Below, piece after piece: positions 1 to 64,000 of a stretch of 64,000 nucleotides of DNA (the stretch's first letter is position 1; each line of letters begins with the position of its first letter). The DNA is from an uncultured Parvularculaceae bacterium (GTDB lineage: Bacteria > Pseudomonadota > Alphaproteobacteria > Caulobacterales > Parvularculaceae). The notes below the pieces were generated by a model. The model had not been told where the DNA came from and ran no database searches. It saw nothing but the letters and a program-made list of their open reading frames with translations. Both the position numbers and the translations under genes were made by a program. The DNA lies in contig CAMYLZ010000022.1 in the NCBI GenBank assembly GCA_947259375.1, forward strand, positions 124,001-188,000, read 5' to 3'.

Positions 1-77
1 CCCGCGACCGCTAAAGTTGCAAAACACGCCGCAATGGCGACGCCAAAAACAAACGGGACAGAACCGCGAATCGGCAT
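1..77 (-). CDS. N-terminus of an exported protein, cut by the left edge
   Basis: An ATG on the minus strand at 77 is preceded by a clear Shine-Dalgarno (GGAGG, about 6 bases upstream) and opens 25 codons without a stop to the window edge. The translation has a basic start (MPIRG) followed by a hydrophobic stretch ending in small residues (about VAIAACFATLAVAG), which is what a Sec signal peptide looks like. The gene diverges from the GH13 lipoprotein at 241, with the putative LacI-type operator between them, so it probably belongs to the same maltodextrin locus. The product cannot be named from 25 residues. Confidence 0.6.
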   Translation of the reverse strand, partial: MPIRGSVPFVFGVAIAACFATLAVA

Positions 78-128
78 GTATACCTCCGGAAACTTCAGGC
101 CGGCATTCAGGCGGAGCACCGAGCCGCT

Positions 129-144
129 TTGTAATTTTTTGCAA
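129..144. promoter_or_regulatory. Putative LacI-family operator (site A)
   Basis: TTGTAATTTTTTGCAA, an imperfect 16-bp inverted repeat. The same sequence, differing only in the first base, recurs at 7878-7893 and 14213-14228, each time upstream of a maltodextrin-locus gene. A second TTGCAA-rich stretch (ATGCAAAAGTTGCAA) lies at 204-218, close to the start of the gene at 241. Binding by the LacI-type regulator at 11610-12638 is inferred from co-location and repetition. Confidence 0.55.
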
Positions 145-240
145 ATCCGACCGCCACTTTCAATTGACTAACATATTTTTCGCTGGATTTTCTATGGATT
201 TTTATGCAAAAGTTGCAAAAAAATCTTCTGGAGGAACCGA

Positions 241-1644
241 ATGCGCCATACGCTCCACGCTATTTTCAGTCTGGGACTTACCGTCGCGCTTGCCGCCTGC
301 AATGCGCCGGCTGATGCGGAAAGGCAAAGCGTCGTTGCGCCATCGCCTCATGAGCCAGCGCCTTATGTTAAGCTGGATCACCCCGAATGGAGCCGCGACG
401 CCGTGCTCTACGAACTCAACGTGCGCCAGTTTACCGACGAAGGCACCTTCGACGCCGCACGCGCCCACTTGCCGCGGCTGAAAGAGCTTGGCGCCGACAT
501 TATCTGGTTGATGCCCATTCACCCGATCGGCCAGAAAAACCGCAAAGGCGGGCTCGGCAGCTACTACGCGGTGAAGGATTACTACGGCGTCAATCCGGAA
601 TTCGGAACGCTTGATGACCTGAAAGAATTTATCGACGCCGCACATGCGCTCGATATGCACGTCATACTGGATTGGGTGGCGAATCACACAGCCTGGGACA
701 ATGCTCTCGTTACGGAACACCCTGACTGGTATGATCGCGACTGGAAAGGCGATTTTCGCCCAACCCCATGGTGGGACTGGTCAGACATTATCGACCTTGA
801 TTATTCGAAGCCGCAAGTGCGCGAATATATGAGCGCCGCCATGAAATACTGGGTCGAGGAAGTCGGCGTCGATGGATTCCGATGCGATGTCGCAGGTTAC
901 GTGCCGCTTGAATTCTGGAACAATGTTCGCCGCGAGCTCGACGCGGTAAAGCCTGTCTTCATGCTTGCCGAATGGGAAACGCGCGACCTCCACGCCCATG
1001 CTTTTGACGCCACCTATGCGTGGTCCCTCAGCAACGCAATGCAATCCATCGCGCACGGCGAAGGCGATGTGGGCGGCCTGTTCGGTTATTATTCAGGCAA
1101 TGAGAGCGCTTGGCCGCGCGACGCATATCGCATGGCTTATACGTCAAACCATGACTACAACTCCTGGCACGGAACCGATGAAGAGCTTTACGGCGATGCC
1201 TTGCATGCAGCCATGGTCCTGACATTCGTTGGCGAAGGCATGCCGCTGATCTATAGCGGCCAGGAAGCCGGCAACCCCAAACGGCTCGAATTCTTCGAAA
1301 AAGACACGATTGAATGGCGCGACCACCCGAATGACGCCTTGCTTAAAAAGCTGACGGCGCTGAAGCATGAGACGAAAGCCCTGTGGAACGGTTCCGCCGG
1401 CGCGCGAATGGTCTCCGTCGTCAATTCCGAACCCTCAAAAGTCCTGAGTTTCGTTCGCTTCGGTAAGACGGATGGCGTCTTCGCGGTAATCAATTTCACT
1501 GGCGAATCGCAAAACACATCATTTCCACAATCCCTTCATCACGGTCGGTACATCGACTATTTCTCAGGCGAGGAAACGACGTTTGACGAGAGCACAGGGC
1601 TATCGTTGACGCCATGGGAATATCGCATTTACGTGAAGCAGTGA
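241..1644 (+). CDS. GH13 alpha-amylase-family lipoprotein
   Basis: Family GH13 glycoside hydrolase acting on alpha-glucans or maltodextrins. The N-terminus is a lipoprotein signal with lipobox LAAC (Cys about residue 20), so the enzyme is probably anchored in the outer membrane or periplasm. The (beta/alpha)8 signatures are present: GFRCD carrying the nucleophile Asp, LAEWE carrying the acid/base Glu, and SNHD carrying the third carboxylate. A GGAGG Shine-Dalgarno sits 6 bases before the ATG. At 467 aa it is a complete, compact GH13 enzyme. It is followed with a GTGA overlap by the halogenase homologue. Exact specificity (amylase, neopullulanase or cyclomaltodextrinase) cannot be read from the sequence. 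Confidence 0.85.
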   Translation: MRHTLHAIFSLGLTVALAACNAPADAERQSVVAPSPHEPAPYVKLDHPEWSRDAVLYELNVRQFTDEGTFDAARAHLPRLKELGADIIWLMPIHPIGQKNRKGGLGSYYAVKDYYGVNPEFGTLDDLKEFIDAAHALDMHVILDWVANHTAWDNALVTEHPDWYDRDWKGDFRPTPWWDWSDIIDLDYSKPQVREYMSAAMKYWVEEVGVDGFRCDVAGYVPLEFWNNVRRELDAVKPVFMLAEWETRDLHAHAFDATYAWSLSNAMQSIAHGEGDVGGLFGYYSGNESAWPRDAYRMAYTSNHDYNSWHGTDEELYGDALHAAMVLTFVGEGMPLIYSGQEAGNPKRLEFFEKDTIEWRDHPNDALLKKLTALKHETKALWNGSAGARMVSVVNSEPSKVLSFVRFGKTDGVFAVINFTGESQNTSFPQSLHHGRYIDYFSGEETTFDESTGLSLTPWEYRIYVKQ

Positions 1645-3170
1645 GCACCAGCATTCGACAGGACGGAAAACCATTTCGCATCGTCGTGGTCGGCGGCGGC
1701 ACTGCCGGGTGGATGGCGGCCAACCTCTTGGCGCGCGCTTGGCGGAACCGGAATGTTGAGATAACCGTAATCGAGGCGCCGGATATCGGCATTATTGGGG
1801 TCGGCGAAGGCTCTACGCCACAACTAAAGGCCTTCTTTGACTATCTCAACATTCCTGAGACAACCTGGATGCCGAATTGCAACGCAACTTACAAGAACGG
1901 CATCAGCTTTTTAGGGTGGTCGGATAAGCCGGAGTATCCGGGATATTTTCACCCCTTCCCGGCGCCCATCGACGGGCATACCGCGCCAGCCTTTACATTT
2001 CACAGCCATTTCCGTCGCCAAGGCATCGACCTTGACGCCACCCCTGACCGATTTTTTCTCTCCGCCTTTCTCGCCAAGCACCGCCTCGCGCCCATCGCGA
2101 ACCACAACTTCCCGTTCGATTTGGCCTATGGCTATCATTTCGACGCCCATCTCGTTGGCGCAATGCTGCGCGACCATGCAAAGGCGAATGGGGTTAAGCA
2201 TCTCGAGGCAAAAGTCACCAATGTCGTCATTTCAGAAAACGGCGATATTGCATCACTCACGCTTGAGGGCGACCACGCGGTTGAAGCGGAGTTCTTCATC
2301 GATTCGACGGGCTTTCGATCGCTGCTCCTTCAAGATGCGCTTGGCGTCAAATTCCATTCATTTGAAAAAAACCTGTTCAACGACGCGGCCGTAGTCATGC
2401 CGACACCGCCCGCTCCTGAAGAAACGAACTCACAAACCAGGGCGACAGCGTTGAAGAACGGATGGGTCTGGGATATTCCGCTCACAAACCGAACCGGCAA
2501 CGGCTATGTCTATAGCTCAAAATATTGCTCAGCCGAAGAGGCTGAACGCGAATTGCGATCTCATCTTGGACTACTCGATGGTGATGTTGAAGCTCGCCAC
2601 CTGAAGATGCGCGTTGGCCAGGTTGAGAAGCACTGGAGCCGAAATTGCCTCGCCGTGGGATTGAGCCAGGGCTTTATCGAACCACTTGAAGCGACCGCAT
2701 TGCATCTGGTGCAGGCGACCGTCGAAGGGTTCATGACAGCGTTTGAAAAGGGCGGTTTCACGAACAAGCACGAAGATGACTTCAACCACGCCATCTCCGC
2801 TCGTTTCGAAGGCGTCCGCGACTATATCGTCTGTCATTATCGCGCAAATTTGCGCTCTGACACGGATTATTGGCGCGACAATGCCAACCACGATCATCTG
2901 TCGGAATCGTTGCGCCGCATCTTGAGTTGCTGGTTTTCAGGCGGCGACCTGAAAAAAGAGATCGCTGAGCAAGGCATCGCGCAATACTACGCACTAACCT
3001 CTTGGATTTGTCTGCTTGGCGGATATGGCAATTACCCGGCCTCAACAAGACTAAGACCGCCTCCAAACGACCTTAAGCGCTTCGACCTCCGCACTATCGA
3101 TGACTTCGTCTCTCGTTGCGCGTTGAATTATCGCGACCATAAAGAGGTCTTGTCAGAACTTCACGGCTGA
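1641..3170 (+). CDS. Flavin-dependent (tryptophan-type) halogenase homologue
   Basis: Homologue of PrnA/RebH-type FADH2-dependent halogenases. Visible hallmarks are the N-terminal FAD motif GGGTAGW, the WxWxIP halogenase motif (WVWDIP), a lysine in NATYKNGISF at the place of the catalytic Lys79, and a glutamate in the GFIEPLEAT segment. I prefer the GTG start at 1641, which overlaps the upstream stop as GTGA; an in-frame ATG at 1614 would overlap the GH13 gene by 31 bases and has no Shine-Dalgarno. No flavin reductase gene is nearby. Relatives such as BrvH occur beside TonB receptors and accept indole, but their natural substrates are unknown. The stop overlaps that of the convergent paralogue by 10 bases. 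Confidence 0.85.
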   Translation: MSTSIRQDGKPFRIVVVGGGTAGWMAANLLARAWRNRNVEITVIEAPDIGIIGVGEGSTPQLKAFFDYLNIPETTWMPNCNATYKNGISFLGWSDKPEYPGYFHPFPAPIDGHTAPAFTFHSHFRRQGIDLDATPDRFFLSAFLAKHRLAPIANHNFPFDLAYGYHFDAHLVGAMLRDHAKANGVKHLEAKVTNVVISENGDIASLTLEGDHAVEAEFFIDSTGFRSLLLQDALGVKFHSFEKNLFNDAAVVMPTPPAPEETNSQTRATALKNGWVWDIPLTNRTGNGYVYSSKYCSAEEAERELRSHLGLLDGDVEARHLKMRVGQVEKHWSRNCLAVGLSQGFIEPLEATALHLVQATVEGFMTAFEKGGFTNKHEDDFNHAISARFEGVRDYIVCHYRANLRSDTDYWRDNANHDHLSESLRRILSCWFSGGDLKKEIAEQGIAQYYALTSWICLLGGYGNYPASTRLRPPPNDLKRFDLRTIDDFVSRCALNYRDHKEVLSELHG

Positions 3171-4669
3171 CCGGTAGCGCAATTGCGCGCTATAAACTCA
3201 TCGTGCATCGGCATTTGCGCGACCGCCCGATCAATCAGTGTGCGAATATCTTTGAAATAACCTTCAAGATCGCTGCTCGGCAAAATATTCGCGACCGGGT
3301 GATAACCTTGCGGTTCAATATGCTGACCGAGCAACACCTGCAGCCAACCGGTTTCGGTAAACAATTCCTCATGCTCTCTGTAAATTCTACCCGACGCACG
3401 GAAAAGGTCGACTTTAGCCCGCAGCGCATCGGGAATCCCCATCGCGCGACACTCTTTCCAGAAATTGGAGTCCTCACGCTCATTGGCGTGATAATGCAAG
3501 ATCAGGAAATCCCGAATACGCTCGAACTCAAATCGCGACTGGCGATTGAATTCCTCGATCAAAACAGGGTCGAATGACTGGTCTGGAAACATCGATATCA
3601 GGCGATTGACTGTTGATTGAATAAGATGGATCGATGTCGACTCCAAGGGCTCCATAAAGCCGCTGGAAAGCCCTATTGCGACGCAGTTCTTTCGCCATAG
3701 CTCTTTCCTCATGCCGGTTACGAAGCGGATCACGCGCGGCTCGGCGAGAATCTTCCCTTCGACATTTTCGAGCAACACCGCAGTCGCCTCATCATCGCTC
3801 ATATGGCGGCTGCAATAGACATGTCCGTTACCGACCCAGTGTTGCAGTGGGATGCGCCACTGCCACCCTGCCGACTGTGCGCTTGCTTGCGTGTACGGAC
3901 GAAACGCATCGCCATGCTCACATGGGACCGCCACAGCCCGGTCACAGGGCAACCAGTGCGTCCAGTCTTCATAACCGGCGCGAAGCGCGCCTTCGATCAA
4001 CAAACCGCGAAAGCCGGAGCAATCGATAAAAAAGTCCGCAGCCAAACGGTCGCCATTTTCAAGCGCCACAGCATTGATGAACCCGGTCTCGCCATTCAAA
4101 ACGACATCAGCCACCTTCCCCTCTTTGCGGACGACGCCTGCACTTTCCGCAAAACGGCGCAGATATTTGCCGTATAGACCAGCGTCAAAATGATATGCGT
4201 AACGCGTACCGGTCAGGCGGGACGATCCGATTCGCTCGAGCGGTTGAAATCTGTTTTCCGCCGCTGCACGCGCGTTGATCGAATAGTCCCAGAGCTGCGC
4301 CTCGCGTCCCCCGGCCCGCCCGCGCAGCCAATACTGATAAAACGGCAACATGCCGAGCGGCATGCCGATATCGCCAAAAGCGTGAATGTAACTATCCCCG
4401 CGGCGCGCCCAGTCATTGAACTGGATCCCGAGCTTGAAACTCGCTTGCGTCGCGCGAATGAAGTCCTTTTCGTCGAAACCTAAAAACCGGTTCACATGGT
4501 GTATCTGCGGGATAGTGGCTTCCCCGACGCCAACCGTTCCGATTTCGTCCGATTCAATCAGTGTAATGGACAGCGCGCGCCCAAGCGCTTTCGCAAGCAC
4601 GGCGGCGGCCATCCAGCCCGCCGTGCCGCCGCCGACAATTAGCACTGACCTCACTGGCGCTGCAGCCAT
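3161..4669 (-). CDS. Second flavin-dependent halogenase homologue
   Basis: Paralogue of the gene at 1641-3170, on the opposite strand. It has the same landmarks: GGGTAGW FAD motif near the N-terminus, WQWRIP halogenase motif, lysine in QASFKLGIQF, and a glutamate in GFMEPLEST. I place the start at the ATG at 4669, 12 residues before the FAD motif and behind a GGGGTGGTGAAG ribosome-binding stretch; an upstream TTG at 4757-4759 lies in the terminator and is unlikely. It lies downstream of the TonB receptor but after a strong terminator, so it is transcribed by read-through or its own promoter. Function in the glycan locus is unknown. Confidence 0.85.
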   Translation of the reverse strand: MAAAPVRSVLIVGGGTAGWMAAAVLAKALGRALSITLIESDEIGTVGVGEATIPQIHHVNRFLGFDEKDFIRATQASFKLGIQFNDWARRGDSYIHAFGDIGMPLGMLPFYQYWLRGRAGGREAQLWDYSINARAAAENRFQPLERIGSSRLTGTRYAYHFDAGLYGKYLRRFAESAGVVRKEGKVADVVLNGETGFINAVALENGDRLAADFFIDCSGFRGLLIEGALRAGYEDWTHWLPCDRAVAVPCEHGDAFRPYTQASAQSAGWQWRIPLQHWVGNGHVYCSRHMSDDEATAVLLENVEGKILAEPRVIRFVTGMRKELWRKNCVAIGLSSGFMEPLESTSIHLIQSTVNRLISMFPDQSFDPVLIEEFNRQSRFEFERIRDFLILHYHANEREDSNFWKECRAMGIPDALRAKVDLFRASGRIYREHEELFTETGWLQVLLGQHIEPQGYHPVANILPSSDLEGYFKDIRTLIDRAVAQMPMHDEFIARNCATGQP

Positions 4670-4756
4670 TTCTTCACCACCCCTTTTCAAACGCATCGCT
4701 GGTCCAGCGACCTTATGGACCGGCGACCGCTCGATCAACAACCGTTCGTCCCGGCT

Positions 4757-4797
4757 CAAAAAACAACAACCCCGCCAGTATGAACCAACTGGCGGGG
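4757..4797 (-). terminator. Rho-independent terminator after the TonB receptor
   Basis: Perfect 10-bp stem (CCCCGCCAGT / ACTGGCGGGG, 4770-4779 with 4788-4797) followed on the minus strand by TTGTTGTTTTTT. It lies 36 bases after the receptor stop and ahead of the halogenase gene, so it should lower or block co-transcription. Confidence 0.85.
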
Positions 4798-4832
4798 TCG
4801 TCTATCCTACGCTCTCGGGAGGATTGAGTGCG

Positions 4833-7655
4833 TTAGAATGATTTCGAAACGCCGATCAAATAAGTCCGGCCGAAACGCTGATGGTCGATGATCTCACCCG
4901 GACCGTTAAAGGTCACGAACGGCTCATCTGTCAGGTTGAGGCCCTGCACGGTTACGCGCGTGCCGCCGATCAAGCCGTCGCCGTCAAAAGTGTAGCCGAT
5001 CTGAGCGTCGAAGATCGATTCGCCTTTCGCACTCCTTAGCGCACGCGTGGCGCTAATTGCTGAGACTTCTGCCAGGAAGCTCGTACGGTAACGATGGCTG
5101 AGACGCGCCTCGAACCCGCCGTTCTCATAGTAGAGAGTCGAGTTAACGACCCATTTCGAAAGGCCCGGGATCGGGATGGTGATCGGCTGGACTGTTGGAA
5201 GGGTGGGATCAAGCGGCGGCGTAAAGCTCAGCGTCACTTCGCTGTCCGTAAAGGACGTCGACGTCAGCAGACCGAAAGGCGCTAAGAATGAATCTTCACC
5301 AGCAAGCGTACCCGGCAATGACAGGGACACTTCAAATCCCTTGATTGAACCTGAGCCGTTATTTGACGGCGAGGAGAACGGACCGATCGCCGAGTTCAAC
5401 TGTGATGCTTGCGTCGGCGTAAGCTCGGAAGCGATGAACTCACTGAAATCGAACGGGAACACGTCACTGGCGTTCACATAATCTTCGAGATCCTTGTAAA
5501 AGCCCGCGATCGCTATATAGCCGGCGCCGCCGAAATAATGTTCCAGCGACAAATCGACCTGATTGGCAATATACGGACGCAGCTTCGGATTCCCGCCGCC
5601 AGCAGAGAACACAAAGAAGTCTTGCCCTTCCACATTACCAGGCTGATTGCTTCCGATGTTATTCGTGTCAACGCCCAGAGACAAACTTGCATTCAACTGG
5701 TCCATGCGTGCACGAGCGAGCGTGCGCGATGCGCCAAGGCGAAGGAAGGTTGACTCACTGAGCTCATAGATGAGGTTCAGGCTCGGCAGGAAGTCCGTAT
5801 ACTTATCGCCATCCCTTACCGTCTCGGCGTTGTCATCAAGCGTGCCGGAAACCGATACGCCCGTCGGTATTCTAAATCCGAGCGAGCTTTGATCGGTGTA
5901 AACAATCTGCAGGCCTACATTACCGGTCAGTCGGCCTGCATCAATCTCCGCTTTGACCCAACCCTGAAGAATATCTTCCTCAACTGTCCAGTCCTGGGCC
6001 GTTGAGAACGAAGACAACGACACGAATTGCGGCTGATAGAAGCCGTTCTCCAACAGGAAGAACGGATCATAGCAAACCTGTCCGTCAACACCGAGGAAGT
6101 TGAGGCCGCAATTAGAGCCGTCGCTAACGAGCGCTTCGGACGGGATCGGCGCGGTCCGCACAGCACCGCCCGCCAGCGAAACGCCAGCGCCCGGCAATGT
6201 CAGGAATTGCTGGTCAATGTTGCGGGTTTTCTCGCGCAAGCCGTAATCGATGCCGACTTCAATATTGCTGATGAAGCCGTCGAAATCGCGATCAACCGAC
6301 GCACGCAGATGCCAAAGCTCGTCTTCGGTTTCCGGCGAGTTGATGAAACCGCCTTGAACCAGATCGTTGCCCTGCCCCCAACCAAGCGGGTCGGTAAGCA
6401 CAAACAGGCTGGTGTCCGTGTAGTCTAACGCCGTCGACAGGCGGAAGAAACCCTCGCCATCGCGCACCGCGTTGATGGTATCGGCTGCGCCCGGATTGGC
6501 GTTCGCATCAGCCACCGTGCTCGTATCACATCCCGTCCAGCAATAGCCTGTACCTGAGTAGGATTCGATCAGATCGTCATGGCGATCGGCTTTGGAATAG
6601 CTGACATCCAGCTCCACGCCCCATTCATCGTTGTCCCACCGGCCGTTCCAGCCCGCCGAAAACAGCTCGGCGCGACGCCGATTGAAGTCGTTGCGCACAA
6701 CGCCGCGAACATTATCGAATGTGATATCGGTCGCGATGCCGTCGTCATTGACCGCATTTACGGTTTCATTGGTGCCGAAGAAGCTGAATCCCGTCTCGAT
6801 ACCGCGGATCGGGTTGTCCTCAGAGAAGTCCGAATAGAAAATATCAAGCGTGGAATTAAAATTATCGGTCGGCTGATATTGCAGCGTACCAATAAGGCCG
6901 AAGCGGTCGAGATCAACCGACGACGCAAATGATTTCTGCCCGTCAAGCGTGCCGTCACCATAGCCCCAAGCATTAAACGCCCGACCCTGAGAAGGTGAGG
7001 ACTGATAGGCGAGACCAACCGCAATACCGATCGTGTCGTCTGCAAACTGATCAACAAGCGTGCCGGTGACGCGATAACCGTGCCCGGGCGCGTCCGGGTT
7101 CAGCGAACCGTCTTCATTAAATTCGAAACGGCCGTTGAGATTGATAATACGTTCGCTTTTGTCGAGAGGCCGGATCGTCTGGAGGTCCACCGTACCCGCA
7201 AGGCCTTGCCCCACAAGGCCCGCAAATGGCGTCTTGTAAACGACGGCTGCGGAAAGAAGCTCAGCAGGATACTGGTCGAATTCGACGCCGCGGTTGTCGC
7301 TGGTCGTAACCTGCTCGCGGCCGTTAAGAAGCGCCGTTGAAAAGTCGGGACCAAGCCCGCGAATCGAAAGCCCTTGCGCGCGGCCATTCAGGCGCTGCGT
7401 CGCCAAGCCCGGTAGGCGGCCGAGCGATTCTGCAATGGACACGTCCGGCAGCTTGCCGATGTCTTCAGCCGATACTGCTTCAACGATTGATTTGGAATCA
7501 CGTTTCGTTGCAACGGAATTTTCCAGCGAACTACGGAAGCCCGTAACAACGATCGTGTCCTGATCGTCGCCGCCGTCCTGTGCGGCAGCCAGCGGAATTA
7601 CGGCAAATGTAGATGCGCAGCCGAGCAATACATTGCGCAAGCGATGTCGATGCAT
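4833..7655 (-). CDS. TonB-dependent receptor, probably for maltodextrins
   Basis: Outer-membrane TonB-dependent transporter of 940 aa. It has a Sec signal peptide ending PLAAAQ, a TonB-box-like DTIVVTG just after the mature N-terminus, a plug with KLPDVSIAESLGRLPG and GLSIRGLG, a long beta-barrel, and a C-terminal phenylalanine (GVSKSF) as recognised by the BAM machinery. The plug wording is that of the large Xanthomonas/Caulobacter carbohydrate receptors such as MalA. Its place between amylases and a MalY-like carrier supports maltodextrin uptake. The ATG follows GGGAGG. It diverges from the exported amylase at 7978, with putative operator sites in the gap. Confidence 0.9.
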   Translation of the reverse strand: MHRHRLRNVLLGCASTFAVIPLAAAQDGGDDQDTIVVTGFRSSLENSVATKRDSKSIVEAVSAEDIGKLPDVSIAESLGRLPGLATQRLNGRAQGLSIRGLGPDFSTALLNGREQVTTSDNRGVEFDQYPAELLSAAVVYKTPFAGLVGQGLAGTVDLQTIRPLDKSERIINLNGRFEFNEDGSLNPDAPGHGYRVTGTLVDQFADDTIGIAVGLAYQSSPSQGRAFNAWGYGDGTLDGQKSFASSVDLDRFGLIGTLQYQPTDNFNSTLDIFYSDFSEDNPIRGIETGFSFFGTNETVNAVNDDGIATDITFDNVRGVVRNDFNRRRAELFSAGWNGRWDNDEWGVELDVSYSKADRHDDLIESYSGTGYCWTGCDTSTVADANANPGAADTINAVRDGEGFFRLSTALDYTDTSLFVLTDPLGWGQGNDLVQGGFINSPETEDELWHLRASVDRDFDGFISNIEVGIDYGLREKTRNIDQQFLTLPGAGVSLAGGAVRTAPIPSEALVSDGSNCGLNFLGVDGQVCYDPFFLLENGFYQPQFVSLSSFSTAQDWTVEEDILQGWVKAEIDAGRLTGNVGLQIVYTDQSSLGFRIPTGVSVSGTLDDNAETVRDGDKYTDFLPSLNLIYELSESTFLRLGASRTLARARMDQLNASLSLGVDTNNIGSNQPGNVEGQDFFVFSAGGGNPKLRPYIANQVDLSLEHYFGGAGYIAIAGFYKDLEDYVNASDVFPFDFSEFIASELTPTQASQLNSAIGPFSSPSNNGSGSIKGFEVSLSLPGTLAGEDSFLAPFGLLTSTSFTDSEVTLSFTPPLDPTLPTVQPITIPIPGLSKWVVNSTLYYENGGFEARLSHRYRTSFLAEVSAISATRALRSAKGESIFDAQIGYTFDGDGLIGGTRVTVQGLNLTDEPFVTFNGPGEIIDHQRFGRTYLIGVSKSF

Positions 7656-7690
7656 AGTTCCCTCCCAGCGGGTATGGTGATGTTCTATTG

Positions 7691-7705
7691 TTGCAGGTTA
7701 TGCAA
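7691..7705. promoter_or_regulatory. TTGCA-N5-TGCAA palindrome before the TonB receptor
   Basis: TTGCAGGTTATGCAA, with perfect 5-bp arms, 36 bases upstream of the receptor ATG. It uses the same TTGCA/TGCAA half-sites as the 16-bp sites at 129, 7878 and 14213, but with one base less between the arms. A further TATGCAATA lies at about 7719-7727. It may be a variant operator of the same regulator. Confidence 0.4.
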
Positions 7706-7784
7706 GACAATGTCATTTTATGCAATATAAAATTCCTTACAGCCAACAAGCGGTCGCGCTTTAGATCGTAAGGCCAGATATGAT

Positions 7785-7801
7785 ACTCGTTTAAAACGAG
7801 T
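7785..7801. promoter_or_regulatory. 17-bp palindrome in the receptor/amylase divergent region
   Basis: ACTCGTTTAAAACGAGT: two perfect 8-bp arms around a single central base, too tight for a hairpin and therefore more like a protein-binding site. It lies mid-way between the divergent genes at 7655 and 7978 and differs from the TTGCAA-type sites, so a second regulator may act here. Confidence 0.35.
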
Positions 7802-7877
7802 TTTAAGCTATTGCTTTTTATATGTTTCTTTACCCCGCGCGCGATCTCGGCCGTATGGTAAAAAAATCACAGAGAGA

Positions 7878-7893
7878 ATGTAATTTTTTGCAA
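7878..7893. promoter_or_regulatory. Putative LacI-family operator (site B)
   Basis: ATGTAATTTTTTGCAA, identical to the site at 14213-14228 and differing from 129-144 only in the first base. It lies 84 bases upstream of the exported amylase start at 7978. Confidence 0.55.
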
Positions 7894-7977
7894 TTTACAA
7901 CTCGCGCCAGTGTCTCTATTTGTGAATGAACTAAGTCGCATCACAAATGCGGCAAGCCTTGCGGGTGAGGGAATTGA

Positions 7978-9861
7978 ATGTTCGGGACGCACAAAAAACG
8001 CCTTTCGGCGATAACGCCAGCCTGCGCCTTTCTTGCGCTTCTGACGGTTAGCCCGTCCGGCGCCGCGCGCGAGGCGACCCCATCTCACTTAAACCGTCCG
8101 CCAGAAGACGAAATTGTTTATTTCGTATTGCCGGACCGATTCGAGAATGCGAGACCGGACAATGACCGCGGGGGGATGTCCGGCGATCGCCTGACGCATG
8201 GTTTCGATCCGACGCATCAAGGTTTTTATCATGGCGGCGATCTCGCCGGCCTGACATCGCGTCTCGATTACATAGAATCACTCGGTGCAACGGCGATCTG
8301 GCTTGGTCCAATTTACAAGAACAAACCCGTACAGGGCCCACCGGGGCGGGAATCGGCGGGTTATCATGGCTATTGGATCACCGACTTCACAACCGTAGAC
8401 CCACATTACGGAACGGAAGCCGAGCTGAAAGCGTTCGTCGACGCCGCTCATGAGCGCGGCATCAAGATCTATCTCGACATCATCACCAATCACACCGCAG
8501 ACGTAATCGCGTATCGCGAATGCCACGATCGGAATTACAAAGGAGCCGACCGCCAGACGGATGGATGCGCCTATCGATCAAAGGCCGAATACCCTTACGG
8601 AACGCGCGGCAATGCTGGCGGGAGGCGCATCAATCGCGACTTTATGGGCGACGCAACGCCCTTCCAGACCGTCGAAAATTTCGAAAGGCTAGAGCGCGCC
8701 GATTTCGCCTACACGCCATTCATTTCCGCCGGCGAGGAAAATGTAAAAACGCCGGCATGGCTCAATGATCCGATTTACTATCACAATCGCGGCGATTCAT
8801 TCTGGATTGGCGAAAGCGCGCTTTATGGCGACTTTAGCGGGCTTGACGATCTGATGACGGAGGATCCGCGCGTCCTCGCCGGCATGATCGAAATCTATAA
8901 AGACTGGATAACCAAATACCGGATCGACGGTTTTCGCATCGACACCGCCAAGCATGTCAATCCGGAATTCTGGCGGCCTTTTGTGAAGGCGATGCTCGAT
9001 CACGCAGAAAAGGAAGGCATACCGAAATTCTTTATCTTCGGCGAAGCATTCACCGGCAATCCCGCCGAGCTTGCGCGCTTCACGCGGGTCGATGGGTTTC
9101 CCGCCGTTCTCGACTTTGCATTTCAGTCCGCCGTGCACGATGTTGTGGCCAAAGGGGCGCCGGCCATTCGCTTTGCTGAACTGTTTGCTGCCGACGACCT
9201 TTACGAAGGCGGCGCGGCAACCGCACGCAAGCTCCCCAATTTCATCGGCAATCACGACATGGGCCGATTTGCAACATTCGTGCGGCAGGAGAATCCGGAA
9301 ATAAGCGACGATGCGCTTTCCAAACGCGTGGAACTCGCCCATGCGATGGCCTTTTTTTTGCGGGGCGCGCCGGTGCTGTATTATGGGGACGAACAGGGGT
9401 TCAACGGAGACGGTAACGACCAGGCAGCCCGCGAAGACATGTTCGCGAGCCGGGTCGCTTCCTATAATGACAACAATCTAATCGGCACGGGCGCGACGAC
9501 GGCCGACACAAATTTCAACACCCGGCATCCGCTTTTCGGCGCGCTCGCGAATATGGCCCACATATATAAAACCAACGAGCCGCTGCGTCGCGGCGAGCAA
9601 ATGATTCGCGCAGCCGAACATGACGGCGGGCTGCTCGCCGTTACTCGCCTCTCAAAGAAAGGCGGCGAATATCTTGTTGTTTTTAATGCGTCGGATGACG
9701 ACCGGCAGGCGCATTTCAATATTGATCCGCGCTCGCGCAAATGGAGCGCTGTGCACGGCGCATGTGAACGCACATCAAGAACGCCAGGCAATGTTCACGC
9801 TTCCATTCCCGCATGGGGATACGTTATCTGCAAATCAAATGAATGGAGTGGCGACGAATGA
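7978..9861 (+). CDS. Exported GH13 alpha-amylase / maltodextrin hydrolase
   Basis: Secreted GH13 enzyme of 627 aa. A signal peptide (basic start, then AFLALLTVSPSGAA) is followed by IVYFVLPDRF and a catalytic barrel with GFRID (nucleophile Asp), IFGEAF (acid/base Glu) and IGNHD (third carboxylate). A beta-rich C-terminal domain closes the protein. The start follows GAGGG. The DRF and AGYHGYW features resemble cyclomaltodextrinase or CGTase-like amylases, but the product pattern cannot be deduced. It overlaps the downstream alpha-glucosidase start (ATGA), which implies translational coupling: extracytoplasmic depolymerisation next to intracellular hydrolysis. Confidence 0.88.
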   Translation: MFGTHKKRLSAITPACAFLALLTVSPSGAAREATPSHLNRPPEDEIVYFVLPDRFENARPDNDRGGMSGDRLTHGFDPTHQGFYHGGDLAGLTSRLDYIESLGATAIWLGPIYKNKPVQGPPGRESAGYHGYWITDFTTVDPHYGTEAELKAFVDAAHERGIKIYLDIITNHTADVIAYRECHDRNYKGADRQTDGCAYRSKAEYPYGTRGNAGGRRINRDFMGDATPFQTVENFERLERADFAYTPFISAGEENVKTPAWLNDPIYYHNRGDSFWIGESALYGDFSGLDDLMTEDPRVLAGMIEIYKDWITKYRIDGFRIDTAKHVNPEFWRPFVKAMLDHAEKEGIPKFFIFGEAFTGNPAELARFTRVDGFPAVLDFAFQSAVHDVVAKGAPAIRFAELFAADDLYEGGAATARKLPNFIGNHDMGRFATFVRQENPEISDDALSKRVELAHAMAFFLRGAPVLYYGDEQGFNGDGNDQAAREDMFASRVASYNDNNLIGTGATTADTNFNTRHPLFGALANMAHIYKTNEPLRRGEQMIRAAEHDGGLLAVTRLSKKGGEYLVVFNASDDDRQAHFNIDPRSRKWSAVHGACERTSRTPGNVHASIPAWGYVICKSNEWSGDE

Positions 9862-11522
9862 CCGCCCTGAAGGCAAAAGACATGGCGGCCGGCCGCATGC
9901 AATCATCCACGGCTAAATCAGTCGACTGGTGGCGCGGCGCCGTTATTTACCAAGTGTATCCGCGCAGCTTTCTCGACACCAATGGCGACGGCATCGGCGA
10001 TTTGAAGGGCGTGCTCGCCGGTCTCGACCATATCGCCCGCCTCGGCGTAGACGCGGTCTGGTTGTCGCCATTCTTCACCTCGCCCATGGACGACTTTGGA
10101 TATGACGTCGCCGACTATCGCAATGTCGATCCGATTTTCGGCCAGCTCGCCGACTTTGACGCGATCGTCGAAAAAGCACACCGGCTCGGCCTGAGAGTTA
10201 TTATCGATCAGGTCTATTCGCACACCTCCAACCAGCATCCATGGTTCGAAGAAAGCCGCCAGGACAAGATTAACGCCAAAGCGGACTGGTATGTTTGGGC
10301 CGATCCCAAAGCTGACGGTTCACCGCCGACAAACTGGCAGTCCGTGTTTGGCGGCGGCGCCTGGGAATGGGAGAGCCGACGTCAGCAATATTATCTACAC
10401 AATTTCCTTTCCAGCCAGCCGGATCTCAATGTTCACAATGAAGAAGTGCAGGCAGCGCTACTCGATGTTGCGCGCTTCTGGCTTGATCGGGGCGTCGATG
10501 GCTTCCGCCTCGACGCGTTGAATTTCGCGATGCATGATCCAGCGCTGCGCGACAACCCGCCAGCGCCGCGCGAAGGGCGCACCCTCAGCCGGCCTTTTGA
10601 TTACCAACTTCATGTCTATAACCAGTCACACCCCGACATTCCAAAGTTTATAGAACGAATCCGTAAGCTGACCGATGAATATGACGGGGTCTTCACCGTT
10701 GCAGAGGTCGGCGGACCGAACCCGCTCGCGGAAATGAAAGCCTTCACTGCTCAGAAACGCCGGTTGAATTCGGCTTATAACTTTTCATTTCTCTACGCCG
10801 ACAAGATTACCAACGACCTCACCAAGGACGCCCTTCGCGCATGGAGTGGCGAGGCTGATGAGGGGTGGCCCTCCTGGGCTTTTTCAAACCACGACGCGCC
10901 CCGCGCTGTTAGCCGCTGGGCGGACGCGGCGGACGCGACGCGCGCTGCAAAGCTATACGCAATGCTGCTTTTGAGCTTGCGTGGCAATGCGTTTCTTTAT
11001 CAGGGCGAGGAGCTTGGTTTACCGCAAGCCGTGGTGCCCTTCGAAAAATTGCAGGATCCCGAAGCCATCGCAAACTGGCCGCTAACCCTTGGGCGCGACG
11101 GCGCGCGCACCCCCCTGCCCTGGCGAGAGATGGCGCCGAATGCCGGCTTCAGCGCCGGCGAGCCCTGGCTCCCGGTCGATCAACGACACTATCCGCTCTC
11201 GATAGAAAGTCAGCACAATGATGAGCATTCAGTGCTGAACTTCGTGCAAAAAATGATCGACTTACGAAAATCGAGCCCCGCGCTGCGCAGCGGAGATTTT
11301 AATTTCGTCGAAGACGCTGATGACCTGCTCGCATTTTATCGCAATCTTGGCGATGACGAGGCTCTGTGTGTTTTCAACCTTGGCAAGGAACGCAGAAATT
11401 GGCGCCCGTTAAGCGAACATCGCCTAAAGCGCGCAATCAGCATTGGCGTTGGAGATGACCGCGACGCCGTGCCTGGCGAACTTGCACCGCTTTCCGGCTA
11501 CATTGCGCTTGGCAAGAATTGA
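9858..11522 (+). CDS. GH13 alpha-glucosidase, cytoplasmic
   Basis: Oligo-1,6-/alpha-1,4-glucosidase type GH13 enzyme that cleaves imported maltose and maltodextrins to glucose. The N-terminal WWRGAVIYQVYPRSF is typical of this subfamily, and the catalytic signatures GFRLD, TVAEVGG and FSNHD are all present. No signal peptide is seen, so it should be cytoplasmic. I choose the ATG at 9858, which overlaps the amylase stop as ATGA and has GGAG upstream; an in-frame ATG at 9843 is less likely. About 554 aa, normal for the family. It supplies the intracellular step after the MFS carrier at 12638-14194. Confidence 0.88.
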   Translation: MTALKAKDMAAGRMQSSTAKSVDWWRGAVIYQVYPRSFLDTNGDGIGDLKGVLAGLDHIARLGVDAVWLSPFFTSPMDDFGYDVADYRNVDPIFGQLADFDAIVEKAHRLGLRVIIDQVYSHTSNQHPWFEESRQDKINAKADWYVWADPKADGSPPTNWQSVFGGGAWEWESRRQQYYLHNFLSSQPDLNVHNEEVQAALLDVARFWLDRGVDGFRLDALNFAMHDPALRDNPPAPREGRTLSRPFDYQLHVYNQSHPDIPKFIERIRKLTDEYDGVFTVAEVGGPNPLAEMKAFTAQKRRLNSAYNFSFLYADKITNDLTKDALRAWSGEADEGWPSWAFSNHDAPRAVSRWADAADATRAAKLYAMLLLSLRGNAFLYQGEELGLPQAVVPFEKLQDPEAIANWPLTLGRDGARTPLPWREMAPNAGFSAGEPWLPVDQRHYPLSIESQHNDEHSVLNFVQKMIDLRKSSPALRSGDFNFVEDADDLLAFYRNLGDDEALCVFNLGKERRNWRPLSEHRLKRAISIGVGDDRDAVPGELAPLSGYIALGKN

Positions 11523-11609
11523 GCACTCCCCGGAGGTAGATATTCAGCCAATCCGAGCATGAGGAATACTCTGCGGCCGTTCCAGTTCGAGAAGACGAGT
11601 GAGCTTGCC

Positions 11610-12638
11610 CTATGCGCCGCAAGATTCCCGGACGATGAGATCCGTGGGCAGACGTTCCGATTGAATGTCCCGGCCGCTCTTCGAATTCAATAATTTTGAA
11701 ACCAGAAGCCGGCCGGCCTTCGCCATATCCTGCGAGATCGTCGTCAATGCGGGGTGGCTGTAACGCGCTAGCAGCACGTCATCATAGCCGACGACGGACA
11801 CATCGTCGGGCACGCGCCGCCCATGCCGTATAAGGCCGCGAATCGCGCCCAAGGCGATCAGGTCACTCGCACCGAATATGGCGTCGAATTGAACATCTTG
11901 CGCTATGAGCCGCTCCACCGCGTCCTCAGCCGACTCAACGGCGAAATGCACCGGTGCGACCAAGTCGATATCGACCGGCGCCCCGGCCTCTTTCAACGCT
12001 TCCAGATAGCCGGAATATCGCTGCATGATCTCTGGCGCTTCTGTATCTCCAAAGAATGCAACGCGTTTTCGGCCAAGCCGCAGCAAATGCGACGTCGCGC
12101 GCCTGCCGCCTCGGATATTGTCACTGCCTACGGAGCAATAACGCTGCCCCGGCAATTCCGCCCCCCAAACCACGAAACGGCTCTGGGTTTGAGCAAGGCG
12201 GTTGAAACGTTCATGCAGGAAGCTCTGCCCCAGGAAAATAACGCCTTCGGCACGACTGGATTCGATAATCTCCGACAGATCATCCATGTTTTTCGGCGTC
12301 ACGTGTGAGATGATCAGATCGCACTCCGCATCGCGCGCCGCCTCGCCAAGCCCGCCGATCAATTCCATGAAAAACGGGTCGGCTGCGCTGTCGCTCTTTC
12401 CCAATGGCGTGGGGATGGCGATCGCGATCGTCGCCGACGCGCCAGAGAGAATCGCCGGCATTTGCGGACGAAACGGATAATGGTGCTGACGCGCCAGCGT
12501 CCAGATCCGGCGCTTGGTTTCTTCACGCACCAGCGGACTGTCATTCAGCGCGCGCGACACCGTCGCCGTCGACACCTGCGCAAGCTCCGCAAGGTCTTCC
12601 AGCCTGATTCCGCGTTTGCTGTGTCCGTCGTCGGGCAT
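11610..12638 (-). CDS. LacI-family transcriptional regulator
   Basis: 342 aa with an N-terminal LacI helix-turn-helix (IRLEDLAELAQVSTATVSRALND, split here as IRLEDLAELAQVSTA then TVSRALND, roughly residues 11-33) followed by a periplasmic-binding-protein-like sensor domain. It starts with a TAATG overlap on the stop of the MFS carrier, so the two form an operon. It is the natural candidate for binding the WTGTAATTTTTTGCAA sites in this locus, probably derepressed by maltose or a maltodextrin. The inducer cannot be read from the sequence. Confidence 0.9.
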   Translation of the reverse strand: MPDDGHSKRGIRLEDLAELAQVSTATVSRALNDSPLVREETKRRIWTLARQHHYPFRPQMPAILSGASATIAIAIPTPLGKSDSAADPFFMELIGGLGEAARDAECDLIISHVTPKNMDDLSEIIESSRAEGVIFLGQSFLHERFNRLAQTQSRFVVWGAELPGQRYCSVGSDNIRGGRRATSHLLRLGRKRVAFFGDTEAPEIMQRYSGYLEALKEAGAPVDIDLVAPVHFAVESAEDAVERLIAQDVQFDAIFGASDLIALGAIRGLIRHGRRVPDDVSVVGYDDVLLARYSHPALTTISQDMAKAGRLLVSKLLNSKSGRDIQSERLPTDLIVRESCGA

Positions 12639-14194
12639 TATTCCCCCGCCGCTAGCGCCTGTTTCGTCTTGCCGCCTCGGATCAAGGATCCCGCGGGATC
12701 ATCGACCAGAATGGTTGCGATCGCCGCCACCCCTAGACTGATTCCGCCAGCGGCAAGCGCGTAAATCGCCTCGCCGCCAAAAACGCCGCGCACCAGGGCG
12801 CCGAGAATGCTCGCCGCGGTTAGTTGCGGAATGACAATGAAGAAATTGAAAATCCCCATATAAACGCCCATCTTCCCCGCGGGCAGCGCGCCGGAGAGGA
12901 TCGCGTATGGCATCGACAATATCGCCGCCCAGGCAATGCCGATCCCCAATGTTGAGAACCATAACAATCTCGGGTCCGGCACGAACAGGACGGAGATCAA
13001 CCCCCCGGCGCCGCAAAGCAGGCAAATAATATGGGTGAGTTTGCGCGAGGTTCGTGCGGCCAGAACTGGAATGATAAAGGCCGCCAGGGCGGCGAATCCA
13101 AACTTGGCGCCGAGCAGCACGCCAACAAAGTCCGCCGCATCGTTGTATGCCTTGGTCGACGTGTCCGTCGCCTGATAGTGGAAGTCGGCAACGCCCGGCA
13201 CCATGTAGATCCAGATTGAAAAGAACGCGAACCAGGAAAAGAACTGCACCACCGCGAGCTGTTTCATCGTCGTGGGCATGGAGAACAGATCGTCCATGAT
13301 TTCGGAAAATGCATTATCGCCGCGCTGGCCGTTCTTGAGGCCGCCCGCCGCAATCTGCATCAGTCCAAAGATCAGTCCGCCGATGCTGATGAGATAGAGC
13401 TCCTTGTCGAGGGAAAGTTGGCCAATCAAAAACGTCGCGCCGCCGCCGACCAGCACCCACAACCCGCCGCCGCGGAACAATGTCCCCGCCTTTGGCGAAA
13501 CGGAAACGGCCTGCACCCGCCCGCTATCGGACATGCGCGCCTTTTCCGCTTCCTCGTATTGTCTGAGCTCTTCAGGCGAGTACTCCTTGGTCGTAAAGAC
13601 CGTCCACATCACCGCAGCGAAAAGGAAAAACCCGCCAATATAGAATGCAAGCTTCACGGATTGCGGCACGGCGCCGGCCTCGGCCACATTACTGACCGAA
13701 AACCAGTTCGACAGAATCCATGGCATGAACGAAGCCAGCATGCCGCCGCCGCCGATGAAGAAGGTCTGCATGGCAAACCCCTTCGTACGCTGACGGTGCG
13801 GCAACATATCTCCGACAAATGCGCGAAACGGCTCCATCGTCACATTGATGGACGCATCCATGATCCACAGCATGCCGGCGGCGACCCAAAGCGCGGGCGA
13901 ATTCGGCATGATGACGAGCGCCAAAGTCGATGCAAGCGCGCCATAGAAAAAGTAAGGACGCCGGCGGCCGAGCCGCCCCCAGGTCCGGTCGCTCATATAG
14001 CCGATAATCGGCTGCACCAGCAGGCCGGTTAGCGGCGCCGCGACCCACAATATCGGGATCGCGTCCACTTCGGCGCCGAGCGTCTGGAAAATCCGGCTGA
14101 CATTGGCGTTCTGCAGGCCAAAACCGATTTGAATGCCAAAAAACCCGAAACACATGTTCCAGATTTGCCAATATGACAGCCGCGGTTTTTCCAT
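12638..14194 (-). CDS. MFS sugar carrier, MalY-like
   Basis: Inner-membrane carrier of 518 aa with about 12 predicted transmembrane segments. The N-terminal segments contain GFGIQIGFGLQNANVSRIF and the loop motif GYMSDRTWGRLGRRRPYF, the pattern of the GPH/SLC45-like sugar:cation symporters to which the Caulobacter maltose carrier MalY belongs. Its likely role is proton-coupled import of maltose or short maltodextrins from the periplasm after TonB-dependent uptake. The ATG follows GGGAGG. It is transcribed with the LacI gene and has the repeated 16-bp element 19 bases before its start. Confidence 0.85.
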   Translation of the reverse strand: MEKPRLSYWQIWNMCFGFFGIQIGFGLQNANVSRIFQTLGAEVDAIPILWVAAPLTGLLVQPIIGYMSDRTWGRLGRRRPYFFYGALASTLALVIMPNSPALWVAAGMLWIMDASINVTMEPFRAFVGDMLPHRQRTKGFAMQTFFIGGGGMLASFMPWILSNWFSVSNVAEAGAVPQSVKLAFYIGGFFLFAAVMWTVFTTKEYSPEELRQYEEAEKARMSDSGRVQAVSVSPKAGTLFRGGGLWVLVGGGATFLIGQLSLDKELYLISIGGLIFGLMQIAAGGLKNGQRGDNAFSEIMDDLFSMPTTMKQLAVVQFFSWFAFFSIWIYMVPGVADFHYQATDTSTKAYNDAADFVGVLLGAKFGFAALAAFIIPVLAARTSRKLTHIICLLCGAGGLISVLFVPDPRLLWFSTLGIGIAWAAILSMPYAILSGALPAGKMGVYMGIFNFFIVIPQLTAASILGALVRGVFGGEAIYALAAGGISLGVAAIATILVDDPAGSLIRGGKTKQALAAGE

Positions 14195-14212
14195 GCGGGC
14201 CTCCCAAGTATG

Positions 14213-14228
14213 ATGTAATTTTTTGCAA
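14213..14228. promoter_or_regulatory. Putative LacI-family operator (site C)
   Basis: ATGTAATTTTTTGCAA, identical to site B, only 18 bases before the MFS carrier ATG. At that distance it would overlap the transcript start, a position suited to repression and to autoregulation of the MFS-LacI operon. Confidence 0.55.
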
Positions 14229-14483
14229 GTTATTCAGCAAAACAGGCCGTTTGTCGAGTGTGCCTCAAGGCTTGAATTGCCGCCGCCGAGCCATATACAT
14301 CAGAAATTGGTTCTCGTTCAATGCCTTACGTCATATTGCCTGAATGCCGACATACTCCCGGCTGAATTCTCCAGGTTGCAAATTCTTGCGATCCGCTTCC
14401 CGCTAAAGCCGGCGCGCGGAAATTATAACGGCCCCGTTCGCGGCGCCAATCCGGGCGGCGCCTGAAGGTCCGCGGATTTATCG

Positions 14484-14511
14484 TTGACAGTTTTTATTTT
14501 AGCTCTAAACT
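14484..14511 (+). promoter_or_regulatory. Sigma-70-type promoter of the aromatic operon
   Basis: TTGACA at 14484-14489, a 16-base spacer and TAAACT at 14506-14511. The expected transcript start falls at about 14518, the A of the first ATG, so the first message may be leaderless; there is no Shine-Dalgarno, only a run of T before the ATG. The AGTTT/AAACT arms around the -10 (14489-14511) could form part of an operator. The rest of the 14229-14483 gap shows nothing I can name. Confidence 0.55.
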
Positions 14512-14517
14512 TTTTTT

Positions 14518-15261
14518 ATGGCTGACACGAACCAGAAAAATCGCGTGCTTGTCACCGGCGGCGGATCCGGCATCGGCCTTGCTATCGCGAAAAAATTCAC
14601 CGAACGGGGAGACCAGGTCACGGTCGCCGGCCGCGATCCAAAAAAATTGAAAGCGGCCGGCCTTGATCATGTGATCATGGACGTTGCCGACCCGGCCTCC
14701 GTGCGCGCGGCCCTCGATCGCATCGGCGATATTGACATTTTCATTGCGAATGCCGGCGCCGCCGCGACCGCGCCTGCGCTGAAAACGACGCAAGACACCT
14801 GGGACAGGATGCTCGCCGTCAATCTGACTAGCGTGTATCTATGCGCGCAGGCCGCCATCCCCGGCATGGTTGATCGCGGCTGGGGGCGTTTTATCGCCAT
14901 CGCCTCGACAGCATCGCTAAAGGGCTACGCCTATTCCGGCGCTTATGCCGCCGCGAAACACGGCGTCCTCGGATGGATAAAATCGCTGGCGATCGAGCTG
15001 GCGAAAAGCGGCGTTACGGCAAACGCCATTTGCCCCGGCTTTACAGATACGCCGCTCATAGACAACGCACTCAATATGGTCGCCGCCAAGACAGGACGCG
15101 GCAAGGATGATGCGCTTGACGCATTCGTCAAAACGAACCCCATGGGGCGTTTGGTAAAACCCAGCGAAGTCGCCGCCGCCGCGTTATGGCTCGCTAGCGA
15201 CGAGGCGGCAGCCGTCAACGGGCAGGCGATCGTCATCGACGGCGGCGAGGTCGTTTCGTGA
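14518..15261 (+). CDS. Short-chain dehydrogenase/reductase
   Basis: Classical SDR of 247 aa. It has the NAD(P)-binding motif TGGGSGIG, the NAG motif (IANAG), catalytic Ser in the IASTAS strand, the YAAAK active-site pair and the C-terminal Rossmann segment ending GQAIVIDGGE. As first gene of an operon for CoA-linked aromatic degradation it probably oxidises a hydroxyacyl-CoA or cyclic alcohol intermediate formed after the monooxygenase/reductase step. It is probably translated from a leaderless or nearly leaderless mRNA. The exact substrate is unknown. Confidence 0.85.
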   Translation: MADTNQKNRVLVTGGGSGIGLAIAKKFTERGDQVTVAGRDPKKLKAAGLDHVIMDVADPASVRAALDRIGDIDIFIANAGAAATAPALKTTQDTWDRMLAVNLTSVYLCAQAAIPGMVDRGWGRFIAIASTASLKGYAYSGAYAAAKHGVLGWIKSLAIELAKSGVTANAICPGFTDTPLIDNALNMVAAKTGRGKDDALDAFVKTNPMGRLVKPSEVAAAALWLASDEAAAVNGQAIVIDGGEVVS

Positions 15262-15316
15262 TGAAATTCACCCTTGCGAACCGCGAGCGACAACAAACGG
15301 CCCGGAGCAATCCGTC

Positions 15317-15736
15317 ATGAGCCTGTATCGGCGCCAACACAAAGTCCGGTTTGCGGAGACCGATTATGCCGGCATCATGTTTTATCCCCGCTATTTCGAA
15401 GCGCTAAACGCAACGGTCGAGGACTGGTTCGCAGATGTTGCGCAGTGCCGGTTTGAAGACATGCTGGACGAATATGACGCCGGCACGCCGCTGGTTTCTG
15501 TCGAAACCGGCTTCATTAAACCCTGCCGTCTTGGCGATATTCTGACATTCACGCTGAAAGTGACATCGATCGGCAAAACCTCGCTGACTTTCGAGGCCGT
15601 GACAAGCTGCGGCGAGGAAACGCGCATGCGCGCGACGCTCACCCATGTTTGCGTCAAGCGCGATATTTCCGGCACGGCGCCCTGGCCGCCCGTTATCCGC
15701 GAAAGGCTGGCGGTCGCAATGGAGAATCAAGACTGA
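15317..15736 (+). CDS. Hotdog-fold acyl-CoA thioesterase (4HBT type)
   Basis: 139 aa, one hotdog domain of the 4-hydroxybenzoyl-CoA thioesterase family. The N-terminal ETDYAGIMFYPRYF carries the catalytic acidic residue in the DxxGxxYxxxY context typical of the family. Cytoplasmic. It lies between the SDR and the RidA gene, whose start overlaps its stop (TGATG). In this operon it could release an aromatic or ring-cleaved acid from CoA, or recycle CoA from dead-end thioesters. Similar thioesterases accompany 2-aminobenzoyl-CoA monooxygenase/reductase genes elsewhere. Confidence 0.82.
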   Translation: MSLYRRQHKVRFAETDYAGIMFYPRYFEALNATVEDWFADVAQCRFEDMLDEYDAGTPLVSVETGFIKPCRLGDILTFTLKVTSIGKTSLTFEAVTSCGEETRMRATLTHVCVKRDISGTAPWPPVIRERLAVAMENQD

Positions 15737-16146
15737 TGGCGCACAACCCTCTGCTTCCGGCCGGCTGGCCTCGACCCAAAGGCTACGCAAACGGCATCGC
15801 CGCCGAAGGTCGAATGGTGTTTACCGCCGGCGTCGTCGGCTGGACGAAAGATGAAGTCTTTGAACGGACGGATTTCGCAGGACAATTCGATCAGGCGATC
15901 GCAAATACCGTCGCCATCCTTGCGGAAGGCGGCGCACGGCCAGAACATATTGTCCGCATGACTTGCTACGTCACCAGCAAGAAAGCCTATCTCGGCGCCG
16001 TTAAGGAAATCGGCGCCATCTGGCGACGGCGCCTGGGCAAGGTCTTTCCCTGCATGGCGGTCATCGGCGTTGTCGAACTGGTTGAGGATGCGGCGTTGGT
16101 TGAGATCGAGACCACCGCGGTAATTCCCTCAAACTTCCCATCCTGA
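15736..16146 (+). CDS. RidA/YjgF-family protein
   Basis: 136 aa, full length for the Rid family of small trimeric enamine/imine deaminases. The ATG at 15736 overlaps the thioesterase stop. The 2-aminobenzoyl-CoA pathway passes through amino-cyclohexene intermediates, so a protein that hydrolyses enamines or imines fits here, and RidA homologues are known in such clusters. The C-terminal segment reads [18 protein letters not shown]: the arginine that archetypal RidA uses in the corresponding FPARS segment is replaced by methionine, so it belongs to a divergent Rid subgroup and activity should not be assumed. Confidence 0.82.
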
Positions 16147-16162
16147 ATTTGCGAGCGCAAAC

Positions 16163-17341
16163 ATGAATTCACTTCCGGATTTCGATTGGGCTGACCCGCT
16201 GTGCCTGAATGCTTCTCTTTCTGATGAGGAGATGATGGTGCGAAATAATGCCCACAATTATTGCCAAGGGCGCTTGACCCCGCGCATCCTCGAAGCGAAC
16301 CGGAACGAGGTGTTCGACCGCAACATCCTGCGCGAGATGGGCGAGCTTGGCCTGTTGGGCGCGACCATTGACGGCTATGGCTGCGCCGGCGCGAATTATG
16401 TCTCTTACGGATTGATCGCCCGGGAAGTCGAGCGCGTCGATTCGGGCTATCGCTCGGCCATGAGCGTGCAGTCGTCACTCGTCATGCACCCCATCCATGC
16501 CTATGGAACCGAAGCGCAACGCGAAAAATATCTGCCGAAGCTCGCCTCCGGCGAGTGGGTTGGCTGCTTCGGGCTCACTGAACCGGACGCCGGCTCCGAT
16601 CCGGGATCCATGAAGACCCGCGCATGCGCGACGGATGGCGGCTATCGCATCAGCGGTGCAAAAATGTGGATCACAAACGCGCCGATTGCCGACATATTCA
16701 TTGTCTGGGCGAAGACGGATGACGGCGTCATTCGAGGCTTTGTGCTCGAGAAAGGCATGGAGGGCCTTTCAGCGCCCAAGATCGAAGGCAAGTTTTCGTT
16801 GCGCGCATCCATTACCGGCGAGATCGTCATGGACGATGTTTTTGTGCCGGCAGAAAACCTTCTGCCCAATGTGGAGGGGCTAAAAGGACCGTTTGGTTGC
16901 CTCAATTCCGCGCGCTACGGCATTGCCTGGGGCGCTATGGGAGCAGCCGAGTTTTGCTGGCAGGCGGCGCGCGATTATGCGCTCGCGCGCGAACAGTTCG
17001 GCCGCCCTCTCGCCGCGACGCAACTAATTCAGAAAAAACTCGCGGACATGCAGACGGAAATCACGCTTGGCTTGCACGCCTGTTTGCAGGCTGGGCGTTT
17101 GCGCGACCAAGACAAACTCCATCCGGCAGCGATATCCCTGATCAAGCGGAACAGTTGCGGCAAGGCGCTCGATATCGCGCGTGCTGCGCGAGATATTCAT
17201 GGCGGCAACGGCATCGCTGACGAGTATCACGTCATTCGCCATGTCATGAATCTGGAAGCAGTCAACACCTATGAGGGAACGCACGATGTTCACGCCCTCA
17301 TCCTTGGACGCGCCCAGACCGGCGTCCAGGCGTTTTCGTAA
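16163..17341 (+). CDS. gcdH: Acyl-CoA dehydrogenase, glutaryl-CoA dehydrogenase-like
   Basis: 392 aa FAD-dependent acyl-CoA dehydrogenase. Several features point to the glutaryl-CoA dehydrogenase branch: [11 protein letters not shown] near residue 105, [15 protein letters not shown], and the C-terminal [17 protein letters not shown] with Glu371 as the likely catalytic base. The family converts glutaryl-CoA to crotonyl-CoA and CO2 with electron transfer to ETF. In this operon it would serve the lower part of aromatic acyl-CoA breakdown, though a cyclic acyl-CoA substrate is also possible. The glutaryl-CoA assignment rests on family resemblance. Confidence 0.82.
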
Positions 17342-17359
17342 ATCGATCGGGAGGTAAAT

Positions 17360-19717
17360 GTGAAGATTACAGTCATCGGCGGCGGTCCCGGCGGCCTTTA
17401 TTTTGCATTGCTCTCGAAAAAGCGCATGCCGAATGCGCAAATCGACGTTTACGAACAAAACCGCTCTGACGACACTTTCGGTTTTGGCGTCGTGTTTTCC
17501 GACGAAACGCTCGACGAATTCTTTAACGCCGATCCTGAATCCTACGAGATGATCCGCTCTAATTTTGCGTATTGGAGCGACATCGTGATCGAGCGCGAAG
17601 ATGAGCGGACCGTGATCGGCGGCAATGGCTTCGCAGGGTGCTCTCGTAAAACGCTCCTGCAATTGCTGCAGAAACGTTGCCGTCAGGTTGGCGTGAAGCT
17701 TCATTATTCAGAAATGATCGATGTCGATACATTCGAACATCGCTTCGCTGACAGCGACCTCATAGTTCTCGCCAACGGCATTAATAGTCCAATGCGGGAA
17801 AAATACGCCGATGCATTCGGCGTCAAGTCGCAAACCCGGCCGAACTATTTTACCTGGCTCGGTTCCACGAAGCCGTTGGATGCGTTCACGTTTTTCTTTG
17901 AAAAGACCGAAAACGGGCATTTTTGCGCACATACCTATCAGTATGAAGATGGCTTTTCGACATGGGTGATCGAAACAACGCCTGAATGCTGGAAAGCAAG
18001 CGGCTTCGACCGGATGAGTGAAGAAGAAAGCGCACAATATCTCGAAACCGTGTTCGCTGATCGGCTCGACGGCCACAAGCTCATCACTAACCGTTCCGTC
18101 TGGCGCAATTTCCCCGTCATCACCTGCGAACGCTGGAGCCATGACAACATGGTCATGGTCGGCGACATCAAGGCGACGGCGCACTGGTCAATCGGTTCAG
18201 GCACGAAGCTCGCCATGGAATGCGCGATGTCGTTGTCGGATTGCATTGTCAATGCGCAAGGAAATGTCCTTGGCGCGCTCGAAAACTACGAAGAAGCGCG
18301 ACGCACACCGGTTGAAATAACCCAGCACAACGCCGCAGTTTCCTTGCGCTGGTTTGAGGACATGCCGATGCATTGGGACAAGGCGCAATATGAATTTGCA
18401 TTTTCGATCATGTCCCGCGCCAAGTCACTCACCTGGGACAATATCAAGCTGCGTGATGCGGCGTTTCTGGAAAAAGTCGAAAACGAATTTTACGAACGCT
18501 ATCGCACCAAGACCGGCCGCGACGTCGCCGCCGATCGTCCGACGCCGATGTTCACGCCGATTGATTTGCGCGGCCTTACCTTGGCGAACCGCGTCGCCAT
18601 GGCCCCGATGGCGCAATACTGTGCTGATCACGGCCGCCTAACGGACTGGCATTACACGCATTATCATGCGCGCGCGATTGGCGGCGCCGGCCTGATTTTC
18701 ACTGAAATGACTTGCCCGTCGGCGGATGCGCGTATCACGACCGGCTGCACCGGGCTTTGGAACGGCGACCAGGAGCAAGATTTTGCGCGTCTCGTCGACC
18801 TAATTCATAAAACGCCCGCTAAGATTGCGCTGCAACTTGGCCATGCTGGACGCAAGGGCTCGACAAAGACGCCTGCGGGCGGGATGGACATGCCGATGGA
18901 TGACGCCAACTGGCCGATTTTTTCAGCCTCGCCAATCCCTTATATCGACGGCGTTTCCCAAACACCCATTGAAATCGACCGCGTGCGAATGGACACGGTG
19001 CGCGACGAATTCGCTGCGGCGGCGAAGCGTGGCGCGCGCGCCGGCTTCGACATGCTCGAGCTGCATTGCGCGCATGGTTATCTTCTCGCGAGCTTTCTCT
19101 CGCCGCTCACAAACACCCGAACCGACGCCTATGGCGGCGATGCCGCGGCCCGCGCAAAATTCCCACTGGAAGTCTTCTCGGCGATGCGCGCCGTTTGGCC
19201 TGAAGATCGCCCCATGTCCGTGCGCCTGTCATCCAGTGACTGGGCCGAAGGCGGCCTGTCACTCGACGATCTTAAAACCATTGCCGCACTCTTCAAGGAT
19301 GCCGGCGTCGACATCATTCACTGCTCATCCGGCGAAACCGTCAAATGGCAAAAGCCCGTATATGGCCGCATGTGGCAGACGCCTTTTGCTGAATATGTCA
19401 AGCAACAGGTCGGCATCCCAACTATTGCGGTCGGCGACATCACCCTTCCTGAACAGGTCAACACGATCATTGCGGCCGATCGTGCAGATATTTGCGCCCT
19501 CGCGCGACCGCATTTGAATAATCCGTTTTTCACGCGGCAAGCCGCCGGCCATTACGGCGTAAAATCAGCCGCTGACGCCGCTTCTGGCTGGCCAGAGCAA
19601 TTGCGTTCCGGCGAATATCAGCTTTTCCGCGAGGCCGAAAAAGCGAATGAAAAAGCGCTCGAGCTTGCCCTCAAAGCGCGCCCCAACCGTCGCCATTATC
19701 AAAAAGCAGCCGACTAG
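17360..19717 (+). CDS. 2-aminobenzoyl-CoA monooxygenase/reductase-type fusion
   Basis: 785 aa two-domain flavoenzyme. Residues 1 to about 385 form a single-component FAD monooxygenase (GGGPGG near the start, GD motif in MVMVGDIKATAHWSIGSGTK). From about residue 394 the protein is an Old Yellow Enzyme-type FMN domain (TPIDLRGLTLANRVAMAPM, then HCAHGYLLASFLSPLTNTR). This architecture is that of the Azoarcus evansii 2-aminobenzoyl-CoA monooxygenase/reductase, which hydroxylates and then reduces the ring; databases often call it bifunctional salicylyl-CoA 5-hydroxylase/oxidoreductase. The start is GTG behind GGGAGGTAAAT; the overlapping ATG is followed at once by a stop. Whether the substrate is 2-aminobenzoyl-CoA or salicylyl-CoA needs testing; the RidA neighbour favours the amino compound. 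Confidence 0.85.
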   Translation: MKITVIGGGPGGLYFALLSKKRMPNAQIDVYEQNRSDDTFGFGVVFSDETLDEFFNADPESYEMIRSNFAYWSDIVIEREDERTVIGGNGFAGCSRKTLLQLLQKRCRQVGVKLHYSEMIDVDTFEHRFADSDLIVLANGINSPMREKYADAFGVKSQTRPNYFTWLGSTKPLDAFTFFFEKTENGHFCAHTYQYEDGFSTWVIETTPECWKASGFDRMSEEESAQYLETVFADRLDGHKLITNRSVWRNFPVITCERWSHDNMVMVGDIKATAHWSIGSGTKLAMECAMSLSDCIVNAQGNVLGALENYEEARRTPVEITQHNAAVSLRWFEDMPMHWDKAQYEFAFSIMSRAKSLTWDNIKLRDAAFLEKVENEFYERYRTKTGRDVAADRPTPMFTPIDLRGLTLANRVAMAPMAQYCADHGRLTDWHYTHYHARAIGGAGLIFTEMTCPSADARITTGCTGLWNGDQEQDFARLVDLIHKTPAKIALQLGHAGRKGSTKTPAGGMDMPMDDANWPIFSASPIPYIDGVSQTPIEIDRVRMDTVRDEFAAAAKRGARAGFDMLELHCAHGYLLASFLSPLTNTRTDAYGGDAAARAKFPLEVFSAMRAVWPEDRPMSVRLSSSDWAEGGLSLDDLKTIAALFKDAGVDIIHCSSGETVKWQKPVYGRMWQTPFAEYVKQQVGIPTIAVGDITLPEQVNTIIAADRADICALARPHLNNPFFTRQAAGHYGVKSAADAASGWPEQLRSGEYQLFREAEKANEKALELALKARPNRRHYQKAAD

Positions 19718-19740
19718 GATCGCCTCGCGCCTCAACAAAT

Positions 19741-19785
19741 GAAAAACGCCCGCCGGCGCATTGCAGGCGGACGTTTTGTTTCTCG
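19741..19785. terminator. Bidirectional terminator
   Basis: Inverted repeat 19745-19754 with 19766-19775 (AACGCCCGCC / GGCGGACGTT, one mismatch). TTTTGTTTCTC follows on the plus strand and a T-run on the minus strand, serving both the monooxygenase operon and the convergent symporter gene. Confidence 0.7.
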
Positions 19786-19815
19786 GCCACACTTCATGCA
19801 GCATGGCGCATCGGG

Positions 19816-21201
19816 TCAGCCAGGCAGGAACACGCCGACCAGGATCGACAAGATCGCGATCGGCGCCAAAAAGCGCACTGAAAAAAGCCACGCCTTGTGC
19901 AACAAAGGCGCCGTGCGCAATTCGCCAGCGCTAACCGCCTTGGGCACGATCCATCCAACGAGGAGAACAATCAGCAGACCATTGAGCGGCAACAAAACAC
20001 TAGCGATTGTGAAATCAACGAGATCAAAAAGCCCCTTATCCTTCATGATCGCCAGCGCTGTAACCGGACGAAAATCATGCAAGATATTGAACGACAATGC
20101 GATCACCGCACCGACCGCCCACGCACTCGCGCCAACGCAAATGGCCGCCTTCGGGCGCGAAACACCCCTGCCGACAAGCCAGGCGACAACCGGCTCCATC
20201 GTGCCGATGCCCGTGGTCAGCGCGGCAAAAAACAAAAGCAGAAAGAACCCAACGCCAACGAATGCGCCGCCCTGCATGTTTTCAAATGCGGTCGGCAGAG
20301 TCACGAAGATCAATCCCGGCCCCTGATTCACGTCAAGGCCGTTGACGAATACCAGCGGAAAAATGGCCAGCCCCGCCAGGATCGCAACGAGCGTGTCCGC
20401 CAGAACCACGCCGCCAGCCGTTTTGGTCAGTGACGCGCCATCGTCCAGATAAGAGCCAAATGTCATCAAGGCCCCGATACCGATGGCGAGTGAGAAAAAC
20501 GCCTGCCCCACGGCAAGAAGCACGAGCTCAACACTCATCTTGCTGAAATCGGGACTGAACAAGAACTCAACGCCCTTTTGGAATTCGCCATAGATCGCCG
20601 CATAAACGACAAGCCCTAACAGCATCAGGAACAGCAACGGCATGAAAATCTTCGCCGTCCGCTCAACGCCGGCATGAACGCCGCGGCCGACAATAAACGC
20701 AACACCGGCCATGAAGACCGCATGCCAGAACTGAAGTCGCAAGGGAGACGCCATCAACGCATCGAAATGATTGCTCATTGCGCCTGCGCCGCCGCTCAAC
20801 CCGCCAAGCGCGAGATACCGCGCCAGGTAATCGAGGATCCAACCGGAAACGATGCTGTAATAGGCGATGCCGACAAATGGAATGAAAACGCTCAACCCGC
20901 CGATGACCATCCAGCCCCGACTGGCGCCATGCGCCTTGATCAGCGTCGCCACTGACCGGACCGGCCCGCCGCGCCCTCGCCTGCCCGCCAGCAATTCCGC
21001 CATCATGATCGGCAATCCGATCAGCAAAACGGTCGCCATGTAAATCAACAAAAAAAGTCCGCCGCCGTTTTCTCCCGCGATAAAGGTGAAACGCCAGATA
21101 TTGCCGAGCCCCACCGCCGTGCCCGCTGCCGTCAGGACAAAAGCGAGATTTGACGACCAGCGGTCGCTGACGGCGGGCTTTGACGAATTCGTAGGGCTCA
21201 T
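19816..21201 (-). CDS. Sodium:amino-acid symporter, NSS family
   Basis: 461 aa inner-membrane symporter of the neurotransmitter:sodium symporter (LeuT) family. The first helix has GTAVGLGNIWRFTFIAGENGGG, the family signature with the unwound substrate/Na site. About 11-12 transmembrane segments follow. Bacterial members include the tryptophan transporter TnaT, so an aromatic amino-acid substrate fits the surrounding indole/aminobenzoyl genes, but specificity is not readable. I choose the ATG at 21201, just before this first helix; a longer in-frame start at 21321 would run into the divergent MarR gene. It shares an 86-bp promoter gap with that regulator. Confidence 0.88.
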   Translation of the reverse strand: MSPTNSSKPAVSDRWSSNLAFVLTAAGTAVGLGNIWRFTFIAGENGGGLFLLIYMATVLLIGLPIMMAELLAGRRGRGGPVRSVATLIKAHGASRGWMVIGGLSVFIPFVGIAYYSIVSGWILDYLARYLALGGLSGGAGAMSNHFDALMASPLRLQFWHAVFMAGVAFIVGRGVHAGVERTAKIFMPLLFLMLLGLVVYAAIYGEFQKGVEFLFSPDFSKMSVELVLLAVGQAFFSLAIGIGALMTFGSYLDDGASLTKTAGGVVLADTLVAILAGLAIFPLVFVNGLDVNQGPGLIFVTLPTAFENMQGGAFVGVGFFLLLFFAALTTGIGTMEPVVAWLVGRGVSRPKAAICVGASAWAVGAVIALSFNILHDFRPVTALAIMKDKGLFDLVDFTIASVLLPLNGLLIVLLVGWIVPKAVSAGELRTAPLLHKAWLFSVRFLAPIAILSILVGVFLPG

Positions 21202-21287
21202 TTTATACCTTTGCCGAAAATCAAGATAACAAAACCGTTTTATCAAGTCGCGCATCAAGCGCGCAATGAAAGTGAGGAGGCGCGGCG

Positions 21288-21785
21288 ATGACAAGAGCCA
21301 GATCTGTGTCCGCTGCTTCAAAGCGCGGACAAAAAGACGAAGAAATTTCTGACGAATGGCTTGAGGAGTTCATCCCGTACACTTTCTACCGGATCACGAG
21401 CAAACTGAACCTATTGTTGAGTGACAATTTGCGGGCCGTGAAAGTATCGAAAGGACGCTGGCGCGTCATGTCGGTCCTTTATCCGCACAAAAAACTGAGC
21501 ATCAATGAAATCGCAGACGCAACCATCATGAATCAGGCAACCGTCAGCCGGGTCATCAACCAAATGGAACGCGACAAGCTGGTCATCCGGGAAAACCCCG
21601 CCCATGACACGCGCATTTTCCTGATCAGCCTCAGCAAGACCGGACAGTCGCATTTCAAATCGCTCCACGCCAAAGCGAGCAAGCATGAAGGCATTGCGCT
21701 CGAAGGGCTCAAAGCGTCCGAATTGCGGCAACTGAAATCCTATCTGCAAAGAATCACGGACAATATCGAAGCGCAACTGAAGTAA
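21288..21785 (+). CDS. MarR-family regulator
   Basis: 165 aa winged-helix regulator with the MarR core: KLSINEIADATIMNQATVSR (recognition helix), then a wing with NPAHDTRIFLISLSKTG. An AGGAGG Shine-Dalgarno precedes the ATG. It diverges from the NSS symporter and is therefore likely to control it and itself, probably responding to an aromatic acid or CoA thioester. It and the second MarR gene at 27523 are the two candidates for binding the palindromes at 24176 and 24311. Confidence 0.88.
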   Translation: MTRARSVSAASKRGQKDEEISDEWLEEFIPYTFYRITSKLNLLLSDNLRAVKVSKGRWRVMSVLYPHKKLSINEIADATIMNQATVSRVINQMERDKLVIRENPAHDTRIFLISLSKTGQSHFKSLHAKASKHEGIALEGLKASELRQLKSYLQRITDNIEAQLK

Positions 21786-21794
21786 TCGCTAATT

Positions 21795-21821
21795 GGGGAC
21801 ACCGTAAAAAACGCTGTCCCC
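21795..21821. terminator. Possible hairpin between convergent genes
   Basis: Perfect 7-bp arms GGGGACA / TGTCCCC around a 13-base loop, between the ends of the MarR gene and the TonB receptor. Neither side has a good T-run, so intrinsic termination is uncertain. Confidence 0.4.
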
Positions 21822-21855
21822 GTTAAGCCTTTGCACCTCGCCGACGATCTCCCGC

Positions 21856-24102
21856 CTAGAATGATTTGCGGACAAGAACGCCATAGCTACGCGGCGGTAC
21901 GGCAATGTGCGAGACCGGGTCCTGCGCGCCATTGATAAAGATGTCCGACAACTCGACATCATTGGCGATGTTTCGCGCATATAACCGGATGTCCAAGCCT
22001 TCATTACGCAGGCTGAGGCTTAGATTGACCAGATCGCTCGACGGCGCCGTGGCGAAGTTGTCATTCGGCGAGCCGTCAAGAAGCAAAGGATTGAAATCGA
22101 TATCGAATTTGCCGCGATGCGTGTAGTCGATGCGGAATTCCCCGCCCCAATCCGCATTCAGGTCGAACGAATAGATCGCACCGAGATAGGCGGAGAAATC
22201 CGGAACATTGGGGATCGGATCACCGCTCCGGCCGCTGGCGCCAGGGCTTGATGGCTGGTCTTCCTTTAGCTCCGCATTGGTTATCGTGGCCGAGGCTACG
22301 AATTCGAGATTATCCGTAGGCTCAATGCTGCCCACAGCCTCAAGCCCGAGAATGCGCGCCCGGCCAGCATTGGTGAAGAACGAAAAGCCGGAATTGAAAT
22401 CCTGGTTCTGGATTTCCGACCAATTCATCCGGTATCCGGCAATTTCAAGCTTGGCCCGCCCGTCGGCGAAACTGGTCTTCGCGCCGACCTCATAAGAGGT
22501 TACATTGTCCGACTCGAAAGTGGGCGGAATGACAACGCCAGTAAAGCCCGGGCTGTTGACGCCGCCCTGCCGAAAGCCGGTCGCAGTTTCAAAATAGAGG
22601 GTTATATCGTCGGTCGGCTTGTATGATGCATTGGCGCGGTAGGTGACGCCGTCTTCATCGCCTTTCAACTCCAACGGGGCGAGCTCGTCGCCGGTGACGA
22701 AATCATGAATCACCTGCGCCTTGCTGTCGATCGACGCGCTAAAATAGCGCAGACCGCCAGTGACCGACAGCGAGTCCATAAGGTCGACCGTCACCTCCCC
22801 GAATATCGCTTCCTGGTCGCGCCGATCCAATAGCGTGCGACCGAAGAATGTGGCCCCGCCTGCAAAAAAGTCATTCGCCGGCCCGGCCGCGAAAGGCGCC
22901 AACGCCCGGCCGTCCGCATCGGTTGCGATCACCAATGAGGCGAAGTTCGCCTCTTCCCGCGAAAGAAATCCGCCGACGACGAAATTAACCGGACCATCAA
23001 GCGTGGAAGCGAACCGTAATTCCGACGTCCACAACTCCCGGTCCTGCGGCTGCTGCGTGAGAGCGGCTGCATTCACGCCAAAGAAGAAAAGAATGGGCGA
23101 CGAATCGAAAGCAAAATCAATTTCTCTATCATAAAGATTGGTTGTCGCCGTAACGACACCGAAATCCGTCGTCCATTCGGCAAGGCCGCTCAGAATATAA
23201 AGCTCTTCGTCCCAGGGGTTTCGCGTAAACTCCGTATTCACATAATCGCCGCCGAGAATAGGCTCGAGACCCGGCTCACCAGGCACGCCCGCGCCTAAAA
23301 CGCCTTCGGGCGTAAACCGGTTTGAGCCGCCGGATTCCACTGACTGATAGGTTCCGGTGGCCAGGAATTTGAGATTGTCCGTCGGCTCCACGGCAAAGTG
23401 CAGCCGCCCGCCATAGGTTTCTTCATCATTGATGTCTTTAATGCCAAGGCGCGGGTTGTCGACAAAGCCGCCGTCTTTTTGATACCAGGCCACGGCGCGC
23501 AAGCCGGCCACGCCCTCGACCAAGGGCGCATTGAACATACCGGCGAAATTATATCCGCCTTCACCGCCGCTGACATTCGACGCGCCCGCTTCAAGCCAGC
23601 CGCTCATCTCGTCGAGCTGCGGCTTATTGGTGATGAACCGGATTGTACCCGTCATGGAATTGGCGCCGTACAGCGTACCTTGCGGCCCCTTCAATACTTC
23701 CACCTGTTGAATATCATACAACTTGATGTCCGCATTGCGGCCGCCGCCATCTTGCTCGAACCGGCCGGTGATAACCGCTTCGTCATAATAGACCCCAACC
23801 GTGGCGTCTCCGGATGAATTGACGCCGCGAAGAATATACTCTTTGTCGCCCGGCCCCAGATCCTCGAAATTGAGACCCGCGACGGTCGGCGCGAAATCCG
23901 CAAAATCAAACGCGCCCAGCGAACGCAGATCATCCTCGCCAATGGCCTGGATTGTCTGCGGAATATCCGAGGCGTCTGTCGCGCCGCGCTTTGAAGCCGT
24001 GACAACAATCTCATCGTCCGCGTCTTGACCAAGCGCCGGCGTCGTTACCAAGGCGATTAACGCGCTTGACGCCCATAACGCCGCACTCCATGACTTTTGC
24101 AT
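21856..24102 (-). CDS. TonB-dependent receptor of the aromatic island
   Basis: 748 aa outer-membrane TonB-dependent receptor. A signal peptide ends TTPALGQ, followed by the TonB box DEIVVTASKRG, a plug with VEVLKGPQGTLYGANSMTGTI (split as VEVLKGPQGTLYG and ANSMTGTI) and a barrel ending in phenylalanine (GVLVRKSF). The ATG at 24102 follows GGAAGGAA and gives a proper signal peptide; an in-frame start seven codons upstream is less likely. It is a different receptor type from the maltodextrin one and resembles those of sphingomonads that import small aromatics or siderophores. It diverges from the CDGSH-cupin gene with shared palindromes between, linking it to the island. Confidence 0.88.
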   Translation of the reverse strand: MQKSWSAALWASSALIALVTTPALGQDADDEIVVTASKRGATDASDIPQTIQAIGEDDLRSLGAFDFADFAPTVAGLNFEDLGPGDKEYILRGVNSSGDATVGVYYDEAVITGRFEQDGGGRNADIKLYDIQQVEVLKGPQGTLYGANSMTGTIRFITNKPQLDEMSGWLEAGASNVSGGEGGYNFAGMFNAPLVEGVAGLRAVAWYQKDGGFVDNPRLGIKDINDEETYGGRLHFAVEPTDNLKFLATGTYQSVESGGSNRFTPEGVLGAGVPGEPGLEPILGGDYVNTEFTRNPWDEELYILSGLAEWTTDFGVVTATTNLYDREIDFAFDSSPILFFFGVNAAALTQQPQDRELWTSELRFASTLDGPVNFVVGGFLSREEANFASLVIATDADGRALAPFAAGPANDFFAGGATFFGRTLLDRRDQEAIFGEVTVDLMDSLSVTGGLRYFSASIDSKAQVIHDFVTGDELAPLELKGDEDGVTYRANASYKPTDDITLYFETATGFRQGGVNSPGFTGVVIPPTFESDNVTSYEVGAKTSFADGRAKLEIAGYRMNWSEIQNQDFNSGFSFFTNAGRARILGLEAVGSIEPTDNLEFVASATITNAELKEDQPSSPGASGRSGDPIPNVPDFSAYLGAIYSFDLNADWGGEFRIDYTHRGKFDIDFNPLLLDGSPNDNFATAPSSDLVNLSLSLRNEGLDIRLYARNIANDVELSDIFINGAQDPVSHIAVPPRSYGVLVRKSF

Positions 24103-24175
24103 AATAAATTCCTTCCCTACCACGCTTACGCGGACAATTCCCTGACGCGCCGGTTTCGAGGCCGGCCTCCCGATG

Positions 24176-24195
24176 GAATATGTTATTACATATTC
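24176..24195. promoter_or_regulatory. 20-bp palindrome, putative MarR operator 1
   Basis: GAATATGTTATTACATATTC, with perfect 8-bp arms, 73 bases upstream of the TonB receptor ATG. Its core ATATGTTATTACATAT differs by one base from the reverse complement of the site at 24311-24326. A weak minus-strand promoter (TTTCCA, 17 bases, TAACAT) overlaps it. Confidence 0.6.
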
Positions 24196-24254
24196 TTTTT
24201 TATGGAAATCGGTTTTGCAGTCGAATTGCGCCGTTCACAAAAAGGGGAGGCTTA

Positions 24255-24272
24255 TGTGACGGAATTGTCACA
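24255..24272. promoter_or_regulatory. TGTGAC-N6-GTCACA palindrome
   Basis: TGTGACGGAATTGTCACA, with perfect 6-bp arms, mid-way between the divergent receptor and CDGSH-cupin genes. It resembles a CRP half-site pair, but the spacing between TGTGA and TCACA is 8, not 6, so a standard CRP site is unlikely. Its binder is unknown. Confidence 0.4.
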
Positions 24273-24296
24273 GCGAAAAATCACTGTCGGCGCGTC

Positions 24297-24326
24297 TCGA
24301 CATTATTGATATATGTAATATCATAT
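24297..24326 (+). promoter_or_regulatory. CDGSH-cupin promoter with putative MarR operator 2
   Basis: TCGACA at 24297-24302, a 16-base spacer and TATCAT at 24319-24324. The palindrome ATATGTAATATCATAT (24311-24326) covers the -10 box. Its reverse complement matches the core of the site at 24176-24195 in 15 of 16 bases, so one regulator probably represses both divergent units. Confidence 0.55.
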
Positions 24327-24367
24327 GTTGTCGCTTGCGAGGCGCGCCGTTTAGAAAGAAACGCACA

Positions 24368-25420
24368 ATGAGCAAAGCTGAAATTGCCGGTAAGAAGCCC
24401 TGTTATCGCAGGTTGGAAAAAGGCCGCAAGTACCTTTGGTGCTCTTGCGGCCGCTCAAAAACGCAACCTTTCTGCGACGGCTCACACAAGGGAACCGATT
24501 ACATGCCTGTGCCCTACAGGGCGCAGGTTGAAGGTGAAGAAGTTCTGTTTTGCCTGTGCAAGCAGACCCGGACACCGCCATTCTGTGACGGATCGCACAA
24601 CAACCTGCCGGGCGCATATGAAAATGATGACCCCAACAGCGCGGCAAATCGGGCGATCGAGACTGTCGAACGCGCGCGAGACGCAAAAACCGCCTTGGAC
24701 GGCCAATGCTATATCTTCGCGCCTGATTGCGGCGCAGCCTCGGACCTCGGCGGCGCGCAGATTGTTCGCATAATTTCACATGAGCAAGGCGCTCAACACC
24801 AGTCATTGTTTCGAGCAACAATTGCGCCTGGCGCGTCATCTGTTTTTTCCCTCGGCGACCGCAACGGCATGCTATTTATTAGCGATGGTGAGGGGCGCAT
24901 CAATATCGGCGGACGCGTCTTCGATTTTTCAAACCTCGACAGCGTCCTTATCCGGCCGGGCGACGATTTCCGCATCGAGGCGACCGCAAGCGTAACGCTG
25001 TTCATCTCCGCCTGTCCGGCCATCGCCGCGCCGATCATCAAACCACAAATTGAAACAACATTCGATGACGAATATCCGGCGCGGATCGCAAAAGTCGATG
25101 CGGCTAAGCGCAATGAAATGGCCGACCGCTTCTTCCAGGTGCTGATCGATAAATCGATGGGGTCCGAAACCGCGACGCAGTTTATCGGGCACATTCCGCT
25201 GTCAAAAGCACAGCCGCACCGCCATCTCTACGAAGAAGCGTTGTTGATTCTCAGCGGCGAAGGCGTGATGTGGACCGAGACACGCAAAGCCGCCGTCAAA
25301 TCCGGCGACGTTATTTTCTTGCCGCAACGCGAATTGCACTCGCTTCAATGCACGGACCAAGCCGGCATGGATGTCGTTGGCGTCATCTATCCGGGCGATA
25401 ACCCGGCCGTGAACTACTAA
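24368..25420 (+). CDS. Double CDGSH iron-sulfur / double cupin fusion protein
   Basis: 350 aa. Two perfect CDGSH [2Fe-2S] motifs lie at the N-terminus (Cys25, Cys27, Cys36, His40 and Cys62, Cys64, Cys73, His77). Two cupin-like domains follow. The first (about 115-215) has no metal-binding histidines. The second (about 250-345) has a full HRHLYEE motif with the spaced Gly and a second motif ending PQRELH, so it should bind one metal. The ATG at 24368 is the first plausible start. It begins a unit with the aminotransferase 50 bases downstream. No function is established; a metal-dependent oxygenase acting on the island's aromatic substrate, fed by the iron-sulfur clusters, is one inference, and a sensor or storage role is another. 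Confidence 0.8.
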   Translation: MSKAEIAGKKPCYRRLEKGRKYLWCSCGRSKTQPFCDGSHKGTDYMPVPYRAQVEGEEVLFCLCKQTRTPPFCDGSHNNLPGAYENDDPNSAANRAIETVERARDAKTALDGQCYIFAPDCGAASDLGGAQIVRIISHEQGAQHQSLFRATIAPGASSVFSLGDRNGMLFISDGEGRINIGGRVFDFSNLDSVLIRPGDDFRIEATASVTLFISACPAIAAPIIKPQIETTFDDEYPARIAKVDAAKRNEMADRFFQVLIDKSMGSETATQFIGHIPLSKAQPHRHLYEEALLILSGEGVMWTETRKAAVKSGDVIFLPQRELHSLQCTDQAGMDVVGVIYPGDNPAVNY

Positions 25421-25470
25421 AAGCGCGCTTGGAAAAAGCGCGACGAATTCTTTAAGTCTGGAGAAACGAT

Positions 25471-26640
25471 ATGAAATGGCCCGCAACCCGCATCAGCGAC
25501 AGCTCTCCAAAAAGCTTCGGGATGTATGAAAAGGCCGCTGCGCTGGCTGAAAACGGCGCTGACATTATTCACCTTGAAGTGGGCCGTCCGAGCTTCGACA
25601 CGCCCGAATTCATCAAGGACGCAACAAAAAAAGCCCTTGACGACGGCATGGTCCATTATGGGGACTTCGCCGGCGAGCCGGCGTTGCGCGAAGAAGTTGT
25701 TCGAAAAGTCCGTAAAAAGAATGATCTCGACATTTCGCCCGACAATGTTCTCGTCACAAACGGACTGACGCATGCATCCTACGCCGTCATCATGGCGGCG
25801 ATCGACCCCGGCGACGAAGTTATTTTGCTGGAACCCTATTACCCGCAACACATCAACAAAATTGAACTTGCCGGCGGCAGGATCGTTAAAGCCGCCCTCA
25901 ATAAGAGCGACAATTTTACAATCGATCCGGAAGCGGTCGAAGCTGCAATAACACCAAAAACCAAGATGATCTGCCTCGTCAATCCGGCCAATCCGACGGG
26001 CCGCGTCTATTCGCGGAAAGAGCTGGAGGCGCTGGCGGATATCGCCATTCGCCATGACCTCCTGGTGCTATCCGATGAGGTGTATGAAGAGATCGTCTAT
26101 GACGGTAACATGCATATTTCCATTGCGTCTTTGCCGGGCATGTTCGAGCGCACTTTCAGCCTTTTTGCATTCACCAAAGCTTATGCGATGGATGGATGGC
26201 GCCTTGGCTTTATCGTCGCCGATGCGCGCTTTATGCCGGCGCTGAAAAAAATCACCGTCAACGACGTCGCGCATGTAAACGTCTTTATTCAGATGGGCGC
26301 GGCCGCGGCGCTGGCGCAAGGGGGAGAGGTCGTGCGCGAGATGGTCGCCGAAGACAAAAGGCGACGCGACCTCGTTTGCCAGCGACTCAATCAAATGTCA
26401 GGAATTCATTGCCCTGCATCCGAGGGCACGATTTATGCGTTCCCGGACATTACGACGACCGGCCTTAGCGCCCAGGAAATTGCCGACGGCTTGCTTGAAA
26501 ACGCGCATGTCGTTGTCGAGGCCGGCACGTTTTATGGAGATGCAGGAGAAGGCCATATCCGCGTTTGCTTCGGCGCCGAGCCTTACGAACGGATCGACGA
26601 AGCCCTTGATCGCATGGCGACCTATTTCTCTAATCTGTAA
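25471..26640 (+). CDS. Class I/II aminotransferase (PLP)
   Basis: 389 aa fold-type I aminotransferase. Characteristic segments are NPANPTGRVYS, LSDEVYEEIVYDG and FTKAYAMDGWRLGF with Lys236 as the likely Schiff-base lysine. GGAG precedes the ATG. It follows the CDGSH-cupin gene in the same direction. With an indolepyruvate oxidoreductase encoded close by, the simplest role is conversion of an aromatic amino acid to its 2-oxo acid (tryptophan to indole-3-pyruvate), with 2-oxoglutarate or pyruvate as acceptor. Substrate is inferred from context only. Confidence 0.85.
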   Translation: MKWPATRISDSSPKSFGMYEKAAALAENGADIIHLEVGRPSFDTPEFIKDATKKALDDGMVHYGDFAGEPALREEVVRKVRKKNDLDISPDNVLVTNGLTHASYAVIMAAIDPGDEVILLEPYYPQHINKIELAGGRIVKAALNKSDNFTIDPEAVEAAITPKTKMICLVNPANPTGRVYSRKELEALADIAIRHDLLVLSDEVYEEIVYDGNMHISIASLPGMFERTFSLFAFTKAYAMDGWRLGFIVADARFMPALKKITVNDVAHVNVFIQMGAAAALAQGGEVVREMVAEDKRRRDLVCQRLNQMSGIHCPASEGTIYAFPDITTTGLSAQEIADGLLENAHVVVEAGTFYGDAGEGHIRVCFGAEPYERIDEALDRMATYFSNL

Positions 26641-26684
26641 CGCCGCAACCGGCCTGCCCCGCCGATCGCGGCATACTTCAATTT

Positions 26685-26729
26685 TGAAAAAATGCGTTCT
26701 CGCTTAACCATCAACAAGCGCGAGAACGC
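26685..26729 (-). terminator. Rho-independent terminator of the ior operon
   Basis: Perfect 10-bp arms GCGTTCTCGC / GCGAGAACGC (26694-26703 with 26720-26729), followed on the minus strand by ATTTTTTC. The stop codon of the hydrolase gene lies inside the loop, so coding and terminator overlap. Confidence 0.8.
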
Positions 26730-27477
26730 GCAGCGGGCTGCCCGAACCATCTTTGATCTTGAGGGGCGTTGACACAATAACAGCGCCCTTCGCCGGCAAT
26801 TGGTCGAGATTGCGCAGGCATTGCAGGCCGTATTTGCCCGCACCGTGCAGAATATTGTGGGCCGGATAAGGCGGATCGAACGCCCCGCCCTTGCCAGCGT
26901 CCGTACCAATTGTTTCAACGCCAAGCCCGTGAACATTGCGCTCTTCCACGAGATACCGGACAGCGCTCGTGTCTGGGCCGGGCGTATGCGCGCCGTCTTC
27001 ACGAACATTGGCGTATTCGAGGCCGCTGCGTTTTGACCAATCTGTGCGGAACAGCACCCAATGATCAGCAGGGATCGCGCCGTGCTCCGCTTCCCACACC
27101 TTGATATGTTCCGCAGTCAGAATGAAGTCCTCATCGGCGGCGGCCTCTTTTGAAAAATCCATTACGCAGGCCGGCCGGATGAAGTGATCCGGCCTGATCG
27201 TATCCACCGATCCGTTCGGCACGTCCTTGCCGGTCACCCAATGCACCGGCGCATCGAAATGCGTGCCCGTATGCTCGTTGCAACTGAAATTGCGCCAATA
27301 CCACGCCGGTCCGCGTTCGTCATACTTTGAGACTTCTTCGATACGGAACGGTTCGCACTGGCCGAATTCCGGCGGCAGGACCAGCACTGGAAATTCCGGG
27401 TCGAGGGTATGCGTGAGGTCAATGACCTTCACATTGCCGGTCAATAGCGCCGAACCGAAAGACTCCAAAACAGACAT
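26704..27477 (-). CDS. Kynurenine-formamidase-like cyclase-family hydrolase
   Basis: 257 aa metal-dependent hydrolase of the cyclase/KynB family. The signature HTGTHFDAPVH (residues 69-79) supplies the metal-binding His69, His73, Asp75 and His79. KynB removes the formyl group from N-formylkynurenine; other members hydrolyse related amides or lactones. It is last in the iorA-iorB-marR operon, behind GGGAGC. If the indole ring is opened by a dioxygenase in this pathway, an N-formyl-anilide would result, and this enzyme could remove the formyl group. That role is inferred; no kynureninase or tryptophan 2,3-dioxygenase is in the window. Confidence 0.82.
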   Translation of the reverse strand: MSVLESFGSALLTGNVKVIDLTHTLDPEFPVLVLPPEFGQCEPFRIEEVSKYDERGPAWYWRNFSCNEHTGTHFDAPVHWVTGKDVPNGSVDTIRPDHFIRPACVMDFSKEAAADEDFILTAEHIKVWEAEHGAIPADHWVLFRTDWSKRSGLEYANVREDGAHTPGPDTSAVRYLVEERNVHGLGVETIGTDAGKGGAFDPPYPAHNILHGAGKYGLQCLRNLDQLPAKGAVIVSTPLKIKDGSGSPLRVLALVDG

Positions 27478-27522
27478 ATTCTAGCTCCCGTTTCAATTCT
27501 GTTTTCTCCGGCGACAACAGCG

Positions 27523-28014
27523 TCACGCGGACTTTTTATTCTCGCGCCCGGTTTCATATGGTGAGCGCTCAAGATTGGCGCGAACGCGCTTCAACACTTT
27601 GGTGACGACGCCGAGGTCTCGTGGACTCGTTCCCTCAAAGGCGCGCTCAAAAACACGCTGACCGATCGCCTTAACCTCCCGTAGCGTTTTTGCTGCGCGG
27701 GGGGTCATCGTGATCTCAACAAAGCGCCTGTCGTCTTGCGGCGAACTGCGCACCACCAGCCCATCCTCTTCCATGCGCGTCAAAATCCGCGTCAATGTCG
27801 GCATCTTTGTTACAGACCGGCGCGCGAGCTCGCTCACCGAGCTCGGACTTGAGTCAGTCAGCAACATCAATATCCGCCATTTCATCGTATTAAGACCGTG
27901 CGACTTCAGCGCGGCAGACATTTTTTCATTATAGGTCGCAGCCGTACGATTGAGGTTGTAGAGGACATAGTCGTCAAGCACGAAGTTTTTGTCAGCCGGT
28001 CCGACCTTCTTCAT
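27523..28014 (-). CDS. MarR-family regulator (second)
   Basis: About 163 aa. MarR winged helix with SVSELARRSVTKMPTLTRIL as recognition region and a wing DDRRFVEITMT. I place the start at the ATG at 28014, which has GGGGAGGGAGC upstream; an earlier GTG at 28041 overlaps the iorB stop and is also possible. Embedded in the operon between the oxidoreductase and the hydrolase, it probably senses a pathway intermediate and regulates the island, possibly through the palindromes at 24176 and 24311. Confidence 0.85.
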   Translation of the reverse strand: MKKVGPADKNFVLDDYVLYNLNRTAATYNEKMSAALKSHGLNTMKWRILMLLTDSSPSSVSELARRSVTKMPTLTRILTRMEEDGLVVRSSPQDDRRFVEITMTPRAAKTLREVKAIGQRVFERAFEGTSPRDLGVVTKVLKRVRANLERSPYETGRENKKSA

Positions 28015-28037
28015 CACTGACGCTCCCTCCCCGCCCT

Positions 28038-29567
28038 TCACGCTGCGGCCTTGTCGTTTGCCGCCATGGCGGCGAGCGCCGCGCGCAACGCATTGCCATG
28101 CTCGTCCTGCAAAGCCGCCTCCCGCAGGGATCTCAAGCAGGAAGACGAAGCAGGCTTTTCGGCCACGGCGTCTATCGCTGAAAAAATCGAGCGGTAATTG
28201 CCAAACCCGCGCTCATGCGTTTCGCCATAGCCCTTGATCAATTCCTGAAGCTTGGTGATTTCTATCGAGAGATCATAGTCGCGCGGCGCGATTGCGAGGA
28301 TTTTTTCAAACCACTCTTCAATCCGCGCATTTTCCAGGGCAAAACGAAAGCTCGACCGCCGAAGGAAGCGCGCGGATGCTAGGAGATATAAAGGGATAAA
28401 ACCGCGTAAACGGGTCGTTGGAATACGCTTGCCGCCACCCAGAACGGCTTGCAATCCTCGCCGTAAAATCGGGCTGTTCAGGATCGTTTTCGCAAGAAAC
28501 GCCGGCAATATATCGCATACTTCTTCGACTCGCGGGTGAAGGAATTCATAGACGTCAACGATCTGGCCCGCCTCGGCTCGCACATCCTGCTTGAAGCGGT
28601 CAAAGCGCGCGCCTCGGGTCTTTAGATCCGCAACCCGAATGGAGTCTTCATAGCTCATCCAAAGCGCCAGATGCTTCGCCGCCGCCTGCGTCAGGCGCCA
28701 ACCGCGCGCCGCACCGCCGGCTTCGCGATCGGCGGCGAGCACTTTTGCCACACGCTCAAGATAAAGCCCCGCATAGGCCGTATCCTGAAAATCAGAAACG
28801 CGCTTTATTCCCTCACCGACATAGAATCGCACCGCCTCGGGAAACACCTGCAATGCAGCTAGCGCCGGCGCGCCGGCTTCATCATGCATCGCCACCATGC
28901 CGTCCGCCTCCGCCGCTCCTGGCCCGTCATCATTGGCGCTGCCGGCGGCAAACGCCACCCCGAAGGCGAAGCCGCGCAAATTTTGCTCAACAGCGCGACC
29001 GCCGGCTTTTATCCGATCCTCAAAACATGCGCGGTCAATCGGCAAGGCGCCCGAACCTGCTAGCGCGCCGAACAAAACGGCGCTGATCATTGTCCCGGCC
29101 TCGGTCGCCGCGGCGGCCATGTCGCCGGCAATCACGGTTTTTGCTGCCGCGTGCGCCGCCTCAAGAATCTGCGCCGCATCGCGGCGGCCGTCGCCCATGC
29201 CTGACTTTTCCGAAATCGCATAGTCGCGATGTGTCGAAGCTATCAGCACAGTCTGACCAGTGACGAAACCGCGCGTGATCGCCCGGCCCGCTTCCATCAT
29301 TTCAGCGGCGATGACGATATCGACATCGCCCGGCACCGGCATCAGAGCAAGAACGGGCTCTTCAGCGCGCGCCTCAGCCGCTTTTTTTGGGAACAGTTCG
29401 ATGTAATAAACCGTCGCGCCGGTGCGCTGCGCGACACCCGGCACTGACGTTGTTTGTGCAATGAAACCGTTTTCCTCGCCGAGCTTGCCAATCCAGCCCG
29501 CCAGCACGCCGCCGCCCTGCCCTCCGAGAGCGGTGATAGCGATTCGGATAGAACGCGCCGGCGTCAT
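28038..29567 (-). CDS. iorB: Indolepyruvate ferredoxin oxidoreductase, beta subunit (extended)
   Basis: 509 aa. The N-terminal 190 or so residues correspond to the gamma/beta domain of 2-oxoacid:ferredoxin oxidoreductases (TALGGQGGGVLAGWIG, then SVPGVAQRTGATVYYIE). The remaining 300 residues are an extra helical region found in proteobacterial IorB proteins and absent from the ~200-aa archaeal ones. It pairs with IorA to oxidise arylpyruvates with CoA to aryl-acetyl-CoA and CO2. Its ATG overlaps the iorA stop by four bases (ATGA). The acceptor in an aerobe is unclear; a ferredoxin or ETF-like partner is not encoded next to it. Confidence 0.88.
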   Translation of the reverse strand: MTPARSIRIAITALGGQGGGVLAGWIGKLGEENGFIAQTTSVPGVAQRTGATVYYIELFPKKAAEARAEEPVLALMPVPGDVDIVIAAEMMEAGRAITRGFVTGQTVLIASTHRDYAISEKSGMGDGRRDAAQILEAAHAAAKTVIAGDMAAAATEAGTMISAVLFGALAGSGALPIDRACFEDRIKAGGRAVEQNLRGFAFGVAFAAGSANDDGPGAAEADGMVAMHDEAGAPALAALQVFPEAVRFYVGEGIKRVSDFQDTAYAGLYLERVAKVLAADREAGGAARGWRLTQAAAKHLALWMSYEDSIRVADLKTRGARFDRFKQDVRAEAGQIVDVYEFLHPRVEEVCDILPAFLAKTILNSPILRRGLQAVLGGGKRIPTTRLRGFIPLYLLASARFLRRSSFRFALENARIEEWFEKILAIAPRDYDLSIEITKLQELIKGYGETHERGFGNYRSIFSAIDAVAEKPASSSCLRSLREAALQDEHGNALRAALAAMAANDKAAA

Positions 29568-31720
29568 CGCCCTGCTCCGCCAAATTGAGCGTTGGCCTGT
29601 CGCTCAGGGCGCCGTTGCAAATATCCGATGACGGCGCGGCGGAGCGTCGATAAAAATCTGTCGATCCGGTTCGGATTATAGACCAGCTCCGCCCGATAAA
29701 AGGACGGGCACAATATCGCGGCATGGGCGTTCTCACCGCATACGCCGCACCCGACGCAATCATTGTTCACCCAGGCGACGGGGTGATCGCGCAACGGATC
29801 CGGATTATCGCGAACAGTCAGCGATGGGCAGCCGGACAACCGGATGCAGCTATGATCTCCCGTACAGGTGTCCGGATCGACGCCATATCGCGCCCTGACG
29901 ACCCGTTTTCCTTCCTTGATTACCTTTGCGCGAAGCGGCTTTTCCCGGCGCTGGCGGTTCAGCATGCACTCAGCTTGGGCGATGATGACTTTGGGCCCCT
30001 TTGTTGCAGTCGTCATCGCATCCTTCAGCGTCTTTTTCATTTCGCCAATATTGTACGTATGCACCTCTTTTAACCACTCGACGCCGAGCCCTCGCACGGC
30101 CTTGGCGATCGGGTTGTTGGTGCTCCGCGTCTTGTTCACCGCGCGCGATGACAAGATATCCTGCCCGCCCGTCGCCGCCGAATACCCGTTGTCGATGATA
30201 ACCAGCACATTGTCGGTCTTGTTAAAGACCGCATTGCCGACGCCGCTGGTCAGCCCATTATGCCAGAAACCGCCATCGCCCATCACCGAGATCGTTCGCT
30301 TGCCGGCATTCGCATTGAGCGCAGAGGCGCCGGCCCATCCAAGCCCGTAGCCCATGGTCGTATTGCCGATATCGAAGGGCGGCAGGATAGAAAACAAATG
30401 ACAGCCAATATCGCAGCTTACATGAAACGTCCCGATCTCTTTTTCGACCAGTTTCATCGCCGAAAACACGGGCCGCTCTGGACAGCCGGTGCAAAACCCT
30501 GCCGGACGCGGCGGAACCGCCTCGGCAATCGCCGCGTTTTTTTCCGCAGGCAGCGCCGACTCACGCGGCGCGGGTGCGGCGGCGAGCAAGGAGGGCGCGT
30601 GCGTGGCGAAAAACTTGCGCAGCCCTTCGCCGATCACCTGCCCCGTATACTCACCGGCTTTCGGCAGCACGCCCTTGCCGACGACTTTGGTTTGAATATC
30701 TGCATTACGTAAAATCGCGTTTACCGATTGCTCGATATATTCCGGCTGACCTTCCTCAAGCATCAAGACCGCTTTCTTATCGAGACAAAACCCTTTCAGC
30801 TCGTCGTCAATCAGCGGGTAGGCGACATTCAGACAATAGATCGGGATTTCCGTCTCGCCGAACGGGTCGGCAAGCCCCAACAACTCAAGCGCCCTGATCA
30901 ACGAGTTATAAAGACCGCCTTGCACGATGATTCCGACGTCGCCCTGATATCCTCCAAGAAATTCGTTGAGCATCCGGGACTTGATGAACTCGACCGCCGC
31001 CGGCCAACGATTTTCAATCTTTTCAACTTCATGAACGAAGTTTGACGGCGGCAACACCACCCGGCTGTAATCGCGTTCCGGATTCTCGATAGCGTTTTTC
31101 AGTGTAAAGGACGGCGCCGCATTATTCTTCGCTTCAAACGCCCCGTAAACGTGACAGGCGCGGATGCGCAACTCCAGCATGACAGGCGTGTTGGATGCTT
31201 CCGACAACTCAAAGCCGTCCTCGACCGCCTTCACAATCGAAGTCAGGTTTGGCCGCGGATCAAGCAACCACATTTGCGACTTCATCGCGAAGGCGTGCGT
31301 GCGCTCTTGCATGATGGACGAGCCTTCGCCGTAATCCTCGCCAACGATCACCAGCGCACCGCCTTTCACGCCGCTCGACGCTACATTTGCGAGCGCATCC
31401 GAAGCGACATTGGTGCCAACCGTCGACTTCCAGGTAACTGCGCCCCGCAATGGATAATTGACCGACGCGGCCAGCATCGCCGCCGCTGTCGCTTCTGACG
31501 CACTCGCTTCGAAATGAACATTCAGCTCTTCGAGAATGCCCTGCGCGTCCGACAAAACGTCCATCAGATGCGATATCGGCGCGCCTTGATAGCCGCCGAC
31601 GTAAGACACGCCCGACTGCAACAACGCCTTGGTGACGGCAAGGATGCCCTCGCCGCGAAACACTTCCCCTGCCCCGATGCGGAGGTCCTCCACTTCTTTT
31701 TCAAAGGATCTTTCAGCCAT
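29564..31720 (-). CDS. iorA: Indolepyruvate ferredoxin oxidoreductase, alpha subunit
   Basis: 718 aa. N-terminal pyrimidine-binding region (GGYQGAPISHLMDVL), central ThDP/Mg2+ motif (GDGGFWHNGLTSGVGNAVFN), and a C-terminal ferredoxin-like segment with cysteine groups TCTGDHSCIRLSGCP and DCVGCGVCGE plus a further Cys, suitable for [4Fe-4S] clusters though the first group departs from the usual CxxCxxCxxxCP. It catalyses ThDP-dependent oxidative decarboxylation of indolepyruvate or other arylpyruvates to the acetyl-CoA derivative. It is first gene of the operon and starts behind AAGGTAAG. These enzymes are oxygen-sensitive in archaea, so its use here suggests an aerobic-tolerant type. Confidence 0.88.
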   Translation of the reverse strand: MAERSFEKEVEDLRIGAGEVFRGEGILAVTKALLQSGVSYVGGYQGAPISHLMDVLSDAQGILEELNVHFEASASEATAAAMLAASVNYPLRGAVTWKSTVGTNVASDALANVASSGVKGGALVIVGEDYGEGSSIMQERTHAFAMKSQMWLLDPRPNLTSIVKAVEDGFELSEASNTPVMLELRIRACHVYGAFEAKNNAAPSFTLKNAIENPERDYSRVVLPPSNFVHEVEKIENRWPAAVEFIKSRMLNEFLGGYQGDVGIIVQGGLYNSLIRALELLGLADPFGETEIPIYCLNVAYPLIDDELKGFCLDKKAVLMLEEGQPEYIEQSVNAILRNADIQTKVVGKGVLPKAGEYTGQVIGEGLRKFFATHAPSLLAAAPAPRESALPAEKNAAIAEAVPPRPAGFCTGCPERPVFSAMKLVEKEIGTFHVSCDIGCHLFSILPPFDIGNTTMGYGLGWAGASALNANAGKRTISVMGDGGFWHNGLTSGVGNAVFNKTDNVLVIIDNGYSAATGGQDILSSRAVNKTRSTNNPIAKAVRGLGVEWLKEVHTYNIGEMKKTLKDAMTTATKGPKVIIAQAECMLNRQRREKPLRAKVIKEGKRVVRARYGVDPDTCTGDHSCIRLSGCPSLTVRDNPDPLRDHPVAWVNNDCVGCGVCGENAHAAILCPSFYRAELVYNPNRIDRFLSTLRRAVIGYLQRRPERQANAQFGGAGR

Positions 31721-31763
31721 AACTTACCTTGCCGCTCCGGCGTCACGCATTTCCGCCCGGTTC

Positions 31764-31792
31764 ATTATATTCGCTATTATTTGATTTTTCAA
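31764..31792 (-). promoter_or_regulatory. Sigma-70-type promoter of the ior operon
   Basis: On the minus strand, TTGAAA (31787-31792), a 17-base spacer and a perfect TATAAT (31764-31769). The -35 overlaps TCAATTGA and TTGA/TCAA repeats that may be part of an operator. The rest of the gap up to 31999 holds a CTGCGA/TCGCAG hairpin at 31921-31934, which may be the weak end of the gene at 32000. Confidence 0.65.
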
Positions 31793-31999
31793 TTGATTTA
31801 TGAATTCCCAGCGCACAACGCCCGAATACGGCAAACATCCGCCCACACCTTCCTGCGAATATTCAAAGACCCATTATCGGGAACGGCGTTGCCGGCAACA
31901 GCGCCCCGCGTTGACAGCGCCTGCGACATCGCAGTTTAGCGAGGGCTTTTCGCGCCCTAACAGACTATGCGAAAAGACGGAACGTCGCCGGCGTCATTT

Positions 32000-32794
32000 T
32001 CAACGCGTTACGGTTTTCCGGTAAACATGCCAGCTCGCATGGCCAAGCACCGGCAGGACAACCGCCAGACCGACCAAGAGCATTAACCCGCCAATAATCA
32101 TCGACGTGACGATAATGACGCCCCAGAGCAGGATCGCGCGCGGATTCGCCGCCAAGACCCGTAACGACGTCATGATCGCGGCGAGGGGTCCGACATCCCG
32201 GTCAAGCGCGACTTGGAAGGAGACGACGAACCCCGCCAACACAAAAGCCGCGAAGACAAGCCCGACGCCGTTCCCGATCAAGATCAATCGCCACCCTTCC
32301 GGCGTCGTCAACGATGTGCGAACCAGATCGGCGATCGTGTATTCATACCCGCCGCCGAGCGTCGCATTGAAAATCGAATAAGCGACCAGCAACCAGGCGA
32401 CAAAGACGACGAAGAGGAGCAACCCAAGCACGCCGATCGTTCTTGAGCGCGGGCCCGTCAGTCCGGAAAACGCTTCGCTCCACGGAAAATCTCGCCCCTG
32501 CTCTCTGCGCCGGCTAATTCTGTACAAGATGACCGCCGCGAATGGCCCCATCAGCGCATAACCGCCGACGATCGGCAAAATCAAAGGCAGCAAATCACTG
32601 CCGAACGCCCATGCGGCGCCGACAAACCCCGCAATCGGATAAATCAGCCCAAGCAGGAACAGGTGGCTGGGCTTGGCGTTAAAATCAGCAAAACCAAGCC
32701 GGATCGCGTCAAATATATCCGGAGCACCAATGGTTTGTATGCCGATCTCTTCTACTGAATCGGCGGGATGGACTCCAGCAGGTGAAGCAGTCAC
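32000..32794 (-). CDS. DUF2189-type integral membrane protein
   Basis: 264 aa with about six hydrophobic segments. The start reads IGAPDIFDAIRLGFADFNAKPSHLFLLGLIYPI, split here as IGAPDIFDAIRLGFADF and NAKPSHLFLLGLIYPI, which is how DUF2189 proteins begin. The start codon is GTG behind GAGGG. These proteins have no assigned function, though they are often encoded near respiratory oxidase genes. It is transcribed away from the oxidase operon that begins 0.55 kb to the right. Confidence 0.7.
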   Translation of the reverse strand: MTASPAGVHPADSVEEIGIQTIGAPDIFDAIRLGFADFNAKPSHLFLLGLIYPIAGFVGAAWAFGSDLLPLILPIVGGYALMGPFAAVILYRISRRREQGRDFPWSEAFSGLTGPRSRTIGVLGLLLFVVFVAWLLVAYSIFNATLGGGYEYTIADLVRTSLTTPEGWRLILIGNGVGLVFAAFVLAGFVVSFQVALDRDVGPLAAIMTSLRVLAANPRAILLWGVIIVTSMIIGGLMLLVGLAVVLPVLGHASWHVYRKTVTR

Positions 32795-33345
32795 GGTCCG
32801 GCCCTCGTCAGTTTATGGCTGACCTTAAGGGTACACCAACAATCAATCTGTGTCCATCAGCGCTGCTGCGTCAGCTTATCCGCCTCGACCAAAACGCCGG
32901 CCAATTCGCCGCGTCGCTCCGCCGCAAGCCGCGTCCCCGCCGGGAAGCGCACCCCAGTGGACGGGCGCTTTCTCTGTATACGCTGGTTCTCTATTTCCTA
33001 CCGAACGCCTTACCCATTGTGGATAAAATCACAAGCGTTTTCACAAGGGATACGCGGCCGTGCGACAGCCGCGCAGCGGCCCTTTCGCATTTGCAAAACG
33101 ACAATTGTCCGGCAGAATAAAGGCCCTCGCCTCAACACGAGGATCCTCGCCATTCCCTGTCGCAAACACCATTTCAAAAACCGTTCCGTTACGACCGCGT
33201 TGCATACGGGCTTTCACGCCAAGTAAAAATCGCCTATATCTCAATGAGGCGACAACTGGACGTAGTAGTTCGATAACACCGCACCCAGTTTTTGGCCTCG
33301 CTTTAAAAATTGTTTGCGTACGGCGCGAGGTCGACGGAGGAGGCA
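32795..33345. other. 551-base gap upstream of the oxidase operon
   Basis: No ORF with a ribosome-binding site and family resemblance is seen on either strand. It must carry the promoters of the divergent DUF2189 gene and the oxidase operon, but I could not pick out a convincing -35/-10 pair or an FNR box. One isolated DnaA-box-like TGTGGATAA at 33018-33026 has no partners. Confidence 0.5.
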
Positions 33346-33576
33346 ATGCTGCAGACCTCGACCAACGGATGCATTACCACAGCGCGAGGCGCACGGCGCG
33401 CGCGCGGCAAGCAGTTTGCGCAGCCCATTTCGCGTCTGAAGATGTCGGTAAATCGCGCCCATTGGCGCGCTCCCCGCCCCCCCACCATGCCCGTCGACAT
33501 CGGCCCCGGCGGCATTAATCGACTTCTCACGCATCCTTCAAGAATTTCCCGCACACAGCGTGAGGCGCGCCCATGA
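33346..33576 (+). CDS. Small basic ORF translationally coupled to coxB
   Basis: 76 codons. The ATG is preceded by GGAGGAGG (33336-33343), the strongest Shine-Dalgarno of the oxidase region, and the stop overlaps the subunit II start as ATGA. The product is rich in Arg, Pro and Thr (for example TARGARRARGKQF) and matches no family I recognise. It may be a leader peptide that governs translation of subunit II, or a small accessory protein. A purely chance ORF remains possible because its composition is low in hydrophobic residues. Confidence 0.45.
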   Translation: MLQTSTNGCITTARGARRARGKQFAQPISRLKMSVNRAHWRAPRPPTMPVDIGPGGINRLLTHPSRISRTQREARP

Positions 33577-34391
33577 GAGTCGCCGTCGTCATTGCGTTGC
33601 TTGTCATTGGATCAATCGCCTTTCACTTCCTCAGCCCGTGGTGGATGACGCCAATCGCGTCCAATTGGGGCGCGCTGGACAACGCTTTGATCCTTACTTT
33701 CTGGGTGTGCGGCGCCGTATTCATCGCGCTGAACCTGTTCCTCGCTTACTCAATTTACAGATTTCGACACCGTGAAGGCTCCCGCGCGACGTATGAGCCG
33801 GAAAATATCGGCCTCGAGCGCGGGCTGACATTCTGGACAGCGGTCGGGATCGTCTTAATGCTGGCGCCGGGGCTTATCGCCTGGAACAAATATATTTCGG
33901 TCCCGGATGATGCGGCAATTCTCGAAGCGAGAGGCCAGCAATGGCAATGGAGTTTCCGTTTCCCCGGCGCCGACGGCGTTCTCGGCGCAAGCGCTGTAGA
34001 GCATATCAGCGCAGACAATCCGTTCGGCGTAAACCCGGGCGACCCCTGGGGGCGAGATGACATCATTGTCGAAAGCAGCGAGCTGCACCTTCCCTTGAAC
34101 CAACCGGTCAAGCTGCTTTTGACCTCCACCGATGTCTTGCACAATTTTTATGTTCCGCAGTTCCGCGCCAAGATGGACCTCGTCCCAGGCACGACAACCT
34201 ATCTGTGGTTTACGCCAACCAAGAAAGGTACGTTTGAAATTCTTTGTGCCGAATATTGCGGCGTCGGACATCACGCCATGCGCGGTTATGTGGTTGTCGA
34301 AAGCGACGCTGACTTCAATACATGGCTTAGTGACTTTCCGACCCAAAGCGAACTTGCCGGCCCCGCTGCGGAGATTGCCGCCATAGAATGA
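33573..34391 (+). CDS. coxB: Cytochrome c oxidase subunit II
   Basis: 272 aa. Two N-terminal transmembrane helices are followed by a periplasmic cupredoxin domain. The binuclear CuA site is complete: a His in DVLHNFYVP, then Cys225, Cys229, His233 and Met236 in CAEYCGVGHHAM. The electron-entry aromatic region is RGQQWQWSF. CuA means the electron donor is a cytochrome c and not quinol. There is no fused cytochrome c domain; a separate membrane cytochrome c is encoded at 38121. It is the first recognisable oxidase subunit and is coupled to the small ORF before it. Confidence 0.93.
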   Translation: MRVAVVIALLVIGSIAFHFLSPWWMTPIASNWGALDNALILTFWVCGAVFIALNLFLAYSIYRFRHREGSRATYEPENIGLERGLTFWTAVGIVLMLAPGLIAWNKYISVPDDAAILEARGQQWQWSFRFPGADGVLGASAVEHISADNPFGVNPGDPWGRDDIIVESSELHLPLNQPVKLLLTSTDVLHNFYVPQFRAKMDLVPGTTTYLWFTPTKKGTFEILCAEYCGVGHHAMRGYVVVESDADFNTWLSDFPTQSELAGPAAEIAAIE

Positions 34392-34455
34392 CGCCGTCTT
34401 TGCCGGAGCCGGCGTCGCAAGCAGTTGCGTTAGGAATTGAATAGCTGAGGAAGCG

Positions 34456-36207
34456 ATGACAACCTACACAACGATTGCGGAAGACACACGGCCGCTTCAC
34501 CACCCGAAAACATGGGTGGGAAAATATGTCTGGAGTCAGGATCACAAGGTCATCGCCATCCAATATTCGCTGACGGCGGTCGGCGTCGGCCTTGTCGCGC
34601 TGGTGCTTTCCGGCCTGATGCGCCTGCAACTCGCATTTCCGGGCGCCATCCCGTTCATCACGCCCGAGGCCTATTACCAATTCGTCACCATGCATGGCAT
34701 GATCATGGTGATTTATCTCCTCACCGCGCTACTGTTGGGCGGCTTCGGCAATTACATGATCCCGCTGATGATCGGCGCGCGGGATATGGTTTTTCCATTC
34801 GTCAATATGCTGAGCTATTGGGTGTATCTGCTTTCCGTCATTGTATTGCTGGCCAGTTTTTTCGTTCCCGGCGGCCCGACCGGCGCAGGCTGGACGCTTT
34901 ACCCGCCGCAGGCAATCACCGATGGAACGCCTGGCGCCGGTTGGGGCATTATCACCATGCTCGCCTCGCTCGCGATCTTCATCGTAGCCTTCACCATGGG
35001 CGGGCTGAATTACGCTACAACAGTGCTTCAAGCGCGCACGAAAGGCATGACGCTGATGCGCATGCCCTGCACCGTGTGGGGGATTTTCGTAGCGACAATC
35101 CTTGGCCTCCTCGCCTTTCCGGCCCTGTTCGTCGCCGCAATCATGATGATGCTGGACAATACGATCGGCACCAGCTTTTTCATGCCGAGCATCATCTCCA
35201 TGGGCGAGCCCCTTTCGCATTCAGGGGGCAGCCCGATTCTATTCCAGCATCTGTTCTGGTTTTTCGGCCATCCGGAAGTTTATATCGTCGCGCTGCCGGC
35301 TTTCGGGATCGTCTCCGACATCATCAGCACCCATTCGCGCAAAAATATATTCGGCTATCGCATGATGGTCTGGGCGATCATCATCATTGGCGTGTTGAGT
35401 TTCATCGTCTGGGCGCACCACATGTATGTCAGCGGCATGAACCCGTATTTCGGTTACTTCTTCGCGACGTCCACGCTGATCATCGCAGTGCCGACGGCCA
35501 TCAAGGTTTACAATTGGGTGCTGACCCTTTGGCAGGGCGATATACATTTGCGCGTGCCGCTGCTTTTCGCGATTGGTTTCATCTTCACCTTCATCCATGG
35601 CGGCCTGACGGGCCTTTTTCTCGGCAATGTCAGCGTCGATGTCCCGCTGTCCGATACTTATTTCGTCGTCGGGCATTTTCACATGGTGATGGGCGTATCG
35701 CCCATTCTCGTCATTTTCGGCGCCATCTATCACTGGTATCCAAAGATTACGGGCCGGATGTGGAACAATGTGCTGGGGCAATTGCATTTCTGGATTACCT
35801 TCATCGGCGTTTATATTATCTATTTGCCGATGCATTATCTGGGGCTGCTCGGCGTGCCGCGGCGCTATTACGAGATGGGCGAGACCGACTTCGTGCCCGC
35901 CTCCGTGCAATGGGCAAACGAGATTATCACCATCGCCGCCCTGACTGTCGGCGCCGCGCAGATCATCTTTTTCTATAATCTGATTTCAAGTTACTTCCGC
36001 GGTGAGAAAGCCGATCCCAACCCCTGGGGCGCGACATCGCTTGAATGGCAAACGCCCGACACGCCGCCGACCCATGGCAATTGGGGCCCGACGCTGCCGA
36101 CAGTTCATCGCTGGGCTTATGACTACTCCGTACCCGGTGCTGCTCAGGACTTTATTCCGCAAAATGTCCCACAAGGCGAACCCGGCGCTGATGGAGACAA
36201 AATGTGA
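34456..36207 (+). CDS. ctaD: Cytochrome c oxidase subunit I
   Basis: 583 aa, about 12 transmembrane helices. The expected heme and CuB ligands are visible: His in TMHGMIM, His in FFGHPEVYIV, the HH pair in VWAHHMY, and the two His of VVGHFHMVMG. The HPEVY glutamate and the PTAIK lysine of the D- and K-type proton routes are present, so this is an A-type oxidase. The helix-loop GARDMVFPFVN differs slightly from the common GAPDMAFPRxN. Subunit III starts inside its last codons. It is the catalytic, proton-pumping subunit reducing O2 to water. Confidence 0.94.
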   Translation: MTTYTTIAEDTRPLHHPKTWVGKYVWSQDHKVIAIQYSLTAVGVGLVALVLSGLMRLQLAFPGAIPFITPEAYYQFVTMHGMIMVIYLLTALLLGGFGNYMIPLMIGARDMVFPFVNMLSYWVYLLSVIVLLASFFVPGGPTGAGWTLYPPQAITDGTPGAGWGIITMLASLAIFIVAFTMGGLNYATTVLQARTKGMTLMRMPCTVWGIFVATILGLLAFPALFVAAIMMMLDNTIGTSFFMPSIISMGEPLSHSGGSPILFQHLFWFFGHPEVYIVALPAFGIVSDIISTHSRKNIFGYRMMVWAIIIIGVLSFIVWAHHMYVSGMNPYFGYFFATSTLIIAVPTAIKVYNWVLTLWQGDIHLRVPLLFAIGFIFTFIHGGLTGLFLGNVSVDVPLSDTYFVVGHFHMVMGVSPILVIFGAIYHWYPKITGRMWNNVLGQLHFWITFIGVYIIYLPMHYLGLLGVPRRYYEMGETDFVPASVQWANEIITIAALTVGAAQIIFFYNLISSYFRGEKADPNPWGATSLEWQTPDTPPTHGNWGPTLPTVHRWAYDYSVPGAAQDFIPQNVPQGEPGADGDKM

Positions 36208-36911
36208 GCGTCCTGCAGAAACTGACGGAAAAGTCGTGGCTGCCTGCCGGGGCGGATATGGGCGCCGATCTCGGCATGACAGCCGAGCGCCGGCCGGCGA
36301 TCGCGGCCACAGGCGTCTGGATTTACATCGGCGTCGCGACTGTGATCTTCTCCCTGGTCGTTGCTGCCTATATTTTGCGGCTCGGCAATTACGGCGCCGA
36401 CCCAGCGAAATCAGCCGAGCTTGCAGCCGGTTTGCCCTGGTGGAATCTCGCGGCGCTTTGCGGCATTCCTCCGGCTGAGGATTGGCGCCCCTTATCAGAA
36501 CCGCCCCTCTTATGGGCGAATACCGCAATCCTTATCCTGAGCAGTCTCGCCTGGCGAAAAGCCAGAGCCGAAACGCGGCGCGGACAAGCAAGAGAATTGC
36601 GTGCAGCGCTGGTCGCGGGCGGCGTTCTGGCATTTGCGTTTCTTGCCGGACAGCTTGTTGTGTGGCGGGTCCTTGCCGGCGAAGGACACTTCGCCGGCGC
36701 CGGCCCGGCAACAGCGTTCTTTTATCTCATCACCGCGGTGCATGGCCTGCACCTTGCGGGCGGCATGGCCTTTTGGGGCCGCATTGCGACGCGCGCCTTT
36801 AAAGGCGCGCCCCCGAATGAATTAGCGACAAGCATCAAGCTTTGCGCCGTTTATTGGCATTATCTCTTGCTGGTCTGGACCGTCATGTTCGGGCTGATGC
36901 TGATCACATGA
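36204..36911 (+). CDS. Cytochrome c oxidase subunit III-like protein (first)
   Basis: 235 aa integral membrane protein beginning with a four-base ATGA overlap on the ctaD stop. The C-terminal half has TAFFYLITAVHGLHLAGGMAFW and a last helix with YWHYLLLVWTVMFGLMLIT (given as YWHYLLLVWTVMFG), characteristic of subunit III. The N-terminal half is divergent, with a long loop after the first helix. Two subunit III genes in a row is unusual for an aa3 operon; the pair may act as a split or duplicated subunit III. Confidence 0.82.
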   Translation: MSVLQKLTEKSWLPAGADMGADLGMTAERRPAIAATGVWIYIGVATVIFSLVVAAYILRLGNYGADPAKSAELAAGLPWWNLAALCGIPPAEDWRPLSEPPLLWANTAILILSSLAWRKARAETRRGQARELRAALVAGGVLAFAFLAGQLVVWRVLAGEGHFAGAGPATAFFYLITAVHGLHLAGGMAFWGRIATRAFKGAPPNELATSIKLCAVYWHYLLLVWTVMFGLMLIT

Positions 36912-36960
36912 AAACGCGCTTGGGCTCATCGCCCTTGGCACGCTGAAAAGGCATGAATGA

Positions 36961-37653
36961 ATGTCGAATAGCCCTGTAACGCATACGGATCACACTGCCG
37001 CCCCGCACAGCCTGGAAAGCCTCGTTTCAGACTGGTCAACCGATCAGGAGGTTTTCAAAAAGGTTCAGTGGGGAAAAGCGATGATGTGGATCTTCCTGCT
37101 GAGCGACACTTTCATCTTCTCATGCTTCCTGACCGCCTATATGACCGTGCGGGCATCAACCGTGGTCGCCTGGCCGAACCCCAGCGAAGTGTTCGCCCTG
37201 ACGCTATTCGGCGAGAGCATTCCGCTCATCCTGATCGCCATCATGACATTCGTACTGATCAGTTCGAGCGGGACCATGGCCATGGCTGTCAACTTCGCTT
37301 ATCGGCGAAACCGCAAAGCGACCGGTTTACTGATGCTGGCGACCGCCGCGCTCGGCGCGATGTTTGTCGGCATGCAGGCGTTTGAGTGGACGAAGCTCAT
37401 CCAGGAAGGCGTCCGGCCATGGGGCAATCCGTGGGGTGCGCCGCAATTCGGCGCGAGTTTTTTCATGATCACCGGCTTTCACGGATTTCATGTCACATGC
37501 GGCGTCATTTATCTGACGACGATCGCCATACGCGTATTGAATGGCGTTTATGAACGAAATGGAAAATACGAAGTCGTCGAGATCGCGGGGCTGTATTGGC
37601 ATTTCGTCGATCTCGTTTGGGTGTTCATCTTCGCGTTCTTCTATCTGTGGTGA
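36961..37653 (+). CDS. Cytochrome c oxidase subunit III (second)
   Basis: 230 aa with about five transmembrane helices, of the short subunit III type (KAMMWIFLLSDTFIFSCFL at the first helix; ITGFHGFHVTCGVIYL; final WHFVDLVWVFIFAFFYLW). AAAAGG lies before the ATG. This copy is closer to canonical short subunit III/CyoC proteins than the preceding gene. Role: stabilises the proton-uptake site of subunit I. Confidence 0.88.
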   Translation: MSNSPVTHTDHTAAPHSLESLVSDWSTDQEVFKKVQWGKAMMWIFLLSDTFIFSCFLTAYMTVRASTVVAWPNPSEVFALTLFGESIPLILIAIMTFVLISSSGTMAMAVNFAYRRNRKATGLLMLATAALGAMFVGMQAFEWTKLIQEGVRPWGNPWGAPQFGASFFMITGFHGFHVTCGVIYLTTIAIRVLNGVYERNGKYEVVEIAGLYWHFVDLVWVFIFAFFYLW

Positions 37654-37662
37654 GGAAATCTG

Positions 37663-38043
37663 ATGGATAAAGCTGCGAGCGCAATGCAACTCGATGATGA
37701 CCCAGACGCCAATGCCGGTCAACAACATCCGATCGGCGTCTATCTGAAAGTCTGGGGCTATTTATTCATCCTCAGCGCGTTTTCCTACATGGTCGATTAT
37801 TTCGGGTTTGAAGGTCTGCTGCGCTGGTCGCTTATAATCATCTTCATGCTCCTTAAGGCCGGTCTTATTGTTTCGGTCTTCATGCACATGGTTTGGGAAC
37901 GCCTCTCTTTGATATACGCGATTTTGGTCCCGCCGCTCTGCCTTGCCGTGCTGGTCGGGCTGATGGCGCTTGAATCCGACTATACATTCTGGACCCGTAT
38001 CGTCTTTGCTGGAAATGAAACACCATTGATAGAGGGGCATTGA
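37663..38043 (+). CDS. Cytochrome c oxidase subunit IV-type protein
   Basis: 126 aa, three hydrophobic helices, of the prokaryotic subunit IV/CyoD-like family (PIGVYLKVWGYLFILSAFSY, then IIFMLLKAGLIVSVFMHMVWE, split as IIFMLLKAGLIV and SVFMHMVWE). The H-M-x-W-E end of the second helix is typical. Accessory, non-catalytic subunit. It lies nine bases after the second subunit III. Confidence 0.85.
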   Translation: MDKAASAMQLDDDPDANAGQQHPIGVYLKVWGYLFILSAFSYMVDYFGFEGLLRWSLIIIFMLLKAGLIVSVFMHMVWERLSLIYAILVPPLCLAVLVGLMALESDYTFWTRIVFAGNETPLIEGH

Positions 38044-38120
38044 ACGATGCAGATGATATATGCTGCAGAACCTTTTTATCCGTACCCTAACCACTTGCGC
38101 GCCTCAATGGAGAGTTCGAA

Positions 38121-38825
38121 GTGACGTGGAGCGATTGGTTCCGCTTCGGTGTTGCGCTCGCGGTCGTTATTGTCGCGATGCTGGCTGCGCGCTGGACGGC
38201 GGATTTCCTGTTTCGCAAGGAATCTCCAGACCGGCTAGCCGTCAATATTGAAGGGTTTGAAGGCCCTCTCGTTAATCGCGCCGAATTGCAACGAAGCTGG
38301 CCGGCGGGGCTCAACGATCTTAGCGAGCGCGCCCGATTTCGCGCCTACATGCGCAATGTCTCCACTTTTTCACCTCCGGCGCCGGCAACCGTCTCTTCGA
38401 CACAGGCGCCAGTCTCTGAACCCGATTTTGCAACATTGCTTGGGAATGCGGATATTGCCAGCGGTGAACGTCGGACAATAATTTGCACAGCCTGCCACAC
38501 ATTTGACAATGGCGGCCGCGACGGCGTCGGCCCGAATCTATGGAGCGTTGTCGGGCGGGACGTCGCTGCGCGCGCCACCTATGATTATTCCGGCGCGCTT
38601 AGCGACGAGCCCGGCATATGGACGGTTGAAAAACTCGACGCCTATATTGAAAATCCCCGCAACGCCATTCCCGGCAACAAGATGGCGTTTTCGGGTATCC
38701 GGCGCGCACGCGACCGCGCTGAGATCATCGCCTATTTGCGGATGCAAGGCTCGGCGGACATTCCGCTGCCCGCGCCGGCAACAACAGGCGGCGGCGACAG
38801 CCCACAGGGTGCGGGCGACCTCTAA
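38121..38825 (+). CDS. Membrane-anchored cytochrome c
   Basis: 234 aa. One N-terminal transmembrane helix (VALAVVIVAMLAARWTADFL) is followed by a linker and a class I cytochrome c domain with the heme-binding CTACH and a distal methionine in NKMAFSGI, as in cytochrome c2/CycM. It probably docks on the periplasmic face and feeds electrons to the CuA site of subunit II. Placement directly after subunit IV supports a dedicated role in this oxidase. Confidence 0.88.
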   Translation: MTWSDWFRFGVALAVVIVAMLAARWTADFLFRKESPDRLAVNIEGFEGPLVNRAELQRSWPAGLNDLSERARFRAYMRNVSTFSPPAPATVSSTQAPVSEPDFATLLGNADIASGERRTIICTACHTFDNGGRDGVGPNLWSVVGRDVAARATYDYSGALSDEPGIWTVEKLDAYIENPRNAIPGNKMAFSGIRRARDRAEIIAYLRMQGSADIPLPAPATTGGGDSPQGAGDL

Positions 38826-38826
38826 T

Positions 38827-38958
38827 ATGACGGGCCGTCGCCGGCGCGACGCCCGATCTCAAACTGCGTCAGCGCGCGCCTTTTCACATCTTGAATGTCA
38901 GGATTGCGCTTGGCGCAAAACCAATGGTTCAACAGTTTGCGAGCGCTGTAGGCAATGA
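38827..38958 (+). CDS. 43-aa zinc-ribbon-like mini-protein
   Basis: The ATG lies one base after the cytochrome c stop. The N-terminal half is basic and the C-terminal half reads ECQDCAWRKTNGSTVCERC, a CxxC-N11-CxxC arrangement able to bind zinc. No family is recognised and no clear Shine-Dalgarno is visible, but the four well-placed cysteines and the tight spacing argue against chance. Confidence 0.4.
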   Translation: MTGRRRRDARSQTASARAFSHLECQDCAWRKTNGSTVCERCRQ

Positions 38959-39063
38959 TTGCCAACAACGCTAAATCCACTGGCGTTGACGCGAAACTTT
39001 ATGTCCAGACGGCAGCGGCAATTATGCGTCGCCAGCGCCGGCAAGACAGGGATCCCCTTCCGC

Positions 39064-39606
39064 ATGAAACTGCGACAAGCTCCGGAACTCGTAACTTCAG
39101 ACTGGCTCAATACCACGGCGCCAATAACGCTTGCCTCTTTACGCGGGCGCGTCGTGCTGATTGAAGCTTTTCAAATGCTGTGTCCCGGCTGCGTTTCACA
39201 TGGCTTGCCGCAAGCGCAACGCGTCGCCGGCGCCTTTAGCGACAAGGACGTCGCCGTTATCGGTTTGCACTCGGTGTTTGAACATCATGCCGGTCAGGGC
39301 TCGAAAGACTCCCTCAAAGCCTTCCTGCACGAATACAAGATCTCCTTCCCGGTTGGGATTGACGCGCAATCAGAGGACCACATGCTCCCCAAAACCATGG
39401 CGCGCTATCAAATGCAGGGGACGCCCACGCTGATCCTCATCGATCGCCAGGGACGGATTCGCAAACATAAATTCGGAATGGAAAAAGACCTGATTTTGGG
39501 TGCGGAAATCATGTCATTGATCCGCGAAGACGAAGCGCCATTGGCAACCAGCGACCATCAGGCGGCGCCGACCGGCGCATGCGACGAAAGCGGCTGCCCG
39601 GTCTGA
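39064..39606 (+). CDS. TlpA/redoxin-type thiol-disulfide protein
   Basis: About 180 aa with a thioredoxin fold. The redox motif CPGC lies in EAFQMLCPGCVSHGLPQA, with the cis-proline region MQGTPTLILIDRQG and a Cys pair at the C-terminus (CDESGCPV). The start is uncertain; the ATG at 39064 leaves no signal peptide, whereas earlier ATG 39001 or TTG 38959 would add a basic extension. Next to oxidase genes such proteins often keep CuA or heme-site cysteines reduced, or deliver copper; here that is an inference. Confidence 0.75.
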   Translation: MKLRQAPELVTSDWLNTTAPITLASLRGRVVLIEAFQMLCPGCVSHGLPQAQRVAGAFSDKDVAVIGLHSVFEHHAGQGSKDSLKAFLHEYKISFPVGIDAQSEDHMLPKTMARYQMQGTPTLILIDRQGRIRKHKFGMEKDLILGAEIMSLIREDEAPLATSDHQAAPTGACDESGCPV

Positions 39607-39754
39607 TCCGCCGGCCGGTTTCGCCCGGCGACGCCGACCAAGCCTGTGGGGCTGGCCGCCGGTCACGGCCACCCCCTATGTCTGTTCGTCATTATGCGGA
39701 GCGGCGGTGTCAAATACTGTGCTGGAAGGCTTTTTTGTTTTCCGATGCAGGCAA

Positions 39755-39768
39755 TTGATCTCAGTCAA
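39755..39768. promoter_or_regulatory. FNR/FixK-type box
   Basis: TTGATCTCAGTCAA: consensus left half TTGAT, right half GTCAA (one base off ATCAA). It lies 90 bases before the site-2 protease gene that opens a four-gene stress operon. Confidence 0.65.
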
Positions 39769-39857
39769 TTCTCATCGCCGCTGCGGCTTTACTATGAAAG
39801 GGCAGCGCTGGTCGCGCATGCGCCAAACATCTAACAATCCATTCTGGCGGCGCACTT

Positions 39858-40988
39858 ATGTTTGGGTTAAGCATCAGGGTCTTGCGAGTCTTCGGCATCG
39901 ACGTGAAGGTTGATGTGAGCTGGGCGCTCGTCGCTACATTCATTGCCTGGGCGCTGGCAGAAGGCGTCTTTCCCCAGCTCTATGAGGGCCTTAGCCCCTT
40001 CGCCTATTGGTGGATGGCGCTCGCCGCAATCATTGGCCTTGGCTTGTCAATCATCCTTCATGAACTCGCCCACTCGCTTGTCGCCAAAGCGTTCGGCCTG
40101 CCTTTAAAGAGCATAACGCTCTTTGTCTTCGGCGGCGTCGCGCAGTTGGAGGAAGAACCCGGCACGCCGCTGGCCGAATTCGCCATGGCGATCGCGGGGC
40201 CCCTGGCGAGTGTCGCCTTGGCCTTCCTGTTTGGCTGGATGGCGCAAGGCGCAGCATCGATCGGGGCGTTATCGGCGCTTGCAAATGTATTTTTCTATCT
40301 TTCCATGATCAACTGGGTGCTGGCCGCGTTCAACATGCTTCCCGCCTTGCCGCTTGATGGCGGGCGGGTTTATCGCGCAATCGTCTGGGCGTTTACCGGC
40401 GATGTCAGCGCTGCGACACGGAGCGCGTCGCGACTGGGGGTCGCGCTCGCGACCGCCATCATCGCGCTTGGCGTCGTCTGGGCGCTGCTCGGGCAATTCG
40501 CCGCCGGTTTATGGTGGGTGCTGATCGGATTGTTTATTCGATCAGCAGCCTCCACTGCGGTCTATCAGGAGCAAATGCAACGCCTGTTCAAAAACGCGCC
40601 GGTTCGGGATTTCATGAGCACTGAGCCTGTCAGCGTATCCCCTGAACTTACCATCAGCGCCTTCATCGAACAATACGTATACGAATACCATTTCGATATG
40701 TTTCCGGTTATGCGTGATACGGCGCTTGTGGGCGCCATTGGGCTGACGGAAGCGAAAAGCGCGCCACGCTCGAGCTGGGCGACAACCCTAGTCGGCGATG
40801 TCATGCGCCCAGTTTCCGAAGCAAACACCATCGACGCCGCCGCAGATGCGATGGAGGCGCTCTCCAAAATGCATAAAAGCCGCCTTAGCCGCCTTATCGT
40901 GACCGAAAACGGCCGCTTGGTCGGCATGATTGCATTGAAAGACCTTCTCGACCTCCTGTCACTGAAAATGGCGCTGGAAGGACGCTGA
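39858..40988 (+). CDS. Site-2 (M50) metalloprotease with CBS pair
   Basis: 376 aa intramembrane zinc protease. HELAH (His68, Glu69, His72) and the second metal motif LPALPLDGGRVYR are both complete, within five to six transmembrane segments. A C-terminal pair of CBS domains (from about residue 245: VRDFMSTEPVSVSP, then MIALKDLL) marks it as the Rip3-like subgroup, which may sense adenine nucleotides. It may cleave an anti-sigma factor or another membrane regulator; no substrate gene is adjacent. It heads the operon with the phosphorylase and PRPP synthetase paralogue. Confidence 0.88.
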   Translation: MFGLSIRVLRVFGIDVKVDVSWALVATFIAWALAEGVFPQLYEGLSPFAYWWMALAAIIGLGLSIILHELAHSLVAKAFGLPLKSITLFVFGGVAQLEEEPGTPLAEFAMAIAGPLASVALAFLFGWMAQGAASIGALSALANVFFYLSMINWVLAAFNMLPALPLDGGRVYRAIVWAFTGDVSAATRSASRLGVALATAIIALGVVWALLGQFAAGLWWVLIGLFIRSAASTAVYQEQMQRLFKNAPVRDFMSTEPVSVSPELTISAFIEQYVYEYHFDMFPVMRDTALVGAIGLTEAKSAPRSSWATTLVGDVMRPVSEANTIDAAADAMEALSKMHKSRLSRLIVTENGRLVGMIALKDLLDLLSLKMALEGR

Positions 40989-41012
40989 CTTTCGGCGCAA
41001 AATTGGTGTGAC

Positions 41013-42539
41013 ATGCTCAAGATCAGAAAAATTGCGCTTGATACGGAACCCGAAAATACGGCGTTTCTCTCACGCCATTGCGCGGCCTATCGCGCGGAAG
41101 AGTTTCGCGCATTAAAAAAGATCGAAATCTCGGCCGCCCAAGGCCGCGAGAAACGCGGCATCCTTGCGACACTGGTGATTGCAGATGACCCAGCCATTGT
41201 CGGGCGAGAAGAACTTGGCCTTGGCGCACAAGCCTTTCGCCGGCTTGGCTTGCCCGAAGGCGCGCTTGTGCGGATCGCTCAGGCCCGCCCGCCAAAGAGC
41301 CTGGACGCCGTTCGCCGGAAAATCGCCGGAGAAGTCATGTCGCCGGGCGAGATAGACGCGATCATCGCCGACATCGCGACACATCGTTACTCGCCAATGG
41401 AGATCGCCGCGTTCTTGATTGCTTCTGCAAGCTTTACCACGACCGGCGAAATGTTGGCGACGACCCGCGCCATGGCCAAAACCGGCGCACAATTGAAGTG
41501 GGATGCGCCGCTCGTCGTCGATAAGCACTGCATAGGCGGCATTCCCGGCAATCGAACCTCGATGATCGTAACGCCTATTGTCGCCGCCCATGGCTTGCAA
41601 ATGCCCAAAACATCGTCGCGCGCCATTACTTCGCCTAGCGGCACTGCCGATACGATGGAAGTTCTCGCTGACGTGTCGCTTTCAATCGACAGGATGCGGG
41701 AGGTCGTACAACATGAAAACGCCTGCCTGGTCTGGGGTGGTCACGTTAATCTTTCGCCTGCGGACGATGTTCTGATAACTGTCGAAAGACCGCTTTCGAT
41801 CGATACGCGCGAACAGATGGTGGCGTCCATACTTTCAAAAAAACTCGCCGCCGGTTCAACCCATATCGTTCTCGATATCCCGGTCGGCCCCACAGCGAAA
41901 GTACGTTCACAGGGTGAGGCCATTCGCTTGCGCAAATTGATGGAATTCGTTGCAAAGGAAATCGGCCTGGTCATCGATGTCGTCTTCACCAACGGCGCGC
42001 AGCCGGTCGGCCGCGGCATTGGCCCGGTACTCGAGGCGCGCGACATCATGGCTGTCCTGAAAAATGAACCCGGCGCGCCCGCCGACCTGAAGGCGCGATC
42101 AATTTTGTTGGCGGGGCATGTTCTGGATTTCGACCCCGCGCTGCGCGGCGGCGCGGGCCGCGCCAGAGCACAAGCGTTGCTCCATTCAGGCGAAGCGCTT
42201 GCCGCGATGGAGCGCATCATCGAAGCCCAGGGGCGCACAACCGGGGATCTCTTGCCGGGCGCGCTTTGTGCGGATGTTATTGCGCCGCGCACGGGCTGCG
42301 TTACTGCGCTGGATTGTTTTCGCATCGCCCGTATCGCCCGGCTCGCCGGCGCGCCGATGGATAAGGGCGCCGGTCTCGACCTCTTCAAAAAGATTGGCGA
42401 CCACGCTGAAAAAGGCGAGCCGCTTTACCGCATCCATTCCTGTTTCAAATCTGATTTCGAGTTCGCCAAATCAATGGCGATGGAAAGTGCCGGCGTGTCA
42501 CTGGATGATGCGCCAGTAAGGGAGAGTCTACGCAAATGA
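41013..42539 (+). CDS. Thymidine/AMP phosphorylase family enzyme
   Basis: 508 aa. A unique N-terminal ~85-residue domain precedes the glycosyltransferase-type core with DKHCIGGIPGNRTSMIV (phosphate-binding glycine loop) and TSSRAITSPSGTADTMEVL. The extra N-terminal domain and the SRAITSPSGTAD motif resemble archaeal AMP phosphorylase more than E. coli DeoA. AMP phosphorylase gives adenine and ribose-1,5-bisphosphate. The next gene overlaps by four bases and belongs to the PRPP synthetase family, whose chemistry also involves phosphorylated ribose. Thymidine phosphorylase activity cannot be excluded. Confidence 0.85.
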   Translation: MLKIRKIALDTEPENTAFLSRHCAAYRAEEFRALKKIEISAAQGREKRGILATLVIADDPAIVGREELGLGAQAFRRLGLPEGALVRIAQARPPKSLDAVRRKIAGEVMSPGEIDAIIADIATHRYSPMEIAAFLIASASFTTTGEMLATTRAMAKTGAQLKWDAPLVVDKHCIGGIPGNRTSMIVTPIVAAHGLQMPKTSSRAITSPSGTADTMEVLADVSLSIDRMREVVQHENACLVWGGHVNLSPADDVLITVERPLSIDTREQMVASILSKKLAAGSTHIVLDIPVGPTAKVRSQGEAIRLRKLMEFVAKEIGLVIDVVFTNGAQPVGRGIGPVLEARDIMAVLKNEPGAPADLKARSILLAGHVLDFDPALRGGAGRARAQALLHSGEALAAMERIIEAQGRTTGDLLPGALCADVIAPRTGCVTALDCFRIARIARLAGAPMDKGAGLDLFKKIGDHAEKGEPLYRIHSCFKSDFEFAKSMAMESAGVSLDDAPVRESLRK

Positions 42540-43429
42540 AGAACGTCATGATCGCAGCAATGCCTGGCGACGCCGCACCGGCGCGGCGCTTGGCGAGTGC
42601 GAGCGGCGCGACTTGCGTGACCATCGATATTCATCACTTCCCAGACGACGAAAGCCGTGTGCGGGCGCCGGCGGCGGCGAAAACGACAATCCTTTACTGT
42701 ACGCTCGACCACCCGAACGCAAAACTTGTGGAACTGGCGCTCGCGGCTTCAGCGTTGCGCGATCTGGGCGCCGAACGCTTAATTCTGGTCGCGCCTTATA
42801 TGTGCTATATGCGACAGGATGCGGCCTTCGCGTCCGGAGAAGCCGTATCTCAACGCGTAATCGCAAAATTGCTGGCGGCCTTCTTTGACCGCATCGTAAC
42901 CTTGGAACCGCATCTGCACAGGGTGCGATCATTAACCGAGATCTTTCCGGATACGGAAATACTTAACCTTTCCGCTGCGCCGCTGCTGGCGCGCCTGATC
43001 AAGTCGGATGGCGACGCAACCGGCGCGTTTATTGTCGGCCCCGACCGCGAATCCAAAAACTGGGCGAAAGCCGTGGCGGACGAAGTCGGCGCGCCATATG
43101 CCGTGTTGGAAAAGACGCGCAGCGCCGACCGCATTGTCTCCGTAAAAATGAATGGTGACCGGAGAATAAATGCCGCGCGTGTCTATCTGGTCGATGATGT
43201 CGCCTCCACCGGTGAAACATTGGCCGCCGCCGCCCGCCTTTTGCATGCGAATGGTGCTAAAACGATCGAGGCGGTGATCGTTCATGCTCTCTTTGACGCC
43301 GGCGCCCTGGCCCGTATGCGCCGCACCGGCATCGCACGCATTCGGTCGACGGACAGCGTGCCGCACACTACCAATGCCGTTGAAATAGCGCCGTGGCTGG
43401 CTTCAGCATTGTCGGAGGAGTTTGCTTGA
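42536..43429 (+). CDS. Ribose-phosphate pyrophosphokinase paralogue
   Basis: 297 aa, PRPP synthetase fold. The PRPP loop is intact (VYLVDDVASTGETL), as is a YMRQDAAF segment in place of the usual YARQDR, and FPDDESRVR replaces the common FPDGE. The shortness and these substitutions indicate a divergent, specialised copy, not the housekeeping Prs. It is coupled to the phosphorylase (ATGA) and to the RNase after it (TGATG), so it probably handles ribose phosphate released from nucleotides under low oxygen. Activity is inferred. Confidence 0.85.
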   Translation: MKNVMIAAMPGDAAPARRLASASGATCVTIDIHHFPDDESRVRAPAAAKTTILYCTLDHPNAKLVELALAASALRDLGAERLILVAPYMCYMRQDAAFASGEAVSQRVIAKLLAAFFDRIVTLEPHLHRVRSLTEIFPDTEILNLSAAPLLARLIKSDGDATGAFIVGPDRESKNWAKAVADEVGAPYAVLEKTRSADRIVSVKMNGDRRINAARVYLVDDVASTGETLAAAARLLHANGAKTIEAVIVHALFDAGALARMRRTGIARIRSTDSVPHTTNAVEIAPWLASALSEEFA

Positions 43430-45021
43430 TGGGTATACGAATGCAATTTTGTGGCGCGGCGGGAACCGTCACCGGTTCCTGCTATTGGATCGAACATGAT
43501 CGCGGCGCGTTTCTGGTCGATTGCGGAATGTTCCAGGGCTCCAAAACCCTGAAAGAGCTGAACTACGGTGAGTTTCCGTTTCGACCGACGGCGCTGGATT
43601 TCGTCCTGCTAACCCACGCGCATATCGATCACAGCGGGCTTTTGCCCAAACTCATGCGCGCCGGGTTTCGCGGCAAGGTGTACGCAACGCATGGCACGAA
43701 GGATTTGCTCGCCTTCATGCTTCCCGACAGCGGCTATATTCAGGAAACCGAGGTCACATTTCTCAACAGGCGCAACAGGCAACGTGGATTGGATCCGGTA
43801 ACCCCCATCTATACCAGCGAGGACGGTGAGGCAGCCGCCAAGCAGATCAAGCCGATCGACTATCAAACCTGGTTTGAGCCCGGCCCTAGCGTGCGTGCGC
43901 GTTTCTGGAATGCCGGCCATATTCTCGGATCCGCATCGATCGAACTCGAATTGCAGACAGGGGACAACGAGAAACGAGCATTGCGGCTTCTTTTTTCAGG
44001 CGATATCGGGCCGGACCACAAGCTGTTTCATCCGGACCCGGAAGCGCCCAATCATCTCGATTATGTCATATGCGAAGCGACATATGGCGCGCGCCGCCGC
44101 GAGCCGTTGCCGCCGAATGATCGCCGCAAGGCGCTGGCGAAAGTCGTCGCAAAATCATTCAGCCGCGGAGGCGTTCTCGTCATGCCCGCCTTCAGCGTCG
44201 AGCGGACGCAAGAATTATTGGCGGACCTTAGCGTGCTGATGTCCGACGGCGCGATCAAGGACCGTTTGTTGTTTCTCGACTCTCCGCTAGCGATCAAGGC
44301 GACCGAGACATTCGCCGCGCATGCCGGAAATCTCGAAGATGTCAGCGATGGCGGCGCGCTTTTCAGGCACGCCTCGTTTCACTTCACTCGAACGGTCGAG
44401 GAAAGCAAGGCGATCAATAATTACGAAAACGGCGTTATCATTATCGCAGCGAGCGGTATGTGCGAAGCAGGACGCATCCGCCATCACTTGAAACATCGTT
44501 TGTGGGACGAGAAAAACACTATCTTGCTTACCGGCTATCAGGCGCCGGGAACTCTCGGCGCTTTGCTGGAGGCAGGCAAGAAAGCTGTTCGTATTCAGGG
44601 TGAAGACATAAAAGTAAACGCTGCCATCGAGACGATCGACATATACTCCGGCCATGTCGACGCCGATGGTCTCGTCGAATGGGTAACGGCGCGCCAACCA
44701 ATTACGCGCGCGGTTTTTCTCACCCATGGCGAAGAAGAAGGTCTTGCTGCGCTCCGCGAGCGCCTCACGAGCGGCCCGCTTGAACCGTCGCGAGTCATTA
44801 TACCGCGCCTCGATGACAAGTTCGACCTCGTAAGCGGCGTCATGGATAGGCCGGCAGAACCGCAACGCCTTCCCCCAGAGGCTGTCTCAGCGCCGGATTG
44901 GCACAATGACCTGGCGCAGCTATCCCTCGACATGCGCAGCACCCTGAACGAGGCGGCCGACGAACGCGCCAGAAAAATCATTCTTCGGCGCATCCGGCGG
45001 GCCTTGGAGAATGATGCGTAA
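43429..45021 (+). CDS. Beta-CASP metallo-beta-lactamase RNase
   Basis: 530 aa. The metal motif HAHIDH (His63, His65, Asp67, His68) belongs to an MBL fold, with an inserted beta-CASP domain and a C-terminal RMMBL-type segment (TGYQAPGTLG, then HVDADGLVEW). Proteins of this architecture are RNA endo/exonucleases related to CPSF-73. The ATG at 43429 overlaps the preceding stop and has GGAGGAG upstream. As last gene of a nucleotide-recycling operon it could supply nucleotides from RNA turnover. Confidence 0.87.
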   Translation: MGIRMQFCGAAGTVTGSCYWIEHDRGAFLVDCGMFQGSKTLKELNYGEFPFRPTALDFVLLTHAHIDHSGLLPKLMRAGFRGKVYATHGTKDLLAFMLPDSGYIQETEVTFLNRRNRQRGLDPVTPIYTSEDGEAAAKQIKPIDYQTWFEPGPSVRARFWNAGHILGSASIELELQTGDNEKRALRLLFSGDIGPDHKLFHPDPEAPNHLDYVICEATYGARRREPLPPNDRRKALAKVVAKSFSRGGVLVMPAFSVERTQELLADLSVLMSDGAIKDRLLFLDSPLAIKATETFAAHAGNLEDVSDGGALFRHASFHFTRTVEESKAINNYENGVIIIAASGMCEAGRIRHHLKHRLWDEKNTILLTGYQAPGTLGALLEAGKKAVRIQGEDIKVNAAIETIDIYSGHVDADGLVEWVTARQPITRAVFLTHGEEEGLAALRERLTSGPLEPSRVIIPRLDDKFDLVSGVMDRPAEPQRLPPEAVSAPDWHNDLAQLSLDMRSTLNEAADERARKIILRRIRRALENDA

Positions 45022-45060
45022 ACGCGCGGGACGCCTTTGATCTTGGCGCTTTTCCGGCGG

Positions 45061-45103
45061 TTGATTTCGATCAATATGAAAAATTGGAGCCTTGCCCTAT
45101 CAT
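45061..45103 (+). promoter_or_regulatory. FNR/FixK-dependent promoter
   Basis: A perfect box TTGATTTCGATCAA at 45061-45074 and a -10-like TATCAT at 45098-45103. The box centre is about 42 bases before the expected start of transcription, the class II activator geometry. It serves the universal stress protein gene. Confidence 0.75.
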
Positions 45104-45125
45104 CTCAACAGAGAGGAGCATTCCC

Positions 45126-45995
45126 ATGGAATTCAAAAGCATTCTGGCGCCGTTTGTGGATGAGCAATCCGCGAAAATCGGCTTCGATGCGGCTGCGATT
45201 ATGGCAAAAAGGGATAAAGCCCACATTTCATGTGTTCACATTCGCCAACGGCCCATTCCGGCGACAACCGTGATCTACCCGCTCGGCGGCGTTTATACGG
45301 AGTTTACGGAGAATTTTCAGGAAACCGAAAACAAACTGGCGGCAGATCTCAAACAATTGTTCCGTGATTTGTGTACCGATAATAAAATCAGCATTACCGC
45401 GCCAAATGATTATGAAAAGAGCCAAGGGATCACCGCCTCCTGGCGCGACGAGGAAGGGGACTTGCTCTCGGCCGTTACGCAACGCGGCGCAGCTTGCGAT
45501 CTGTCAATCGTCGCCGCGATTGGCGAGAGCGCCTCGCCTCAGGCGAAGCTGGTGGCTGAGGAATTACTTTTTCAGTCGGGCCGGCCGGTGTTGCTGTGTC
45601 CCCCGGCGGGTCTTGGCGCCGAGCCGCAAAGAATCGTCGTCGCCTGGAATGGTCGGGCCGAAGCGGCGCGCGCCGTCGCCAGCGCGCTCGGGCTGCTAAA
45701 AGCCGCCGAGAGCGTCAAGGTGCTGACGGTCCGCAAAGCCGAGGCGCCGACTATCAATACCGATCAGATTACCGCCAATTTGCGCCTTCATGATGTTGAG
45801 GCCAGCCAGACGGAAATTGAACTTGCCGACGACGAAAACGAGACGGAAAGGCTTGATGAGGAAATTGGCGAGTTCAACGCAGACCTTCTAGTTATGGGCG
45901 CGTATTCTCACAGTAGATGGCGCGAAGCCATCCTCGGCGGTTTCACGCGGCATATTTTGAGACAATCGCCGATCGCCGTGTTTCTGTCCCAATAG
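45126..45995 (+). CDS. Universal stress protein, tandem domain
   Basis: 289 aa, two Usp-like halves. The N-terminal half starts MEFKSILAPF; the C-terminal half ends with the nucleotide-binding type motif MGAYSHSRWREAILGGFTRH. The ATG at 45126 follows GAGGAG. Directly downstream of a perfect FNR/FixK box, it is expected to be induced at low oxygen. A paralogue with nearly the same C-terminal motif is at 56730-57605. Confidence 0.88.
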   Translation: MEFKSILAPFVDEQSAKIGFDAAAIMAKRDKAHISCVHIRQRPIPATTVIYPLGGVYTEFTENFQETENKLAADLKQLFRDLCTDNKISITAPNDYEKSQGITASWRDEEGDLLSAVTQRGAACDLSIVAAIGESASPQAKLVAEELLFQSGRPVLLCPPAGLGAEPQRIVVAWNGRAEAARAVASALGLLKAAESVKVLTVRKAEAPTINTDQITANLRLHDVEASQTEIELADDENETERLDEEIGEFNADLLVMGAYSHSRWREAILGGFTRHILRQSPIAVFLSQ

Positions 45996-46188
45996 GCATT
46001 TTTGTCAGGGCGCCGCTGCAACGCCCCCTCGCCGCACAAGCGCGTGAGTAATCCATTAGCGCGGTTCGTTCCGTCCGCGTTACTAAACCTAAGCCCGGCC
46101 GGGCGGGCATCCGAAAGCACAACGCCAAATATCACTTTCTGAGCCGCTCTGCTTGCCGCCGTCGAGGCAGTTTAGATTTCCAATTGAT

Positions 46189-46261
46189 AAGCCCTGCGGG
46201 ACGATCGCTGCGGCATGCAATCTCCCCCTGCTGCAATCACGCGTCCGCCGCCGCAGGGCTT
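46189..46261. other. Long-range inverted repeat in a gene-free stretch
   Basis: The region 45996-46531 shows no credible gene. It contains perfect 11-bp arms AAGCCCTGCGG (46189-46199) and CCGCAGGGCTT (46251-46261) around a 51-base interior, followed by TTGCTATAG. This could be a structured RNA or a remnant regulatory element. Confidence 0.35.
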
Positions 46262-46387
46262 TGCTATAGTGGCCCACTTTCGGAAACCGGCGCCAACCGG
46301 CGCCGCGCCCAGGGGCGGCCGGGCGCGTCTCCAAACTGTGACGCCACCACAGCCATAAAACTCTATCGCATTTGCGCAGTGCGATAT

Positions 46388-46401
46388 TTGATCCCAGTCA
46401 A
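46388..46401. promoter_or_regulatory. Orphan FNR/FixK-type box
   Basis: TTGATCCCAGTCAA, with the same TTGAT/GTCAA halves as the box at 39755. No gene with good start signals follows on either strand for some 130 bases, after which the 3' end of the convergent flippase-like gene is reached. Confidence 0.5.
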
Positions 46402-46531
46402 TCCGGCTCACGAAGGTCCGTGCTTTGCTGCGTATTTCGCAAGGCTGCGAATGCCGTATGGTGCGCGTTCACGAAAAATCCTTCTGCAATCGACAGTTGG
46501 GAATTGTTTGAATTCCAGTCGGATTTTGCGC

Positions 46532-47590
46532 TTATTCGTCTGCGCGCTCATGCGGCGGCAACGGCGCCGCCGCTGACTTAATGCGCAGCATCTCTTTTTG
46601 AATAATGAAGAACCCCGGCGCCAGCGGCAGCCACAGCGACAATCCTCGATATACCAGCGTTGCGGTCAGGGCATTTTCGACGGATACGCCGAACACCGTC
46701 ATGCTGGCGATCATGCCCGCCTCAAATGTGCCAAGCCCCATAGGGATAGGGCCGACCGTCGCCGCGACCGAACCGATAACAACGCCAACAAAGCAAATGC
46801 CATAGCCGGCGGGGGCGCCAATTGCGAGAAAAACAAAATACAAGGTCACGGCGTCTACCATCCGCACCATAAACTGAACGACAGCCGCCTCGAAAAACAG
46901 TCGTCGTTCATTGGCGATCCCCTGCAACGCTTCGCCAAGGAACGTGCTTGCTCTGGCCGCCCAACGTGTTTTCCGAAGCCAGGCCGGCGTGCGTTCCGGC
47001 CTGAAGACAAAAACAACGAATCCGAGCATCGCAAGCGAAAGGATGATTGCTGAAAAGGCGGCAATGCTTCTTGCCAGCGCCGGCGGCGCACCATTTGCCG
47101 AAGCCAGCGCAAACAGGCTGATCATCGTTGCGGCGAGAAAAGCCGTGAAGAACGAAGCCGTTGCGAAAACGAATACGGAAAATGCGTCCTTTTGCGCAAC
47201 ACCGCGCTGCCCAAGCGCGTGCAGAAAGAAAACCGCGCCGGAAACGCCGCCAGAGGGTAGCGCCTGATCTGCGAACAATTTTGCAATCGATAATGGATAA
47301 AGACTGAAGAATGGCAGGGGCGCAGCGGCCCGCGCAAGAACCCGGCGCCAGACATGCGCGACCAGCCCGTAAGTCCCTAATTGCGCCAATCCAGCCGCCA
47401 GAAACCAGCGGGGGTTGAGTTGCATCGCCTGTTCCGCAAATTCACCTATTTCGCCAAGATTGACCGCAAGCATGATAACGGCGGACAGCGCAATCACGCC
47501 CACAAGAGCAAACGCCAAGCGCCGCCGGGACGATTTTGCACGGACCGGCAAGGGCGCCGCCAATTCGCTTTTTCTACCTTGTTCAACCAT
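46532..47590 (-). CDS. Flippase-like membrane protein (UPF0104 / LPG synthase TM family)
   Basis: About 352 aa, eight or so transmembrane segments. Typical pieces are ALPSGGVSGAVFFLHALGQRG and GTFEAGMIASMTVFG of the lysylphosphatidylglycerol synthase transmembrane/UPF0104 family (first given here as ALPSGGVSGAVFFLHALG). There is no aminoacyl-transferase domain, so lipid flipping is more likely than lysylation. The ATG at 47590 overlaps the P-type ATPase stop by eight bases, so it is the last gene of that operon. Confidence 0.8.
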   Translation of the reverse strand: MVEQGRKSELAAPLPVRAKSSRRRLAFALVGVIALSAVIMLAVNLGEIGEFAEQAMQLNPRWFLAAGLAQLGTYGLVAHVWRRVLARAAAPLPFFSLYPLSIAKLFADQALPSGGVSGAVFFLHALGQRGVAQKDAFSVFVFATASFFTAFLAATMISLFALASANGAPPALARSIAAFSAIILSLAMLGFVVFVFRPERTPAWLRKTRWAARASTFLGEALQGIANERRLFFEAAVVQFMVRMVDAVTLYFVFLAIGAPAGYGICFVGVVIGSVAATVGPIPMGLGTFEAGMIASMTVFGVSVENALTATLVYRGLSLWLPLAPGFFIIQKEMLRIKSAAAPLPPHERADE

Positions 47591-50294
47591 CAACCTGCCC
47601 CTCCGGCGCGGTTATCCGCATGTCGCGCCGGTCACGCGGGCGCGCAATGACCGCCTTGTAGCCTTCGCCGACAGCAAGCACCGTAGCCGCAAGACCGATC
47701 ATAACCGCCCATTCGGAAATTCCGACCACATTCAGGTCCAGCAAATCCTGGAAAAACGGAATGTGCATCGCAGCGATATGAAGTGCTTGCGCAGACAGGA
47801 TACTGATGATCAGGAACGGGTTGTTATGGACGGGAACCGCGAAAAACGACCGTGTTTCGGAACGGCAATTCAGCGTATGAAAATTATTAAATGACACGAG
47901 AAACAGCAATATGAGATTGCGGGCTGACGCCTCGTCAAATCCCATCCGGACATACAAACAGTAATACAGCGCGAAGGCCAGCGCGCTAATATATCCGCCG
48001 ACGATCAAACATTGCTCAATCATCTGCCGATTGAAGATCGATTCTTTCGGGCGTCGCGGACGCCGATGCATGATATCCGGCTCTTTTCCTTCAAACGCCA
48101 GCGCCACATCCTGAATGCCCTCCGTGACCAGGTTTAACCACAATATTTGTACCGGCGTCAGCGGAATCGGAAGTCCGGTCGACAAAGCAAGGGCGAATAT
48201 GGCGACTTCCGTGATTGCGGTGCTGATTAAAAGCCAGACGATCTTTCGGATATTGTCATAAGACGCCCGGCCTTCTTCGATTCCCGCGACGATTGATGCA
48301 AAATTGTCGTCCGTAATGATAAGGTCGGACGCCGCCCGCGCGACATCTGTGCCGCCCGCCCCCATCGCCACGCCGACATGTGCAGCCTGCAACGCCGGCG
48401 CATCATTGACGCCATCCCCGGTCACGGCGACGAAATGTTCGCTTTTCTGCAGCACTTGCACGATCTGGGTTTTTTGCGCCGGCTCAACGCGCGCGTAGAT
48501 TGTCGCAGAATCGATCGCATCAAGCAGCGCATCCCCTTTGAGGCGCGCCATCTGTGCGCCAGTCAAGGGCTCCGCCGCCGGCCAACCGGGATCGAGTTGA
48601 TGTGCAATCGCCATCGCAGTCTGCGGGTGATCGCCGGTAATCATCCGCACATCAACGCCGGCGGCCCGCGCGGTCGCCACCGCCTGCGGCGCTTCACTTC
48701 GCAGCGGGTCAATCAGCCCCGCGAAGCCGGCAAACTGCAAATCGTGCAACGCGCATTCATCTAACGCTGCCATTCCATCCGTCCACGGCGCCTGCGCCAA
48801 GGCAATCACCCGGAAACCCTGCACGGTAAGACTTTGTAACGACTGCGCCGCTTTCGGATCGCCCGCAAGGCCGCACATTGGGAGCACTTTTTCAGGCGCG
48901 CCCTTCACCGAAACAGTCTGTTTGCCTTCAAATTCATATAGCGATGCAGAGAACCCGAGCGCCGGTTCATAAGGAATCGACGCACGCTTGGCGCCGGCTT
49001 CCTTAAAGTTGCGTTGCGGAGCCTCCAATTTTTCAGCCAAAACAAGAAACGCGACATCAACGGCGTCGCCGCGCGCCTCGACCGCGCCTTGGCTCAGGCT
49101 GAGGTCCGCTTCATTGGTCAAGGCGCCGATCACCGCCAGGGTCTTCAGCGCACTCTTTGACGCTGCGCGAGGCGCCACGCCGTCGGCGCGCAGCACATCT
49201 CCTTCCAGCTCCAGCCCTTCGCCGCCAATATCGATTGCATCGCCATTAGCAAGCACGACGCGTTTTATGGTCATTCTGTTCGCGGTAAGCGTTCCCGTTT
49301 TGTCGGTTGCAATCACCGTACACGAACCAAGCGCCTCCACCGCCGGGAGGCGGCGGACGATGACATTGCGATGCCCCATTCGGGAAGACGCGATAGCGAG
49401 CGCAACCGTGATCGCAACCGGCAAACCCTCTGGAATAGCGGAAACAGCCAAAGCCACCGTCAGCAAGAACACGTCGGAAAGCCCTGCGCCCTGTATATAC
49501 TGACCGAGGCCCAGAACGAATGCGATAGCGAGGATGATAACGCCGATCCGGTTGGAAAAGCGCTGCATCCGGATCAGCAAGGGCGGCCGCATGGACTGCT
49601 CGCTGAGGAGGCCTGCAATTAAGCCGATTTGCGTGTCGGCCCCGGTCGCGCAAACGACGCCAGTCGCCCGCCCGGCAATCACCATGGTTCCCGCATGCAC
49701 CATATTGCGCCGATCGCCGAGAGGCGCGTCATCACAAAGCACTTCCGCCGCCTGTTTCGCCACGGGCAGGGATTCGCCGGTCAACAGAGACTCGTCGACT
49801 TTGAGATCCTGTGATGCGGCCAGCCGCAGGTCGGCCGGCACCACAGCCCCCGATTCAAGACATACGATATCGCCCGGAACAATCTCGGTGATTTCCACAT
49901 TGCGCCGCACGCCGGCCCGAATAACCGTCGGAAAAATTCGCAAGGTCTTTTTCAGCGACGCCGCGCTGGCTTCCGCGCGCCATTCCTGAAACGCGCCTAT
50001 CGTCACATTGATAACCACAACGGCGCAGATGAAAGCGCCATCGGTATGCTCGCCAAGCGCGAAGGAAACCACCGCCGCGAAAAACAATATGAAGGTCAAC
50101 GGATTGTTGAGTTGCCGAATTATGACTGCGAGCCGAGTTGCGTGTCCGGTCTCAGGCAATGCATTTGCGCCGTAACTTTCACGCCGGCGTCCGGCCTGCG
50201 CATCGCTAAGCCCGGCAGCATTCGTCTCAAACACCTTAAACGCAAATTCGTACGGCTTTGCGTGCCAAGGCGTTTTTGAAAATGCCTGCATCAT
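47583..50294 (-). CDS. P2-type cation-transporting ATPase
   Basis: 903 aa. The phosphorylation motif DKTGTLT (Asp about residue 331), TGES, the fourth-helix ion motif IPEGLP, and the hinge TGDGVNDAPAL are all present. An N-terminal cation-ATPase domain and six C-terminal hydrophobic segments place it with Ca2+/Mn2+ or Na+/K+-type P2 pumps (PMR1/SERCA-like), not with heavy-metal P1B pumps. The transported ion cannot be fixed. It follows a cytochrome c lipoprotein gene and is probably driven by the FNR box at 51123. Confidence 0.88.
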   Translation of the reverse strand: MMQAFSKTPWHAKPYEFAFKVFETNAAGLSDAQAGRRRESYGANALPETGHATRLAVIIRQLNNPLTFILFFAAVVSFALGEHTDGAFICAVVVINVTIGAFQEWRAEASAASLKKTLRIFPTVIRAGVRRNVEITEIVPGDIVCLESGAVVPADLRLAASQDLKVDESLLTGESLPVAKQAAEVLCDDAPLGDRRNMVHAGTMVIAGRATGVVCATGADTQIGLIAGLLSEQSMRPPLLIRMQRFSNRIGVIILAIAFVLGLGQYIQGAGLSDVFLLTVALAVSAIPEGLPVAITVALAIASSRMGHRNVIVRRLPAVEALGSCTVIATDKTGTLTANRMTIKRVVLANGDAIDIGGEGLELEGDVLRADGVAPRAASKSALKTLAVIGALTNEADLSLSQGAVEARGDAVDVAFLVLAEKLEAPQRNFKEAGAKRASIPYEPALGFSASLYEFEGKQTVSVKGAPEKVLPMCGLAGDPKAAQSLQSLTVQGFRVIALAQAPWTDGMAALDECALHDLQFAGFAGLIDPLRSEAPQAVATARAAGVDVRMITGDHPQTAMAIAHQLDPGWPAAEPLTGAQMARLKGDALLDAIDSATIYARVEPAQKTQIVQVLQKSEHFVAVTGDGVNDAPALQAAHVGVAMGAGGTDVARAASDLIITDDNFASIVAGIEEGRASYDNIRKIVWLLISTAITEVAIFALALSTGLPIPLTPVQILWLNLVTEGIQDVALAFEGKEPDIMHRRPRRPKESIFNRQMIEQCLIVGGYISALAFALYYCLYVRMGFDEASARNLILLFLVSFNNFHTLNCRSETRSFFAVPVHNNPFLIISILSAQALHIAAMHIPFFQDLLDLNVVGISEWAVMIGLAATVLAVGEGYKAVIARPRDRRDMRITAPEGQVDG

Positions 50295-50400
50295 CGCGAC
50301 TTTCGGCCCTTGGGGGGTCCATCGCGAACAGGCGTTTGAGGATGTATGCGCCGCGCGTTTCGCCGGCGCCGCCTTTTAGAACATAAACGCCTGGCGTTCG

Positions 50401-50979
50401 TCATTCCGCCTCCGGTTCAAGCGGTATGCGCTCACCCCGGCTCTTATATTCCGACCAGTCCTTGGAGCGCCAATAAGGCGTGTCCAAAAACCAGTCCTGC
50501 ATCGCGCTCGGCACCGATTGCAAGGTCAGCAATGTCCGCTCTTCGCTGCTGGCGGCGAATGCGGCGATATCGGCGATATCCTGCCCTTCAAGCGCAATGA
50601 CATAACCGAGTTCGATTGATTGCAACGCTGTCATCGCGGCGGCCCCGCGCCACATCCGTGCCGAAAAAGCCAGCGGATCAACCTTCGCCTGACTGGCCGG
50701 CCGGTCGAGCGGCGGCGCGGCCGTTCCGCCAACTCCATTGACCTGATGGCAGATCACGCAGCCATTGGTAATGAAAAGTATTCGTCCGCGGCGCGGATTG
50801 GTTTGGGGAATAACGACATCAACGGGCGCGGGCGGCCTGGCCAACGCTTCACGGCGCGAAGCTTCTTCTGCTTCAGCGGGCTGCCGATCACGCGCTTCAC
50901 CGGCAACATCCCCACCGCCGCAACCAACCGTCATCAGGCTGATTAGCGCCGCGATGCTGCGTCCGCTTAATTGGTTCAT
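50401..50979 (-). CDS. Cytochrome c lipoprotein
   Basis: About 192 aa from the ATG at 50979 (AGAGGCTTGGG upstream). A lipoprotein signal with Cys in LMTVGCGGG is followed by a heme c motif CVICH and, further on, a class I-like fold with Met residues (for example ARMWRGAAAM) that could be the distal ligand. It is thus a periplasmic, lipid-anchored monoheme cytochrome of unknown partner. Longer in-frame starts up to 51090 would destroy the signal sequence. It lies behind the divergent FNR-type box at 51123. Confidence 0.78.
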   Translation of the reverse strand: MNQLSGRSIAALISLMTVGCGGGDVAGEARDRQPAEAEEASRREALARPPAPVDVVIPQTNPRRGRILFITNGCVICHQVNGVGGTAAPPLDRPASQAKVDPLAFSARMWRGAAAMTALQSIELGYVIALEGQDIADIAAFAASSEERTLLTLQSVPSAMQDWFLDTPYWRSKDWSEYKSRGERIPLEPEAE

Positions 50980-51122
50980 CCCAAGCCTCTTCTGTTTTTG
51001 AAAAATCCTGTTTGGCCTTTGGCGCACCTGCTCTTCGCCCCGATGCGCTACCGTTATCATCGCGCGCCCCGCCCTTTCGTGAAGCATCAATAAAAAATAA
51101 TGGATATGGCGGCCATATCACG

Positions 51123-51136
51123 TTGACCCAGATCAA
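51123..51136. promoter_or_regulatory. FNR/FixK-type box in a divergent promoter
   Basis: TTGACCCAGATCAA (TTGAC-N4-ATCAA). It lies between the cytochrome c lipoprotein (start 50979, minus) and the host-attachment-type gene (start 51196, plus), 60 bases before the latter, and could serve either or both. Confidence 0.65.
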
Positions 51137-51195
51137 TTCCGAAAAACCCCTTGGCTGGTCCAATATGCATGGTTTTAAACTCAGGATGCGCCGCC

Positions 51196-51654
51196 ATGCG
51201 AACGCCGAAACGCAAAACCTGGTTCCTGGTAGCCGATGGCGCCAAAGCGCGGTTATTTGAAAGTTACGGCCCCAACGCCGCATTCACCATGCAAGAGGAA
51301 TGGCGGAACGACGAAGCCCGCACGCCGGACAGAGATCTGCGGCGCGCGCCCCCTGTTCGCGGCCGAACTATTGGCACAGGCGCGCCTTTCGCCATTGCCT
51401 CACGCTCGTCTCCCCATGTCAAAGCTGAGGAAACTTTCCTCGCGGCGCGGACGCAAAGCATCAATGGCGCGCACAAAAAGCGGGCCTTCGACCAATTGGT
51501 GATCTGCGCACCGCCAGCCGCGTTAGGCATATTGCGAAAGCGCCTCGCGACAGAAGTCAACGCTGCAATAATCGGCGTAATCGGCAAGGATTTGACGAAT
51601 ACGACAGAAGCTGATCTGCAAGCCTATTTCGTTGAAAAACTCGAGCGTTGGTAA
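51196..51654 (+). CDS. Host-attachment-family protein
   Basis: 152 aa. Start MRTPKRKTWFLVADGAKARLFE is split here as MRTPKRKTWFLVADG and AKARLFE; the TWFLVADGAKARLFE opening and the closing GVIGKDLTNTTEADLQAYF match the Host_attach (PF10116) family, common beside stress and FNR-regulated genes in proteobacteria. The family resembles the baeRF/eRF1-like fold; its biochemical role is unsettled. AGGAT precedes the ATG at 51196. Expected to be induced at low oxygen through the box at 51123. Confidence 0.8.
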   Translation: MRTPKRKTWFLVADGAKARLFESYGPNAAFTMQEEWRNDEARTPDRDLRRAPPVRGRTIGTGAPFAIASRSSPHVKAEETFLAARTQSINGAHKKRAFDQLVICAPPAALGILRKRLATEVNAAIIGVIGKDLTNTTEADLQAYFVEKLERW

Positions 51655-52887
51655 TTATTCCGGATCACGCTTCTTGACCCGGGCGCCGTCCTTCACCCGA
51701 TTGCCCGGATAAATCACAATACGGTCACTCTCCCTGAGGCCGCCAAGGACTTCTGTTTCCACCCCATTATCCGCCCCAAGATCGAGCTCTGTCAGTCGCG
51801 CCCGTCCGCGAATGACCTGAAATGCCGCCCAATCGCCACCGGATCGAAAAACCGCACTGGACGGAATTTTTAACGCAGCTTCATTCTCCCAGATGACGAT
51901 TCTCACCTCAGCCCTGAAACCATGCCCCAAACGCTCGCGCCCAGCGGCATCGCCGGTAAATTGAATAACCGCGTTGACACGCTGTTCCTCGACACCGAGC
52001 GCGGAAAATTTTGTGAAGCCCCAAGGCTCAATGCGATCAACCACGCCGTCCAGCGCCCCCCCTCCGCCCCACTTTTCGATAATGACCCTGTCGCCAGGCG
52101 ATATCCTGACAGCGTCAGGCGACAACAGCTCCGCGACAATTTCCAAATCGCCCTTGGGATCCCCAATCTCGACAATAGGTGAGCCGGCCGCGACAACCGT
52201 CTCGCTCTCCCGGATCACGCGCAAGACCTTGCCGGAAATTGGAGCAATCAGCGGAATGGATTCGCGAGGATGAGGGTTTGTCGAAAGCGCAGCACGTTCG
52301 GCGTCCGAAGGCGACATGAGCATGGCGCGCGCGTGCTCAAGTTCGGCAATCCGCATGGCAACGGCCGCCTGCGCCGTCTCCAAAGCGGCGTCGGCCACGC
52401 GCCGCGCGCGTTCAGCCCGGTCGAATGTCACTTGCGAAATCGCACTCTTTTCGAGCAAGCTTCGCGCGCGATCCGCTTCCAGTCGAGCGTAATCCGCATC
52501 GGCCGACGCCCGGCGCTCTTCAGCTCTGGCGAGCACGATCGCCGCCTCAGCGGCGCCAACGGCAGCCCTTGCTTGCTCTTCCGTACGCACATCAAGAACG
52601 GCTGGACGCGTCGGCGTCAGGCGGGCAATAACCGTCTCGCCCTGATAAACCGCATCGCCGGGCTCAACATCGACCCGCAATAACCTGCCGGAAACCGGCG
52701 CCGACACCACATACTCCTCCCGAACCCGCGTCTTGGCCTCCTCGCTGATCGCCACCATCAATGGCCCACGAGATACGACGCCGATATCAACGAGCAATGC
52801 CCGCGGCCAAAAGGCGTACGCCATAAAGCCTGCAACCAGCGTGCAGGCGGCGGCGACAACCACCATCCGGGATTTGGCGCCTTCCAT
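51655..52887 (-). CDS. HlyD/RND-type periplasmic adaptor
   Basis: 410 aa. An N-terminal membrane anchor is followed by a lipoyl/barrel-sandwich half-motif (VSAPVSGRLLRVDVEPGD), an Ala/Glu/Arg-rich coiled-coil hairpin (about 100-200), the second half-motif (LIAPISGKVLRVIRESE) and a beta-barrel domain. It couples an inner-membrane pump to an outer-membrane channel. It stands at the end of the ABC operon with FtsX-like permease and ATPase, forming a DevBCA/MacAB-like tripartite exporter without an outer-membrane gene of its own. Confidence 0.87.
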   Translation of the reverse strand: MEGAKSRMVVVAAACTLVAGFMAYAFWPRALLVDIGVVSRGPLMVAISEEAKTRVREEYVVSAPVSGRLLRVDVEPGDAVYQGETVIARLTPTRPAVLDVRTEEQARAAVGAAEAAIVLARAEERRASADADYARLEADRARSLLEKSAISQVTFDRAERARRVADAALETAQAAVAMRIAELEHARAMLMSPSDAERAALSTNPHPRESIPLIAPISGKVLRVIRESETVVAAGSPIVEIGDPKGDLEIVAELLSPDAVRISPGDRVIIEKWGGGGALDGVVDRIEPWGFTKFSALGVEEQRVNAVIQFTGDAAGRERLGHGFRAEVRIVIWENEAALKIPSSAVFRSGGDWAAFQVIRGRARLTELDLGADNGVETEVLGGLRESDRIVIYPGNRVKDGARVKKRDPE

Positions 52888-52889
52888 GC

Positions 52890-55274
52890 TTATTCCTTCG
52901 TCTTCAGCGCCGACACCAGGTCCAGCCTGTTAATGTCTCGCTGAATATATGCACTGGCGGCCGTCGCCGCTAGCAGAACGATCATGGCCGCATATCCCAG
53001 TCCGTCTTCTCGATAGATTACTGGGATCTGGTAAAGCTCCGTACTCAACGCACCCGCAAGATATGACCAAATCAGGAATCCCAGAACCGAACCAATAGGC
53101 AGTGCGAAAATAACGAGCGCGATAATTTCTCCCAACAGGACGTAACCCGCCTCCGTCTTCGTAAAGCCCATGACGCGCAAACTCGCGAGATCGTGGGATC
53201 GCTCGATAAAGCCAATTCTGGCGGAATTGTAGACAACCCCGACGGCTATCACGATGGAAAACACGGTCATGATGTAGCGAAAGGTTCCCGGCCCTTCGTC
53301 AATCACTTTCTCAAAATTTTTATACGCCTCACGCTGCAAGCTTACACCCGCAATTTCTGGAAAGGACTTTAATTCGCGATAGACGCTGGCCCGTTTCAGC
53401 GGATCGGCCTTGAGATAGGCGCCGGATATGCGTAACGGCTCTTTGAGACGGCGGTTCAACGCATCGATCGGCATATAGGCTGGCGTGCCGACCAATGCCT
53501 CGACGACGCCGACCACTGGAACGTCCAGCACCGGGCGTCGACCGTCTCGCAACTCCACCCTGATCATTTCGCCGACAGGCGCTGCGAGCAAGTCCGCAAG
53601 CTGCCGGGATAATACGATCCCTTCTCCGCGTATTGTCACCGGAAGTAAATTCTCATCGACAACACGGTTTAACACCGGCTGCTCGGACAACGCAGTGATG
53701 GCGCCAAGTTGCGTTATCCGTTTGTTTAAAAACAGAACCGGACTGCTTCGAACCGGCTCAACCAGCGTGACGCCCTCAATATGACCGAGTTCGAATACGG
53801 CCTCCTGCGACAAAGGCTCGATAAAGGAAACGAAGATATCGCTGCGGTCAACGATGTTGAAACTTACATCGAGCATATAATCCGTTGCATTGACGTTGAA
53901 GCGCATCATCACGGACAAGCTCATTGCAGCGCCAATGCCAAATGTCGTCAACGCGGCGCGAAAAGGCTGGTGCGCGAGGCGCCGGAAAATCATCCGACTC
54001 AATTGATCGACACTGTTGAAAATGCGGCCGCTGAAGCCTCGGCCGCGCGCAAATTTTGGCGGGGCCGGCGGCCGCATGGCGACTGCCGGCGAAAGCGCGA
54101 TGGCCGAGCGAACAGCCGCGATCGCGCCTAATGCGGCCGCCGCGCCGCTGACCGCCAGCGCTATCGCAAATGTCCCGAATTCAGCGACAAAGACGAGAAA
54201 CGGAAAATGAAAATAGGTTTGATAAATGCCGGCAATCAACTTGCCTAGCCACAGGCCGCCGCCCCAGCCGACGACAGCGCCGGCGAGCGCTATGACAATA
54301 ACAAATTTCAGATAATGCGCGCCGACCTCGTGATTGGCGTAACCAAACGCCTTCATTATGCCAATCTGGTCGCGCTCGGTTTCCACCAAACGTGTAATGA
54401 CAATATTCATCAAAAAAACCGCGACGCCCAGAAATATCGGCGTCATGACGCGCCCCATCGTATTGAGTTGCGCGAGCTCTTCGACAAGATACCTGTTCGA
54501 TGTCTGATCGGCGCGAGAAAACGCGCCGATAGCGCCATATGGCGCCAACAGGCGGTCTAGTTCGTCTATCAGCGCCTGACTATTGGCGCCGCGGGCGGTC
54601 GCCAGCAGGAATTCATTGAATGCGCCGTCCAGATCGAACGCCGCCTCAATCGCTTCATTACTCGCCCAGACAATTGCGTAGCTTGCAGGGTCCGAAACAA
54701 ACGCACCAGGCGGAATTGCGTATACGAACTCTGGCGAAAGCGCGAGGCCCGAAATTTTAAACCGGTAGCGCGCGCCATAAACAGTGATTGATATTTCATC
54801 GCCTGGCGAAAGGCCGTGCGCCTCTGCAAAGGGCCGCAGCAAAAGAATCTCGTTCCTTCTTGTAGGATCGATCATTCTGCCTTCGGCAAGATAAATTCCG
54901 TTTATCGGCGAGAAGGTGTCCGGGTCGAAGGAAACAATCTTGGCGCTGACGGGCGTTTCGGCCTCCGGCAATTCGATGAGGCCGCCGCCTGTTATGCGGC
55001 CGATCGCATCTGAAACGCCGTCTAACGCCTGAATTTCAGAAACAACATGCGCCGGTGCGCGTTTGACCGGCGCGTAGATATCCGCGAACCGATAGCGCTC
55101 GTAATATGCGCGCATTGTCTCTTCGAGCGAACGCATCATGCCATGCGACATGACTTGCAGCGCAATCCCCGCGGCGATTACGAGGATGACAGCCAGCGCC
55201 TGACCCTTGATCCGCCAAAGGTCGCGCAGAAGCTTCTTGTCGAGCGTACTCAGCATATGCCCGCTAACGTTCAC
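52890..55274 (-). CDS. ABC transporter permease, double FtsX type
   Basis: 794 aa. Two FtsX-like modules with large periplasmic domains: an N-terminal helix, a soluble domain to about residue 260, three helices, a repeat of soluble domain plus three helices to the C-terminus. A GTG start overlaps the ATPase stop (GTGA); an ATG six codons later at 55256 is an alternative. Mechanotransmission-type exporter permease, substrate unknown (lipid, peptide or drug). Confidence 0.87.
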
Positions 55275-56023
55275 CAGCTGATATCGCTCGCCGACGCCTT
55301 CACGGCGTTCTTGACAACTTCCCGGATCCGGCCGTCTGCAAAGTGAATGACCCGGTCGGCAATGGCGCCGGTGGCGGCGGCGTGCGTGATAATCAGCGTG
55401 GTTGCACCAAGCTCCTCATTCAGCGTCTGCAGCGCTTTCAACACCGTAACGCCAGTCTCGCTGTCGAGCGCACCGGTAGGCTCATCGCAGAAAAGCACGG
55501 TCGGCTTTTTGGCGATCGCTCGGGCGATAGCGACACGCTGCTGCTCTCCTCCGGAAAGCTCAGCCGGGAAATGATCCGCCCGCGCTTCCAGCTCCACCAG
55601 TTTCAGCGCATCAAACGCCTGCATTGGATCGGGCGCAATCTCCGCCACGAGTTCAACATTTTCGGCGGCGGTCAGACTTGGCATCAGATTATAAAACTGA
55701 AACACAAATCCGACATGCCGCCTGCGATAAGCCGTCAGTGCGCGCTCTTTCATTGCGGTCAGCTCATTTCCTTTGAAATATGCTTCGCCGCCGCTGGCGC
55801 GATCGATCCCGCCGAGAATATTCAAAAGGGTGGATTTGCCGCTGCCCGACGGACCGAGCAGAACCACCAATTCGCCTTCCGGAATCTCGAGCTCAACGCC
55901 CCGCAGCGCATGAACGGCAGCAGCGCCGGAACCATAGGTCTTGGTTAGTCCGGTTGTTTGAAATATCGGCCGCTGCTCTTGCCCCCCATTGCGCGCGGTT
56001 CCTGGGCCGTTCAGTTCTCCCAT
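55271..56023 (-). CDS. ABC transporter ATPase, LolD/MacB type
   Basis: 250 aa. Walker [10 protein letters not shown] (about 57-65), signature LSGGEQQR, Walker [10 protein letters not shown], and switch His in IITHAA. The FNLMP-like Q-loop region ([17 protein letters not shown]) is typical for the LolD/MacB/FtsE group that powers FtsX-type permeases. First gene of the exporter operon; it diverges from the CBS-domain gene at 56170, with a degenerate FNR-like box between them. Confidence 0.9.
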
Positions 56024-56093
56024 AACCGCTCCCGTTGCCTATCGCTGCGCCTTTCCGCCATTGCAATGATAGGTTTCGGCTAGCCCCGATAAT

Positions 56094-56107
56094 TTGACGT
56101 AGCTCAA
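56094..56107. promoter_or_regulatory. Degenerate FNR/FixK-type box
   Basis: TTGACGTAGCTCAA: good left half, right half CTCAA one base off. It lies in the divergent gap between the ABC ATPase (start 56023, minus) and the CBS protein (start 56170, plus). Weaker than the other boxes. Confidence 0.4.
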
Positions 56108-56169
56108 TGCCGGCAACCTCATCGCTGATAAGATTTTGACCAGGTCGAAACCTGAAAAAGGGAAGAGTT

Positions 56170-56604
56170 ATGCGCGTTCACGAAGCAATGACCGCGGGCA
56201 TTCGCATCGCGGAGCCCGATGAGGCTCTGGCGCATGCTGCGCGCAAAATGCGAAGCCAGAATATCGGCGCCCTGCCCGTTATCGAAAATCGGACACTGAT
56301 CGGCATGCTCACGGATCGCGACATCGCCATTCGAGCGGTTGGCGCAAATCTGGATCCGGCGTCGGTCAGGGTGCGCGATATCATGTCAGAGGATTGCTTC
56401 TGGTGCTCTGAGAATGAAACGCTGGAAGATGCAGTGCGCATCATGGAACAAAACAAAGTGCGCCGTTTGCCGGTAATGAACGACAAGCATGGCATTGTCG
56501 GCATGCTGAGCCTTGAGGATGTCGCCCTCCACGCCCCCGCCTCGCTGACCGGCGAAGTCCTGAAAGCGGTCGCAAACCGCGCTGGCGAATTGGAAAAGGC
56601 ATAA
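56170..56604 (+). CDS. CBS-domain pair protein
   Basis: 144 aa consisting of two CBS motifs and little else: GALPVIENRTLIGMLTDRDI and VRRLPVMNDKHGIVGMLSLEDV (second given as RRLPVMNDKHGIVGML). A GGGAAGAG Shine-Dalgarno precedes the ATG. Such stand-alone CBS proteins bind adenosine nucleotides and act as energy sensors; their partner is not evident. Situated among stress genes and behind a degenerate FNR box. Confidence 0.87.
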   Translation: MRVHEAMTAGIRIAEPDEALAHAARKMRSQNIGALPVIENRTLIGMLTDRDIAIRAVGANLDPASVRVRDIMSEDCFWCSENETLEDAVRIMEQNKVRRLPVMNDKHGIVGMLSLEDVALHAPASLTGEVLKAVANRAGELEKA

Positions 56605-56729
56605 CGCCTGTCCTGTTCTGCTCGGTCATGCTGTGAGTTGGCGTGACCCCTCAAATTCGCCCTGATTACCAGCCATGGCGCCGCGCACGGCGCGCCGCCG
56701 GAGATCGCACAACAACGGAGCGTTCCTCT

Positions 56730-57605
56730 ATGTCAATCCAAAACATTCTGGTTCCGTTTCAGGATGAAGAAGCAGGCGCAATCGCGTTCCGCGCCGGCGC
56801 CATATTTGCTAAACATTTCAAAGCGCATATGGACGTGGTTCACATCCGTCGGCCATTTCCATTGCCCGCCGCCTATCACTACCCGATCGCGGGTGCCTAT
56901 CTCGAGGCGCATGCTGGCGACATCGCCGCCCAGGCGGATCGTCATGCGGAAAAATTGCAAAAACTGCATGAAAGGCTTTGCACCGAACAAGGCGTCGCCA
57001 GTGTGGAAGCCGCCGCCCACGCCCCATCGATGGGTGCGACCACCGCCTGGAATGACCTTGCGACGAGCCTTACATTTAACATCGCCAGCCGTGCGCGCCT
57101 TGCCGATCTTTCCGTCGCCGCGCTGTCATCCGACAAAGTAAAGCAGGAAGAAGAAACGCTCGTCGGCGAGCTGATTTTTCAATCCGGCCGTCCGGTCCTG
57201 GCGACCAGCCCGCGCAAAACGCTTGAGGCGTTTCCCAAAATTATCGACATAGCGTGGGATGGCGGACGCGAAGCCGCACGCGCGCTTGGCGCTGCATTGC
57301 CAATCCTGAAACAGGCTGAAAGCGTGTTCGTTACGGCTGTGGACCATATCAAGCCGGGAGCGGAATCGCCGGAACGCGCGGCGGCGTATCTGCGGTTGCA
57401 TGACGTTCACGCGCAGCCCCATCGTGTCGAGTCCCGAAAAACACAGAGCCCGGAACAGCGCTTTATCGAACATGTCGAAATCAACCACGCGGATCTGATC
57501 GTCATGGGCGCATATTCGCACAACCGTTGGCGCGAAATCATCCTTGGCGGTTTCACGCGGCATGTTCTCAAGCACGCCGGCGCCCCTGTCATTCTCATGC
57601 ATTGA
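56730..57605 (+). CDS. Universal stress protein, tandem domain (second)
   Basis: 291 aa paralogue of the gene at 45126-45995. It starts MSIQNILVPFQDEE and ends MGAYSHNRWREIILGGFTRH before a short hydrophobic tail. CGGAG lies before the ATG at 56730. The long N-terminal extension allowed by an earlier start has no resemblance to the family. The following kinase-like gene starts within 20 bases of its end. Confidence 0.87.
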   Translation: MSIQNILVPFQDEEAGAIAFRAGAIFAKHFKAHMDVVHIRRPFPLPAAYHYPIAGAYLEAHAGDIAAQADRHAEKLQKLHERLCTEQGVASVEAAAHAPSMGATTAWNDLATSLTFNIASRARLADLSVAALSSDKVKQEEETLVGELIFQSGRPVLATSPRKTLEAFPKIIDIAWDGGREAARALGAALPILKQAESVFVTAVDHIKPGAESPERAAAYLRLHDVHAQPHRVESRKTQSPEQRFIEHVEINHADLIVMGAYSHNRWREIILGGFTRHVLKHAGAPVILMH

Positions 57606-57622
57606 TGCCGGCAAGAGGGCTT

Positions 57623-59137
57623 ATGGTGGCCGAAACCCAAAAGGATGTTGTTGATTTTCTCTCATGCCGAGCCAATTTCGGCGGGGCGCCGGTGGAACGC
57701 ATCGATACTCACCTTTCGCATCTGTTTCTGGTGGGCGCGCGTGTTTACAAGGTAAAGCGCGCCCTGCAGTACGATTTCGCGGACTTCACGACGCTTGAGC
57801 GCCGCCGCGCCGCCTGCGAGAACGAAATCCGCGTTAATCGCCGCACTGCGCCCGGCATGTATTTGGGCGTGGTCCCGATCCATCGCGATGCGACGGGCAT
57901 AGGGTGGAACGCTTGCGGAGAAATTATTGAGTGGGCCGTCGAAATGGTCCGTTTCGGGCCAGGCGATCAATTTGACGAGTTGCTCATCAAGGGCGAATTG
58001 CGAGAAACTGATATTAAAAAACTGGCCGACAGCATTTCGACGTTTCATCTTGATGCTGATCGCTTAACTGTCGAACATGCAAGCGCCCGCGTCGCCCGCT
58101 TAATCACACAACTTGAAACAGCGTTCATCGAAGGGGACCAGTTTGACAAGGCGCGCGCGGAAAACTGGGCCACCATGGCGCGCGCCAAACTGGAATCGCT
58201 TGGATCGTTTCTTGACGCCCGCGGCCGTCATGGTTGGGTGCGGCACTGCCATGGCGATCTGCATCTGGCCAATATCTGTATGTTCAATGGCGAGCCGACT
58301 CTATTCGACGCCATCGAGTTTAATGACGCGCTTGCGCAAACAGATGTTCTTTACGATCTCGCCTTCTTGTTGATGGACTTTGCATTTCACGAGAATAAAA
58401 AATTCGCCAATCTTTTGTTGAACAGATATTTGAGCGCGACGCGCGACTATGCCGGGTCATCGCTTTTGCCCCTGTTTATTTCGATAAGGGCCGGCATACG
58501 GGCGATGGTGTTAAGCTTGCCGGCGCAACTGCCGCAATCGCGGCGTCCCGCCGAAAAATATTTCGACCTTGCTCTGAACATCATCAATGATGAATGGGCG
58601 CCGCGCGTAATAGCGATTGGCGGTTACTCCGGGACGGGAAAATCGACACTCGCCCGCGCTCTCGCGCTGGAGTTCGATCATCGCGTCGGCGCCATTGTGC
58701 TGCGCAGCGATGTCATTCGCAAACGTTTGGCAGGCGTGTCGCCAGAGACCGCCATTAGCCCAGAACTTTACACCCATTCCCAGGCAGACAAGGTATATCG
58801 GCGACTTTTCCGAGATGCGCGCCGCGCGCTACGCACCGGCCGGGCGGTGATCATGGACGCCACCTTCCTCGCCGGATCGCTGCGCCTGGAGGCGGAGGCA
58901 CTTGCGCGCGATGCAGGCGCGCCATTCACCGGCGTGTGGTTGACCGCGCCGCGCGACATTCTCATGAACCGTGTGGCGTCTCGCTGTCCCGATGCTTCCG
59001 ATGCGACTGTCGAGGTCGTATTAAATCAAATCAGGAAAAAAGTTGACGTCAAAGGCTGGCGCATTGTCGATGCCGGAGACAGTCCGAGATCCACATTGCG
59101 AAAGACCCTGGGCGTGCTTTCCTATGATTGCCCTTAA
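57623..59137 (+). CDS. Aminoglycoside-phosphotransferase-like / P-loop kinase fusion
   Basis: 504 aa. The N-terminal ~330 residues are APH-like: YKVKRALQYDFADF for nucleotide binding, and the catalytic loop HCHGDLHLANICMF followed by DAIEFND. The C-terminal part is a P-loop kinase domain with Walker A GGYSGTGKST and a zeta-toxin/AAA_33-like arrangement. Such fusions are widespread in proteobacteria and have no proven substrate; neighbours suggest a stress role. The ATG at 57623 has AAGAGGG six bases upstream and is preferred to the ATG at 57605. Confidence 0.82.
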   Translation: MVAETQKDVVDFLSCRANFGGAPVERIDTHLSHLFLVGARVYKVKRALQYDFADFTTLERRRAACENEIRVNRRTAPGMYLGVVPIHRDATGIGWNACGEIIEWAVEMVRFGPGDQFDELLIKGELRETDIKKLADSISTFHLDADRLTVEHASARVARLITQLETAFIEGDQFDKARAENWATMARAKLESLGSFLDARGRHGWVRHCHGDLHLANICMFNGEPTLFDAIEFNDALAQTDVLYDLAFLLMDFAFHENKKFANLLLNRYLSATRDYAGSSLLPLFISIRAGIRAMVLSLPAQLPQSRRPAEKYFDLALNIINDEWAPRVIAIGGYSGTGKSTLARALALEFDHRVGAIVLRSDVIRKRLAGVSPETAISPELYTHSQADKVYRRLFRDARRALRTGRAVIMDATFLAGSLRLEAEALARDAGAPFTGVWLTAPRDILMNRVASRCPDASDATVEVVLNQIRKKVDVKGWRIVDAGDSPRSTLRKTLGVLSYDCP

Positions 59138-59221
59138 TGTGTTCGTTTCAATTTTCGGTTCAGCGTGACGCCCGCCAAGTCCTTTTCAAACGCCATACAG
59201 ACACCTGCCTCGCACAAAAAT

Positions 59222-59254
59222 AACTCCCCTCGTATTCCGTGAGGGGAGTTTAGT
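59222..59254. terminator. Strong bidirectional terminator
   Basis: Perfect 10-bp arms AACTCCCCTC / GAGGGGAGTT (59222-59231 with 59241-59250). TAGTTT follows on the plus strand and ATTTTTG on the minus strand. It separates the kinase fusion gene from the convergent Crp/FixK-type gene. Confidence 0.85.
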
Positions 59255-59299
59255 TTATCGTCTCAATAGCCGAGGGCAGCGGCCATCAAGCCTGCATCA

Positions 59300-59992
59300 T
59301 CACCGCGCCTTCTTCCCCCCTTGCACGACATCCTCCAACATGCGGGTGTCGGGAATGGAAAACAGCCGCGCCGTATCAAAAACAACAACTCTTTGCCGTT
59401 TCATTTCCGTCAGCACCCGGCACACTGTTTCGATCGTCAGCCCGAGATGATCGGCTATGTCCTGCCGGCTCATTAAAAAACGGACATTGCGCGTCACATT
59501 TTGCTCGTTGGACAGCCGGACCATAAATGCCGCGACCCGCTGCGCTGCGCTCATTCTGCCTAGCATGATCATTCTCTCCCGGGATCGATGCAGGCGCGCC
59601 ATTAACGTGTCGAGAAATCTGTGCGAGAAATCAGGGGAGGAGGCCACGGCTTTGAGAAACAGATCGCGCCGATAGCTGCGCACGGCGCAGTCTGTTATCG
59701 CTTCGGCGGTATGCAACTGCCAGTCAAGCTCGGAAATACCAAATATTTCGCCTACCCCGTAAAAGTCGGCGACCTGTCTCCGCCCGTCTTCCAGCGTGTT
59801 GTACTCTTTCACAACGCCGCTTGCGACCTGATAGCACATCGGCGCGCGATCGCCCTCGACATAGAGCGTTTCACCAGCCCTATACCGGATTATGCTGGCG
59901 CTCGCAGCCAAGAGCGAGGCCTCTTTCGCCTCGTCTGACAGGCTGTCACCGTCACTTTGAAAAAACTCAACTGATTGCGCTGTTCTGGCCAT
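59300..59992 (-). CDS. Crp/Fnr-family regulator, FixK-like
   Basis: 230 aa. N-terminal cyclic-nucleotide-binding-type fold and a C-terminal winged helix with MSRQDIADHLGLTIETVCR; the E-x-x-x-R pattern in the recognition helix (ETVCR) is that of FNR/FixK proteins, which read TTGAT-N4-ATCAA. The four N-terminal cysteines of oxygen-sensing FNR are absent, so it is more like FixK, controlled from FixLJ upstream. The ATG at 59992 follows GAGGGAAT. The boxes at 39755, 45061, 46388 and 51123 are its probable targets. Confidence 0.87.
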   Translation of the reverse strand: MARTAQSVEFFQSDGDSLSDEAKEASLLAASASIIRYRAGETLYVEGDRAPMCYQVASGVVKEYNTLEDGRRQVADFYGVGEIFGISELDWQLHTAEAITDCAVRSYRRDLFLKAVASSPDFSHRFLDTLMARLHRSRERMIMLGRMSAAQRVAAFMVRLSNEQNVTRNVRFLMSRQDIADHLGLTIETVCRVLTEMKRQRVVVFDTARLFSIPDTRMLEDVVQGGKKAR

Positions 59993-60288
59993 CAAATTCC
60001 CTCACCCCTTGAAAGATCGCCTTCCGCTCACGTCCTTTCCATTAAGGACAGCTATTCGGCCAAAGGGAATTGTGGGAAATACATATATGCGCAGCGACCG
60101 CGAATAGGCCTTTATGGCAATGCACCGGCACAAATGCGTCAAAGGGAATTCTCGCCACGCCAGCATGAACGCGCGAAGGAAGCGCGACGTTACGTATAAT
60201 TACTTAACACGCATCAGGGCCTCACCGGCGACGGCCGACAATCAAAAAACGCGTCCATCCCTTCGTATGCGCAACGCGGTTCGCCGCA

Positions 60289-60927
60289 TCAATCGCAGAT
60301 CCCCAGCGCCACGGCCATGCGGACCAGTTCAGCAATACTGCCGGCTTCCATTTTTGTCATCAGGTTCTGACGGTGAACCTCGACTGTTCTCGGGCTGATT
60401 TCGAGGGCGCGAGCGATCTCCTTGCTTGTCGCCCCGGCGACGATTTCTCCGTAAACTTCCGTTTCCCGCGGCGTCAGCGCCTCGAACCGGGTGCGCAAGT
60501 CGGACGCCAAGCTTTCATTTGGCTCCGCCGCCGGGAGCTCGGCGGAAAATGCGCGCGTCAACGCCGAAGACACCTCATCTGCGGTGAACGGCTTTTCGAG
60601 GAAATCGACAGCGCCGCTACGCATTGCGCGCACCGCCATCGCGACGTCGCCATGCGCCGTCATGACGATTACCGGCAAGGCGACGCCTTGTGCTTTCAAT
60701 TGCTCCTGCAACTCAAGTCCCTGAATGCCGGGCATGCAGACATCAACCAGCATCGCCGCATTGTCGAGCTCGAGCTCCGGCAGGTCCAAAAGGAATGCCT
60801 CCGCGGACTCGAAACTGACGACCGCGTAATCGGCCGCGGCAAGCAATGCGGCGACGCCCCGCCGCACCGCAAGGTCGTCGTCGACCAGGAAGACCGAAGC
60901 GTTATTAGGGGCCAGGGATGAGGTCAT
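60289..60927 (-). CDS. fixJ: Response regulator FixJ
   Basis: 212 aa: receiver domain with the acidic pair VDDD near residue 16 and the phospho-acceptor Asp62 in MLVDVCMPG, then Thr in VMTAHGD and Lys in EKPF, and a LuxR-type HTH (LTPRETEVYGEIVAGATSKE). The order and spacing are those of FixJ. The ATG overlaps the histidine kinase gene end. Once phosphorylated by FixL it should activate fixK-type promoters. The gap 59993-60288 on its downstream side shows no further gene. Confidence 0.9.
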   Translation of the reverse strand: MTSSLAPNNASVFLVDDDLAVRRGVAALLAAADYAVVSFESAEAFLLDLPELELDNAAMLVDVCMPGIQGLELQEQLKAQGVALPVIVMTAHGDVAMAVRAMRSGAVDFLEKPFTADEVSSALTRAFSAELPAAEPNESLASDLRTRFEALTPRETEVYGEIVAGATSKEIARALEISPRTVEVHRQNLMTKMEAGSIAELVRMAVALGICD

Positions 60928-62515
60928 TTTTACTCACTGGAAGCCGGAAAGCGAATACGCACCCCGTGGAGTCTTTATTGGCTCCAAAAATTTCGCCTTG
61001 ATGCGCATCAATTATCGACTTGGAAATTGAAAGACCGATCCCGGTGCCATCCTCTTTGCTGGTTACGAAGGGTTGGAAGAGGTGTTTTTCGATTTCCTCA
61101 GAAATCCCATCCCCTGTATCCTCCACCCTGACTTCGACATATCCATTCTGCCGTGCAGTCGATATGCGCAGTTCCCGCTGCGGCGTCTCTTTCATGGCGT
61201 CCACAGCATTACGGACCAGATTGGTGACGACTTGCTGAATCTGGATTCTGTCCAGCAACATTTCACCCGCCTTGGGCGAGAAGTCGGTCGTCACGCATAC
61301 GCCATCGGCGTCCGCACCGATCAGCGCGACCTTACACGCATCCTCGACCACCTTGTTCACATCATAAAGGCTCCGAGCGGTTTTCCGCTTGCGAACAAAC
61401 TCCCGCATATTCCGGATTATCTCGCTCGCACGCCTTATTTCATCGACAGCATCATCAAGCAATTGCGCTGTTTCGCGGTTCGTTTCGCGGTCCGCCTTCT
61501 TTAGCGTCAACGACACGGCGCCAACGAGACTCGCGGCCGCCGTCAATGGCTGATTTAACTCATGCGCAATGGAGCTCGCGATCTCGCCCATGGCGCCCAA
61601 TCTGCCTACATGTTGTAACTGATCCCGCGTTTCCGCCAGTCGGCGTTCTGTTTTGCGCTGCTCGGTGACATCTTCAATAAAGGCGACAAAAATTCGCTGA
61701 TCGTCCTGAAATTCGCTGACATGGAGAATGACCGGCATTTCTTCGCCGTCGCGCCGCAAGGCGGTAACGGGGCGCGCTTTTCCGATGATATGGCCTTCGC
61801 CGCTTTCAAGGTAACGCTCAATAAATCCATCGTGACGCGACTGTTCATACGCTGGCATCAGCATGCGGACATTATTGCCAATCACTTCGGCCCAATCATA
61901 ACCGAACGACAGTTCCGCCTGCCGGCTAAAAGTGAGAATTTCCCCCGTGTCTTTAGTGGTGATGATGGCGACCGGGGAAGCATCGACAATCGATCGTAAA
62001 AAGGCCTTGCTTTCCGACAAGGCCTTTTCTTGAGAGCGCGCTTCGGTAATATCCTTCCCGGTGGCGATGATACACGCCTGATAGACCTTCGTCGCTTCGA
62101 CTTTCTTGTTTGACCACTCTATCAGCCTGCGCCCGCCATTTTTCGTTTTCCAGTAATTGACGAAATGAGTCGGCGTGTCATCGCCCCGGGTTTGTTCGAA
62201 CACAGACCGCACAGCGCCGATTTCTTCATCCAGAATCAGAAAGTCCCAGACTTTTCTGCCGACAACTTCGCCTGCTGAATAACCGGTAAGACGCTCACAA
62301 GCCTTGTTGAACCGCAAAATCCCGCCATCCGTCGCGAGGATGACGACGGGTGCGTCAATCGTCTCCAGAATGTCCTCTAAGAGAGATCTGTCAATTTTCG
62401 TCAATTGCGACCTGGCCTTTTTCAGCCTCGCGATACGATTTAACTGCTGCAATAATGCGATATGACGGCCTGAAAGCAAGGAAAAACAATGCGGGCCGCA
62501 AAGGCGAACCGGCAT
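60905..62515 (-). CDS. fixL: Oxygen-sensing histidine kinase FixL
   Basis: 536 aa soluble kinase: PAS 1 (about 50-170), PAS 2 (about 175-295), HisKA with His318 in SSIAHELNQPL, and HATPase with a VEDTGDGIS and GTGIGLSISKSI boxes. PAS 2 has the FixL heme features: His228 in SRHDGFIERY at the proximal heme ligand position, and IIGKARPVTALRRDG where the distal arginine sits. No transmembrane segment, as in Bradyrhizobium FixL. The start at 62515 lacks a clear Shine-Dalgarno and could be later. It overlaps fixJ by 23 bases. Confidence 0.88.
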   Translation of the reverse strand: MPVRLCGPHCFSLLSGRHIALLQQLNRIARLKKARSQLTKIDRSLLEDILETIDAPVVILATDGGILRFNKACERLTGYSAGEVVGRKVWDFLILDEEIGAVRSVFEQTRGDDTPTHFVNYWKTKNGGRRLIEWSNKKVEATKVYQACIIATGKDITEARSQEKALSESKAFLRSIVDASPVAIITTKDTGEILTFSRQAELSFGYDWAEVIGNNVRMLMPAYEQSRHDGFIERYLESGEGHIIGKARPVTALRRDGEEMPVILHVSEFQDDQRIFVAFIEDVTEQRKTERRLAETRDQLQHVGRLGAMGEIASSIAHELNQPLTAAASLVGAVSLTLKKADRETNRETAQLLDDAVDEIRRASEIIRNMREFVRKRKTARSLYDVNKVVEDACKVALIGADADGVCVTTDFSPKAGEMLLDRIQIQQVVTNLVRNAVDAMKETPQRELRISTARQNGYVEVRVEDTGDGISEEIEKHLFQPFVTSKEDGTGIGLSISKSIIDAHQGEIFGANKDSTGCVFAFRLPVSKNDLIPGP

Positions 62516-62545
62516 GCGCGCCAGCGTTTGGCGAATAGCGCCCCC

Positions 62546-62851
62546 TCAGGCGCAATAGGTCTTATATAAAATCCGGATGATCGCGGCGGCCGTCTTGTCG
62601 GCGATGGAGTAATAAATCGTCTGGGCCTCTCGCCGCGTCGCGACAAGCCCTTCCTGGCGGAGACGGGCCAAATGCTGTGAAACTGTCGCCTGCCGCAACC
62701 CCAGCTCTTCCGTGAGGCCGCTCACCGACCATTCCTGATCGGCAAGCAGACAGAGCAACATAAGGCGATGCGGCGACGCCATCGCCTTCAGCAACTCGGA
62801 CGCTTCTCCGACATTCTTTTCCATTTCCGCGAATTTCGGCATTGATTTCAT
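62546..62851 (-). CDS. ArsR-family repressor
   Basis: 101 aa winged-helix repressor with MASPHRLMLLCLLADQEWSV (first helix region) and LRQATVSQHLARLRQEGLV (recognition helix). Cys occurs in LLCLL and at the C-terminus (TYCA), so thiol- or metal-based sensing, as in BigR/SqrR, is possible but not shown. The start lies only seven bases from a perfect palindrome, implying autoregulation. It diverges from the exporter genes at 62968. Confidence 0.85.
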   Translation of the reverse strand: MKSMPKFAEMEKNVGEASELLKAMASPHRLMLLCLLADQEWSVSGLTEELGLRQATVSQHLARLRQEGLVATRREAQTIYYSIADKTAAAIIRILYKTYCA

Positions 62852-62857
62852 CCATAC

Positions 62858-62873
62858 ATTCGTATATACGAAT
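62858..62873. promoter_or_regulatory. Perfect palindromic ArsR-type operator
   Basis: ATTCGTATATACGAAT, perfectly symmetrical over 16 bp, just upstream of the ArsR start and about 95 bases before the first divergent ORF. Typical AT-rich ArsR operator. A single site can serve both directions. Confidence 0.7.
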
Positions 62874-62967
62874 ATTAGTATTTAACAGGATCCTTTTCAA
62901 GTTTGTTCAATTGAAAACGATTCGCAAGGCCGGATCGGAAATTCGCCGTGGAAACGGTTGGGACAAC

Positions 62968-63135
62968 ATGAATATTGATAACGACGCCTTTGCCTTCACC
63001 AATTTCCTGGCCTTGACCGCCTTCTGTGTCGGTCTGATCGCGCGCCGCCGCCAGCAGGCGCCGTTGATGCTTCTTAGCGCCGAATCATTCGAAGCGGCTT
63101 TTGTGCGGCGGCGCCGCGCCGACGACAAACTCTGA
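62968..63135 (+). CDS. Possible 55-aa membrane mini-protein
   Basis: The ATG at 62968 opens 55 codons ending 19 bases before the exporter start. The N-terminal half has one hydrophobic segment (FTNFLALTAFCVGLI) and the C-terminal half is Arg-rich. The ribosome-binding site is poor (GGGAC) and no family is recognised, so the evidence is mainly position and direction. Confidence 0.3.
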   Translation: MNIDNDAFAFTNFLALTAFCVGLIARRRQQAPLMLLSAESFEAAFVRRRRADDKL

Positions 63136-63154
63136 AAGCGGAGCAAAACGCGCC

Positions 63155-64000
63155 ATGACATTGCCGAATATGAGCCCCGTGAACAGGCCGCGCCCATATA
63201 TATGGGCAGCCGCCATATTCAGCCTGATCATGGTCGCATTGGTTGCGGCGCCGACATTCGCGCCAAATACGTTTCCTTTCCTCCAACCACTCAAGATCGA
63301 TACCGATCCGGAAAACATGCTCGCCGCCGACGAACCGGTCCGCATTTTTCACAACGCCATGAAGGCGGAATTTGCGCTCCATGATTTGATCGTCGTGGGC
63401 GTCGTCAATGACAAACACGAGGAAGGCGTTTTCAATGCCGAAACGCTAACCGATATATTTGAGCTTACAGCCTTTGCGGAAACCATCCGCTGGTCCGCCA
63501 AGGATTCAGGCGACGCGGAGGCTGAACAAACCGGCGTCATCGCTGTCGATATCATCGCGCCATCGACCGTCGATTCCATTGAACAAGCTGGCCTCGGTTC
63601 CGTTCGCTTCGACTGGCTATTGTCTGCGCCGCCGCAATCGGATGCCGAAGCGTTGGCTGTACGCACCCGCGCGCAGCGCATTCCAACCCTGAATGACACT
63701 CTCGTTTCCGCCGACGGCAAGGCAATTGCCCTTTATATTCCGATTACGTCGAAAGACGTTGGTTTTCGGGTCGCTAGCGCGTTGCGGGACCGAATTTCGA
63801 CTTTTGACGGCGACGCTGTCTATTACATCACGGGCCTTCCGGTCGCTCAGGACCAGTTTGGCGTGGAAATGTTTAGACAAATGGCGATCTCAGCCCCGCT
63901 CGCCATGGCGCTTATTTTCGTGCTGATGTGGTTTTTCTTTCGGCGGCTCAACCTCATCGCTTCACCAATGATCGTCGCCATGGTTTCGGTCATCGGCGCT
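63155..64000 (+). CDS. RND/MMPL-type exporter, N-terminal part
   Basis: 282 codons, open at the right edge. One N-terminal transmembrane helix (AAAIFSLIMVALVAA) is followed by a periplasmic domain and a second helix (PLAMALIFVLMWFFF), the layout of MMPL/hopanoid-type RND exporters; the motif KIDTDPENML after the first helix is common in that group. Two ATGs (63155 and 63170) are possible, with GGAG 12 bases before the first. It diverges from the ArsR repressor, so it is probably induced when that repressor releases. Cargo unknown. Confidence 0.75.
   Translation, partial: MTLPNMSPVNRPRPYIWAAAIFSLIMVALVAAPTFAPNTFPFLQPLKIDTDPENMLAADEPVRIFHNAMKAEFALHDLIVVGVVNDKHEEGVFNAETLTDIFELTAFAETIRWSAKDSGDAEAEQTGVIAVDIIAPSTVDSIEQAGLGSVRFDWLLSAPPQSDAEALAVRTRAQRIPTLNDTLVSADGKAIALYIPITSKDVGFRVASALRDRISTFDGDAVYYITGLPVAQDQFGVEMFRQMAISAPLAMALIFVLMWFFFRRLNLIASPMIVAMVSVIGA

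Follow-up and report, generated by a model that had tools for sequence, protein, structure and literature searches.

A conserved CDGSH-cupin fusion family tied to bacterial indole catabolism and its possible role as an oxygenase

The window analysed here, a 64,000-nucleotide stretch of DNA from an uncultured Parvularculaceae bacterium, encodes a protein of 350 amino acids with a CDGSH-CDGSH-cupin-cupin architecture (24368..25420, plus strand; ATG at 24368, stop at 25418-25420). This fusion is a real, conserved, and recurrent family, apparently undescribed so far, and its tie to indole catabolism is well supported. Judged from its sequence and neighbours, the protein may quite possibly be an oxygenase that acts in a Rieske-like manner on a tryptophan-type indole (tryptophan itself or indolepyruvate), as the first step of a breakdown that leads into an isatin route.

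The N-terminal part contains two CDGSH motifs, at residues 25-40 (24440..24487, plus strand; CSCGRSKTQPFCDGSH; ligands C25, C27, C36, and H40) and residues 62-77 (24551..24598, plus strand; CLCKQTRTPPFCDGSH; ligands C62, C64, C73, and H77). Both match C-X-C-X2-(S/T)-X3-P-X-C-D-G-(S/A/T)-H, and their Cys3His ligands show no variation in 51 aligned relatives. CDGSH clusters are redox-active. The Pfam matches comprise zf-CDGSH (PF09360; E 1e-17, two stretches, above the curated cut-off), Cupin_2 (PF07883; E 3e-13, two stretches), and AraC-type ligand-binding cupins. Cupin 1 (about residues 100-216 in the predicted fold; 24665..25015, plus strand) is degenerate, since no ligand set is kept in the aligned relatives and E199 is the only conserved metal-type residue. 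Cupin 2 (about residues 249-345 from conservation and fold; 25112..25402, plus strand) has the 3-His/1-Glu metal site that cupin 1 lacks, and its ligands H284, H286, E290, and H324 are equally invariant in the 51 relatives. An earlier note on this DNA, made from the letters alone, had described two perfect CDGSH motifs with one degenerate and one intact metal-binding cupin, and this description holds in full.

The AlphaFold model of the protein (mean pLDDT 93, pTM 0.88) gives a confident bicupin fold, with the intact ligand set in cupin 2. Residues 93-350 align with solved bicupins at Z 20-23.5 over about 220-245 residues. The closest solved folds are ureidoglycine aminohydrolase (1sfn, 4e2q), oxalate decarboxylase, and quercetin dioxygenase (1y3t, 2h0v), with about 1.5 Z units at most between them, so that the reaction cannot be read from the fold by itself. 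The quercetin dioxygenases align at Z of about 22, and an equally good alignment is obtained with ureidoglycine aminohydrolases and with oxalate decarboxylase, none of them oxygenases. All of these enzymes share the two-barrel fold, but they are only 8-16% identical to the fusion protein, have no Fe-S domain, and catalyse other reactions. The CDGSH half (residues 6-80) can be aligned over its full extent with double-CDGSH proteins (PDB 3tbn; human CISD3, 6avj), both motifs being intact; in contrast, those proteins are stand-alone, and CDGSH-only loci lack the catabolic neighbours. The CDGSH-glutamate synthase-like fusions (L015, L024) resemble the present protein in having a CDGSH module joined to an enzyme domain, and differ in the catalytic domain. 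The same two genes recur as L042 and L044, where a double CDGSH module is joined to a glutamate synthase-like domain in a fusion that is likewise uncharacterised. Pfam gave no match in the fusion protein to the Rieske domain (PF00355), the ring-hydroxylating catalytic domain, or the TDO and IDO heme folds (PF03301, PF01231), and no DNA-binding or signalling domain was found in it.

In a scan of public genomes, full-length relatives numbered more than 50; they come from alpha- and gammaproteobacteria and from one bin labelled Acidobacteria, most of them on MAG contigs. Eight full-length relatives align to the protein end to end with 37-51% identity. Given these whole-length alignments and the size of the family, the reading frame is neither a chance fusion nor chimeric. 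The CDGSH and cupin domains are each found by domain search, and no Pfam or NCBIfam model covers the whole architecture. In the literature searched, CDGSH and cupin appear together in one unrelated study only, and the combination of CDGSH and dioxygenase returned nothing relevant. The claim that the two domains are not usually joined stands as far as tested, yet the combination is recurrent. The family was not seen to be widespread beyond aromatic clusters in a known non-catalytic role, a finding that would have spoken against the earlier reading. In the tree, the window copy clusters with the MAG-derived sequences L045, L048, and L050 of the PGDNP subfamily, whereas its genus and family mostly have copies of the other subfamily, and for this reason it was probably acquired laterally. 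By identity (63-70%), the nearest relative has decayed (L093 10001-10721, the same as L040, in genome G129): cupin 1 is gone, and the frame shifts between the CDGSH portion and cupin 2.

The gene lies in an island with recognisable catabolic functions. A PLP enzyme with an aminotransferase class I/II fold (25471..26640, plus strand) follows the fusion gene on its strand after a gap of 50 bp. Its best NCBIfam score is to GntC (315 bits, below the cut-off of 415), and genes 61-63% identical to it occur near four other family members. The minus strand carries the order IorA-IorB-MarR-isatin hydrolase, comprising an IadA-like IorA-type subunit (29564..31720) and an IadB-like IorB-type subunit with POR and DUF6537 domains (28038..29567), which are proposed as the alpha and beta subunits of an isatinate oxidoreductase, a MarR regulator of the isatin operon found by profile search (27523..28041), and the 'cyclase' gene at 26704..27477. 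The last is, on sequence grounds, an IadI-like isatin hydrolase: it matches isatin hydrolase A (PDB 5nnb) at E 1e-119, and its translation has the H-x-G-T-H-x-D-x-P metal motif of that family as HTGTHFDAPVHW. Upstream on the plus strand, profile searches identify a short-chain dehydrogenase (14518..15261), a 4HBT thioesterase (15317..15736), and a lower-pathway acyl-CoA dehydrogenase (16163..17341). They are accompanied by a RidA-type protein of uncertain start codon (15649..16146, plus strand), which clusters with an L066 gene matching Ribonuc_L-PSP, and by a protein of the 2-aminobenzoyl-CoA monooxygenase/reductase type (17360..19717, plus strand; PRK08255, 980 bits against a cut-off of 1078). 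Between these genes and the fusion lie a neurotransmitter:sodium symporter-type (NSS) amino-acid transporter (19816..21321, minus strand), which adjoins the fusion gene in many relatives, a second MarR-type regulator (21288..21785, plus strand) of the same cluster as the one at 27523, and a TonB-dependent receptor-like gene (21856..24123, minus strand), recognised by sequence inspection and homology, with homologues in 20 of 55 family loci.

Isatinate (2-aminophenylglyoxylate) is an alpha-keto acid, and a 2-oxoacid:ferredoxin oxidoreductase would thus yield 2-aminobenzoyl-CoA from it, the substrate of the enzyme at 17360-19717. This conversion is proposed for the IorAB of the island. The 'indolepyruvate oxidoreductase' of the window is iad-like and fits isatinate at least as well as indolepyruvate. 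According to PMC9613470, iad loci, which are marked by IorA/IorB-type genes (IadA/IadB), convert indoleacetate to anthranilate by way of isatin and isatinate. In a 2025 preprint (PMC12633357), the first step belongs to IadCDE, a Rieske-type monooxygenase with a [2Fe-2S] cluster and mononuclear iron, and IadI is annotated as a formamidase. The preprint also revises the early iad intermediates, so even in iad the exact substrate of the hydrolase may differ from isatin. The portions available of these two sources assign no step to IadA/IadB. The window island contains the lower iad part, namely IadA/IadB (COG4231/COG1014), MarR, and an isatin-handling amidase, where the IadA/IadB equivalence is drawn from annotation and identity among database proteins and not from alignment to the Variovorax genes.

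The association extends beyond this island. In a sample of 200 genomes of the order, which are not phylogenetically independent, an iad-type IorA occurs in 17 and isatin hydrolase in exactly the same 17, which suggests that the oxidoreductase at 28038-31720 acts on isatinate. The fusion gene occurs in ten genomes (one copy decayed), all within these 17 (Fisher P 9e-13), and the other seven have the isatin module without it. Within the family of the window, the module is present in 9/9 genomes with the fusion gene versus 6/32 without it (P 1e-5); within the genus the figures are 5/5 versus 5/12, with P only 0.04. Since the fusion and isatin-module genes are far apart or on different contigs in several genomes (G005, G035, G055, G089, G144), the association is more than shared operon inheritance. 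Two of these (G055, G144) have both the fusion gene and iad-like upper-pathway genes.

Neighbour counts within 10 kb, which are lower bounds, show a PLP enzyme near 36 of the 55 family loci: a kynureninase-like class V enzyme in 23, a true kynureninase in 13, and the class I/II type of the window in 5. Among the same loci, 2-aminobenzoyl-CoA monooxygenase occurs in 13, IorA in 11, isatin hydrolase in 10, and NSS in 16; a core made up of IorA, IorB, isatin hydrolase, and 2-aminobenzoyl-CoA monooxygenase is represented by one or more of its genes in 19. Neither a PLP enzyme nor this core was seen in 15, many of them short. None of the 26 CDGSH-only loci has PLP enzymes, 2-aminobenzoyl-CoA monooxygenase, IorA, IorB, isatin hydrolase, or NSS. 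In the cultured Novosphingobium sp. KACC 22771, NSS, a class V PLP enzyme, the CDGSH-cupin gene, IorB, IorA, and isatin hydrolase lie within 20 kb. The class I/II and class V types are mutually exclusive among these loci, which is suggestive only. Cysteine desulfurase was considered for the class V neighbours and rejected: they do not conserve the catalytic cysteine of SufS, and their C-terminal region aligns with kynureninase. Neighbours and co-occurrence together bear out the earlier placement of the gene in an indole/2-aminobenzoyl-CoA catabolic island.

In the proposed mechanism, cupin 2 would bind iron and add O2 to indole C2/C3, giving a 3-hydroxy-2-oxindole (dioxindole) derivative, an isomer of N-formylkynurenine. 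The CDGSH clusters would pass electrons to the cupin iron, either in every turnover in a Rieske-like manner or merely to hold it ferrous. The PLP enzyme (class I/II here, class V in many relatives) could then release the three-carbon side chain by a retro-aldol-type cleavage to leave isatin. Isatin hydrolase would convert isatin to isatinate, IorAB would convert isatinate to 2-aminobenzoyl-CoA and CO2, and 2-aminobenzoyl-CoA monooxygenase and the beta-oxidation genes would complete the breakdown. The wider claim is more doubtful, namely that the protein represents a new self-contained oxygenase class, in which CDGSH [2Fe-2S] clusters serve a cupin iron as a Rieske counterpart of unrelated fold, on an undescribed tryptophan-to-isatin route through a dioxindolyl intermediate, PLP cleavage, isatin hydrolase, and isatinate:ferredoxin oxidoreductase. 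If true, the Rieske-style pairing of an iron-sulfur centre with a mononuclear O2-activating metal evolved a second time, from other domains, and CDGSH proteins would have a clear catalytic role. A tryptophan route via isatin is also suggested, together with a job for the iad IorA/IorB proteins.

The earlier note took the fusion for the only gene of the island without a step and saw oxygenative ring cleavage as the step left open. The fusion is indeed the best candidate for a missing oxygenation: the window contains no homologue of the sister-genome Rieske gene described below at 14.3-34.4 kb, and its whole genome gave neither a TDO nor an IDO. Other genes of the island had gone unrecognised in the note, chiefly the isatin hydrolase. 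Ring opening by the cupin also falls away in the preferred reading, where isatin hydrolase would open the pyrrole ring hydrolytically. Indoleacetyl-CoA, the substrate suggested earlier, was demoted once the 'cyclase' matched isatin hydrolase.

Related loci have a Rieske oxygenase in the corresponding place. In a genome of the same genus without the fusion gene (G020), the order is IorA-IorB-MarR-CoA ligase-thiolase-...-isatin hydrolase-SDR-Rieske alpha-Rieske beta, and the Rieske gene has the Rieske-oxygenase Pfam match that the fusion protein lacks. On an Azospirillum plasmid the order is IorA-IorB-reductase-Rieske-beta-...-2-aminobenzoyl-CoA monooxygenase. The family loci showed no homologue of the G020 Rieske gene; they bear PLP enzymes and transporters for amino acids (NSS, amino-acid permease) instead. 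Such a swap is as expected if the Rieske enzyme acts on indoleacetate, with removal of the side chain through CoA, and the CDGSH-cupin protein on an indole with an amino-acid side chain, with removal by PLP. A Rieske feeder was seen in only one of the seven isatin-module genomes without the fusion gene. The fusion protein resembles IadCDE in its companions (iad-type IorA/IorB, MarR, and an IadI/isatin-hydrolase-like gene; PMC9613470 and PMC12633357) and presumably in combining [2Fe-2S] clusters with a mononuclear metal to start the oxidation of a 3-substituted indole. It differs in having no Rieske or ring-hydroxylating domains and in carrying Cys3His CDGSH clusters and a cupin metal site on one polypeptide. 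At its loci the side chain would be handled by PLP enzymes and not through CoA ligase and thiolase, and no dedicated reductase was found for it. It may well work like IadCDE, but it stands outside the IadCDE family.

On a Caballeronia sp. SBC1 plasmid (L183 4407-24387), the genes for isatin hydrolase, IorAB, and 2-aminobenzoyl-CoA monooxygenase are accompanied by a class V PLP gene and by a gentisate-like cupin, and there is no CDGSH-cupin gene. The cupin of this plasmid was rejected as a counterpart of the fusion protein: it has no CDGSH, does not match the fusion protein in BLAST at E 1, and, sitting with a fumarylacetoacetate hydrolase, reads as a lower-pathway dioxygenase.

The strongest competitor, though itself unlikely, is a non-heme replacement of TDO. 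The fusion protein would cleave indole C2-C3 to N-formylkynurenine, a hydrolase would remove formate, and kynureninase or its class V relative would give anthranilate. TDO and IDO, heme proteins of a fold unrelated to the fusion protein, would then share its substrate and its kynureninase-like pairing. The true kynureninases and class V relatives at the family loci fit this ring opening, one kynureninase lying directly upstream of the fusion gene in L053, and the C-terminal domain of kynureninase occurs in 39/44 genomes with the fusion gene. Divergent TDOs are likewise paired with class V relatives in other genomes. TDO is absent from 20/44 fusion-gene genomes, that of the window included, but it is present in the other 24, and in the family of the window genomes commonly have KynU but neither TDO nor IDO, even where the fusion gene is missing. 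The absence of TDO was therefore rejected as proof, and the lack of TDO and IDO supports either reading weakly. The genome of the window moreover keeps a separate KynB-KynU pair, and the strict link of the fusion gene to isatin hydrolase and IorA would be left unexplained by TDO replacement.

It is less probable still that the protein is a non-oxygenase cupin of the same pathway (hydrolase, isomerase, or decarboxylase), with CDGSH serving for stability or as a redox switch. The restriction of bicupin metal ligands to the C-terminal cupin and the top alignments with ureidoglycine aminohydrolases and oxalate decarboxylase favour it, but the oxygenation step of the island would have no candidate and the invariance of both cluster motifs no explanation. 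It is improbable that the protein carries electrons for IorAB or 2-aminobenzoyl-CoA monooxygenase, or serves either as a redox chaperone, with a cupin that merely binds a ligand. IorAB-type enzymes require an electron acceptor, and IorA is found in all ten CDGSH-cupin genomes of the order sample. Seven IorAB genomes nevertheless manage without the fusion gene, PLP enzymes are commoner than the core genes at the family loci (36/55 vs 19/55, many PLP loci having no core gene nearby), and the metal site of cupin 2 is fully conserved. A sensor of redox state, iron, or indole, akin to the second idea of the earlier note, is hardly to be expected. The AraC-type Pfam matches and the redox activity of CDGSH clusters would suit it; positive support was not obtained, the protein has no output domain, its partners are enzymes and transporters, and regulators of the MarR or TetR type are already present in the island and its relatives.

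A few further loci were noted. On another contig of the window's genome (L133 9121-11023; G000 contig C7), KynU lies beside a classical KynB-type formamidase gene. With no TDO or IDO match in this genome, nor in several relatives without the fusion gene, another source of tryptophan or kynurenine must exist for such KynU-KynB pairs. In other genomes of the order (G184:C275, G084:C4, and others), a divergent short TDO-like family adjoins kynureninase-like class V genes. Within the window, two putative flavin-dependent tryptophan halogenases, recognised by eye at 1614-4759 between sugar-utilisation and TonB genes, are unrelated to the indole island.
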